A DNA stretch of 39,147 nt, taken from Comamonadaceae bacterium (GTDB taxonomy: Bacteria; Pseudomonadota; Gammaproteobacteria; Burkholderiales; Burkholderiaceae_C). The stretch lies in contig CANFSO010000011.1 in the NCBI GenBank assembly GCA_947449895.1, positions 1-39,147 of the forward strand. The letters run 5' to 3'. The translations under genes and the position numbers were made by a program. The notes beneath the pieces were generated by a model. It did no database searches. It saw only the letters and a list, made by a program, of their open reading frames with translations, and was not told where the DNA came from. Of the stretch, positions 1-39,147 are shown one piece after another; within the stretch, counting starts at the first letter, position 1, and every line of letters begins with the position of its first letter.

Positions 1-1
1 C

Positions 2-1138
2 ATGGGCCGCATACCCGTCACGATTTTGACGGGCTTTCTGGGTGCTGGAAAGACAACTCTGCTCAATAGAATCCTCACCGAGCAACACGGGCGAAGGATT
101 GCGGTCATTGAAAACGAGTTGGGTCCTCAGTCCATCGACAGTGAGATCCTCGTGCGCGACAACCAAGAAGAAATTGTCGAACTCAGCAATGGCTGTGTCT
201 GCTGCACCGTGCGCGGCGATGTCACCCGCGTTCTGGGTGAGTTACATGCCAAAAGAGCCAAGGGCGAGGTCGTCTTTACTCATGTGGTGATTGAAACCAC
301 TGGCATGGCGGATCCGGGGCCAGTGGCTCAGACATTTTTTTTGGTGCCTGAAATCGTTGAACACTACAAGTTGGATTCTGTCATCGTGGTGGTTGATGCT
401 GTGAACGGAGCCGTGACGCTGGAGGTTCACCCCGAGGCGCGAGCCCAAGTGGGTTATGCCGACAGTCTGTTAATCACAAAAGTAGACCTCGTCAGCCCGG
501 AGGTGGTTGACGATTTACGACTCAGGCTGGCCACCATCAACCGACGTGGGGCCATCGGTACAGCCGAATTACAGAGCATCTCTATTGGTGAACTTCTTGA
601 GATTGGCGGCTTCGATCTGGCGAATACACTAGACAGCAAACCTGATTTTCTGACCGATTTAGCAGAGCTCGATACCGGCAAAGGAAGCGCCCACGCGAGC
701 GACGTTCATTCATTTTCTTACGTCACTGACGGAACATTTGATGCTGCTAGGTTAGAGCAGTTCCTTGCCGTGTTGGTCGAGGGCGTCGGGGTTGATCTGT
801 TCCGCTTCAAAGGCATTATTTCAGTCGCAGGCATGTCACAACGAATCGTGTTGCAGGGCGTCCAAATGCTGATGGGTGCCGATGAAGGTAGGCCATGGGT
901 TGCAGGCGAGGCACGCATCAGCCGTCTCGTGTTCATCGGCCGAGATCTGCCGGAAAGAGAAATACTCGACAGCCTTTCACGTTGCTTGATGACGCCAGAA
1001 GCCACCAGTTCTGCGACCCAAGGAAATAGTGAAATGGGCTTGGCCCACACAACTGCATGCATGTCACCTTTCTGCCAATGCGGTGGTCAAGTCCTTTTTA
1101 ACGTGAACACCCGCCAACCGGCCGTCACGACAAACTGA
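2..1138 (+). CDS. CobW/COG0523-family GTP-binding metallochaperone
   Basis: P-loop GTPase of the CobW/COG0523 (G3E) family, 378 aa, cytoplasmic. These proteins use GTP binding and hydrolysis to deliver zinc or another metal to client enzymes. Seen: Walker [10 protein letters not shown] (residues 11-19), ENELG (37-41, usual form ENEFG), the family metal-site motif GCVCC (64-68), ETTG (98-101) and TKVD (159-162, the base-recognition NKxD variant), then a CobW_C-type domain. The C-terminus adds a second thiol cluster, [10 protein letters not shown]. The ATG is at base 2 and gives the normal family N-terminus, so the gene is probably complete although its upstream region is outside the window. 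It lies 8 nt before the DUF6282 gene, so the two are probably co-transcribed. The metal and the client are inferred, not shown. Confidence 0.9.
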
Positions 1139-1146
1139 GAGAAAAA

Positions 1147-2067
1147 ATGAACGAGTACCAGACCGCACTGCGTGAAAAATTTGTAGCTGGCCCTTTTGAT
1201 TTGAAGGGTGCGATTGACCTGCACGTGCATTCAGCACCCTGCCTTTTTCCTCGCATGGGCGATGACTTGCAGGTTGCAACCATGGCGCGTGATGAAGGCA
1301 TGCGGGCCATCGCACTGAAGAGTCACCACGAAAATACCGTCTCACGCGCTTATCACACAGAGATGCAAGTCGAGAACATCCGCATCATTGGCGGCATCGT
1401 GCTAAACCAATGCACAGGGGGCATCAACCCTGTTGCGGTCGAAACCACCTTGATGATGGGCGGAAAAATTGTCTGGGGACCGACAGGCCACTCTTGCTAC
1501 CACGGCATGGTGGCGGGCAAGTTCGGTGTTTGGGGCGGACCAGGGCGGGTGCTTCCCGGCAAGGAGAGCGAAGCCATCACTGTGTTGGATTCAAACGGTG
1601 ACTTGAGTGGCAATGCGATTGAGATTCTTGACCTCATCAAAAAATATGATGCGCTGTTTTGCACATCACATTTGAGTCCCGATGAGATCGTCAAAGTCGT
1701 GGCTTACTGCAAAAAAATCAAGGCCAAGGTGATGGTCAACCACATCTACTTTTTCCCTCGGGTTGGCATCGACTTTGCACAAGAGATCGTTAAACAAGGC
1801 GCTTTCATTGAAATGTGTTCGACCTTGGTGATTCCCTCGCGGCACCGCAAAGCCTATCGCTACGATTATGAGTTGCTATCAGAAACAATCAAACTGGTGG
1901 GCGCGGATCACTGCGTCATGTCCACAGATGCAGGGATGCTTGTTGGCAGTCTTTACCCGCACGAGCAGTTTCGGATGTTCGGTGAGCGCATGCAGGGCTA
2001 CGACATTTCCCGAAACGAGGTGGAACTCATGATGTGTTCAAACCCTGCAGCATTGGTGGGGCTTTGA
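1147..2067 (+). CDS. DUF6282 family protein, putative metal-dependent hydrolase
   Basis: 306 aa cytoplasmic protein resembling the DUF6282 group, which is related to PHP/amidohydrolase-type TIM barrels. No reaction is assigned to it here. Metal-ligand-like motifs are spread through the chain: IDLHVHSAP near residue 24, KSHHENT near 58, GPTGHSCYHG near 115, CTSHLSPDE near 175, VNHIYFFPR near 197 and STDAG near 260. An early HxH, several later His and a late Asp is the usual metallohydrolase order. It follows the CobW GTPase by 8 nt, and a zinc-chaperone/metalloenzyme pair is a natural reading of that adjacency. The gene ends 18 nt before the convergent regA. Family assignment is fairly secure; function is unknown. 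Confidence 0.78.
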   Translation: MNEYQTALREKFVAGPFDLKGAIDLHVHSAPCLFPRMGDDLQVATMARDEGMRAIALKSHHENTVSRAYHTEMQVENIRIIGGIVLNQCTGGINPVAVETTLMMGGKIVWGPTGHSCYHGMVAGKFGVWGGPGRVLPGKESEAITVLDSNGDLSGNAIEILDLIKKYDALFCTSHLSPDEIVKVVAYCKKIKAKVMVNHIYFFPRVGIDFAQEIVKQGAFIEMCSTLVIPSRHRKAYRYDYELLSETIKLVGADHCVMSTDAGMLVGSLYPHEQFRMFGERMQGYDISRNEVELMMCSNPAALVGL

Positions 2068-2085
2068 GTAGGGCCTTGTCGCAGG

Positions 2086-2622
2086 TTATTTGATGCGCTG
2101 TTTTTCCAGCTTTCGGGCCAGCGTTCGGCGGTGCATGCCTAAGCGTCTCGCGGCCTCAGAAATATTGAAATCTGCAGCGGCCATGGCCTCATGGATGTGC
2201 TCCCATTCCAGCGTCTTGATCGACGTTGTTCGAGCCGTCAACCCCACCGCAGTATCGCCCTGTGCGCGAGCAAAAGCTTCTTCGATGTCGTCGGTGTTGG
2301 CCGGCTTGGCCAAGTAGTGCCGAGCGCCCAGTTTGATCGCCTCGACCGCAGTGGCGATGCTGGCGTAACCGGTCAACACCACAATCAACATCAGGGCATC
2401 GTGCTTGTGCAAGAGTTGCACACAGTTCAAACCGGAAGCGCCGCCCGCCAGCTTCAAGTCGACCACCGCGAATTGCGGGCGGTGCGCCAGTAGCAGGGCG
2501 GGCACATCGACCAAACCTGCGGCTCGTTTGACAAGGTATCCGCGCCGCTCAAACGAGCGGCTCAAGGTCATGGCAAAAGCATCGTCGTCTTCGACAATCA
2601 GCAGACGTCGATCATTTTCCAT
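2086..2622 (-). CDS. regA: Response regulator RegA/PrrA/ActR type
   Basis: 178 aa response regulator of the RegA/PrrA/ActR/RoxR redox family. RegB phosphorylates it and it controls respiratory and other energy genes. Seen: acidic pocket EDDD (11-14), phospho-acceptor Asp55 in VVDLKLAGG, Thr84 in VLTGYAS, Lys106 in YLAKPAN, and a Fis-type helix-turn-helix at about 152-174 (NISEAARRLGMHRRTLARKL), close to the family DNA-binding consensus. I chose the ATG at 2622 over the GTG at 2637 because AAAGGA lies 6 nt upstream of it and the protein then starts just before the receiver domain. It overlaps the end of regB by 11 nt, so the two are translationally coupled. Last gene of the cyo operon. Confidence 0.92.
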   Translation of the reverse strand: MENDRRLLIVEDDDAFAMTLSRSFERRGYLVKRAAGLVDVPALLLAHRPQFAVVDLKLAGGASGLNCVQLLHKHDALMLIVVLTGYASIATAVEAIKLGARHYLAKPANTDDIEEAFARAQGDTAVGLTARTTSIKTLEWEHIHEAMAAADFNISEAARRLGMHRRTLARKLEKQRIK

Positions 2623-3967
2623 TCTCTGTCCTTTCACGCAGGGTCAGCGCGGCCAAAGGCAGTTTGATCACCACCTCGGCACCACCGGCTGCGATGTTAC
2701 TGGCTTCGATTCTGCCGCCCAGAGTGCGAGCCACATTGACCGACAAAAAAAGTCCCAAGCCGCTACCAGGGCGCCCTTTAGTTGAATAGTAGGGCTTGGC
2801 GAAATTGGCCAGTATTTCAGGGCTAAAGCCCGGGCCGGCATCGCGGATACTCAGCGTGAGCCAGTTGCTCGCGCATGTGACACGCAGCTCCAAAGGCATT
2901 AGCGGGGCCGCGTCAATGCCGTTGTCCAGCACATTCCCGATCATCTGCTTGATAGCTGAGTCCGAAATAATTGGCCTGTCCAGCAAGTCACTGCGCTCAT
3001 ACTCGAGCACTTGCATAGGTCGCGCATTGCGCCATTCTTCAACCAGTTGGTCGAGAAAAAGATGCAAGGTGGTTGCGACGGATGCCTCACCACGGGCCTC
3101 GCCAGCCGACATTAAAATGCCGCTGACGATGGTCTTGCAGCGTTGCAATTGCAGTTGCATCATCTTGATCTCATCCCTCAAAATAGGGTCATTGGCCAAG
3201 GGTTCGCTGTGCAACCAATCCCCCAAAATCACCGACAAGGTGGCCAGCGGTGTGCCCAGCTCATGCGCCGCGCCCGAGGCCAGCAAACCCATGCGGACAA
3301 TGTGCTCTTCTTCAGCCGCGCGCTGGCGCAAATCTGCCAGCCGTGCATCACGCTGTCGCAAGTTGCTGCTGATGCGGTGAATGAATATCACCAGCAGCGC
3401 CGCATTCAGTGCAAAGCAAACCACCAGCCCGCCAATGTAGTGCAGCGACAGTGTCAGGTCCATGAGGTCTGGCAGGATCAAGGGCCTGTGCCAGAGGGTC
3501 AGCAGCACAAAGCACCCGCTGGTCAACACAACCATGGCCCAGATGTAGCGCGGTTTGAGCAAGACAGCGCCAACCGCAACCTGCAGTAAATACAAAAAGA
3601 TGAAGGGATTGGCGATACCGCCGCTGTAATAAAGCAAGGCACTGAGCAGCGCCACATCAACCAACAAGCCAGTGAATAACTCACCATTGGCGATTTCGCC
3701 TGAGGCCGTACGGCAACGCAGCCAACTGGCCAGGTTGAACAGACTTAGCGCAGCGACCAGCGTCAACATTTCGGCCAGTGGAAGCAGGGCACCCAACACA
3801 AACTGAACACCCAGAATCGTTGCCAGTTGGCCACCCACAGCCAGCCATCGCAGTTGAATCAGCTGCAGTAGATTGTTCCGTTCCGCCAGAATTTCAGTGG
3901 CATCACCGCCGCCATTCAGAGCTTCGCCTTCAGCTTGTAGCGGAAACATCAGCAAGGCTTCACGCAT
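2612..3967 (-). CDS. regB: Redox sensor histidine kinase RegB/PrrB type
   Basis: 451 aa membrane sensor kinase. The N-terminal half has about six membrane segments and contains GGIANPF (116-122), the conserved quinone-sensing motif of RegB. The H-box is GAAHELGTPLAT with His235. Cys277 in QLQRCKTIV matches the region of the redox-active cysteine of RegB. C-terminal HATPase motifs follow (IGNVLDNGIDAA, RDAGPGF, KGRPGSGLGL). RegB senses the ubiquinone pool and cytosolic redox state and passes phosphate to RegA. The ORF track starts with a TTG at 4087. The ATG at 3967 overlaps the surf1 stop by 8 nt and gives a normal N-terminus; the ATG at 3949 is also possible. Placement behind an oxidase operon suggests a feedback loop. 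Confidence 0.92.
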   Translation of the reverse strand: MREALLMFPLQAEGEALNGGGDATEILAERNNLLQLIQLRWLAVGGQLATILGVQFVLGALLPLAEMLTLVAALSLFNLASWLRCRTASGEIANGELFTGLLVDVALLSALLYYSGGIANPFIFLYLLQVAVGAVLLKPRYIWAMVVLTSGCFVLLTLWHRPLILPDLMDLTLSLHYIGGLVVCFALNAALLVIFIHRISSNLRQRDARLADLRQRAAEEEHIVRMGLLASGAAHELGTPLATLSVILGDWLHSEPLANDPILRDEIKMMQLQLQRCKTIVSGILMSAGEARGEASVATTLHLFLDQLVEEWRNARPMQVLEYERSDLLDRPIISDSAIKQMIGNVLDNGIDAAPLMPLELRVTCASNWLTLSIRDAGPGFSPEILANFAKPYYSTKGRPGSGLGLFLSVNVARTLGGRIEASNIAAGGAEVVIKLPLAALTLRERTENGK

Positions 3968-4745
3968 TGACAGCCAACGGCTTGTCACTGGCCGACAAGA
4001 CGCGCAGATGTCGCTCAGAATACCAAAGGTAAGCTGCAGCCGCCGCGACCATGGTGGCCAGCACAAACCAAGTGACGGCGTAAACAAGATGATGGTTGTT
4101 GAAACTGAGCACGGTCAGTCCGCCACGCGGCCATGCCTGTGTATCGGGGGAGGCTGACGCGTCAATAAAGTAGGGCGCCACTGATGCTGCGGAGAGTTTC
4201 ACGCTGGCCGCCATCGCCGGCACGTCGCGCGAGTACCAGCGACCTGCCGCCGCATCGTTGTGCTGGAGAAAACTGCCTCCGGGCTCACTGAGCCGCAACA
4301 AGCCGCTGATGGCTTGGGGTTCAGCAATGCCCAAGCGTGCCAGCTGCGCGCCGTCAGCCTCTGGCACAAAGCCGCGGTTCACCAGCACCCAAAATCCAGC
4401 GCTGGTCTGCAGCGGCGTCAGCACCCAGAACCCGCGGCCCAGCTCGGTGCTGGCGCGCACCAGCGTTGCCCGGCTGTGGTCGAAGCGCCCCGTGATTTGA
4501 ACCCGGCTGTATTCATTCGATTCACGGCTGATGGCCGACCATTCAGCTGAGTCGGGGGCGGGCATCGGCGTCGCATGCACCCGCTGCTCAACCCGTTCCA
4601 TCAAAGCCAACTTCCACTGCAGGCGTTGAACTTGCCAGACACCCAGCGCTGTCAACCCAACAAATAGCGCCGCTGCCAAGAACAGCAAAGCTAAGACCAG
4701 CCTAGCGTTGGCGGGATGCGGAGGGCGGTCGGTGTCGTTGCTCAT
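3960..4745 (-). CDS. SURF1 family oxidase assembly protein
   Basis: 261 aa inner-membrane protein of the SURF1/Shy1 family, which helps insert heme into subunit I of heme-copper oxidases. Seen: one membrane segment near the N-terminus (about 15-37), a long periplasmic domain with WVLVNRGFVP, and a C-terminal membrane segment (about 222-245, ending AAYLWYSERH). This is the usual two-helix SURF1 layout. It starts 3 nt after the cyoD stop and overlaps regB by 8 nt. SURF1 normally serves heme A-containing oxidases. Its place in a quinol oxidase operon recalls the Surf1q paralog of the Paracoccus qox operon and raises the question of which heme this oxidase uses. Confidence 0.88.
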   Translation of the reverse strand: MSNDTDRPPHPANARLVLALLFLAAALFVGLTALGVWQVQRLQWKLALMERVEQRVHATPMPAPDSAEWSAISRESNEYSRVQITGRFDHSRATLVRASTELGRGFWVLTPLQTSAGFWVLVNRGFVPEADGAQLARLGIAEPQAISGLLRLSEPGGSFLQHNDAAAGRWYSRDVPAMAASVKLSAASVAPYFIDASASPDTQAWPRGGLTVLSFNNHHLVYAVTWFVLATMVAAAAAYLWYSERHLRVLSASDKPLAVNA

Positions 4746-4748
4746 GAG

Positions 4749-5132
4749 TCAGGGCATGTTACGCATTTCCGTCATGTCGTGTACCGGCATCATGTTGGTG
4801 TTCAGGTGGTACATCACCCAAATCGAGCCCGACAGCATGATCAGCACCAACACGCCGGTGAACAGCAGGGCCAGCATTGACCAGCCGCCTTGGACCCGCG
4901 TGTTCATGTGCAGGAAGTAAATCATGTGCACCACAATTTGCACTGCGGCAAAGCCCAGCACGACCAAGGCCGTGATGCCAGACGACGGCAAGACCTTGGC
5001 CATCACCAGCCAGAACGGAATGGCGGTGAGCAACACCGACAGGCAAAACCCGGTCAGGTAACCCTTGACGCTGGCGTGGTAGCCGCTGTCGTCATGGCTG
5101 TGGTCGTCGGACGCATGCAGGTGCTTGCTCAT
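4749..5132 (-). CDS. cyoD: Quinol oxidase subunit IV
   Basis: 127 aa small integral membrane subunit of the cyo-type ubiquinol oxidase. Seen: His-rich N-terminus ([14 protein letters not shown]) followed by three membrane segments (about 26-46, 51-75 and 86-108) including the family stretch [10 protein letters not shown]. The subunit has no catalytic role and is thought to stabilise the complex around subunit I. Its ATG overlaps the cyoC stop by 4 nt (ATGA), and surf1 begins 3 nt after its stop, so it sits within a tight operon. Length is close to that of other CyoD proteins. Confidence 0.93.
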
Positions 5133-5752
5133 GGCAACACTCCCATCAAATAAACAAAGGTGAAAACGCCAATCCAGATCACGTCAAGGAAGTGCCAGAA
5201 CATCGACAAGCACATCAAGCGGCGCTTGTTGTCAGCAGTCAGTCCAAAGCGGCTGACTTGAAACATCAAGGTCACCAGCCAGATCGTGCCGAAGGTGACA
5301 TGCAAGCCATGGGTGCCGACCAAGGTGAAAAATGACGACAGAAAAGCACTGCGCTGCGGGCCCGCACCTTCATGGATCAAATGAGAAAACTCAAACAGCT
5401 CCAAGCCCAGAAAGCCCAAACCAAACACGGCGGTCACGGCCAGCCAGCCGAGCACCGCTTTTTTGTGGCCATGCTGCATGCCGATCATGGCCAAGCCATA
5501 GGTCACGGAGGAGAACAACAGCAAGGCCGTGTTGGCCGCCACCAGCGGCAAATTGAACAAATCAGCGCCCGACGGACCGGCCGCATAACCACGGCCCAAC
5601 ACGGCATAAACGGCAAACAGGACAGCGAAGATCAGGCAGTCGCTCATCAAGTAGATCCAGAATCCCAGCAAAGTGCCTTGCTGGGGATGGTGCTCACCAT
5701 CGTCATAAAAGCGCACCGGGTGACCGGCCGCCAAAGGTGTAGAAGTCTGCAT
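5129..5752 (-). CDS. cyoC: Quinol oxidase subunit III
   Basis: 207 aa integral membrane subunit III of the heme-copper quinol oxidase, with five membrane segments as in the E. coli-type short subunit III. Typical stretches are [17 protein letters not shown] near residue 30, [26 protein letters not shown] around 125-150, and [19 protein letters not shown] at the C-terminus. It holds no metal centre and supports the stability of subunit I. The start is 26 nt after the cyoB stop and the stop overlaps cyoD by 4 nt. Confidence 0.95.
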
Positions 5753-5778
5753 TTTTATAGACGCTTCAAGGGTTGAGT

Positions 5779-7779
5779 TCAGGCTTGGGCCGCAAGGGAG
5801 AGCGTGCGCAGGTTTTCAATCTCGGTGACATGGTCGGCCGGAATGTAAAAGTCGCGTTGGTAGTTGAAGGTGTGCACGACAACCGTCACCAGCACCAGGG
5901 CGAAGAACAGCCCCGCCACCAGCCACATGTGCCAGGTCAAAGAAAACCCGACGACAGCGCAGAGCATGGAAATGACAAAGCCGGTCGCCGTGTTCTTAGG
6001 CATGTGAATCGCTTTGAAGCCGGCAACCGGCCGCTGGTGGCCACGCTGCTTCATGTCGTGCCAAGCATCGAGTTCATGCACCACAGGTGTGAAGGCGAAG
6101 TTGTATTCCGGCGGCGGTGAAGACGTCGACCATTCCAGCGTCCGGCCATCCCACGGGTCGCCCGTGACGTCGCGCAGCTGCTCGCGCTTACGGTAACTCA
6201 CTGCCAATTGGATCAAGAAACAGGCAATCCCAATCGCGATCAGCACGGCGCCGAATGCGGCCACCTGAAACCAGATTTGCAGCGACGGATCCTCAAAGTG
6301 ACTCATGCGGCGGGTCACGCCCATCAAGCCCAACACGTACAGCGGCATGAAGGCCATGTAAAAGCCAACCAACCAGAACCAGAATGAACACTTGCCCCAA
6401 AACGCATCCAGCTTGTAGCCGAAGGCTTTGGGAAACCAGTAATTGATACCGGCAAACATGCCAAACACAACGCTGCCAATGATGACGTTATGGAAGTGCG
6501 CAATCAGGAACAAGCTGTTGTGCAAGACGAAGTCAGCTGCCGGTACCGCCAGCAACACACCTGTCATGCCGCCGATCACAAAGGTGACCATGAAACCAAG
6601 CGACCACAGCATCGGCACATCAAAAACAATGCGGCCGCGAAACATGGTGAACAGCCAGTTGAATATCTTCGCGCCGGTCGGGATCGAGATGATCATGGTG
6701 GTGATGCCAAAGAAAGCGTTCACACTGGCACCCGAGCCCATGGTGAAAAAGTGATGCAGCCACACCACGTACGACAGCACGGTGATGACGACGGTGGCGT
6801 AGACCATGGAGGCATAACCAAACAGGCGTTTGTGGCTGTAGGTTGAAATCACCTCGGAGAAAATACCAAAGCAAGGCAAAACCAAGATGTAGACCTCGGG
6901 ATGGCCCCAAATCCAGATCAAGTTGACGTACATCATGGCGTTGCCGCCGAGGTCATTGGTGAAGAAGTTCGTGCCCACGGTGCGGTCCAGTGTCAGCAAG
7001 GCCAACACCGCTGTCAGCACCGGGAAAGCCGCAACGATCAAGACGTTGGTGCACAGGGCCGTCCAAGTGAAGATGGGCATCTTCATCATGGTCATGCCAG
7101 GGGCGCGCATTTTGATGATGGTGGCGATCAAGTTGATGCCCGACAGCGAGGTGCCAACACCGGCAATCTGCAGCGCCCAGATGTAGTAGTCAACGCCGAC
7201 CCCCGAACTCTGCAAAATACCGGACAGCGGTGGGTAAGCCAGCCAGCCCGTGGCCGCAAACTCGCCGACAAACAGCGAAATCATCATCAAAACCGCACCG
7301 CTGGCGGTCATCCAAAAGCTGAAGTTGTTCAAAAACGGAAACGACACGTCACGTGCACCGATTTGCAAAGGCACCACATAGTTCATGAAGCCCGTTATCA
7401 CAGGCATGGCAACGAAAAAGATCATTAACACGCCGTGTGCCGTGAAAATCTGGTCGTAATGGTGCGGCGGTAAAAAACCGTTGCTGTCACCAAATGACAT
7501 GGCCTGTTGGGCGCGCATGAGGAGCGCATCCACAAAACCGCGCAACAGCATCACCACCGCCAAGATGATGTACATGATGCCAATTTTTTTGTGATCGATG
7601 CTGGTGATCCAGTCGCGCCACAGCGTCCCCCAGACGCGGTAGTAGGTCATCGCCACAAACAGTGACAAGCCTCCCAGAATCACCATCGCGAGGGTGCCCA
7701 GGACAATCGGGTCGTGCGGTATGGCGTCTGGGCCCAGGCGGCCAAACACAAGCTTTAAAATATCTTGAACGGGGAACAT
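5779..7779 (-). CDS. cyoB: Quinol oxidase subunit I (catalytic, heme/CuB)
   Basis: 666 aa catalytic subunit that reduces O2 to water with ubiquinol electrons and pumps protons. All key residues are present by alignment to E. coli CyoB: low-spin heme ligands His115 (TAHGVLM) and His430; CuB ligands His293 (WGHPEVY), His342 and His343 (WLHHFF); the cross-linked Tyr297; the high-spin heme ligand His428 (IAHFHN). The D-channel Asp144 ([11 protein letters not shown]), Glu295 and the K-channel Lys371 (PTGAKIFNW) are also kept, so this is an A-type pumping enzyme. It begins 12 nt after cyoA. No cyoE (heme O synthase) follows in the operon, so whether the active-site heme is O or A cannot be read from this gene. 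Confidence 0.97.
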
Positions 7780-7791
7780 GTGAGATCTCGG

Positions 7792-8844
7792 TTATTTTTT
7801 TAAATCGGCCGCGGGGCCTTCGCCGCTGAGGTTGTCAGGCGTGCACAAGGCGGCAACGTAAGTGCGCTGCGCATCACGCCAAGGCTTGCTAGACAAACCA
7901 TCGATGCTGCCTTTGCCCAAACCACCTGCGGCATCAATCGCCATCATCTGGCCCATGCACATCTTGTTGCCGTCAACGCAGCGATTCAAAATGGCTTGGT
8001 ACAGCCCGGCGTCAACGTTGGCGTAACGCCGCACCGGTTCGCTTTCGCTGGGTTGCTCAAGTTTCAAATACTCACGGCGGGCCAGCTCACCGCCAGCGCT
8101 TTTGGTGGTTTGCACCCAACGCTCAAAATCTGTGGGTGCCAGACCCAAAAACTTGAAGCGCATGTGTGAAAAGCCACGACCGCTGTAATTGGCTGAAAAA
8201 CCGTCATACACACCGGCCGTGTTGATCACCGCATGCAGCTGGGTTTGCATGCCGGGCATGGCGTAAATCTGCCCCGCCAGCGCCGGGATGTAGAAAGAAT
8301 TCATGACCGTTGAGGCGGTGATTTTGAATTCGATGGGTCGGTCTACGGGTGCCGCCAGCTCATTGACCGTGGCAATACCCAGTTCAGGGTAGAGAAACAA
8401 CCACTTCCAATCCAGCGCCACGACTTCAACCACAAAAGGTTTGACGCCAGCGACCAGTGGCCGGTTGGCGTCCAGCCGTTCTAGTGGACGGTAGGGGTCT
8501 AATTTGTGGGTGCTGATCCAAGTCACCGCGCCCAGCGCAATGACGATCAACAAAGGCGCGCCCCAGATCAGCAGCTCGAGGCGGGTCGAATGGTCCCACT
8601 CCGGCGTGTAAGGCGCCGCTTGGTTGGCGCTGCGGTAGCGCCATGCAAAAATCAGCGTCAAGGCAATCACCGGCACAACAATCAGCAGCATCAGCACGAC
8701 GGCGGTGACAATCAGCTGCGATTGCTGCTGCGCGATGTCGCCGAAGGGCTTCATCACAATCGTGCTGCAAGCCGCTAAGGGCAAGGTGGCCAGCAACAGG
8801 GCCAAGCGTTTTAAGGTTTGAAAACTATCGGGTGCGAGTGACAT
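7792..8844 (-). CDS. cyoA: Quinol oxidase subunit II (lipoprotein)
   Basis: 350 aa subunit II, first gene of the cyo operon. Seen: lipoprotein signal with lipobox LPLAAC (Cys26), two membrane helices (about 39-65 and 88-110), then a periplasmic cupredoxin-fold domain with YSGRGFSHMRFKF. The Cys and His ligands of a CuA centre are absent from that loop, which marks a quinol rather than a cytochrome c oxidase. The C-terminal extension is CyoA-like and has two cysteines (RCVDGNKMCMGQ). There is no strong Shine-Dalgarno before the ATG. The upstream region has an FNR-type box centred 68 nt before the start. Confidence 0.95.
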   Translation of the reverse strand: MSLAPDSFQTLKRLALLLATLPLAACSTIVMKPFGDIAQQQSQLIVTAVVLMLLIVVPVIALTLIFAWRYRSANQAAPYTPEWDHSTRLELLIWGAPLLIVIALGAVTWISTHKLDPYRPLERLDANRPLVAGVKPFVVEVVALDWKWLFLYPELGIATVNELAAPVDRPIEFKITASTVMNSFYIPALAGQIYAMPGMQTQLHAVINTAGVYDGFSANYSGRGFSHMRFKFLGLAPTDFERWVQTTKSAGGELARREYLKLEQPSESEPVRRYANVDAGLYQAILNRCVDGNKMCMGQMMAIDAAGGLGKGSIDGLSSKPWRDAQRTYVAALCTPDNLSGEGPAADLKK

Positions 8845-8905
8845 GCGTGATAACCAACTACAGAGGGTAAACGCTAATTGCGTATTGATCGTTACTGTAG
8901 CTTCA

Positions 8906-8919
8906 TTGATCTAAATCAA
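8906..8919. promoter_or_regulatory. Perfect FNR/ANR box between cyoA and the MFS gene
   Basis: TTGATCTAAATCAA matches the FNR/ANR consensus TTGAT-N4-ATCAA at all ten defined positions. It lies centred about 68 nt upstream of the cyoA ATG and 81 nt upstream of the likely MFS ATG. An FNR-family regulator here would link expression to oxygen. In E. coli FNR represses cyo without oxygen; whether this site represses or activates depends on the transcription start, which I cannot place. Confidence 0.75.
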
Positions 8920-8922
8920 CGA

Positions 8923-8939
8923 TTGGACATATTGTCCAA
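8923..8939. promoter_or_regulatory. 17-bp perfect palindrome, unknown operator
   Basis: TTGGACA-TAT-TGTCCAA is a perfect inverted repeat with 7-nt arms and a 3-nt centre. It lies 3 nt beyond the FNR box on the MFS side. Such a short, perfect dyad in a divergent promoter region is typical of a dimeric transcription factor site. I do not recognise the cognate regulator. Confidence 0.5.
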
Positions 8940-8993
8940 GGCAAATTGATTAAAAACTATTTTTTCACCATTTCAAACAGCTCTTTACCCACC

Positions 8994-10331
8994 ATGGACT
9001 TCTCTCCAGTCAGCGTTATCGGCCCCGACATCCATCAGCGGCCCAGCAGCGACAGCCTTTCCCCATCCAACGACAGCGTCGCCCCTGGCGACATCGCCGT
9101 TGGCGTGGTGATCGGTCGGGCCTCTGAATATTTCGACTTTTTTGTTTTCGGTATCGCGTCAGTGTTGGTCTTTCCTGCGGTTTTCTTTCCATTTGTAGAC
9201 AGCCTGCAGGGAACTCTTTACGCTTTTGTCTTGTTTTCCCTGGCCTTTGTGGTTCGCCCACTGGGCACTGTCGCCGGTATGTGGCTGCAACGCCGTTATG
9301 GCCGCAGCGCTAAGCTCAGCCTAGCGCTGCTGTTGCTGGGTTGCGCCACCGCCAGCATGGCCTTGTTGCCGAGCTACCAGGTGCTCGGCGTTGGCGCGAT
9401 TGCCTTGCTGGCGCTGTGCCGAATCGGCCAAGGGCTGGCGCTTGGCGGCTCGTGGGACGGACTGCCTTCGCTGTTGGCCTTGAACGCACCGGAAGACCGG
9501 CGCGGCTGGTACGCCATGCTGGGCCAGCTGGGCGCACCGCTGGGGTTTTTAATCGCTTGCAGCTTGTTTGCCTATCTGTGGGGCAATTTGAGCAGCGCGG
9601 AGTTTCTGGATTGGGGTTGGCGCTACCCTTTCTTTGCCGCCTTCGCGATCAATGTGGTGGCCTTGTTTGCCCGCCTGCGCTTGGTGGTCACGCATGAGTA
9701 CGAGCGCGAGTTGGATGCCAATGAACTGCAACCCTGCAGCCTGCGCGAACTGATTAGCACTCAGAGCAACAATTTGTTGATTGGCGCCTTTGCTGCGCTG
9801 GCCAGTTTTGCCCTTTTTCACATCGTCACGGTGTTTCCGTTGTCTTGGGTGATGTTGTACTCAGAGCAGTTGATTGGCGAGTTCCTCGTTGTCGAGATGG
9901 TTGGCGCGGTGCTGGCCGCCGCCGCCATGCCGCTGTCAGGCCTGCTGGCTGACCGCATCGGACGTCGCAGCACGCTGGGCCTGCTGGCAGTGCTGATTGG
10001 CGTGTTTGGGTTGTTTGCCCCCGTGTTGCTGGGCGGCGGAATACTGGGGCAAGATGCCTTCATCTTGATTGGCTTTGTCCTGCTAGGCTTGTCTTATGGT
10101 CAGGCGGCAGGCGCGGTGACGGCTAACTTCTTGCCTCACTTGCGCTATACCGGCGCGGCGCTAACGACCGATTTGGCATGGCTGATAGGCGCTGCCTTCG
10201 CGCCATTGGTCGCGCTCGGCTTGTCCGCGCGCTTTGGCTTGGTGGCTGTCAGTGTTTATTTGCTTTCTGGTGCTGTTTGCACCTTGCTGGCGCTGCGCGC
10301 CAACCAAACACTGTCGTTGCGCGATCAGTAG
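8994..10331 (+). CDS. MFS transporter, metabolite:H+ symporter type
   Basis: 445 aa major facilitator protein with about 12 membrane segments. The opening ASEYFDFFVFGIASVLVFPAVFFP and the loop RPLGTVAGMWLQRRYGR resemble the metabolite:H+ symporter branch (shikimate, betaine and dicarboxylate carriers). A second loop motif ADRIGRRSTLG follows at the start of the C-terminal half. The substrate cannot be predicted. The ORF track starts at a TTG (8946); the ATG at 8994 gives a more normal N-terminus, though neither has a strong Shine-Dalgarno. It is transcribed divergently from cyoA, and the shared region with the FNR box suggests oxygen-linked expression. Confidence 0.85.
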   Translation: MDFSPVSVIGPDIHQRPSSDSLSPSNDSVAPGDIAVGVVIGRASEYFDFFVFGIASVLVFPAVFFPFVDSLQGTLYAFVLFSLAFVVRPLGTVAGMWLQRRYGRSAKLSLALLLLGCATASMALLPSYQVLGVGAIALLALCRIGQGLALGGSWDGLPSLLALNAPEDRRGWYAMLGQLGAPLGFLIACSLFAYLWGNLSSAEFLDWGWRYPFFAAFAINVVALFARLRLVVTHEYERELDANELQPCSLRELISTQSNNLLIGAFAALASFALFHIVTVFPLSWVMLYSEQLIGEFLVVEMVGAVLAAAAMPLSGLLADRIGRRSTLGLLAVLIGVFGLFAPVLLGGGILGQDAFILIGFVLLGLSYGQAAGAVTANFLPHLRYTGAALTTDLAWLIGAAFAPLVALGLSARFGLVAVSVYLLSGAVCTLLALRANQTLSLRDQ

Positions 10332-10338
10332 CAAGTCT

Positions 10339-10356
10339 AGGCGTGAGTTGCCGCCT
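10339..10356 (+). terminator. Weak hairpin after the MFS gene
   Basis: AGGCG and CGCCT can pair across an 8-nt loop just after the MFS stop, followed by TAATTAAT rather than a clear T run. It could serve as a modest terminator. The same bases reach the end of the tctC remnant on the other strand. Confidence 0.25.
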
Positions 10357-10512
10357 TAATTAATCGCTAGCTTGACCTGCTTGAGAATGTCTGCCCAGTT
10401 ACGAGTCTCGTCCTGTATGAACTTTCAAAATTCTTCAGGGCTGCCTGTCACGGGGTCGACGCCTTGGGCGACCAATCGGTTGTGCACTTTCGGATCAGCC
10501 AGCACTTGGCAC
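10356..10512 (-). pseudogene. 3' remnant of a tctC/Bug receptor gene
   Basis: Read on the minus strand, this encodes the C-terminal end of a Bug receptor: VLADPKVHNRLVAQGVDPVTGSPEEF, then an in-frame TGA, then KFIQDETRNWADILKQVKLAIN and a TAA. The piece before the stop is ORF 10425-10700 of the track; the piece after it is too short for the track. Both parts match the ends of the intact receptors in this window in character. The N-terminal 80 percent of the gene is missing. The remnant is joined in a different frame to a thiolase remnant, so this is a deletion scar. Confidence 0.85.
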
Positions 10513-10871
10513 CAAAGCCTGCGGATTGTGCTGCGCATGGTGTGAGTCTGCCACCTTGATCCATGCGAGTTGCTCTGAGGTGCTGCCGTACTCTTGTACA
10601 TGGCGTTTGGCGCACATGGCGTAGCAGTTGGCATTGGTAATGCCTTAGGGGTACTCTCATTGAAAATCAGGTTGTGATGGGTGATGTCGGGCCCATACAC
10701 GGCGCGTCAGCCGAACAAAAATAACCGTCGATGTCGTCCTTTCTCAAACCCGCATCGTCGAGGGCTCCACGCGTAACTTCAGCATGCAATTGCGCGACCG
10801 AATGGTTTGGCGCTCTGCGCAAGGGGTGTGTAGGCGCCCACCATATAGGCTTGACCATGAATACTCGTCAG
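10508..10871 (-). pseudogene. Decayed SCP-X-like thiolase (acetyl-CoA acetyltransferase family)
   Basis: Fragments of one thiolase can be read in order on the minus strand. The start region reads CTG-TSIHGQAYMVGAY, with CTG where ATG is expected. After a frameshift near 10830 it continues HPLRRAPNHSVAQLHAEVTRGALDDAGLRKDDIDGYFCSADAP to a stop. In another frame comes YAMCAKRHVQEYGSTSEQLAWIKVADSHHAQHNP (10515-10623). In intact homologs the second and third pieces are more than 100 codons apart, so an internal deletion is likely. The third piece then runs into the tctC remnant. The gene lies 113 nt downstream of the acyl-CoA ligase on the same strand and was probably its operon partner. Confidence 0.85.
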
Positions 10872-10984
10872 CTTGCTTTGCGCCAGGACTGGCCCGCTGG
10901 GGCCGTAACAATGGGATAAATTTTCATAGGAGATTTTTATAGGGTGGATGGCCGCATGTGGAATATGGAATTCAGGGGTCAAAA

Positions 10985-12544
10985 TTAGGCGTATTTTCGC
11001 GACAATTTTGGATAGGAGCCGTCTATGAATTCATGTGTCGCAAGAATCAGTTCGCAGAGATGTCGCCGATTGATTTTTCCCTGTGGGTTACGCGGCAGAC
11101 TTTCGACACGCAAATAAGCACGCGGATGCTTATGACGCGAGAGCACGCTAACGCGTTCAGCGGCCTCGACCTCCCATCCGTCGCCTGCATTTTCGGCGAC
11201 TGCGACAATTATTTCCCCCCAATAGTCAGATGGGATGGAGGTGACACAGACTGCGCCGCATTTGTGAATTCCCGTCAGCAGAGCCTCGATCTCGTCGGGG
11301 TTGACGCGATAACCACCGGTCTTGATCACATCGGCGATCCGACCTGTTAGCCACAACCTTCCGCGTGAATCCAGACGACCCAAGTCGCCCGTTTGATGCC
11401 AGCCATCGGGCTCATGCGGCTTGAAGCTTCCAGCCTCTATCAATCCGACAGACATCTGAGGCGCACGCAACCAGACCTCACCGGGTGTGTCTGCGCCGCC
11501 ATCTACGTCGGCCTCGCCATGTATGCGGATCTCGACCCCTGGCGCTGGCCAGCCGACACAGGTTCCCGCCGTTCTTTCTTCGAGCGTGAAGTGAGCGTGG
11601 GTGTCATCAGGGCCTAGAGTGGTAATTGGATTGATGCATTCGGTTTTACCAAAGGTGACCCGCACGACCGGCCCGAAGATCGCGCAGGCTTTTTCGTAGA
11701 GCGCCGCCGTGAGCGGTGCCGTTCCCGTGAACACGCAGCGAACACCTGAAAAACGTTCGTTGCCGCATGCTGCGGCGATCTTGGCAAGAACCGTCGGAGG
11801 TGCAAACACGGCGTCAATGCTGCCTGAGCGCAACAGCACCAGCACGCGATCCGTATCGACGCCGTTCAAGAGGATGACTTCGCCGCCAAAGTCACACCAT
11901 GCGAAGGTGAGCAAAGCAGCTCCGTGCGAAAACGGCGTCATCATGAGGATGCGTGAGCCCGGACAGGGTGTGAAGGGCAGACTTGCCTTCAGCATTTGTT
12001 CACCAGTCCACCTTCGACCATGTGTATAAACCGCGCCTTTGGGTCTGCCGGTGGTCCCCGATGAGAACATGATGCGGCCTCGGGCCTCGGTCGGCACCGG
12101 CGGCAATGTCGTGCCTGGATCAAGGTCGGTGAACGCCTCGACCGTCAGTGGCTCTAGGTTGATGGCACGCAGTTCGTTAGCGCGCGCGTCAAGCGAGACG
12201 ACGATCCGGAATTCAGCAAGTCCGGCGCTCCAGCCGATTTCGTCGGTGGTGTAGCCCCAGTTCAGTGGCGCTTCTGCTGCCCCGGTCAGTTTGATGCCGT
12301 AGCAGGCCCAAACTGCTGCAAGGCCGTTGGGAAGGAGCGTTCCGACACATTGCCCGGGCCCGACGCCAGCCGCCATCAACCGGGCCGCCAAGGCGTGGGC
12401 GCGACTGCAGAGCTCGTTGTACGACAGCTGCTCGCAGCCGTTCGTCACCGCCGTCGTGTCGCCGAAGCGTGCGGCAAGAACGCGCAAGTCAGAGGACCAC
12501 GGGACGCCGGTTGCCCGCGTATGAATGGCTTCAGCAGACATCAT
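10985..12544 (-). CDS. Class I adenylate-forming acyl-CoA ligase
   Basis: About 519 aa AMP-dependent synthetase that would activate a carboxylic acid to its CoA thioester using ATP. Seen: phosphate-loop IMFSSGTTGRPKGAVYTH, the A5 motif as FGKTE (usual YGxTE), the A7 motif HQTGDLGRLDSRG, the hinge GRIADVIKTGGYRVNPDEIE, and the catalytic Lys in NPQGKINRR near the end. The track ORF begins at 12655, but that would overlap tctC by 43 nt. The ATG pair at 12544/12541 leaves a 68-nt gap and keeps the whole domain; the start is uncertain. Likely substrates are aliphatic, alicyclic or aromatic acids; I cannot choose. It follows the GntR gene and the receptor on the same strand and precedes the thiolase remnant. 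Confidence 0.85.
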   Translation of the reverse strand: MMSAEAIHTRATGVPWSSDLRVLAARFGDTTAVTNGCEQLSYNELCSRAHALAARLMAAGVGPGQCVGTLLPNGLAAVWACYGIKLTGAAEAPLNWGYTTDEIGWSAGLAEFRIVVSLDARANELRAINLEPLTVEAFTDLDPGTTLPPVPTEARGRIMFSSGTTGRPKGAVYTHGRRWTGEQMLKASLPFTPCPGSRILMMTPFSHGAALLTFAWCDFGGEVILLNGVDTDRVLVLLRSGSIDAVFAPPTVLAKIAAACGNERFSGVRCVFTGTAPLTAALYEKACAIFGPVVRVTFGKTECINPITTLGPDDTHAHFTLEERTAGTCVGWPAPGVEIRIHGEADVDGGADTPGEVWLRAPQMSVGLIEAGSFKPHEPDGWHQTGDLGRLDSRGRLWLTGRIADVIKTGGYRVNPDEIEALLTGIHKCGAVCVTSIPSDYWGEIIVAVAENAGDGWEVEAAERVSVLSRHKHPRAYLRVESLPRNPQGKINRRHLCELILATHEFIDGSYPKLSRKYA

Positions 12545-12612
12545 GAAATCGTATGGCCATGGTTCATTCGGATCCGTTGTGTAAGGCCTGGTCGCCGTTG
12601 GGGTGACGTTGG

Positions 12613-13575
12613 TCAGTCGACGCGGGCACCCGATGCCTTGACGGCGATCGCCCATTTTTCCAACTCGCTCTTGAAGTAAGCCGCAGTCTGTTCGGGCGTG
12701 TACTCGAGCGCTTCAGCCCCCATCCCAATCAAGCGCTCCCTTGTCGCCGGCTTCGCGAGCGCCGCATTGAGTTCAGCGTTCATTTTTTGAATAATCGGCT
12801 TGGGTGTGCCCGCTGGTGCTAAGAACGCAGCCCAAGCGAGCGCGCTGAAACCGGGCAAACCAGCCTCGGCCACCGTGGGTACTTCTGTCAGTGGCTGTGA
12901 GCGGCGCGGACTGCCGACCGCAAGGACCTTGAGCTTGCCGCTCTTGATGTGCGGAAGGACGGCCGGACCAGACTCAAACATCATGCTGATTTCGCCGCTG
13001 ATAAGCCCGATCAAGGCTGCTGAGGCGCCTTTGTAAGGCACATGTGTCATTTGCAAGCCAGCTGATGTTTTGAACAATTCCATCGTCAGGTGGTTGGTAA
13101 GTCCGATACCGCCGGAGCCAAAATTGAGCTTGCCTGGGTTTTGCTTGACATAGGCAATCAGCTCCTTGAGGTTGTTGGCAGGGATATCCTTGTTGATCAC
13201 AAGGAACTGCGGCACCGCCACCATCATGCCGATGGGTTCGAAGTCCTTCAGCGTGTCATAGGGCAGCTTCGAATAAAGCGACGGGTTGATGGCCAGAGGC
13301 CCGCTGGCCGCCATGAGCAAGGTGTAGCCATCGGGCACAGCGTTCTTTCCTAGCTCGGTGCCAATGATGGCGCCAGCGCCGGCCTTGTTGTCAACAAAGA
13401 AACTCTGGCCCAGTGACTCGGTGAATTGCTGCGCCAGTATGCGCGCCATGATGTCGGTGGTTTGCCCTGCTGGGTAAGGCACGATGATGCGCACCGGCCG
13501 GTTCGGATAGGCGCTTTGCGCAAGGGTCAAGCTCGACATCAGGCAAATGAGAATCGACGCGAAGATTTTTTTCAT
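12613..13575 (-). CDS. Bug/TctC-type periplasmic solute receptor
   Basis: 320 aa periplasmic binding protein of the Bug (Bordetella uptake gene)/TctC family. Signal peptide MKKIFASILICLMSSLTLAQSA, then the family start YPNRPVRIIVPYPAGQTTDIMAR. Further family marks are NKAGAGAIIGTE, DGYTLLM, SKLPYDTLKDFEPI, FGSGGIG, HVPYKGASAA and APAGTPKPIIQKMN. These proteins bind small organic acids or amides through backbone contacts, so the ligand cannot be read from sequence. It lies between the GntR regulator (39 nt upstream) and the acyl-CoA ligase, so its ligand is probably the acid activated by that ligase. No tctA or tctB is nearby. Confidence 0.93.
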   Translation of the reverse strand: MKKIFASILICLMSSLTLAQSAYPNRPVRIIVPYPAGQTTDIMARILAQQFTESLGQSFFVDNKAGAGAIIGTELGKNAVPDGYTLLMAASGPLAINPSLYSKLPYDTLKDFEPIGMMVAVPQFLVINKDIPANNLKELIAYVKQNPGKLNFGSGGIGLTNHLTMELFKTSAGLQMTHVPYKGASAALIGLISGEISMMFESGPAVLPHIKSGKLKVLAVGSPRRSQPLTEVPTVAEAGLPGFSALAWAAFLAPAGTPKPIIQKMNAELNAALAKPATRERLIGMGAEALEYTPEQTAAYFKSELEKWAIAVKASGARVD

Positions 13576-13614
13576 GGTGTGTCTCGGTGATTGTTTGAAG
13601 TGAACGTGAGAGGC

Positions 13615-14418
13615 TTAGTTGAAGGTCTCTGCTGAGTCCTTGTTCCAAGAAGTGACTAGCTGGAAGCGGTCTGCGATATACAGGTTGGCCGACGCACTCA
13701 GCAGACGGCCGTTGCGGTCGAAGTAACAGCGCAGCATGCGAAGTGCCGGGCTGCCGGGTTTAAGTTGCAGTAGTCCTGCCGCCTCGCTGGGCATCAAGGT
13801 GGCTTCAATGTGCTGCAACACAGACGCCACTTCTTCACCGTAAAGCTGATTGAGCAGGGCGTAAATGCTGGGGTGGTCACCGTGCAGGTGGTTCTGGATG
13901 TCGGCGAATTCTGGGCGCAGGTAAACCTTGGTGAATGAGATGGGCGCATCCTGGCCCACTAAGTGCCGCTTGGTGTGCAGCTCAAGCCACTCCGAGCCGA
14001 CCTCGCAGCGCAGGTCTTGGGCCAGTTGTGCGTCGGCCGTGACGCGGGCTTGACCCAGCACTTCAAGGCGTGTGGTGTTGGTGTATTTCATCAACGCTTC
14101 GAGGGAGCCCAGCGCGGCGACATAGGGTGCAGCTGGTTGGCTGGCCATCACGATGGTGCCAATGCTGGGGCGACGCGAAATAAGGCCGCTGTCGACCAAT
14201 TTGCGCGTAGCTTCGCGAACCGTGTGGCGGCTGACACCAAACGTTTTACCCAATTGGTCTTCGGTCGGCAGCAGACTGCCCACCGGGTATTTACCGCTTT
14301 TGATATCTCGCAGCAGGCACTCGTGTAGCCAGACATAGCGCGGCGTTGGTGGCGCAACGGTTGTGCGCACGGCGCGGCCAGTTTGCGACAGAGATGCGTT
14401 TAATTTGGATGTTTTCAT
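13615..14418 (-). CDS. GntR family regulator, HutC/UTRA subfamily
   Basis: 267 aa transcription factor. The N-terminal winged helix covers about 30-92 (PVGSLLPTEDQLGKTFGVSRHTVREATRKLVDSGLISRRPSIGTIV). A UTRA effector-binding domain follows (about 105-260, with the typical late segment SLRCYFDRNGRLLSAS-like: LRMLRCYFDRNGRLLSASANLYIADRF). UTRA domains sense small metabolites, often the substrate of the neighbouring pathway. The ATG at 14418 is preferred to the GTG at 14424. It stands at the head of the minus-strand genes and is divergent from the CoA-transferase operon. Two repeats of TTTRTACGGACA in the shared gap are candidate operators. Confidence 0.9.
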   Translation of the reverse strand: MKTSKLNASLSQTGRAVRTTVAPPTPRYVWLHECLLRDIKSGKYPVGSLLPTEDQLGKTFGVSRHTVREATRKLVDSGLISRRPSIGTIVMASQPAAPYVAALGSLEALMKYTNTTRLEVLGQARVTADAQLAQDLRCEVGSEWLELHTKRHLVGQDAPISFTKVYLRPEFADIQNHLHGDHPSIYALLNQLYGEEVASVLQHIEATLMPSEAAGLLQLKPGSPALRMLRCYFDRNGRLLSASANLYIADRFQLVTSWNKDSAETFN

Positions 14419-14432
14419 TTGCACTTTTTAGC

Positions 14433-14444
14433 TTTATACGGACA
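14433..14444. promoter_or_regulatory. Candidate GntR operator, copy 1
   Basis: TTTATACGGACA, within the wider imperfect palindrome CTTTATACGGACAAAG, lies 14 nt upstream of the gntR ATG. It matches the second copy 35 nt away at 11 of 12 positions. Position and repetition suggest autoregulation by the adjacent GntR protein. Confidence 0.5.
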
Positions 14445-14467
14445 AAGATTTCGCTTGCCTATGCTCG

Positions 14468-14479
14468 TTTGTACGGACA
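14468..14479. promoter_or_regulatory. Candidate GntR operator, copy 2
   Basis: TTTGTACGGACA, containing the small dyad TGT-ACGG-ACA, is 79 nt upstream of the divergent CoA-transferase ATG. Same orientation as copy 1 and 35 bp from it, so both promoters could be controlled together. Confidence 0.5.
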
Positions 14480-14558
14480 TTGAAAAATTGATTCCATGCG
14501 ACCATGAAACACCTTTCCCTGACGCTTTGAAGACGACCTCCGCACTCGATGAATCCCT

Positions 14559-15755
14559 ATGTCTGACACCCTCCCGCCTGACGCCGCCCGCACGGGCCCC
14601 TTTGCCGGTCTCGTCGTGGTGGAGCTCGGGCACAGTGTGGCGGCTCCCTTTGCCGGCCAAATTTTCAGCGAGCTTGGCGCGCAGGTCATCAAGATAGAAA
14701 AGGCCGACGGCGACGATGCGCGCAAATGGGGGCCACCATTTTGGGAAGGTGCCTCGGCATTTTTTCAGGCGCTCAACCGCAACAAACAGTCTGTCGTTTG
14801 CGAGCTTCGCGATCCTGCGCAACTGGCCGCACTCAAGCAATTGATTTGCGACCGGGCCGACATCGTGATCCAGAACCTGCGGCCTGGCCATGTCGACAAA
14901 CTCGGTCTTGATGGCCCCGGGTTGCTGGCGCTCAAGCCGTCCCTGATTTACTGCAACCTCGGCGCATTCGGGCGGACGGGCCCCTTGAAGGACCGGCCCG
15001 GCTACGACCCTTTGATGCAGGCCTTTGGCGGCATCATGAGTACAACGGGTGAACCGGGGCGGCCTTCAGTGCGGGTCGGCGCCTCAATCGTCGACATGGG
15101 TACCGGCATGTGGTCTGTCATCGGCATTCTGACCGCACTGCACGAGCGCCACACAACCGGGCGGGGAAGGGTGGTCGATGTGTCCCTTTTCGAGACCGCC
15201 AGTTGCTGGGTGTCATTGCTGGCTGCACAATTTCTGGCCTCGGGTCAATTGGCGGGCAAGCAGGGTTCCGGTGCGCCCGGTATCGTGCCCTACAAAGGCT
15301 ACTTAACACGCGACGGCGAAATCGTTGTGGCCGCGGGGAGTGACGGCTTGTTTCGCAGCCTAGCCGGTGCGTTAGACCGACCGGAGTGGCTGGCAGATGC
15401 CCGCTTCACGGACAACCCCAGCCGGGTGGCGCATCAAGTAGAGCTTTACGCTATGTTGGACGCCATCATGGCGCAGCAAACCACCGCGCACTGGATTGAG
15501 CGCCTAGAGGCCGTGGGCGTGCCGTGCTCGCCAGTCAACGACTTGGCCCAGATGCTCGTGCACCCTCAGACCAGCGCGCTTGGTTTAGTCCAGTCTGTGC
15601 CCGGCACCGGCATGCAGTTTGTTGGACTACCACTTAGTTTTGACGGCAAGCGTCCCCAGCCTGTTTCTGCGCCGCCCAGGCTTGGCGAGCACAACGCATT
15701 GCTTGGTTTTCCGGCGTTCATTTCTGATCCCCTTTCTGTACGGAGCGACACATGA
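14559..15755 (+). CDS. CaiB/BaiF family (class III) CoA-transferase
   Basis: 398 aa CoA-transferase that would move CoA between carboxylic acids, typically activating a substrate at the expense of succinyl-CoA or another acyl-CoA. Seen: N-terminal GLVVVELGHSVAAPFAGQIFSELGAQVIKIE, the NRNKQSVV loop, QNLRPGHVDKLGL, and the expected catalytic Asp179 in VGASIVDMGTG. C-terminal GLVQSVPGTG-GMQFVGLPLSF-type ending and PPRLGEHN close the family fold. First gene of a plus-strand operon; the hydratase start overlaps its stop (ATGA). There is also an AMP-ligase across the divergent promoter, so two activation routes sit in one island. Confidence 0.92.
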   Translation: MSDTLPPDAARTGPFAGLVVVELGHSVAAPFAGQIFSELGAQVIKIEKADGDDARKWGPPFWEGASAFFQALNRNKQSVVCELRDPAQLAALKQLICDRADIVIQNLRPGHVDKLGLDGPGLLALKPSLIYCNLGAFGRTGPLKDRPGYDPLMQAFGGIMSTTGEPGRPSVRVGASIVDMGTGMWSVIGILTALHERHTTGRGRVVDVSLFETASCWVSLLAAQFLASGQLAGKQGSGAPGIVPYKGYLTRDGEIVVAAGSDGLFRSLAGALDRPEWLADARFTDNPSRVAHQVELYAMLDAIMAQQTTAHWIERLEAVGVPCSPVNDLAQMLVHPQTSALGLVQSVPGTGMQFVGLPLSFDGKRPQPVSAPPRLGEHNALLGFPAFISDPLSVRSDT

Positions 15756-16552
15756 CACCCATCCCCGCGTATGAAACCGTGGCTATTGACATGGTTGGCG
15801 CCCATGTGCTGAAAGTCACCCTGAATCGGCCACAGGTCGGCAATGCACTCAACACGCAAATGGGCCGTGACCTACTGGACTTGTGGACCCGGCTGACGGA
15901 AGACGCTGGTGATATTCGCTGCGTGGTGCTGACGGGCGCTGGCGACAAAATATTTTGCGCGGGCGGTGACCTCAAGGAACGTAACGGCATGACCCGTGAG
16001 GTCTGGCGGCGTCAGCACGAGCTGTTCGAGCGTCAGTACTGGACGTTGGCCGACCTGCCGACACCCGTGATTTCAGCCGTCAATGGCCACGCCTATGCGG
16101 GTGGTCTAGAGATGGCTCTCTGCTGCGATTTCATCTACGCCAGCAGTGCCGCGCGTTTTGCGCTGACCGAAGTCACTCTGGGGATCATGCCGGGCGCTGG
16201 TGGCACGCAAAATCTGCCGCGCGCCATTGGCGAGCGCCGTGCCAAAGAAATCATCATGACTGGCCGGCCTTTTGATGCTGCACAGGCCTTGGACTGGGGA
16301 CTGATCAACCAGGTGCATGCACCGGGCGACGTGTTGGCCCGGGCGCTTGAAACTGCCGAAGTGATCGCCAGCAACGCGCCGCTGTCGGTACGTCAAGTCA
16401 AGAAGTCTATCCGCTATGGCGGACAAATGGAGTTGCGCACGGCTTACCGCTTTGAGGTCGAGGCCTACAACCACTTGGTCGACACTGAAGACCGAATGGA
16501 AGGCGTCAAAGCCTTCAACGAAAAACGCAAGCCGGTTTTCAAGGGTCGTTAA
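15752..16552 (+). CDS. Enoyl-CoA hydratase/isomerase (crotonase fold)
   Basis: 266 aa cytoplasmic crotonase. Both acidic residues needed for hydration are present: Glu120 in HAYAGGLEMALCCDF and Glu140 in ALTEVTLGIMPGAGGTQNLPR. The oxyanion-hole loop IFCAGGDLKERN is also intact. It is therefore expected to hydrate a 2-enoyl-CoA to the 3-hydroxyacyl-CoA. Translationally coupled to the CoA-transferase by a 4-nt overlap and followed by the acyl-CoA dehydrogenase, whose product would be its substrate. Confidence 0.92.
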   Translation: MTPIPAYETVAIDMVGAHVLKVTLNRPQVGNALNTQMGRDLLDLWTRLTEDAGDIRCVVLTGAGDKIFCAGGDLKERNGMTREVWRRQHELFERQYWTLADLPTPVISAVNGHAYAGGLEMALCCDFIYASSAARFALTEVTLGIMPGAGGTQNLPRAIGERRAKEIIMTGRPFDAAQALDWGLINQVHAPGDVLARALETAEVIASNAPLSVRQVKKSIRYGGQMELRTAYRFEVEAYNHLVDTEDRMEGVKAFNEKRKPVFKGR

Positions 16553-16631
16553 GACGCTACCTCGTTTCATGCCGACCCACGATAAGCTGACCCGGGTCGT
16601 CGGATTTTATTGATCAATGATGGAGTGAGCC

Positions 16632-17816
16632 ATGGACGAGAATTCAGCAACTTACAGCATCGAGGTGGGCGATGACTACCCCGAAATCCGCGATAGCGTA
16701 CGCCGCGTTTGCGCCGACTTTCCAGGGGCTTACTGGCGCAAGCTCGAAGAGGCCGAGGCCTACCCGACGGAGTTCGTCCAAGCACTGACAGTGGCCGGCT
16801 ACCTTGGCGCACTGATCCCTGAGTCTTACGGCGGCAGCGGTATGCCTTTACGCACCGCAGCGGTGATTCTTGAAGAGATACATGCGTCGGGCTGCAACGC
16901 CGGTGCTTGCCATGCCCAGATGTACACCATGGGCACTTTGCTGCGCCACGGTAGCGAGGCGCAAAAGCAGCGCTACTTGCCGCAAATAGCCAGTGGCAAG
17001 CTTCGGCTGCAGGCTTTTGCCGTGACCGAACCGACCAGTGGCACCGACACGACCAAGCTCAAGACCCGTGCCGTGCGTGATGGCGACAGCTATGTCATCA
17101 CCGGTCAAAAGGTCTGGACCTCGCGCGCTCTGCACTCAGACCTCATGTTGCTGCTGGCACGCACCACGCCTCTCGACCAAGTCAAGAAAAAGAGCGAGGG
17201 GCTGTCAGTCTTCCTTGTAGACATCCGTCAGGCGCTGGGCAAAGGCTTGGACATCAAGCCCTTGAAGGCGATGATCAATCACAACACGACTGAAGTCTTT
17301 TTCGACCAGCTGCGCATCCCGGCTGACTGCCTGATTGGCGAGGAGGGCAAGGGCTTTAAGTACATCTTGGACGGCATGAATGCCGAGCGTATTTTGGTTT
17401 CTGCCGAGGCGATTGGTGACGCGCGTTGGTTCACCAAAACATCGATCGCCTATGTCAACGAACGCCGCGTGTTCGACCGGCCGATCGGGCAAAACCAGTC
17501 GGTTCAATTTCCTGTGGCGCGAGCACACGCAGAAACCGAGGCGGCAGATCTGGTGCTGCGCCGTGCTGCCGCCCGTTTTGCGGCTGGGCTGCCCTGCGGC
17601 GATGACGCGAATATGGGGAAACTGCTTGCATCCGAAGCCTCTTGGCATGCCGCCGAAGCCTGCCTACAAAACCACGGCGGCTTTGGTTATGCCCGCGAAT
17701 ACGACGTTGAGCGCAAGTGGCGCGAAACGCGTTTGTTCCAGATCGCGCCCATCTCAACCAACTTGGTGCTGTCCTACATAGCCGAGCACATGCTGGGCAT
17801 GCCGCGCTCGTTTTAA
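16632..17816 (+). CDS. Acyl-CoA dehydrogenase, catalytic Glu in IVD/LCAD position
   Basis: 394 aa FAD-dependent acyl-CoA dehydrogenase that introduces the 2,3-double bond. Seen: FAD/substrate segment AFAVTEPTSGTDTTKLKT (128-144), ITGQKVWTSRA, and C-terminal NHGGFGYAREYDVERKWRETRLFQIAPISTN. At the site where MCAD and SCAD carry the catalytic Glu (YEGTS), this protein has QIAPISTN, so that base is absent. Glu252 in GMNAERILVSAEAIG aligns with the Glu used by isovaleryl-CoA and long-chain dehydrogenases. That hints at a branched or bulky substrate, but is not proof. It starts 79 nt after the hydratase gene. Confidence 0.9.
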   Translation: MDENSATYSIEVGDDYPEIRDSVRRVCADFPGAYWRKLEEAEAYPTEFVQALTVAGYLGALIPESYGGSGMPLRTAAVILEEIHASGCNAGACHAQMYTMGTLLRHGSEAQKQRYLPQIASGKLRLQAFAVTEPTSGTDTTKLKTRAVRDGDSYVITGQKVWTSRALHSDLMLLLARTTPLDQVKKKSEGLSVFLVDIRQALGKGLDIKPLKAMINHNTTEVFFDQLRIPADCLIGEEGKGFKYILDGMNAERILVSAEAIGDARWFTKTSIAYVNERRVFDRPIGQNQSVQFPVARAHAETEAADLVLRRAAARFAAGLPCGDDANMGKLLASEASWHAAEACLQNHGGFGYAREYDVERKWRETRLFQIAPISTNLVLSYIAEHMLGMPRSF

Positions 17817-17844
17817 GCCTTGCTTAACTTTTTAAAGGCCTCAC

Positions 17845-19218
17845 ATGTCCGCTCCATTTCCCTTGACTCAAGCCTTGGCCAAATTTGTGGCAGCCCCGAC
17901 ATTTGGCGCTGACGAACAGGCCGCTTGCGCGATTGCCAAGACAGGTTTCATAGACACCATCGCCACCATGATGGCCGGCTGTAATGAACCGGTGGTCGGC
18001 ATAGTCAAGCAACATGTGGCAGCCAATCAGACACCGGCCGAAGCGCCTGTAGTGCCCTTTACCGGGGCCATGCTGCCGGCGGCGCAAGCTGCCTGCGTCA
18101 ACGCCGTTGCCGCTCACGCGCTTGACTTCGATGATGTCGCGCTGTCAGCGCACACCAGCACGGTTCTGGTCCCGGCGATTCTGGCGGAAGGCCATTTGCT
18201 CAACGTGTCAGGCGCAGAAGCATTGCGCGCTTACGTGGTGGGCTATGAGGTCTGGGCTGAGCTGTTTGCCCGCGAGCCAGACCCTTACCATTTGAAGGGT
18301 TGGCATCCAACGGGCGTCTTTGGCACGGTCGGTGCAGCGGCAGCCGTGGCTTACCTACATCGTTTGTCGGCCGAACAGACCCAACAAGCGTTGGCGATTG
18401 CGGCCAGCATGGCCAGTGGACTGGTGGCCAATTTCGGCACCATGACCAAGCCGTTTCACGCTGGGCGCGCCGCTGCTTGCGCGATTGAGGCGGTGCGTCT
18501 GTCTCTACTCGGGCTGACGTCCGCCCCTGATGTGTTCGAGCACCCGGCTGGGTATTTGAATGCTTTGTCGCCAGCCGGTCGGGTCGACCGCACACGCGCA
18601 GCCAGCGGACTGGGCAAGTCGTTGCGCATTCTGAAGACCGGCCTGTCGGTCAAGCGCTACCCGGTGTGCTACTCGGGTCATCGTGTGATTGATGGCGTGA
18701 TGGAGATCGCCGAACGCGAAAACCTTCAACCCGAACAGGTCAGCCGAGTGCGGGTGAGCATGGGCCCGGCGCAGGTGTCTATGCTGCGCAACCACAGCCC
18801 GCACACCAGCCTGGAAGCCAAGTTCAGCGCTGAGTTTGCCGTTGCCGCAGCACTGGTGGCGCGTCAGGTTGGCCTAGCCGAACTCACTGACAGCTTCATC
18901 GCAAGGGGCGACGTACGAACGCTGATGGGCAAAGTGGTGGTCGACACCACCGACCGTGCATGCCCCATTGACCCAGCCTTCTCCTATGCCGACCGGGTAC
19001 AGATCGAGCTGACCGATGGCAGCTCATTTGACTCTGGCGACATCCGCTTTGCGCGGGGTAACGCTGAGCTGCCGATGGACGCGGAATGCCTGCGGACTAA
19101 ATTTTTAGACTGTGTTGCGGCCGGCCCGGCATCCGACAAAAGTTTGTCAGGCACAGTGCTTTATGAGCGCATTGCTAATTTGGAAAATCTCGCAAGTCTT
19201 CGGCAGTTGTTTGCTTGA
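17845..19218 (+). CDS. MmgE/PrpD family protein
   Basis: 457 aa protein of the MmgE/PrpD family, whose known members dehydrate 2-methylcitrate or isomerise/decarboxylate related acids such as cis-aconitate. Seen: NAVAAHALDFDDVALSAHTSTVLVPAILA (about 88-115), GYEVWAELF, GWHPTGVFGTVGAAAA near 150, MTKPFHAGRAA near 197, and KRYPVCYSGHRVIDG near 270, all typical of the family. Bug-containing clusters often carry a PrpD-like protein with no known substrate. It starts 28 nt after the dehydrogenase stop and 47 nt before the receptor start. It suggests that the substrate has a tricarboxylate-like or hydroxylated branched skeleton, though this is inference. Confidence 0.9.
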   Translation: MSAPFPLTQALAKFVAAPTFGADEQAACAIAKTGFIDTIATMMAGCNEPVVGIVKQHVAANQTPAEAPVVPFTGAMLPAAQAACVNAVAAHALDFDDVALSAHTSTVLVPAILAEGHLLNVSGAEALRAYVVGYEVWAELFAREPDPYHLKGWHPTGVFGTVGAAAAVAYLHRLSAEQTQQALAIAASMASGLVANFGTMTKPFHAGRAAACAIEAVRLSLLGLTSAPDVFEHPAGYLNALSPAGRVDRTRAASGLGKSLRILKTGLSVKRYPVCYSGHRVIDGVMEIAERENLQPEQVSRVRVSMGPAQVSMLRNHSPHTSLEAKFSAEFAVAAALVARQVGLAELTDSFIARGDVRTLMGKVVVDTTDRACPIDPAFSYADRVQIELTDGSSFDSGDIRFARGNAELPMDAECLRTKFLDCVAAGPASDKSLSGTVLYERIANLENLASLRQLFA

Positions 19219-19265
19219 GAACCACTGTCGTCAATGCATGGAAAGGCCAATCAATTGGAGACAGT

Positions 19266-20255
19266 ATGTCAATAAATAAGTCGACGCGACGGATTTGGTT
19301 AACACGAGTTATCGGTGCTTCAGCCGTCTTGGCCAGCCATGTGACGAGTACTGCGCAGACCAAGTACCCGGGCAAGACGATCCGTGTGATCGTGCCGTAT
19401 GCCCCCGGCGGTGGAACCGATGTCATCGGTAGGAAATTACTGCAAAACATGGCGAGTCAATTGGGTCAGCCGATCATCATTGACAACAGGCCGGGGGCGG
19501 GAACTGTGATTGGAACGGATGCCGTCGCACGAGCCGAAGCTGACGGTTACACGCTGCTGATCAACACCAACGCGATTGCCGTGAACGCCTCTCTGGTCAA
19601 AAAACTACCCTACAACACCTTGCAGGATCTTGTGCCAGTAGGCCGTATTTGTACAGGACCCAATGTCCTCGTGGTTCGGGCTGACAGTCCCTTCAAAACC
19701 CTGAGCGACATCATCCGGGCATCCAAGGCCATGCCGGGTAGTCTCAGTTATGCATCTTCGGGCAACGGCACGGCTGTTCATCTTGCGGCGGAACTCCTGA
19801 AGGTCACTGCCAAGATCCGCATCCTGCACATCCCTTATCGGGGCGCCGGCCCAGCCTACACAGATTTACTGGGTGGCCAAGTCGATATGCTTTTTGGTAC
19901 GGCAGGCGGCGTGAGTAAATTTGTCCAGTCGGGACGCATGCGTGCCATTGCTGTCACCTCAGAGTCTCGGTCTGCGGCCTATCCCGACGTTCCCGCCGTC
20001 TCTGAAACCTTGCCTGGGTATGCTGCCAACGTTTGGTATGGCATGTTCGCACCAAAGGGGACGCCCAACGAAATTCTGACTGCGCTGAATGACGCGATGC
20101 GTCTTGCCGTCAGTGATCCGGGCTACAGCGCAGACCTTGTACGGGACGGCTTGACGGCCGCGGTTAATTCTCCTTCTGAGATGGTGACCTTCATGCGCAG
20201 CGAAGTCGAGCGTTGGCAAAAAGTCGTCACTGAAGCTGGCATCACACTGGACTGA
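19266..20255 (+). CDS. Bug/TctC-type periplasmic solute receptor
   Basis: 329 aa receptor. The ORF track begins at a TTG (19215), but GGAG at 19257-19260 lies 5 nt before the ATG at 19266 and the signal peptide (RIWLTRVIGASAVLASHVTSTAQT) then has a normal length. Family marks: YPGKTIRVIVPYAPGGGTDVIGRK, NRPGAGTVIGTD, DGYTLLI, KKLPYNTLQDLVPV, YASSGNGTAVHLAAE, HIPYRGAGPAYTDLLGGQVD and APKGTPNEIL. The ligand is unknown. It lies inside the CoA-transferase/hydratase/dehydrogenase operon, so it probably captures that pathway's substrate. It is the second Bug receptor of this island. Confidence 0.93.
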   Translation: MSINKSTRRIWLTRVIGASAVLASHVTSTAQTKYPGKTIRVIVPYAPGGGTDVIGRKLLQNMASQLGQPIIIDNRPGAGTVIGTDAVARAEADGYTLLINTNAIAVNASLVKKLPYNTLQDLVPVGRICTGPNVLVVRADSPFKTLSDIIRASKAMPGSLSYASSGNGTAVHLAAELLKVTAKIRILHIPYRGAGPAYTDLLGGQVDMLFGTAGGVSKFVQSGRMRAIAVTSESRSAAYPDVPAVSETLPGYAANVWYGMFAPKGTPNEILTALNDAMRLAVSDPGYSADLVRDGLTAAVNSPSEMVTFMRSEVERWQKVVTEAGITLD

Positions 20256-20269
20256 CATCGAAAGAATTT

Positions 20270-21070
20270 ATGACGAACAAAAGATTATTGGGTAAGGTCT
20301 GCATCATTGTTGGGGCCGGACAGCAACCGGGTCAAACGCTCGGTAATGGTCGCGCCGTTGCAGAGCGGTTCGCAGAGGAGGGTGCCTCGTTGTTGCTGGT
20401 CGATATCAACCCGGACTGGCTTGAGGAAACGGTGCAGGCTGTGCGTGCCCACAAGGGCATCGTGCATTCGCTGGTCGCGGACATCACGCAGGAGTCTCAG
20501 TGCCAACAGATCGCCGCAACCTGCATCCAGCATTTCGGAAAAATTGATGTTCTTCACAACAATGTCGGCCTTTCAAAGGGCGATAAACGCACGGCGGATT
20601 TGGACGTTTCTGCGTGGGACTACATCATGGACAGAAACCTCAAGGGGATGTTCATGACGTGCAAGCATGTCTTGCCGCACATGGTTCGGCAACGATCCGG
20701 CTGCATTGTGAATATTTCATCGACATCATCTCTCGCTGCCAGGCCTACATTGACCTACAAGACCAGCAAGGCCGCAGTCAACGCGATGACTCAGCACATC
20801 GCTGTCGAAAATGCGCCATTCGGTATCCGTGCAAACGCAATTTTGCCCGGACTCATGGACACGCCTATGGCGATCAATCGGCGAGCTCAAGAGCAAGGCA
20901 TTGACCCCGAGTTAATCCGCCAGCAACGCAGCGCACTGGTTCCCATGGGGCGCATGGGGACAGCGTGGGACGTTGCCAATGCGGCGGTCTTCTTGGCCTC
21001 TGATGAAGCGGCCTACATCACCGGCGTGCTGTTACCCGTAGACGGTGGGCTGCTTCAAAAACGGGGATAA
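20270..21070 (+). CDS. SDR family oxidoreductase, possible 3-hydroxyacyl-CoA dehydrogenase
   Basis: 266 aa classical short-chain dehydrogenase. The nucleotide-binding loop is a longer variant, VGAGQQPGQTLGNGRAVA (14-31). Cofactor Asp is in LLLVDIN, which favours NAD(H). Then HNNVGLSKG, the catalytic Ser in IVNISSTSSLAARP, and the YKTSK motif. The C-terminal end GVLLPVDGGLLQ is standard. Its operon (hydratase, acyl-CoA dehydrogenase) makes oxidation of a 3-hydroxyacyl-CoA a sensible role, but SDR sequences rarely fix a substrate. It is the last gene of the operon, 14 nt after the receptor. Confidence 0.9.
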   Translation: MTNKRLLGKVCIIVGAGQQPGQTLGNGRAVAERFAEEGASLLLVDINPDWLEETVQAVRAHKGIVHSLVADITQESQCQQIAATCIQHFGKIDVLHNNVGLSKGDKRTADLDVSAWDYIMDRNLKGMFMTCKHVLPHMVRQRSGCIVNISSTSSLAARPTLTYKTSKAAVNAMTQHIAVENAPFGIRANAILPGLMDTPMAINRRAQEQGIDPELIRQQRSALVPMGRMGTAWDVANAAVFLASDEAAYITGVLLPVDGGLLQKRG

Positions 21071-21074
21071 ATGC

Positions 21075-21102
21075 CCACGAGCTTTGACGTACTCAAACGT
21101 GG
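21075..21102. terminator. Hairpin between convergent SDR and SMP-30 genes
   Basis: CCACG-agc-TTTGA-cgtac-TCAAA-CGTGG forms a two-part stem (5 + 5 bp with a 3-nt bulge) that fills the 33-nt gap between two converging genes. There is no clear T run on either side, so it would be an imperfect bidirectional terminator at best. Confidence 0.35.
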
Positions 21103-21103
21103 C

Positions 21104-22039
21104 TTATTCAGCCGATTGTTTGTGTGAGTACAACTCAAGTCCAACGGCTGGTAAATTGGCTACCAGCAGGCTGCCAGTGGCCGACTCTGTCATCACAATT
21201 TGCATGGAATCTGGGCGAAAAGCGAGGTTGGTCACCGTAGCACCCGACGGGCTCTTGACAAAGTGCGTGACTTCACCGCGTGCATTGAGCACAAAAGCGC
21301 CACCCAAGCTGGCATGGGCGACCACCAGGCGAGCTTCGCTGTCAAGCGCCATCCCGTCCGGGCCACTGCTACCATAGAACGTCTGGAAAGCGCCCATCTT
21401 GCTGATACTGCCGTCGGGCAGCAGCGGCGCACGCCATATTTGATTGGCTCGGGTGACGGCTAAAAAAAGAGCCTTGCCATCAGCGCTGATGGCGATGCCA
21501 TTTGGGCTGGGGGCGTTGCTCAGTAAAAGGTCTAATTTGCCGCTGTCAGTGCACCAACGATAGACCCGCCCGGTGGGGTCATGCAGGCCGGTTTGTCCTT
21601 GATCGGTGAAGTACAAATTGCCATTTGGATCAAAAGTCAGATCATTGATGCCCTTGAAGGATTCACTGTTGCGGTGCCCTAGCATGGTGCTGATGACGCC
21701 GGTTTTTGGATCTAGCCGCAAAATGCCCTGTCGGTAGTCAGCAATCCAGACACTGCCATCGGCATGCACCGCCAGTCCATTCGGCCAGCCGCCGTAGTCG
21801 GCCACGCAGTGCCACTGCAAATCCGAAGTTACCCTGAAGATCCTGCCGTGCGGTATGTCCGTCAGGTACAGGTTGCCGGCGCGGTCAAAGCAGGGGCCCT
21901 CCAGAAAACAATCAACAATTTGGCCGGGTTTGTTCGCATCAGCCCAGTTGCTGGGCACCGGTCGCCGCAGTTCATCTGGCAAGCGGGTCAGTACCTGGGC
22001 TTCAATGATTTGCGGTGGTGTGAATGAAAGGTTCCACAT
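21104..22039 (-). CDS. SMP-30/gluconolactonase/LRE-type lactone hydrolase
   Basis: About 311 aa six-bladed beta-propeller of the SMP-30/gluconolactonase/LRE family, which hydrolyse lactones with one bound divalent metal. Likely metal ligands are visible: Glu in FLEGPCFDRAGN, Asn in GINDLTFDPNG, Asn in APSPNGIAIS and Asp in SSGPDGMALD. The motif PNGLAVHADGSVWIADY is a typical blade. The ORF track starts at 22084 within the CoA-transferase gene; the ATG at 22039 gives the common MWN... start and avoids the overlap, but neither has a clear Shine-Dalgarno. Last gene of the seven-gene minus-strand operon. A lactone intermediate in that pathway is a reasonable inference. Confidence 0.85.
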   Translation of the reverse strand: MWNLSFTPPQIIEAQVLTRLPDELRRPVPSNWADANKPGQIVDCFLEGPCFDRAGNLYLTDIPHGRIFRVTSDLQWHCVADYGGWPNGLAVHADGSVWIADYRQGILRLDPKTGVISTMLGHRNSESFKGINDLTFDPNGNLYFTDQGQTGLHDPTGRVYRWCTDSGKLDLLLSNAPSPNGIAISADGKALFLAVTRANQIWRAPLLPDGSISKMGAFQTFYGSSGPDGMALDSEARLVVAHASLGGAFVLNARGEVTHFVKSPSGATVTNLAFRPDSMQIVMTESATGSLLVANLPAVGLELYSHKQSAE

Positions 22040-22062
22040 GGTCTGGCACTTTGATGAAAACG

Positions 22063-23550
22063 TTAAGGTTGCCGGGGTAGCCATTGCGCTGCGTCGCTCC
22101 CTAAGCGTGGCGATGGTCGGTCCCAGTGGGGAGGCGTGCTGGACATCTGCAACACCGGGCCCAAGGTTTTGAGTTGGCCATAACAGGTGTTGGCTTGCAC
22201 GTGCAGTTTTTCAAGCTCGTCCTCCGTCAAGCACCCCGGCGCAGCGGCAAAGGATTCAAGTAAGCCCTGGCGTTGCACAAACATGGCCGACTGACACAGC
22301 GAGACCTGCACGTGGTAGCTGCCGCCTTCGCGTGCCCGGCGTGCTAACGCCAGCATGGCACCAAGCGCCGCCAAGTACCCGGTGGTGTAATCGCACAATG
22401 GAGCAAAGACCAGCTTGGGTTGGCCTCCCTGAGTCAACAGGCCATTGGTGTGGCAAATGCCGGTGACGGCTTGAGCGACCTGTTCCCAGCCTGCGCGCGA
22501 AGCCCACGGTCCGCCTGAACCGAAGCAGCTAACGGACACAACAACCAGCCCTGGCCGTTGCGCCACAAGGTCTTCGACAGAAAACCCGTGAGCGGCAAGT
22601 CGTCCGGGTCGATAGCCGTCGATGAACACGTCGGCCTGGCTCACTAACGCACGCAGTTCTTCTGCTTGAGAGGGTTCGCGAATATTCAGAAAGCAACTGC
22701 GTTTACCGTGACTGGTGTCTCGCACATGCTCGGGTGTTTGAGGAAGGCCTTCTGCGCCGACCATCAGGACATCAGCCCCGTGCTCAGCCAGCGCGCGACC
22801 GGCCACCGGTCCCGCCAAAATACGGGTCAAGTCCAGCACTCGAACACCCGAGAGCGGCCTGTCTCCGCTGTGCAGTTGCTCGGGCGCAGTGTCTGCTATT
22901 TTTGTGATTTCAATCACAGGTCTTGCTGCAAGATAACGGCCCTGTGGATGCTCAAGCCATTCTTGTGGACTGCGAATCATGCCGCCGCAGGCGCCTGCGT
23001 TGGCGATGGCATCCTCCAGGGCAACACCTTCCCAGCCGGCGACGGCTTGGCGCACAGCCGCCGGCGTGTCGTCGCAAGCCAGAACGTCTAGTACGCGGCG
23101 ACTCAGGTGGGGAAGGTTGAGGTGGGGCAGCAGCCAGTGGCCGTCCTTCGTCGGCCAAGGTTGGGTCACGCCGAGCATGTGTGACATGGCTGCGGGAATG
23201 GGAACGTGGACATACTGTCCGTCCTGATTCAGCGCCCGTGTGTAGTCCACGGTGCGCAGCGTTGCTGCCGCAGGGGCAACATCGACGTGTATTTTCTGCC
23301 GCAAGCCGGTTCTGAGTTCCCATAAGTCGTTGGCGGCAACCCCGATAGCAGCCAATGCTGCGGCTACAGTTTCGCCCACCCGATAAGGCGTTGGAAAAAA
23401 CGGGTCGCTGCCGGTCATGCTTAATTCGCCAGGAGCCAGCTCATCTTGACCTCTGAGCGCCATCAATTCGGCGAGTGCGCGCCATTTTCCAGGGGGCTGA
23501 AGCTTGTCAGACTTGTTTGGATTGGGCGTAGACGTAGGGAGGGTGTTCAT
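22063..23550 (-). CDS. Long CaiB/BaiF CoA-transferase with N-terminal extension
   Basis: 495 aa, about 100 aa longer than a standard class III CoA-transferase. The canonical N-terminal motif SGVRVLDLTRILAGPVAGRALAEHGADVLMV appears only near residue 233, after about 200 residues that resemble the back half of a CaiB domain (TQPWPTKDGHWLLPHLNLP, EDAIANAGACGGMIRSPQEWLEHPQG). This is the layout expected if the domain were circularly permuted or partly duplicated. The candidate catalytic Asp is in FAPLCDYTTGYLAALGAM, and the C-terminus (LGPVLQMSSTPPHWDRPSPRLGSDA) is a normal CaiB end. It starts 1 nt after the receptor stop. Substrate unknown. Confidence 0.88.
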   Translation of the reverse strand: MNTLPTSTPNPNKSDKLQPPGKWRALAELMALRGQDELAPGELSMTGSDPFFPTPYRVGETVAAALAAIGVAANDLWELRTGLRQKIHVDVAPAAATLRTVDYTRALNQDGQYVHVPIPAAMSHMLGVTQPWPTKDGHWLLPHLNLPHLSRRVLDVLACDDTPAAVRQAVAGWEGVALEDAIANAGACGGMIRSPQEWLEHPQGRYLAARPVIEITKIADTAPEQLHSGDRPLSGVRVLDLTRILAGPVAGRALAEHGADVLMVGAEGLPQTPEHVRDTSHGKRSCFLNIREPSQAEELRALVSQADVFIDGYRPGRLAAHGFSVEDLVAQRPGLVVVSVSCFGSGGPWASRAGWEQVAQAVTGICHTNGLLTQGGQPKLVFAPLCDYTTGYLAALGAMLALARRAREGGSYHVQVSLCQSAMFVQRQGLLESFAAAPGCLTEDELEKLHVQANTCYGQLKTLGPVLQMSSTPPHWDRPSPRLGSDAAQWLPRQP

Positions 23551-23551
23551 C

Positions 23552-24526
23552 TCATTCAGGCTTGATGCCCTGTTGCTTGATCAGCGCCGACCAGCGTTTG
23601 ATCTCGCTTTCAACTTGCTGGACGGCTGCCGCTTGTGAGCTGGCAACGGTTGTCAGTCCCATGTCGGCGCTGCGCTTTTTCACATCAGGCAAGTTCAACA
23701 CCGCGTTGATATCCTTGTTGAGTTTTTCGAGGATGGGCTGAGGTGTCCCCGCGGGTGCAGAAAATCCGACCCAAAAGTCCATGGCCATTTCTGGCAGACC
23801 TTCATCTTTGGCCGATGGCACATCAGGCAACACCGGGGATCTTGTATTGCTAAGCACCATCAAAGGTCGAAGTTTGCCGGACTTGATGTGCGGCAGCACT
23901 GTGGTGACTGTTGAGATCATCATCTGCACTTGGCCCCCCATCAGATCGGTCAGAACCGCACCGGCGCCGCGGTACGGAATGTGTGTGATGAAGATGCCGG
24001 TTTGCGACTTGAGCAGCTCGGAACCTAGGTGCGTGTTGGTGCCGATACCGCCTGAGCCGTAATTAAGGCTGCCCGGCTTGGCTCTGGCCAGCGCAAGGAA
24101 CTCTTTCATGGTCTTGGCTGGGAGGCCGGGTGTGACCACCAAGACATGCGGCACTGACACCGCCGTGGTGATGTGAGAAAAGGCATTGCGCGGGTCAAAT
24201 GGCAGGTTGGGGTTGAGTCCTGCCGCGATGGCATAAGACAACTCCATCGTGATCAACGTGTGACCATCCGGGGCTGCGCGCGCCACGCTGCCCCAGCCGA
24301 TCGCGCCTGCGCCACCCGTTCGGTTCTCGACTAACACTGGTGCGCCCAGCGGTCCCGCCAATTGTTGTGCGACCAACCTGGCAACAATGTCGGTGGCCCC
24401 GCCCGTTGCAAATGGGACGACGATGGTAGTGGGCTTGGACGCTAAGCCCTGGGCGAAAGCTGAGGGAGTCATAGCCGCTAACCCGGCCATGGATAAAGCG
24501 GCATTTAAGAAGTAGCGTTTTTTCAT
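23552..24526 (-). CDS. Bug/TctC-type periplasmic solute receptor
   Basis: 324 aa receptor with signal peptide KKRYFLNAALSMAGLAAMTPSAFAQG. Family marks: KPTTIVVPFATGGATDIVARLV, NRTGGAGAIGWGSVAR, DGHTLITM, NLPFDPRNAFSHI, YGSGGIGTNTHLGSE, HIPYRGAGAVLTDLMGGQVQ, APAGTPQPILEKLN. It lies 39 nt after the crotonase gene and directly before the long CoA-transferase. It is one of two receptors in this operon and is clearly a different paralog from the other, which suggests two ligands or a duplicated uptake step. Confidence 0.93.
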   Translation of the reverse strand: MKKRYFLNAALSMAGLAAMTPSAFAQGLASKPTTIVVPFATGGATDIVARLVAQQLAGPLGAPVLVENRTGGAGAIGWGSVARAAPDGHTLITMELSYAIAAGLNPNLPFDPRNAFSHITTAVSVPHVLVVTPGLPAKTMKEFLALARAKPGSLNYGSGGIGTNTHLGSELLKSQTGIFITHIPYRGAGAVLTDLMGGQVQMMISTVTTVLPHIKSGKLRPLMVLSNTRSPVLPDVPSAKDEGLPEMAMDFWVGFSAPAGTPQPILEKLNKDINAVLNLPDVKKRSADMGLTTVASSQAAAVQQVESEIKRWSALIKQQGIKPE

Positions 24527-24565
24527 CTAGTCTCTTTTATAAAAATGATCAAAGGGTTTTGTATC

Positions 24566-25300
24566 CTAGGGATGCTCTCGCCGTTTCCGTATCGCTGCAT
24601 TGACTTGTTGTCCCTGTTCCATGCCGGTGCGCCAGGCGTTAAAGCCCTCGGGAACGGCTTGCAGAGCTTTTTTTGTTTCTTCTAGAGCTGTTGAATCGAA
24701 CCCGGCGATGGTTTGGGCTAGCTGTGCAGTGCGGGTCATCAATTGATCACTAGGCACCACCTCATTGAGCAGTCCCCAGCGTTCTGCTGTCAGCGCATCA
24801 AGTGGCGTATTGGCCAGTAACAACCAAGCAGCGCGTTTGCGGTTCACAAGGAGTTGACTGGTTGGGCCGGCCATGCTCGCGAAAGCCGCAAAACTAATCT
24901 CTGGGCAACCTAAGGTGGCGGTGGCTGATGCCAGCGCTAAATCGCTTGAGTTGATGAGCGTCACACCCTGGCCGAGTGCGACGCCATTGACTGCCGCAAT
25001 CACAATGGCCGGGTGCTCGCGCAATGCCATGTTGATTTCAATCGCATCTGATCCGGCGCTGTCGACTTGGCCTGAGGCTATTTCTGCTTCCCGTTCCCTC
25101 AGATCTAGACCGGCGCAAAAGCTAGCTCCTGTTCCCGTCAACACAATGACCTGAACCTTGCCACGCAAGGACTCAAGCGCACGCAACAAACTGTCCCGTG
25201 TCGCTCGATCCAAGGCGTTCCGTTTGGACTCTCGGTCGATCCTCAGCAATGCCCAGCCGGGGTGCTGTTCAATACAAAGCGTAGTGGGCTTCAGTGTCAT
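24566..25300 (-). CDS. Crotonase-fold protein lacking one catalytic Glu
   Basis: 244 aa enoyl-CoA hydratase/isomerase family protein. CoA-binding and oxyanion parts are present (KRNALDRATRD; GTGASFCAGLDLRERE). In the active site the first Glu of hydratases is replaced by Thr114 (VALGQGVTLINSSDL where hydratases have GGGCELAL). The second Glu is kept as Glu134 (LGCPEISFA), and the usual PGAGGTQRL is changed to SMAGPTSQL. A single acidic residue suits an isomerase or another crotonase reaction better than hydration. It starts 4 nt after the upstream receptor gene. The exact reaction is unknown. Confidence 0.85.
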   Translation of the reverse strand: MTLKPTTLCIEQHPGWALLRIDRESKRNALDRATRDSLLRALESLRGKVQVIVLTGTGASFCAGLDLREREAEIASGQVDSAGSDAIEINMALREHPAIVIAAVNGVALGQGVTLINSSDLALASATATLGCPEISFAAFASMAGPTSQLLVNRKRAAWLLLANTPLDALTAERWGLLNEVVPSDQLMTRTAQLAQTIAGFDSTALEETKKALQAVPEGFNAWRTGMEQGQQVNAAIRKRREHP

Positions 25301-25304
25301 CAGG

Positions 25305-26300
25305 TCACTCGAAACGAATACCAGCTTCGCGTACCAGAGCTCCCCATTCCGCTTGCTGGGCAGTGATAAATTGAGCCGCTTTTTCCGGACTCCCGCCTAA
25401 TCCAGTGCTGGACTCTGCCGCCAGTTGAGTCTGCATCTTAGCGCTGGCAAGGGCCTTTTCAATCGCGGCATTGAGACGTTTCACCACGTCTGGTGGTGTG
25501 CCTGCTGGGGCCACGATGACTTTCCAGTCGACTGCTTCAAAATCCTTGAAGCCTGACTCGGACACGGTGGGAACATTTGGCAACACGGGAGAGCGCTTCA
25601 ATGATGTGACCGCCAGTATCCGTAGTTTGTCGCTCTGTATCATGCCCATGACAGTCTGCGGCGTTACAAACATAAAGTCCGTGAGCCCACCCAATAGCTC
25701 TGTGACGGCCGGTGCAGCCCCTTTGTAGGGCACCGTCAATATCTTAATGCCGGCATTGCGTGCCAGCATTTCGCCGGCAAGGTGACCGACGGTGCCTAAA
25801 CCGGCGACGGCTTGTTTCAGCCCACCGGGTTTGGCCTTGGCCGCGCTGACGATATCGGCCAGTGATTTGTAGGCTGACTCGGGCCGAACCACCAGCACCA
25901 TCGGAACTTCAGCTACCAAAGCCACGGGTACCAAGTCTTTCGCTGGATCAAAGGGCATGCTTGGCAACGCCGCGGGGTTGATCGCCAGATTGGATGTTTG
26001 CCCCATGCCGATGGTGTAACCGTCAGGTTTTGACTTGGCCACCAAGTTCAGACCAATGTTGCCGCCACCGCCCGGTTTGTTGTCGATCAAGAAGACCCAT
26101 TTGTTCTCCTGATTGATATTGTTTGCGATATGTCGGGTCACGGTGTCAGTACCACCTCCCGGGGTATAGGGCACGACGAAACGAATCGGTTTATTGGGCC
26201 AGTCTGACTGCGCTTGCGCATGGCTGATTTGAAGTCCAGCCATGGCGACTAAACCCGCTAAAACGACTTGCCCCATTGCCGATGTTGGTGTGAATTTCAT
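25305..26300 (-). CDS. Bug/TctC-type periplasmic solute receptor
   Basis: 331 aa receptor. The track ORF starts at 26378 inside the CoA-transferase gene; AGGAGA 6 nt before the ATG at 26300 and a proper signal peptide (MGQVVLAGLVAMAGLQISHAQAQS) fix the start. Family marks: WPNKPIRFVVPYTPGGGTDTVTRH, NKPGGGGNIGLN, DGYTIGM, ALPSMPFDPAKDLVPV, AVAGLGTVGHLAGE, TVPYKGAAPAVTELLGGLTD, APAGTPPDVVKRLN. It follows the CoA-transferase by 25 nt and precedes the crotonase by 4 nt, so it belongs to the IclR-linked operon. Confidence 0.93.
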   Translation of the reverse strand: MKFTPTSAMGQVVLAGLVAMAGLQISHAQAQSDWPNKPIRFVVPYTPGGGTDTVTRHIANNINQENKWVFLIDNKPGGGGNIGLNLVAKSKPDGYTIGMGQTSNLAINPAALPSMPFDPAKDLVPVALVAEVPMVLVVRPESAYKSLADIVSAAKAKPGGLKQAVAGLGTVGHLAGEMLARNAGIKILTVPYKGAAPAVTELLGGLTDFMFVTPQTVMGMIQSDKLRILAVTSLKRSPVLPNVPTVSESGFKDFEAVDWKVIVAPAGTPPDVVKRLNAAIEKALASAKMQTQLAAESSTGLGGSPEKAAQFITAQQAEWGALVREAGIRFE

Positions 26301-26306
26301 CGCTTG

Positions 26307-26312
26307 TCTCCT
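26307..26312 (-). promoter_or_regulatory. Ribosome binding site fixing the tctC start at 26300
   Basis: AGGAGA, six bases before the ATG. It is the clearest Shine-Dalgarno in this operon and rules out the longer ORF reading that begins within the CoA-transferase gene. Confidence 0.75.
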
Positions 26313-26325
26313 GTTGTTTCTATGT

Positions 26326-27540
26326 TTAGATTTTTGTGTCCAAAGCCGATCCGGTGAGCGCGTGGATGTCTGCTGCACTGAAGCCCAACTCGGTTAGCAA
26401 CTCGGCGCTGTGCTCGCCCAATTTAGGTGGATTCAACCGAACGCCTAGTCGTTTTCCACCCATCGTGATCGGCATCAGGACTGTTTTGCTTGGGCGTCCG
26501 TCTGGCAAAGTGATCGACGCTAAGCCCCCGTTAGCCAACAGGTGGGGGTCGTCCATCAGGTCTTGTGGGCGTGTGATCGGTGCAAAGGGGAGTGCATACT
26601 TTTCAAACACCGCGCTGAGCTCGGCTGCACTGAAGTCGGCCAGCCGTTCGCGCAGCAACGGCATCATCCAGTCGCGCGCCCGCACCCGGTCGTTGTTACT
26701 GCCCAATCGTTCATCGCGCTGAAGGTCATCAAAGCCGAAGGCTTGACAAAACAAGTTCCAAGCCGTGTCACTCACCACGGCTAAAAAGATTTGTTCGCCA
26801 TCCTTGACGTTGAACACATCGTAAATTGCCCAAGCCGAAATACGGGCTGGCATGGGTGCCGCTGGTTTCCCGGTGACGCTAAATTGCATCATGTGTTGGG
26901 CCACCAAAAACACATTGTTCTCAAACAGTGCGCTCTGGACTTCTTGGCCGATCCCCGTTTTTTCACGTGCAGCCAGCGCGGCCATCGCGCCCATCGCGCC
27001 AAACATGCCGCCCATGATGTCGTTGACGCTGGTGCCGGCCCGCAGTGGGTCTCCGGGTCGGCCGGTCATATAGGCCAGGCCACCCATCATTTGCACGACT
27101 TCGTCGAGAGCCGTGCGGTGATCGTAGGGGCCGGGCAAAAAGCCTTTGTGGCTCACGTAAATAAGGCGCGGATTCAAAGTTTTCAGACTGTCGTAATCGA
27201 GCCCTAACTTCTTCATCGTCCCGGGTTTGAAGTTTTCACTGACGATGTCGGCCGTCGCGATCAACCTCAATGCAGCCTCTTTGCCCAGTGCTGTGTGAAG
27301 ATCGAGGGTTAGACTTTTTTTATTGCGGTTGAATGTTGGGAAAAATCCAGCACCAGAGCCAAGCAGTTTTCTGGTGTTGTCCCCGGCGATCGGTTCGACC
27401 TTGATGACCTCGGCACCCAGATCCGCCAGCATCATGCCGCAGGTTGGGCCCATCACCATATGGGTGAATTCAACGACACGCAGGCCGGCGTAGGGCAGGT
27501 TGCGCGTCATGTTTGATTGATTCAGATTTTTCTCGAGCAT
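26326..27540 (-). CDS. CaiB/BaiF family (class III) CoA-transferase
   Basis: 404 aa CoA-transferase of standard length. N-terminal GLRVVEFTHMVMGPTCGMMLADLGAEVIKVEP, NRNKKSLTLDLH, SENFKPGTMKKLGLDY, and the candidate catalytic Asp in RAGTSVNDIMGGMFGAMGAM, with a normal C-terminal NPPKLGEHSAELL. The track begins at a TTG (27543); the ATG at 27540 shares one base with the lyase stop (TGATG), showing coupling. A later ATG at 27510 (MTRNLPYAG) is possible. Pairing of a class III CoA-transferase with an HMG-CoA lyase-like enzyme is a familiar layout for branched 3-hydroxy acids: activation first, then C-C cleavage. Confidence 0.92.
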   Translation of the reverse strand: MLEKNLNQSNMTRNLPYAGLRVVEFTHMVMGPTCGMMLADLGAEVIKVEPIAGDNTRKLLGSGAGFFPTFNRNKKSLTLDLHTALGKEAALRLIATADIVSENFKPGTMKKLGLDYDSLKTLNPRLIYVSHKGFLPGPYDHRTALDEVVQMMGGLAYMTGRPGDPLRAGTSVNDIMGGMFGAMGAMAALAAREKTGIGQEVQSALFENNVFLVAQHMMQFSVTGKPAAPMPARISAWAIYDVFNVKDGEQIFLAVVSDTAWNLFCQAFGFDDLQRDERLGSNNDRVRARDWMMPLLRERLADFSAAELSAVFEKYALPFAPITRPQDLMDDPHLLANGGLASITLPDGRPSKTVLMPITMGGKRLGVRLNPPKLGEHSAELLTELGFSAADIHALTGSALDTKI

Positions 27541-28475
27541 CAATGTTGTTGCTTCCAGCCTTTGGGCAAGCCGGCATCGGGTGTCATGCCATAGACGGGC
27601 TCACCAAGTAATCCTGCCATCAGCGGCTGCCGTGCATCTATCAATTTTTCTAAGTCAACACCAGTCGATATTCCCATGGATTCAAACATGAAGACCAAGT
27701 CTTCGGTCACCACATTGCCAGACGCGCCCGGCGCATACGGACAGCCACCCAAACCGCCCAGCGAAGAGTCGAACGTCCGTACGCCTTCCTCGTAGGCGGC
27801 GAGGCAGTTAGCAATACCAAGCCCTCGGGTGTTGTGCATGTGTGCGGCGCCGGCGTGCACACCGATCTCGGCGCGTAACCGCTTGAACAGCCGACGCACT
27901 TGGGCGGGGTTTGCATAACCCACTGTGTCGGACAGTCCGGATTCGTCCGCACCGGCCTCAATGCATTGGGCCGCCAGCCAGATAACCTCGTCTTCCGGCA
28001 CACAGCCTTGCAGTGTGCAGCCAAACGCCGTGGCAATGCCAGCCTCGAGCAGAACTTGCGGTGCGATCGCATCGCGCAACGTTGCGACTGCTCGAACTTC
28101 TTCCACCATCGCTTCCCGCGTCTTTCGCACATTGGCTAAGGAGTGGGCTGCACTGGCTGAAACTGGCATCGTCAATTTGTGCACACCGGCTTCTAACGCG
28201 GCTTCGGCCCCTCGTCGGTTTGGCACCAACGCCATCACAGTCAGCCCGGGCAAGGTCAGAGCGTGACGAACAACCGTAGCGACATCCTCCATTTGCGGCA
28301 ACAGCTTGGCCGGTACAAATGAGCCCACCTCAATTTCCCGCAGGCCTGCCGCGTACAACGCGTTGATCCAACTGAGCTTGTCAGCCGTTGCCATGGTCGC
28401 GGCAACGCTTTGCAGCCCATCACGCGGTCCAACCTCACTGATCAGCACAGCATTTTCTCGAGAAAGCGATGTCAT
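27540..28475 (-). CDS. Hydroxymethylglutaryl-CoA lyase-like enzyme
   Basis: 311 aa TIM-barrel lyase of the HMG-CoA lyase family, which cleaves 3-hydroxy-3-methyl acyl-CoAs into acetyl-CoA and an oxo acid. Seen: EVGPRDGLQ (14-22, with catalytic Arg18 and metal ligand Asp19), metal His212 and His214 in HMHNTRGLGIAN, and the signature GGLGGCPYAPGASGN (241-254) with the active-site loop Cys245. Asn215 stands where HMG-CoA lyases of animals have Asp (HCHDT). Substrate may be HMG-CoA, citramalyl-CoA or a relative. First gene of the seven-gene operon and divergent from iclR. Confidence 0.9.
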   Translation of the reverse strand: MTSLSRENAVLISEVGPRDGLQSVAATMATADKLSWINALYAAGLREIEVGSFVPAKLLPQMEDVATVVRHALTLPGLTVMALVPNRRGAEAALEAGVHKLTMPVSASAAHSLANVRKTREAMVEEVRAVATLRDAIAPQVLLEAGIATAFGCTLQGCVPEDEVIWLAAQCIEAGADESGLSDTVGYANPAQVRRLFKRLRAEIGVHAGAAHMHNTRGLGIANCLAAYEEGVRTFDSSLGGLGGCPYAPGASGNVVTEDLVFMFESMGISTGVDLEKLIDARQPLMAGLLGEPVYGMTPDAGLPKGWKQQH

Positions 28476-28489
28476 AAATTGGGATTTTG

Positions 28490-28504
28490 TTCTGTAAGAT
28501 AGAA
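28490..28504. promoter_or_regulatory. Candidate IclR operator, copy 1
   Basis: TTCTGTAAGATAGAA, 15 nt upstream of the lyase ATG. The ends TTCT/AGAA form a dyad. It repeats 20 bp further on with 12 of 15 bases identical. Confidence 0.55.
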
Positions 28505-28509
28505 TAATA

Positions 28510-28524
28510 TTCTTTAAGATGAAA
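28510..28524. promoter_or_regulatory. Candidate IclR operator, copy 2
   Basis: TTCTTTAAGATGAAA, starting exactly 20 bp (about two helix turns) after copy 1. The small palindrome AGAAT-AAT-ATTCT (28501-28513) spans the junction of the two copies. It would place two regulator dimers on one face of the DNA between the divergent genes. Confidence 0.55.
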
Positions 28525-28582
28525 CAGTATCATCGTGCAGCCATTCCATGCTGTCAACCCAAACTGCTGACGAGGTCTCTGG

Positions 28583-29311
28583 ATGCCACGTAAAGCGAAA
28601 ATTGAATCCGTCGCCGATGCTGATGCGGCCGCTGGTGGCGTTGCGGCAGTGGACCGAGCACTGTCTCTCTTGGCCGCGTTCAAATCGGATGATGTGTCCT
28701 TGAGCTTGAGCGATCTGGCGCTGCGGTCGCAGCTTTATAAAAGCACCGTGCTTCGGTTGTTAGCATCTTTGGTGCACGCCCATTTGATTCAGCAACTTGA
28801 CGATGGCCGCTATGCGCTGGGTGTGCAGGTTGCTCGATTGCATAGTGTCTATGCCGCTTCTTTTTCGATGGAGCGAGTCGTCGTACCCGTTTTGCGCCAG
28901 TTGGTCACGGCCACCGGAGAAAGCGCCGCCTACCATGTCCGACAGGGCGAGGCCCGTTTGTGCTTGTACCGGGTTGACTCGCCTCAACCGATTCGTGACC
29001 ATATTCAGGCCGGTGACCTGTTGCCATTCGATCGTGGAACAGGTGCCCGTGTTTTGACTGCGTTTGATCCGGATCGAGAGGCAAGTATTGCCCCCCAAGA
29101 AAGGCCACTGTATGCTGAGATTCGGGCGCAGGGCTATTGCACAGTAGTCGGTGACCGGCTGGCTGAGGTGGCTGGCATTTCTGCCCCGGTTTTTAAGACT
29201 GGGGGGGCGTTGGCTGGCGCGCTAACGTTGACCATGCCCAGCAACCGCTACCAACTAAGTCACGTGCAAATAGTGCTTGAAATGGCAAAAATACTCAGTG
29301 CCAGACTATGA
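28583..29311 (+). CDS. IclR family transcriptional regulator
   Basis: 242 aa regulator. An N-terminal winged helix (about 15-75) carries AVDRALSLLAAF, LSLSDLALRSQLYKSTVLRLLASLVHAHLIQQLDDGRYALG. The C-terminal IclR effector domain follows (about 85-242, with YHVRQGEARLCLYRVDSPQPIRDHIQAGDLLPFDRGTGARVLTAF and GLAEVAGISAPVF-like end). IclR proteins commonly control neighbouring catabolic operons in response to a pathway metabolite. It is divergent from the lyase operon with a 107-nt gap that holds tandem operator-like repeats. Confidence 0.92.
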   Translation: MPRKAKIESVADADAAAGGVAAVDRALSLLAAFKSDDVSLSLSDLALRSQLYKSTVLRLLASLVHAHLIQQLDDGRYALGVQVARLHSVYAASFSMERVVVPVLRQLVTATGESAAYHVRQGEARLCLYRVDSPQPIRDHIQAGDLLPFDRGTGARVLTAFDPDREASIAPQERPLYAEIRAQGYCTVVGDRLAEVAGISAPVFKTGGALAGALTLTMPSNRYQLSHVQIVLEMAKILSARL

Positions 29312-29352
29312 GTGATGGCGAACTTGCCTAGACAGCAACAACGTCCGGTTCG

Positions 29353-29910
29353 CTAACGCGGCAACATGGCTTTGAGTACGCCATCTTTGAGCACCACGTG
29401 ATGGTAGATAGCGGCGGCGGCGTGAAAGCCGGCGAGCCAGAGTATGGCGTCGCCCAAAAGTTGATGCAAATCCCCCCAGTCAGTCAATGCGGATATGCCA
29501 GACGCGTTAACCAGCGGTATCTGCTCAATCTGCAACCCGCCGAGTAATGTGAGCGGAATGCCCTCGCTAGCCAAGGCCAACCATGCGGTGAGCGGCAGCA
29601 CGAGCAGAAGTACCCACAAAGCCCTGTGCACCAATTTGCCCGTGATCTGCATCCAAGGCGACATCAGAGGCTGTGGCGTGCCTGATCGCAGCGCTGCCCA
29701 AATAAGTCGCAACACGGTCAAGACCAAGACAAACACACCCAAGGTCTCATGCCAAACGATGTCGATGCGGGTCGCTGGATCGACACCTTGCTTGATGAGG
29801 CGACCAAAGTGTTCTGGACCCAAGATGAAAGCCGCGAGGACGAGCATGGCCGTGACCCAATGAAAAACTTGGCTGACGAAATCGTAATGAGTTTGTTGCT
29901 GATGATCCAT
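29353..29910 (-). CDS. Cytochrome b561 family protein
   Basis: 185 aa four-helix membrane protein of the bacterial cytochrome b561 family, a diheme quinol-linked electron carrier. His residues at the expected helix sites: FVSQVFHWVTA, DIVWHETLGVFV, GKLVHRALWVL, and GFHAAAAIYHHVVLKDGVL near the end. The track ORF starts at 30057 with an unusual extension; the ATG at 29910 (MDHQQQTHYDF) gives the normal b561 N-terminus. Partner and role are unknown; some bacterial homologs quench superoxide with quinone. It is divergent from the RND operon and ends convergent with iclR. Confidence 0.87.
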   Translation of the reverse strand: MDHQQQTHYDFVSQVFHWVTAMLVLAAFILGPEHFGRLIKQGVDPATRIDIVWHETLGVFVLVLTVLRLIWAALRSGTPQPLMSPWMQITGKLVHRALWVLLLVLPLTAWLALASEGIPLTLLGGLQIEQIPLVNASGISALTDWGDLHQLLGDAILWLAGFHAAAAIYHHVVLKDGVLKAMLPR

Positions 29911-30001
29911 AAATTTGACATTAGCGATTGATGCTGACGCGCGATTCGATTGTGTGATCCGAATCTGAACCGGGAATGACAGCATGGCTGCATAAGCGCA
30001 G

Positions 30002-30020
30002 AAACGTTGTGTGAACGTTT
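30002..30020. promoter_or_regulatory. Perfect inverted repeat upstream of cytochrome b561
   Basis: AAACGTT-GTGTG-AACGTTT, 7-nt arms and a 5-nt centre, 92 nt upstream of the b561 ATG. A possible operator for an unidentified dimeric regulator. The rest of the 294-nt gap (29911-30204) shows no gene; it has a run of nine T (30117-30125) and a short CAACT/AGTTG dyad, with no clear promoter. Confidence 0.4.
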
Positions 30021-30204
30021 TGTAAAGTCCAAGTGCTGTACGTGAAAACCCCGGCATGCTTGTTCAATACATTCATTAACATTCGGGACCAATTGTAAAA
30101 AAGTGCAGAAGAATTGTTTTTTTTTGCGAAGTGAATGCTTCAACTGATTTTTAAGTTGTTGCATTTGTTGTCAGACCCAGCCAAGTACCCGGAGCAATTT
30201 CTTC

Positions 30205-33200
30205 ATGTCGATGGTTCAATTGGCGCTTCGGCGTCCGTACACATTCATTGTGATGGCGATGTTGATCGTCTTGGGTACGCCCTTTGCCTTGTTGAACATG
30301 GCGACGGATATTTTTCCGGAAATAAATATTCCGGTGATCAGCGTCATCTGGAACTACAACGGACTACCTGCCCAAGAAATGGGGCAGCGCGTCGCAGGCC
30401 AGACTGAACGCGGCCTGACCACCGTCGTCAGCGATATCGAGCACATCGAATCCACGTCCCTGTATGGTGTCAGTGTCATCAAGGTGTTTTTTCAGCCGGG
30501 TGTCAACATCCAGACGGCTATCGCCCAGGTGGTGGCATCTGTGCAGACTCAAGTGCGGCAACTGCCCCCAGGCATCACGCCGCCGCTGGTGATTAAATAC
30601 TCAGCCTCCAGCATTCCGGTCATGCAATTGGCGTTGTCGAGCCCGACATTGGCTGAAAATGCGCTGTTCGACGTGGCTGTCAACGGCTTGCGCCCGCAAC
30701 TCATCACCGTGCCCGGTGTGGCGTCGCCTTTTCCGTATGGCGGCAAGGTTCGAGTGATCTCTGTCGATCTGGACATCCAGGCGCTACAAGCGCGTGGGCT
30801 CTCGCCGGCAGACGTGGTAAACGCGGTCAATACGCAAAATTTAATTCTGCCTTCGGGGACCGTCAAGCTGGGCGAAACCGAATATGCAGTCCGCATGAAT
30901 GGTTCTCCAGATGTGTTGTCTGAACTCAACGACTTGCCGGTCAGAACCTTGAACAATGCGACCACGTATTTGCGTGAAGTGGCTTACGTCCGTGATGGAT
31001 TCCAGCCGCAGACGAATGTGGTTCGCCAAGATGGACTTCGTGGCGTGCTTGTTTCGGTGTTGAAAAATGGCGGCGCCTCCACGCTGGACATCGTCGCCAA
31101 CGTCAAAGCATTGCTGCCTAAAGCGGTTCAGACCTTGCCGGCTGACGTCAAGGTCACGCCCTTGTTCGACCAGTCCGTGTTTGTCAAGGCGGCGGTTTTG
31201 GGGGTGGTTACCGAGGCCTTGATCGCTGCTGGCCTAACCGCTTTGATGGTGCTGCTGTTCTTGGGCAATTGGCGCAGCACAGTCATCATTGCCTTGACCA
31301 TTCCCTTGTCCATCCTTGCGTCTATTTTGGTGCTGTTTGCGCTGGGCGAAACACTGAACCTGATGACCCTGGGTGGACTGGCCTTGTCGGTTGGTATTTT
31401 GGTTGACCAAGCCATCGTGACGATTGAAAACATCGAGCGGCACTTGCACATGGGCAAGGAGTTGAACCAAGCGATTGAGGTCGGTGCTGGCGAAATTGGT
31501 CCTGCCGCGTTTGTCGCCACGCTGTGTATTTGCATTGTGTTTGTGCCGATGTTTTTCCTCTCTGGTGTGGCGCGCTTTCTGTTTGTGCCTTTGGCCGAAG
31601 CCGTTGTTTTCGCCATGATTGCGTCCTACATTTTGTCGAGAACTTTGGTGCCGACCTTGGTGATGTTGATGATGGGCGGTGTGCATGAAGCCGCCAAGGC
31701 GGACACCAATCCGGGTATTTTGCAGCGGGTTTACAGAAGTTTTGACGCACAGTTTGAGCATGTGCGTCGGGCCTACACGCTGGCTTTGTCGGCTGCACTG
31801 TCACATCGTGGGCGCTTTATCTCATTGTTTCTAGGGTTTTGTCTGCTTTCATGTTTGCTTTACCCCTTGCTTGGTCGAGATTTTTTCCCAAGTGTCGATG
31901 CGGGTCAAATGCGCCTGCACATGCGGGCACCAACGGGTACGCGGATTGAAGAAACCGCGCGGATAGCTGACGCTGTTGAATCCGCTATTCGCGAGTTGGT
32001 GCCTTCTGACCAGCTCGAAACCATTCTGGATAACGTTGGCCTGCCCAACAGCGGTATCAATCTGTCCTACAGCAACGCCGGCACCATCGGCACCATGGAC
32101 GCTGAGATTTTGATGTCCTTGAAAGAAGGGCACAAGCCAACGGAAGGCTTTGTCAGCTTGCTGCGGACCGAATTGCCCAAGCGCTTTCCCAGCATTGAAT
32201 TTTTCTTTCAACCGGCCGATATTTCAACTCAAATTTTGAACTTTGGATTGCCTGCGGCGATTGATGTGCAGTTCACCGGCAATGACCTAGAAGGCAATGC
32301 CGCCAGAGCTGCTGAACTGACCGCGGCGATCCGCAAAATTCCGGGTGCGGTCGATGCGCATATTCATCAACGTCTTGATGGCCCGGTAGTTTATTTGAAG
32401 ATGGACAGAACCCGATTGCAGCACTTTGGGCTGGGCGCTACGAACGTCGGCCAAAACGTGTTGATTGCCTTGTCGGGCAGCTCTCAGACAGCACCGGCGT
32501 TCTGGCTGAACCCTAAAAACGGCGTGGTTTACAACGTCGTGGTTCAGTCGCCTCAATACAAGGTTGACTCGATTGATTCGCTGCTGAGTCTGCCAATCGG
32601 TCCGGCGCCCAATGCCAACAGTGGCGTCAACGGGGCGACCGTGTCGAACACCACGAATCAATTGCTTGGCAACTTGGTGGAAGCTAAAACTGGGCGCCAG
32701 TTGCCCATCGTGTCACGCTATAACTTGCAGCCCGCCATTGATGTGTATGTCGGCGTGCAAGGCACAGACTTGGCCAATGTCGCAGGCCAGATTAAAAAAT
32801 TGGTGGATGAGATTTCACCCAAACTGGCGCGGGGCAACCAAGTTGTTATTCGGGGTCAGGTCGAGACCATGCGCTCGTCTTTCATCGGTCTTGGCTTGGG
32901 CCTGGCGATGGCCATTGTGTTGGTGTATTTGCTGATTGTGGTGACCTTTCAGTCTTGGATTGACGCAGCCATCATCATCACCGCCTTGCCCGCTGCCTTG
33001 GCCGGCATCGCTTGGATCTTGTTCATCACCGGCACCACGCTCAGCGTGCCCGCCTTGACTGGCGCCATCATGACGATGGGCGTGGCCACTGCCAACAGTA
33101 TTTTGGTGATTGCCTTTGCCCGCCAACGACGAGAAGACGGCATCACGCCTTTGTCTTGTGCTTTGGAGGCTGGCGCCACCCGAATCCGGCCGGTGCTGAT

Positions 33201-33432
33201 GACCGCGCTGGCGATGATCATTGGCATGATCCCCATGGCTTTGGGCTTGGGGGAAGGCGCTGAGCAAAATGCGCCTTTGGGTCGTGCGGTAATTGGTGGT
33301 TTGTTGTTTGCCACTGTGTCTACGCTGTTTTTTGTACCCGTTATTTACGCCGAAGTGCATCAGCGCCTGTCGCATCGCAAGCAGCGACAACAGGCCGCAC
33401 GTGAACTTCGTATTTCGTCCCAGGAGCTTTGA
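30205..33432 (+). CDS. RND family efflux pump inner-membrane subunit
   Basis: 1075 aa RND transporter with 12 membrane segments and two large periplasmic loops, expected to export small molecules across the envelope with the adaptor and outer-membrane factor encoded next. N-terminus SMVQLALRRPYTFIVMAMLIVLG and FPEINIPVISV are typical. In TM4, GILVDQAIVTIENIERHL keeps one Asp (Asp401), but the second Asp of the AcrB proton relay is Gln402. In TM10, MGVATANSILV has Ala963 where AcrB has the relay Lys. It therefore belongs to a non-canonical RND branch. Substrate unknown. Upstream GGAG supports the ATG. The adaptor starts 3 nt after its stop. Confidence 0.92.
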   Translation: MSMVQLALRRPYTFIVMAMLIVLGTPFALLNMATDIFPEINIPVISVIWNYNGLPAQEMGQRVAGQTERGLTTVVSDIEHIESTSLYGVSVIKVFFQPGVNIQTAIAQVVASVQTQVRQLPPGITPPLVIKYSASSIPVMQLALSSPTLAENALFDVAVNGLRPQLITVPGVASPFPYGGKVRVISVDLDIQALQARGLSPADVVNAVNTQNLILPSGTVKLGETEYAVRMNGSPDVLSELNDLPVRTLNNATTYLREVAYVRDGFQPQTNVVRQDGLRGVLVSVLKNGGASTLDIVANVKALLPKAVQTLPADVKVTPLFDQSVFVKAAVLGVVTEALIAAGLTALMVLLFLGNWRSTVIIALTIPLSILASILVLFALGETLNLMTLGGLALSVGILVDQAIVTIENIERHLHMGKELNQAIEVGAGEIGPAAFVATLCICIVFVPMFFLSGVARFLFVPLAEAVVFAMIASYILSRTLVPTLVMLMMGGVHEAAKADTNPGILQRVYRSFDAQFEHVRRAYTLALSAALSHRGRFISLFLGFCLLSCLLYPLLGRDFFPSVDAGQMRLHMRAPTGTRIEETARIADAVESAIRELVPSDQLETILDNVGLPNSGINLSYSNAGTIGTMDAEILMSLKEGHKPTEGFVSLLRTELPKRFPSIEFFFQPADISTQILNFGLPAAIDVQFTGNDLEGNAARAAELTAAIRKIPGAVDAHIHQRLDGPVVYLKMDRTRLQHFGLGATNVGQNVLIALSGSSQTAPAFWLNPKNGVVYNVVVQSPQYKVDSIDSLLSLPIGPAPNANSGVNGATVSNTTNQLLGNLVEAKTGRQLPIVSRYNLQPAIDVYVGVQGTDLANVAGQIKKLVDEISPKLARGNQVVIRGQVETMRSSFIGLGLGLAMAIVLVYLLIVVTFQSWIDAAIIITALPAALAGIAWILFITGTTLSVPALTGAIMTMGVATANSILVIAFARQRREDGITPLSCALEAGATRIRPVLMTALAMIIGMIPMALGLGEGAEQNAPLGRAVIGGLLFATVSTLFFVPVIYAEVHQRLSHRKQRQQAARELRISSQEL

Positions 33433-33435
33433 TTC

Positions 33436-34722
33436 ATGTCTGAAGAGCGTCATTCCCAAATGGCTGTCCATCCTTTGCAGGTTGAGGACGCCGGCGAATT
33501 GTTGAAGCGAGGCGCGGTCGTGCGCCGAACCAAAATAGTGGTGGCTGTTGTGCTGGTGCTGCTGGGTCTGGGTGCTGCCCGCACCGTGGTCAGCCGCATG
33601 CAAAATACAAAAGAGCTGGAGGCGGGCGTGGTTGAGCGAGGTCGCAACTACGTCAAGACCACGGTGGCCAAGTCGAGTGAAGCGGGCCAAACCATTGCCC
33701 TGCCGGGAACGCTCCAAGGCTACACACAGTCGCCGATTTATGCGCGGGCTGGCGGTTATGTCAAGCATTGGACCAAAGACATTGGTGCCAGGGTGACCCG
33801 TGGTGAGCTATTGGCTGAAATTGAGACGCCTGAAACCGACCAGCAACTTTCGCAAGCTGTGGCCGCTCGGCAGCAGGCTCAATCCAGCCTTGATTTAGCC
33901 AAAAGCACGGCTGCGCGTTGGGATGCGTTGCGCAAAAAAGATGTGGTCTCGCAGCAGGAGCTTGAAGAAAAGCGCAGCGCCAGCGACCAGGCGGTGTCTA
34001 ACCTGGCCGCTGCCGAGGCGAATGTGCAGCGACTGAGTCAGCTGCAAGGATTCAAAAAATTACTGGCCCCGACCGACGGCGTGATCACACGGCGCAACGT
34101 GGACACCGGCGACCTGATTGATGCTGGCGCCGGCGGTGGTTTGGCCCGGGCTTTGTTCATCGTGACGCAAACTGACCCTTTGCGCCTGTACATCAACGTG
34201 CCGCAAAGCTATGCACAACTGATCAAGGTCGGGCAAAGCGTGGTGGTGACCCAGGCGGAATTGAGCGGCAAAAAATTCGAGGGCAAAGTGGCCCGAACGG
34301 GTGCCTCGATTGACACCCAGTCACGCACGCTCCAAGTGGAAGTCTCGCTTGCCAACAAAGAGGGTATTTTGCTGCCGGGTGCCTTTGTACAAGTCGAAAT
34401 CCCGTTGGCGCTGAATCGCAGTTTGTCCATTCCCAACAACGCACTGATTATTCGTGGCGAAGGCACGATGGTGGCCGTGGTGGATGACAAAAATCATGTG
34501 AATATCAAACCAGTGCAACTGGGGCGTAACTACGGTGTGAAAGTTGAAGTGATGGGCGGTCTGGAAAGCGGCGAACGCTTGGTGCTGAATCCGCCCGATT
34601 CATTGAACACGGGTGCTGAAGTTAGCTTTGTCGCAGCCGAGGATGACAAAGTGGCCAAGCCAGACAAAGCCGACAAGAGCACTGGCGACGCCCGTACAAG
34701 CAAAGCGTCTGCGAAACCGTGA
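33436..34722 (+). CDS. RND periplasmic adaptor (membrane fusion protein)
   Basis: 428 aa membrane fusion protein that bridges the pump and the outer-membrane channel. One membrane anchor near the N-terminus (about 36-56), then lipoyl half-motifs (GYTQSPIYARAGGYVKHWTKDIGARVTRGELLAEIETP), a coiled-coil hairpin (about 136-205, rich in Gln, Ala and Lys), the second lipoyl half (APTDGVITRRNVDTGDLIDAG), beta-barrel and membrane-proximal domains. The tail is Lys- and Asp-rich (DDKVAKPDKADKSTGD) and probably disordered. It is the middle gene of the pump/adaptor/channel operon; this order (pump first) differs from the common acrAB order. Confidence 0.92.
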   Translation: MSEERHSQMAVHPLQVEDAGELLKRGAVVRRTKIVVAVVLVLLGLGAARTVVSRMQNTKELEAGVVERGRNYVKTTVAKSSEAGQTIALPGTLQGYTQSPIYARAGGYVKHWTKDIGARVTRGELLAEIETPETDQQLSQAVAARQQAQSSLDLAKSTAARWDALRKKDVVSQQELEEKRSASDQAVSNLAAAEANVQRLSQLQGFKKLLAPTDGVITRRNVDTGDLIDAGAGGGLARALFIVTQTDPLRLYINVPQSYAQLIKVGQSVVVTQAELSGKKFEGKVARTGASIDTQSRTLQVEVSLANKEGILLPGAFVQVEIPLALNRSLSIPNNALIIRGEGTMVAVVDDKNHVNIKPVQLGRNYGVKVEVMGGLESGERLVLNPPDSLNTGAEVSFVAAEDDKVAKPDKADKSTGDARTSKASAKP

Positions 34723-34736
34723 GCCGAGCGTAAATC

Positions 34737-36179
34737 ATGACGCTCAAATTTCTTTTCTGTGCCAGCGCGCTGTTGGCAGGCTGCACTACGGCGCCCATCT
34801 ATAACAAGCCTCAGGTAGACATGCCCGTGACTTGGCAAACCCAAGCACCTTGGCGCACGGGTGCACCCAACGACCAGGCCGCCAAAGGTCCGTGGTGGGA
34901 AAGATTCGAAGATGCACAGCTCAATGTCCTTGAGCAAAAGGCGATGCTGAACAACCAGACTTTGGCTGCGGCCAATGCCCGCTTGGCACAGGCCAGAGCG
35001 ACACTGGCATCAACTTCAGCCAGTCTGTTCCCGCAGGTCAACTTGGGAACCCGTGTCGCGAATCAGCGGATTTCGGCCAACCGGCCTTGGACCAAAAACA
35101 ATACAGCTAACTTTTCGACGATTCAAAATGACATCGTGCCGTCGCTCGCAGTGAGTTACGAAGTTGATTTGGCCGGTCGTGTGCAAAACTTGGTCGACGG
35201 TGCGACTGCGACTGCTGAGCAATCAGCTGCGGATTTAGAAAATACCAAATTGCTGTTGGCGGCTGATGTCGCGATCAATTATTTCAATCTGCGGGCTCTC
35301 GATGCTGATCTTGAGGTGCTGTCGCAATCCATTGGGTTGCAAAAAAAATTGCTGCTGATGGCTACAGACCGTCATGATTTGGGCGCCACATCGGGTCTCG
35401 AAATGGCGCAGCAACAAGCCCTGTTAGACACCACTTTGTCTCAGGTTTTTTTGCTCAAGCGTCAGCGTGCGGTGTTCGAGGATGCCATCGCCACCTTGAC
35501 CGGAACACCGGCCCCGCAATTTTCAATTGCGCCGCAATCAAGATTGGCGCCGCCGCCAGCCGTGCCTCTTGGCATTCCATCTGACGTTCTGGAGCGTCGT
35601 CCTGATGTGGCTTTGGCCGAGCGGGCCATGGCTGCTGCAAATGCCCAGATTGGCGTGGCTAACGCGGCTTTTTATCCCAGCGTGATTGTTGGGCCGAGCT
35701 TTGGCTTGGACAGCACGAGTCTGCCTAAACTGTTCAGCGCCCCGAGTATGGTTTGGTCACTGGGTGTGACGGCTACACAGGCGCTGTTTGACGGCGGCCG
35801 GATCAAGGCCAACCTTGATTTCAGTCGCTCCGGATACGACGTGACTGTGGCTAATTACCGCCGGGTCGTGCTCACGGCCATGCAGGAAGTACAAGACGGT
35901 ATCAGTGGCGTGGCGTCTTTGGATCTCGCCTACAACCAAACCTTGACGGCAGTCAAAAGCGCCACACGGGTGTTCAACATCGCTAGCGAACGTTATGAAG
36001 GCGGTATCGCCAATTACCTTGACGTCATCACCGCTCAGCAAACCTTGCTGAACAGCGAGCGACAGGCTTCACAAATTTTGGGGCAGAGGTTGGTCACGAC
36101 TGTTGTCCTGATCAAGGCGCTTGGTGGCGGTTGGCAAGCAGGCACGCAAGCGGTAATTTCCCAAGTGGACAACAAATAA
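34737..36179 (+). CDS. Outer-membrane efflux lipoprotein, TolC/NodT type
   Basis: 480 aa outer-membrane factor. Lipoprotein signal MTLKFLFCASALLAGC (Cys16), then the usual YNKPQVDMPVTW start and two repeats of the outer-membrane efflux domain with long helices (ANARLAQARATLASTSASLFPQV; ERAMAAANAQIGVANAAFYPSV). Typical IPSDVLERRPDVALAER and SERYEGGIANYLDVITAQQTLL motifs close the fold. It forms the exit duct of the RND pump. It starts 14 nt after the adaptor, so the tripartite complex is encoded as one unit. Confidence 0.93.
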   Translation: MTLKFLFCASALLAGCTTAPIYNKPQVDMPVTWQTQAPWRTGAPNDQAAKGPWWERFEDAQLNVLEQKAMLNNQTLAAANARLAQARATLASTSASLFPQVNLGTRVANQRISANRPWTKNNTANFSTIQNDIVPSLAVSYEVDLAGRVQNLVDGATATAEQSAADLENTKLLLAADVAINYFNLRALDADLEVLSQSIGLQKKLLLMATDRHDLGATSGLEMAQQQALLDTTLSQVFLLKRQRAVFEDAIATLTGTPAPQFSIAPQSRLAPPPAVPLGIPSDVLERRPDVALAERAMAAANAQIGVANAAFYPSVIVGPSFGLDSTSLPKLFSAPSMVWSLGVTATQALFDGGRIKANLDFSRSGYDVTVANYRRVVLTAMQEVQDGISGVASLDLAYNQTLTAVKSATRVFNIASERYEGGIANYLDVITAQQTLLNSERQASQILGQRLVTTVVLIKALGGGWQAGTQAVISQVDNK

Positions 36180-36219
36180 TCACTCAGCGGCTGGAAGGCT
36201 GGTCACGCTCTAGTGTTGT

Positions 36220-37269
36220 TCAGCGACGCAGCCCCAGTTTCTCCACCTGAACCACGGCTGTCTCGTATTCATTGCGCAGCGTTTCTTTGAAGTCTTTCGG
36301 TCCTAGGTACGCGACTTCAGCGCCTGAAGTTTCGGTTTCTTTGACAAAGTCCACGTCGGCGGCGAGCGTCCTAATCCCTTGATTCCATTTGGCGATGATG
36401 TTCGTTGGCAAGTCGGCGGGACCGGCAATGCCGCTCCATCCAATCAGAGTGAAGCTGTCAGAACCGGCCTGTTTCGAGGTCGGCGTATGGGGCAGGTGCT
36501 TGACACGGGTTGGGGTGCTGACGGCGAGGGCTTTCAGTTGCTTGCGTTCTAGTAGCGGCCCCATTTCTGCCAAGTATTGCGCTGCAAAGTCGGTCTTGCC
36601 GGTGATGACTGCGTCAAGCAGTGGTGCACCTCCTTGCAGTGTGACGCGACCGAGCTGGCGCGGATCGATCCCGCTGGAACCGAATAACAGTGAAACAGCA
36701 ATGCTACCCACGCCACCTGGGCCGGAGGTACCGTACTTATAGCTGGCCGGTTCCTTGCGAACGTCGTCCAACATTTGCTGCAACGTTGTCCAACGCGAAT
36801 CGCCTTTCACAACAAAAACCAGCGGACTCACGCTGGTTCGTGCGACCAGTGTCGGCTCGTCCCATTTGTACGGTAACTGGCTGTCAATCGCTGGATTTTG
36901 TGTGGCCTGACCCGTCGCGTTCATCATCATGGTGTAGCCGTCCTTGGGCGAGGCCAGCACATGCAAGGTGCCGATGGTACCGCCGCCGCCAAGCATATTG
37001 ACGACGGTGACGGGCTGTCCCCACAGGCGGGTCAGGTGTTTGGCCAAGATACGGGCGTTGATGTCCGTGACGCCGTCAACCGGAAAGGGCACGATCAGCT
37101 TGATTTCTTTCTGCGGGTAATCGGCTGCTGTGTCGACAGTGCTGCAGGCGGGAAGTGCGGCGAAGGTCACCGCCGCTGCCAGCCAAGTGAGTCCGCTGCG
37201 CCGGATGCTAATGCTGGGCTTGTTGGGCATGCGGATTTTCTTGTTCAGTTGTGAGGGTGTTTTTGTCAT
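36220..37269 (-). CDS. Bug/TctC-type receptor, probable lipoprotein
   Basis: About 349 aa receptor. Its ATG overlaps the preceding receptor's stop (ATGA), so the two are coupled. The signal region SIRRSGLTWLAAAVTFAALPAC ends in a Cys (Cys42) that fits a lipobox, unlike most soluble Bug proteins. Family marks: YPQKEIKLIVPFPVDGVTDINARILAKHL, NMLGGGGTIGTLHV, DGYTMMM, GTSGPGGVGS, APLLDAVITGKTD. It is more divergent than the other copies: VDGVTD replaces the common PGGxTD, and the mid-part VTLQGGAPLL replaces HVPYKGAAP. Ligand unknown. A later ATG at 37230 is an alternative start. Confidence 0.88.
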   Translation of the reverse strand: MTKTPSQLNKKIRMPNKPSISIRRSGLTWLAAAVTFAALPACSTVDTAADYPQKEIKLIVPFPVDGVTDINARILAKHLTRLWGQPVTVVNMLGGGGTIGTLHVLASPKDGYTMMMNATGQATQNPAIDSQLPYKWDEPTLVARTSVSPLVFVVKGDSRWTTLQQMLDDVRKEPASYKYGTSGPGGVGSIAVSLLFGSSGIDPRQLGRVTLQGGAPLLDAVITGKTDFAAQYLAEMGPLLERKQLKALAVSTPTRVKHLPHTPTSKQAGSDSFTLIGWSGIAGPADLPTNIIAKWNQGIRTLAADVDFVKETETSGAEVAYLGPKDFKETLRNEYETAVVQVEKLGLRR

Positions 37270-38252
37270 TTGGCTCTGATTCCGGCCGCCTTGACGACGA
37301 CGGCCCATTTCTCGATTTCGCCGAAGACGAGTTGTGCGAATGTGCTGGGGCTTCCGCTCAGAGGCTCACCGCCGCCGTTTGTGAACAATGCACGCACATC
37401 GGGATCAGCCAGTGCAGCATTGACCTCCCGATTTAGCCGCTCGACGATGTCCTGTGGTGTGCCCCTAGGGACGCCGATGCCAGTCACCGCACTCGCTTCA
37501 TAGCCGGGCAAGGTGGCGGCGATGGTCGGAATACCGGGCAGCGCTGATGATGTTAACGCCGTGGTGACGCCCAGGGCACGCAATTTTCCAGCTTTGACTG
37601 GTTCTATCGCCGCAGACATGGGCTCGAACATCATGTGTGTCTTGCCGCCGCCGATGATGTCGACCAGAGCAGGGCCGCCACCACCAAAGTGCACGATGGG
37701 CATTTCGAGGCCAGTCGTGCGATTGAACAGCAGTCCAGACACATGCGGCGCGCTGCCGTTGCCAGTCGAGGCCATGGTGATGCTTGCGCCGCTCTTGGCA
37801 TAGGCGATGAACTCCGCCACGCTGTGGGCCGGTACCGAAGGGTGCACCAGCAGCACGAGGGGTTCACGTGTGATGCCGGCGACCGGCACTATGTCGCGCC
37901 GGAAGTTGAAAGGCAGGTCAGGAAACAGGGATGCGTTGATCGCGTTGGCCGGTCCGATCAGCAGCAACGTGTAGCCATCTGGCGCCGAACTTGCTACCGC
38001 AGCACTGGCTGGGTTGCCAGAACCGCCGGCTTGGTTGACCACGTTCACGGGCTGGTGAAGGCGGTGTTCTAGCGCTTGTGCTATCTGTCTTCCTTGGATG
38101 TCGTTCGGGCCGCCGGGCGCAAAGCCGACCACCAATGTCAGGGGGCGGTTTGGGTAATCGCCTTGTGCGTAGGCTGCACGCGGGGTAAGGAGCAGAAGGA
38201 TGGTTGCGGCCGTTGTGAGCAGTACCGCCAGTGGCTGACATCTATTGCGCAT
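37266..38252 (-). CDS. Bug/TctC-type periplasmic solute receptor
   Basis: 328 aa receptor. Signal peptide MRNRCQPLAVLLTTAATILLLLTPRAAYAQG. Family marks: YPNRPLTLVVGFAPGGPNDIQGRQI, NQAGGSGNPASAAV, DGYTLLLIG, DLPFNFRRDIVPV, MASTGNGSAPHVSG, HFGGGGPALVDIIGGGKTH, VPRGTPQDIVERLN. The track begins at a GTG (38282); the ATG at 38252 gives a cleaner signal peptide, although neither start has a strong Shine-Dalgarno. First of a coupled pair of receptors, 58 nt after the protease-TPR gene. No enzyme genes accompany this pair in the window. Confidence 0.9.
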   Translation of the reverse strand: MRNRCQPLAVLLTTAATILLLLTPRAAYAQGDYPNRPLTLVVGFAPGGPNDIQGRQIAQALEHRLHQPVNVVNQAGGSGNPASAAVASSAPDGYTLLLIGPANAINASLFPDLPFNFRRDIVPVAGITREPLVLLVHPSVPAHSVAEFIAYAKSGASITMASTGNGSAPHVSGLLFNRTTGLEMPIVHFGGGGPALVDIIGGGKTHMMFEPMSAAIEPVKAGKLRALGVTTALTSSALPGIPTIAATLPGYEASAVTGIGVPRGTPQDIVERLNREVNAALADPDVRALFTNGGGEPLSGSPSTFAQLVFGEIEKWAVVVKAAGIRAK

Positions 38253-38310
38253 GTCTGGGTTGACCTTGTTGATATTTTTCACTCGACCGACTTGGCCCAG
38301 ACCTTCTGCA

Positions 38311-39147
38311 TCAGGGCATCAAGACCTTGCTGAAGAACTGCTCCGCATGCACAGCGTCCAATGTCTTGAGTTGCTTGTACACGTCCCTAACCTTGCTCCG
38401 TTGGCCTGAGCCTTCGTAAAGTTCGCCCAAGCTGTACCAAGCAGCCGCATCTTTGGGGTCAATGCTCAAGGCTTGCTGATACGCGTCAATGGCCTTCGCA
38501 CTTTGACCTGTGCGTGTGTACGCGGCAGCCACGCGGAACCACAGCTCAGCCTCATCTGGATGAAGCCGAATAGCCTTTCCCCAAGCGTGTATCGACTGCT
38601 GTGTTTGACCCGTCTGGTAAAACGCAACTCCCAGGCTTTTCCACGCGTTGTCGTTGCCTGCTTCGGCTTTCGTCCACTGGTCGCTGTGTTCAAGCAACCC
38701 GATCCAGTCTTTGTCTAGTTCAAGTTCATGCGATTTTTTTTGCCACTGAGACGCCGCTGGAGGATGGGACGTCGGCGGTAAAAGTGGTGCCATCGGAGGC
38801 GCCAGTGCAAGTGCCTGTGTACTGCGCTGAGCCAATTCGTTCACCCATTCAATGGGCAGGGCGAAATTCAGGTTTTGTCCGTCGGCCATGTAAAAAGTGG
38901 TGAGCCCGATGAGCGCGCCATTTTCATCGAACAAGCCACCACCACTGGAGCCGCGTGATATGGCTGCAGTGGTCTGGATGTAGCGCCCGCTCTGGCGTTC
39001 GCGAAAACCTGAAACGATGCCGTCTGACAAGGTAAGGGCGAGGCCTTTGGGCGTGCCCAGTGCGTAGACTTTTGCCCCGACTTTCAATACGCTTGAGTTT
39101 CCCAGTAACACGGCAGGTATATCCAGACCGACGACTGTGAGCGAGCA
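38311..39147 (-). CDS. Trypsin-like serine protease with TPR repeats, 5' end outside window
   Basis: The frame stays open to the window edge (CSLTVVGLDIPA before the GTG listed at 39111), so this is the C-terminal part of a longer protein. The protease part shows ALGTPKGLALTLSDGIVSG, the nucleophile motif SRGSSGGGLFDENG and GLTTFYMADGQNLNFALPIEWV, as in S1C/HtrA-like enzymes. After a Pro-rich linker (APPMAPLLPPTSHPP) come about four TPR units (for example AWGKAIRLHPDEAELWFRVAAAYTRTGQ and AIDAYQQALSIDPKDAAAWYSLGELYEGSGQ) in place of PDZ domains. The catalytic His and Asp would lie upstream. Such a fusion could use TPRs to select partners. Confidence 0.85.
   Translation of the reverse strand, partial: CSLTVVGLDIPAVLLGNSSVLKVGAKVYALGTPKGLALTLSDGIVSGFRERQSGRYIQTTAAISRGSSGGGLFDENGALIGLTTFYMADGQNLNFALPIEWVNELAQRSTQALALAPPMAPLLPPTSHPPAASQWQKKSHELELDKDWIGLLEHSDQWTKAEAGNDNAWKSLGVAFYQTGQTQQSIHAWGKAIRLHPDEAELWFRVAAAYTRTGQSAKAIDAYQQALSIDPKDAAAWYSLGELYEGSGQRSKVRDVYKQLKTLDAVHAEQFFSKVLMP

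Follow-up and report, generated by a model that had tools for sequence, protein, structure and literature searches.

In the stretch of DNA analysed here, 39,147 nucleotides of contig CANFSO010000011.1 from a Comamonadaceae draft genome (assembly GCA_947449895.1), which we call the window, some 0.5 kb lie between two intact genes, coding for a CoA ligase and an MFS transporter. This interval, hereafter the scar, carries on its minus strand thiolase blocks in three frames, from 10865 to 10510, and then, from 10505 to 10359, the C-terminal 49 residues of a TctC/Bug receptor (Table 1). The five peptide strings named in a preliminary description of the region are all there, on the minus strand and in three frames. 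As that description had remarked, the track of open reading frames conceals the scar: what it lists is a mechanical 91-residue frame (10425–10700) in which noise runs into the beginning of the receptor tail. Each side of a single point is significantly homologous to a different intact gene, as tblastn and blastn with the genomes that we label G306 and G374 both show. Against the intact operon of G306, blastn returned pieces of 161, 108 and 41.9 bits, while the maximum reached by 200 first-order Markov shuffles was 30.1 bits; the matches are thus not the product of chance. Among 401 genomes of the family, the top match of the scar had E = 6e-40, and in the plasmid records that match it the genes are annotated as thiolase.

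Table 1. Features of the scar and of its surroundings, in window positions
Feature	Position	Strand	Basis or remark
MFS transporter gene, intact, converging on the scar	8946–10331	plus	Pfam MFS_1
tctC remnant, last 49 codons, one TGA, original stop TAA kept	10356–10505	minus	tblastn to tctC of G306
Peptide KFIQDETRNWADIL	10424–10383	minus	frame 1; separated from the next peptide by TGA
Peptide VLADPKVHNRLVAQGVDPVTGSPEEF	10505–10428	minus	frame 1; separated from the previous peptide by TGA
Main deletion junction	10500–10510	minus	GT(G/A)CTG on both sides; putative microhomology, from relatives
Thiolase remnant, residues ~128–184	10510–10680	minus	frame 0; 77% identity over 57 aa to the G306 thiolase (tblastn)
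Peptide YAMCAKRHVQEYGSTSEQLAWIKVA	10623–10549	minus	frame 0
Internal deletion point, ~193 bp of thiolase gone	10680–10683	minus	blastn pieces against G306
Thiolase remnant, residues ~15–65	10676–10828	minus	frame 2; 78% identity over 51 aa to the G306 thiolase
Peptide HPLRRAPNHSVAQLHAEV	10828–10775	minus	frame 2
Peptide GQAYMVGAY	10856–10830	minus	frame 1
Thiolase remnant, first codons TSIHGQAYMVGAY	10830–10868	minus	tblastn to G306 and G374 thiolases; start alignment
Spacer from ligase stop to thiolase remnant, ~116 bp	10869–10984	minus	
AMP-binding CoA ligase gene, intact neighbour	10985–12655	minus	Pfam AMP-binding; relatives lack this thiolase behind it
tctC-type receptor genes, intact frames (starts)	12616, 19215, 23555, 25308, 36223, 37269		

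Instead of a complete thiolase, about 390 residues in one frame, the scar holds residues ~1–65 and 128–184 only, scattered over three frames. Residues 2–13 of the G306 thiolase correspond to window 10865–10830 in frame 1. The position of the start ATG of the relatives is occupied by ACG at 10868–10866 (G306 ATGAGCATTCATGAC, window ACGAGTATTCATGGT), not by CTG as had been proposed at the outset: in the alignment CTG is the codon before. A 1-base deletion separates the first block from the second (ACAC in the window, GAGCAC in the relatives), and between the second and the third some 193 bp have disappeared, a gap of similar extent against G306 and against G374. The third block, which reads PSQPDFQ*EYP*G where the relatives have PSQPDFQWEYPYG, contains two nonsense codons, with TGA for Trp and TAA for Tyr. 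The inactivating lesions of the scar therefore comprise a frameshift, the loss of the start, three nonsense codons and the ~193-bp deletion. Pfam remained silent on the isolated thiolase pieces because, with 45–62 residues, they are too short, and they had to be compared with full-length genes instead. No further intact copy of the thiolase was found in the same genome, which is 78.5% complete; another of its contigs carries a thiolase of 32% identity only.

The blocks had been described as running into the tail of a Bug receptor gene, and this tail is indeed the end of a tctC gene, 59% identical over 49 residues to the tctC of the G306 operon. Of a complete TctC/Bug receptor (about 320 residues and a signal peptide) there remain the last 49 codons, with a stop among them, and the Pfam TctC model recognizes them at E = 4e-4, below its curated cut-off. 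Searched alone, the tail first finds the tctC genes that belong to the thiolase operons of G306 and G374 (71 and 60 bits), followed by matches of 48.5 and 41.6 bits. The window itself is densely populated with genes of this type, since six of them with intact frames occupy the 26 kb between 12616 and 38282.

When the thiolase fragments (102 residues) were compared with 26 thiolase loci of other genomes, the closest were those of G306 (contig C93; 83/102, 81%) and G374 (contig C1; 79/102, 77%), which belong to two other genera of the family; the 24 others did not exceed 69/102 (68%). In both genomes the intact order is thiolase, Zn-ribbon/OB-fold protein, CoA-transferase A (CtfA), CoA-transferase B (CtfB) and tctC, and these are the only ones, among the loci examined, with CtfA, CtfB and TctC directly downstream of the thiolase. 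G716 has the thiolase–OB pair with tctC on the opposite strand, and the remaining loci mostly keep that pair and differ downstream, one of them (L076) lying on a stretch too short to tell. In a related thiolase gene of another genome (L072:2123–3798, G297) we noticed a partial tandem duplication, where residues 7–284 are followed by residues 98–389. The two relatives thus possess both genes of the scar, in the same order and orientation, together with the part missing between them. The scar resembles their operon by its thiolase blocks (74–78% identical), by its tctC tail (52–59%) and by an equal order and orientation; it differs in that the genes for the OB-fold protein, CtfA and CtfB are gone, tctC has lost most of its length and the thiolase its C-terminus, and what is left is frameshifted and interrupted by stops. 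As the thiolase fragments and the tctC tail, compared independently, both select the G306 and G374 operons, a single source is indicated: to judge from these alignments, the scar derives from one five-gene acyl-CoA operon for degradation.

By blastn, the junction's two sides correspond to positions 3802 and 7031 of the G306 sequence, 3,228 bp apart, and lie at 10500 and 10505 in the window. What is missing relative to G306, about 3.2 kb, covers the end of the thiolase gene, the OB-fold gene, CtfA, CtfB and the first ~275 codons of tctC. The preliminary description had rightly seen a deletion junction, but one that removed most of two genes, whereas three whole genes (OB-fold, CtfA and CtfB) went as well; a second, internal deletion, of ~193 bp, split the thiolase. 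The junction itself reads CCAAGTGCTGGCTGATCC in the window, to be set beside CCAGGTGCTGACG in the thiolase and CTGGTACTGAGCGACCC in the tctC of G306, and the short GT(G/A)CTG that they share is plausibly the point of recombination, a step that we infer from the relatives. An illegitimate deletion of ~3.2 kb, for which short stretches of identity around GTGCTG probably provided the ends, would then have joined thiolase codon ~185 to tctC codon ~276. The ~193-bp deletion, the 1-base frameshift, the loss of the start and the three nonsense codons may have come before this event or after it.

On the other side of the spacer lies the ligase; the preliminary description had suggested looking in related genomes for an intact ligase–thiolase–tctC order. 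Four relatives of the ligase were found: one in G077 (94% identical), one in a draft that bears the label Acetobacteraceae (87%) and two in drafts with the label Burkholderiaceae (53%). None of them has this thiolase behind the ligase; what follows is a tctC gene that is truncated, a gene of the LysR type, or other genes. We accordingly reject the ligase as an ancestral member and retain the order thiolase–OB–CtfA–CtfB–tctC. DNA similarity between the window and the ligase relatives stops at 10994–10995, and as it ends at 10994 the last ligase codons may themselves come from a junction. The truncated tctC start behind the 94%-identical ligase (L022:589–1068, G077) is a further decayed receptor gene, in a third genome. 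As for the 87%-identical ligase (L021:1–836), its contig measures 3.4 kb and bears the label Acetobacteraceae (isolate palsa_911), which would mean either transfer between classes or a misbinned contig. The spacer (10869–10984) matched no plasmid and gave only short, weak matches (E ≥ 0.0017) in the 401 family genomes, a search that found no origin in a mobile element. Reading 10960–10990 (TTTTGACCCC) as an IS21 end found no support, the best window match of a Comamonas IS21 end (17/26 bases) lying elsewhere.

On the opposite flank, the MFS gene is kept in 12 other members of the genus, of which G078, the sister genome, is the nearest. Its DNA and that of the window are 91% identical over 1.57 kb, a match that spans the MFS gene, reaches 10384 among the final codons of the tctC tail and breaks off there, so that next to this MFS gene G078 retains only the last 53 bp of the scar. 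Where the tail has its stop codon TAA in the window, G078 reads CAA. After the departure point come ~45 bp with the end of an IS21-like element, located exactly at the departure, between the tctC tail and a fragment of an enoyl-CoA hydratase gene (L006:1561–1600, L052:17115); 24 of its 26 bases are those of the end found beside istA on a Comamonas antarctica plasmid. The hydratase piece corresponds to window 24957–25264, and it precedes the equivalent of 26160–26748, with a truncated tctC start and a CoA-transferase gene. G078 thus lost the equivalent of window 10385–24956, or never had all of it, and has been eroded differently. In G070, G072, G075, G076, G023 and G038, different genes follow the MFS gene, and a search of these six genomes for the tctC tail returned nothing. 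Because an intact operon was found beside this MFS gene in no genome, the state before the deletion is reconstructed from two other genera.

How else could such a chimera arise? A draft in 209 contigs, 78.5% complete with 2.1% contamination, might have brought two unrelated pieces together at 10500–10510, the more so as the join is present in one assembly only; comparisons with 87 genomes of the genus, 401 of the family and 399 of the order did not bring up a second. Yet its two sides come from a single operon and are arranged and oriented as they are there, both carry lesions, and the tctC end beside the MFS gene was found independently in G078; we regard an assembly artefact as extremely improbable. 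It is very improbable, too, that a deletion fused pieces of two unrelated operons which were chance neighbours: the six other intact-frame tctC genes of the window make such a neighbour conceivable, but the tail is closest to the tctC genes of the two thiolase operons, and the best of the six others shares only 36.6% identity with it. Finally, the leftover short frames (~66 thiolase codons from the ATG at 10858, which opens a truncated frame with the thiolase block HPLRR...GPTS, and the 91 codons of 10425–10700) might still be made and used as small proteins. With blocks in three frames, three nonsense codons, the start codon gone, less than one third of a thiolase plus 49 receptor residues, and the same absence of the chimera from the other genomes of these three sets, this is hardly credible.

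The initial reading, that of a decayed thiolase and a tctC tail joined by deletion, is thus borne out by the comparison with intact operons. The minus strand of 10356–10868 is, with high probability, a non-functional remnant of a thiolase–OB–CtfA–CtfB–tctC operon, fused by deletion and decay, and a functional product is unlikely to come from it. What the analysis adds is which operon was lost, that a second deletion took place, that the start codon became ACG, that the ligase stood outside the operon and that the sister genome was eroded differently at the same place. This is ordinary pseudogene erosion, and no new gene. Pseudogenes formed in bacteria by deletion and point decay are the subject of PMC2916853 and PMC9336565; like the scar, they are what is left of genes that were once intact, broken by deletions, frameshifts and nonsense codons. 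The scar does not differ from them in kind; here a single deletion extends across five genes, and a fused relic remains. In annotation, the scar calls for the label of a pseudogene relic, and the frame at 10425–10700 should not be entered as a protein. The importance of the case beyond annotation is small, and it illustrates that fragments below the reach of gene callers and of Pfam can be traced to one lost operon, given enough relatives.

The place beside the MFS gene could itself be a recurrent deletion spot, eroded independently in two sister genomes, by a deletion of the short-repeat type in one and, in the other, with the end of an IS21-like element at the point of breakage. We think this unlikely, and if it were true the spot could serve to compare routes of gene loss within the lineage. 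G078 also harbours a second graveyard (L052:17166–18055) in which enoyl-CoA hydratase and tctC fragments are joined; full-length copies of the genes buried there are open frames in the window, at 24569–25300 and 25308–26378.

Follow-up and report, generated by a model that had tools for sequence, protein, structure and literature searches.

How does the pathway encoded at this locus end? The stretch of DNA analysed here (the window, 39,147 nt) is contig C11 of a Comamonadaceae genome assembled to 2.72 Mb in 209 contigs with a completeness of 78.5%. It carries two divergent sets of genes for CoA-dependent catabolism of an acid, and next to them lies the ruin of a thiolase gene. An earlier note had read positions 10508-21070 as a single beta-oxidation-like island from which the thiolase step was missing. 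A different terminal step is suggested by the comparison of this locus with its relatives.

Gene content, control region and boundaries of the module

Every gene listed in the earlier note was found and falls into the expected family (Table 1). The acid is activated twice, as had been proposed, by an AMP-forming ligase and by a CoA-transferase, and the two genes also occur together in the related loci L068 and L071, where ligase orthologues with 51-53% identity come after the MmgE/PrpD gene. The sister genome G005 contains a ligase fragment of 94% identity; there (L041 14214-14693), what comes after the ligase is a truncated TctC gene or remnant and not a thiolase. For the CoA-transferase CaiB, the nearest solved chains of named function are 4hl6 (YfdE) and 9br6 (SUGCT, E 4e-68). 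The enoyl-CoA hydratase (ECH) has the full set of catalytic glutamates attributed to it, and its closest PDB neighbour is 3kqf, followed by 5jbx/5jbw (PDB name 3-hydroxybutyryl-CoA dehydratase), which we take to be LiuC of Myxococcus. The acyl-CoA dehydrogenase (ACAD) carries Pro373 at the position where most members of the family have their catalytic Glu; Glu252, 121 residues upstream, is invariant and is presumed to be the structurally equivalent base. A catalytic base more than 100 residues upstream is also present in the isovaleryl-CoA (IVD) and long-chain (LCAD) dehydrogenases (PMC10925408). In the MmgE/PrpD protein, His149 occupies the position at which methylsuccinate isomerase (Msi) and IDS epimerase carry the catalytic Tyr.

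Table 1. Coordinates of the features discussed in the text
Feature	Position	Strand	Remark
Decayed C-terminal tail of a TctC receptor gene, outside the module	10380-10502	-	TctC_a residues 273-313, E 8e-5
Remnant of an SCPx-like, DUF35-partnered thiolase-domain gene, outside the module	10504-10846	-	homology to Cupriavidus protein
AMP-forming acyl-CoA ligase (PF00501)	10985-12655	-	family match and orthologues
TctC_a, periplasmic receptor of the module	12613-13575	-	74-81% identity at the equivalent place in L062, L063, L067
GntR/UTRA (HutC-type) regulator	13615-14424	-	69-79% identity at the equivalent place in L062, L063, L067
Palindromic operator 1, TTTATACGGACAAA	14433-14446	.	conserved in six loci with this regulator
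Palindromic operator 2, TTTGTACGGACATT	14468-14481	.	35 nt after operator 1
CaiB/BaiF class III CoA-transferase	14559-15755	+	PF02515, 2.5e-112
Crotonase-family enoyl-CoA hydratase (ECH)	15752-16552	+	both catalytic Glu (GGLEMA / LTEVTLG)
Probable scar of a deleted HMG-CoA-lyase-family gene, 33 nt (FMPTxDKL, codons 22-32)	16566-16598	+	
Acyl-CoA dehydrogenase (ACAD), methylsuccinyl-CoA-dehydrogenase-like clade	16632-17816	+	
MmgE/PrpD family protein	17845-19218	+	nearest solved fold IDS epimerase
TctC_b receptor	19215-20255	+	neighbouring module
SDR	20270-21070	+	neighbouring module
Intact HMG-CoA-lyase-family gene, IclR-HMGL-CaiB cluster	27540-28475	-	47-48% identity to operon lyase

Two palindromes lie between the GntR and CaiB genes, and they are the only exact matches to these palindromes in the genome sequence. 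The divergent GntR-TctC arm was found in the closest loci. The palindrome pair recurs with the same spacing in L062, L063, L067 and L071 and with a spacing of 30 nt in L068, and is missing in L064, L066, L069, L070 and L074, the loci without a divergent GntR gene. Since these conserved palindromes are shared, both divergent arms probably answer to one regulator, and an expression of the two arms under unrelated conditions, which the earlier note had named as evidence against its reading, appears less likely. Neither palindrome occurs close to the second lyase gene (27540), and the hypothesis that they are operators of that gene was rejected.

TctC_b and the SDR had been counted as a second receptor and as the putative 3-hydroxyacyl-CoA dehydrogenase of the route. 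Their orthologues in genome G134 (89 and 93% identity, respectively) stand beside SGL, CaiB2, TctC_c and ECH2, without CaiB-ECH-ACAD-MmgE. We therefore assign the TctC_b-SDR pair to the right-hand neighbouring cluster, and by this comparison the module boundary is at about 19218; a single island extending to 21070 was not confirmed. Both receptor genes exist, but the second one belongs to the neighbouring cluster, and the SDR, as part of this adjacent pair, was ruled out as the dehydrogenase of the pathway.

The region to the right is a second CoA-based cluster (21104-28475: SGL, CaiB2, TctC_c, ECH2, TctC_d, CaiB3, an HMG-CoA-lyase gene and a divergent IclR gene), the IclR-HMGL-CaiB3 part of which is conserved in the sister genome G052. 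TctC genes are dense in this DNA, with four intact copies (12613, 19215, 23552 and 25305) and a dead one (10380) in about 16 kb. In G052, window positions 10385-24956 are absent and a truncated ECH2 is found at the junction (L042 15120-15166). Either 14.6 kb were deleted there or G052 represents the state without an insertion; this absence marks the region as prone to deletion.

Origin of the thiolase remnant

The ruined gene beside the ligase does exist. Two stretches of the minus strand match an SCPx-like "thiolase domain-containing protein" of Cupriavidus: 10846-10700 corresponds to its residues 9-57 (69% identity) and 10701-10510 to its residues 124-184 (52% identity). Stops and frame changes interrupt the remnant, about 65 amino acids are gone internally and about 200 at the C-terminus, and it continues into the decayed TctC tail, the final stretch of which also adjoins an MFS gene in G052. 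In relatives, a DUF35 gene accompanies SCPx-like genes of this kind; no DUF35 remnant was found in the window. Used as a query against a plasmid collection, the remnant retrieved SCPx-like genes only, all of them in other contexts, and no ligase orthologue accompanied by an intact thiolase was found. The remnant derives from an unrelated locus of the SCPx/DUF35 type, an origin which the earlier note had itself regarded as speaking against its interpretation. Nor is it the only thiolase, as had been stated: elsewhere the genome contains eight Thiolase_C hits, and the proposed search for SCPx-like thiolases returned one intact gene together with its DUF35 partner on contig C111. Because thiolases are plentiful in this genome, the remnant tells little about the operon.

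Conservation of the operon and of a lyase gene within it

Relatives of the plus-strand operon were gathered by a genome search and by scanning GTDB species genomes, the query being a dehydrogenase alignment. The survey set consists of 30 named loci in the dehydrogenase group of the window, 26 of which have both ECH and ACAD; locus counts are lower bounds, with several loci ending at contig ends. The nearest operon relatives with named records are from Polaromonas (L062, L067) and Ramlibacter (L063). The gene order CaiB - ECH - [HMG-CoA-lyase family] - ACAD - MmgE is kept: 17 of the 26 loci have an HMG-CoA-lyase-family gene exactly between ECH and ACAD, and MmgE adjoins the dehydrogenase in 22 loci. 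A thiolase within 10 kb was present in none of the 30 loci; in L095 and L146, the thiolase queries picked up thiolases. Completion of the route by a thiolase was rejected on this count, and the gap in the window that had been ascribed to a thiolase corresponds to a lyase in the relatives. The suspicion that the pathway may end differently thus proved well founded, the route of the relatives probably ending with an HMG-CoA-lyase-type enzyme. MmgE/PrpD, the candidate offered for that role, was discarded as terminal enzyme by analogy with Msi, which works on the free acid (PMC12290011).

A search with the operon lyase of a Polaromonas relative hit HMG-CoA lyases of known structure (1ydo at E 7e-70 and the human enzyme 2cw6 at E 3e-55), and the operon lyases of the relatives keep the HxH metal site (HFHDT) and the GGC loop GGCPFAPGASGN. 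They are placed in the HMG-CoA-lyase family and may act on HMG-CoA. Plasmids of Paraburkholderia and Pontibrevibacter carry the same genes joined to genes annotated as HMG-CoA lyase, and ETF/ETF-QO or C4-dicarboxylate TRAP genes lie next to them. The operon is conserved and apparently uncharacterised and occurs in Polaromonas, Ramlibacter, Bordetella and other bacteria; a literature search found no described 3-methylglutarate operon and no described HMG-CoA-lyase/MmgE operon.

Loss of the lyase gene

A gap of 79 nt separates ECH from ACAD in the window. It contains a match to a lyase gene in the right place and the right orientation, and the match falls at one and the same position of the lyase in each of three relatives. 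Dinucleotide shuffles reached the score of this match in 0 of 1000 cases against L045, in 4 of 1000 against L062 and in 381 of 1000 against L043, so that the score against L043 is not significant and the match is graded as a probable rather than a certain scar. A clear scar is seen in Ramlibacter L063 (9891-9939), where the beginning of the lyase gene survives (43 of 49 nt), followed by a deletion to the lyase end; this is an independent loss. The operon is likewise without a lyase in L064, L066, L069, L070 and L074; DNA photolyase genes come after MmgE in L064, L069 and L070, those checked. Operons without the lyase fall into at least three distinct parts of the dehydrogenase tree: the window itself, Ramlibacter L063, and the group of L064, L066, L069, L070 and L074. 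The tree marks the window as lyase-bearing solely through the separate gene at 27540.

Ten genomes with no lyase in the operon or dehydrogenase locus were checked, and each of them contained one to four lyase-family genes. The terminal enzyme was dropped from the operon several times, probably since a housekeeping paralogue can replace it. Three further HMG-CoA-lyase-type genes are present in the genome studied here. The one in the window at 27540-28475 has the HxH and GGCPxAPGASGN motifs, is of a type found in 33 of 87 genomes of the genus and is a candidate for the lyase step in trans. The second, on C15, adjoins a CaiB gene, and the third, on C109, adjoins a biotin carboxylase gene and is probably the lyase of the leucine pathway. 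Most likely, one of these three genes supplies the deleted step in trans.

Predicted pathway and alternative explanations

We consider it likely that the two arms, GntR-TctC-ligase and CaiB-ECH-ACAD-MmgE, make up a single catabolic module that converts a beta-branched dicarboxylate into acetyl-CoA and a keto acid, with the lyase gene deleted. The acid would be taken up by way of the TctC receptor and transport, and MmgE/PrpD may adjust the free acid in an isomerase-like manner. The CoA ester would then be made by the CoA-transferase and/or the ligase, the dehydrogenase would put in an alpha,beta double bond, and addition of water by the crotonase would give a tertiary beta-hydroxy-dicarboxylyl-CoA, predicted to be split into acetyl-CoA and a keto acid by an HMG-CoA-lyase-family enzyme. 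Since a tertiary alcohol cannot be oxidised, such a route needs neither a 3-hydroxyacyl-CoA dehydrogenase nor a thiolase, and the puzzling "missing thiolase" becomes a testable pathway prediction. The substrate would be 3-methylglutarate-like or methylsuccinate-like; these two readings are substrate-level versions of the same explanation and not alternatives to it.

Catabolism of 3-methylglutarate (or 3-methylglutaconate/HMG) would proceed via 3-methylglutaconyl-CoA and HMG-CoA to acetoacetate and acetyl-CoA, the last steps being those of leucine degradation. We favour this substrate tentatively. The HMG-CoA-lyase homologue, the SUGCT-like CoA-transferase, the match of the hydratase to 5jbx/5jbw, a dehydrogenase with an upstream base as in isovaleryl-CoA dehydrogenase and the apparent replaceability of the lyase all point in this direction. 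The likeness of the hydratase is not specific, the score of 3kqf being higher, and MmgE/PrpD proteins are not known to act on 1,5-diacids, which counts against this substrate. The locus may accordingly represent an undescribed bacterial operon of the 3-methylglutarate type, with a dehydrogenase of the upstream-base family common to methylsuccinate clusters, a new MmgE/PrpD subfamily, and a lyase repeatedly discarded since a housekeeping HMG-CoA lyase serves; we put this combined proposal forward as one possibility, short of being probable. The new MmgE/PrpD subfamily would thereby gain a pathway context.

Methylsuccinate (or mesaconate) is conceivable as well, though a more doubtful choice. 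Here the crotonase would stand in for a MaoC-type hydratase, and the HMG-CoA-lyase homologue would act as a citramalyl-CoA lyase yielding pyruvate and acetyl-CoA. The dehydrogenase is 66-69% identical to those in clusters annotated as Ict-Ich-Ccl-Mcd-Msi type or parts thereof, and MmgE is always beside or near the dehydrogenase. MmgE/PrpD enzymes of known function work on 1,4-dicarboxylates, which share the succinate backbone (PMC12290011), and on that point methylsuccinate therefore fits better than 3-methylglutarate. On the other side, MmgE is just 31% identical to Msi, the Msi proteins of that cluster type being 67-69% identical among themselves, and has His in place of the catalytic Tyr; the CoA-transferase is nearer to SUGCT, with 33% identity to Ict; and a housekeeping HMG-CoA lyase seems able to stand in for the operon lyase, as the repeated loss of the latter suggests.

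A point to be held against a functional dicarboxylate module is that the pathway, having lost the lyase from its operon, might be in decay instead of being complemented. In that case the whole module would be a relic here and would lack a functional last step, as the deleted lyase, the decayed neighbouring genes and the absence of the region from G052 could suggest. This is unlikely: all remaining reading frames of the module are intact, and active-site motifs and operators are conserved. The weakest explanation, a beta-oxidation-like route that has lost its own thiolase and uses another one in the genome, could invoke the remnant beside the ligase and the thiolases found elsewhere, but is highly improbable in view of the 30 loci without a nearby thiolase, the lyase gene found instead in the operon of 17 of 26 loci, the unrelated type of the remnant, the ligase relatives L068 and L071 without a thiolase and the foreign SDR.

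Comparison with known systems

From a thiolase-terminated beta-oxidation island, the dicarboxylate module differs in having neither an intact nor an ancestral thiolase, and no 3-hydroxyacyl-CoA dehydrogenase of its own. The SCPx-like thiolase/DUF35 pairs, represented in the window by the ruined gene without a partner, are unrelated to the operon in every compared locus. SUGCT (succinate-hydroxymethylglutarate CoA-transferase) is among the best solved relatives of CaiB; it is a lone mammalian enzyme that is not in an operon. With the leucine/isovalerate (Liu) pathway, the module shares the hydratase and HMG-CoA-lyase families and a branched acyl-CoA chemistry, whereas subunits of methylcrotonyl-CoA carboxylase are absent among the operon genes and the operon would start from the free diacid via CoA-transferase or ligase.

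Among characterised systems, the five-gene itaconate/methylsuccinate cluster Ict-Ich-Ccl-Mcd-Msi (PMC12290011, PMC9875883) comes closest. By annotation, Mesorhizobium L144 and the Comamonadaceae plasmid locus L147 carry exactly this set. Common to both systems are a CoA-transferase of the CaiB family, a hydratase, an aldol-type lyase, a related ACAD (66-69% identity) and a neighbouring MmgE/PrpD gene, as well as TctC receptors in the Comamonadaceae example L147. In an unrooted tree, the window dehydrogenase falls into a group separate from the Mcd-type dehydrogenases with 100/99 support. The window has a crotonase instead of the MaoC-type hydratase Ich, its relatives have an HMG-CoA-lyase-family enzyme (deleted in the window) instead of the CitE-type lyase Ccl, and its MmgE, with the Tyr to His exchange, is of another subfamily than Msi; the GntR/operator control and the additional AMP-ligase are its own. 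The module is thus predicted to work like the itaconate/methylsuccinate cluster, yet it departs from this cluster in three of the features that define it, Msi, Ich and Ccl.
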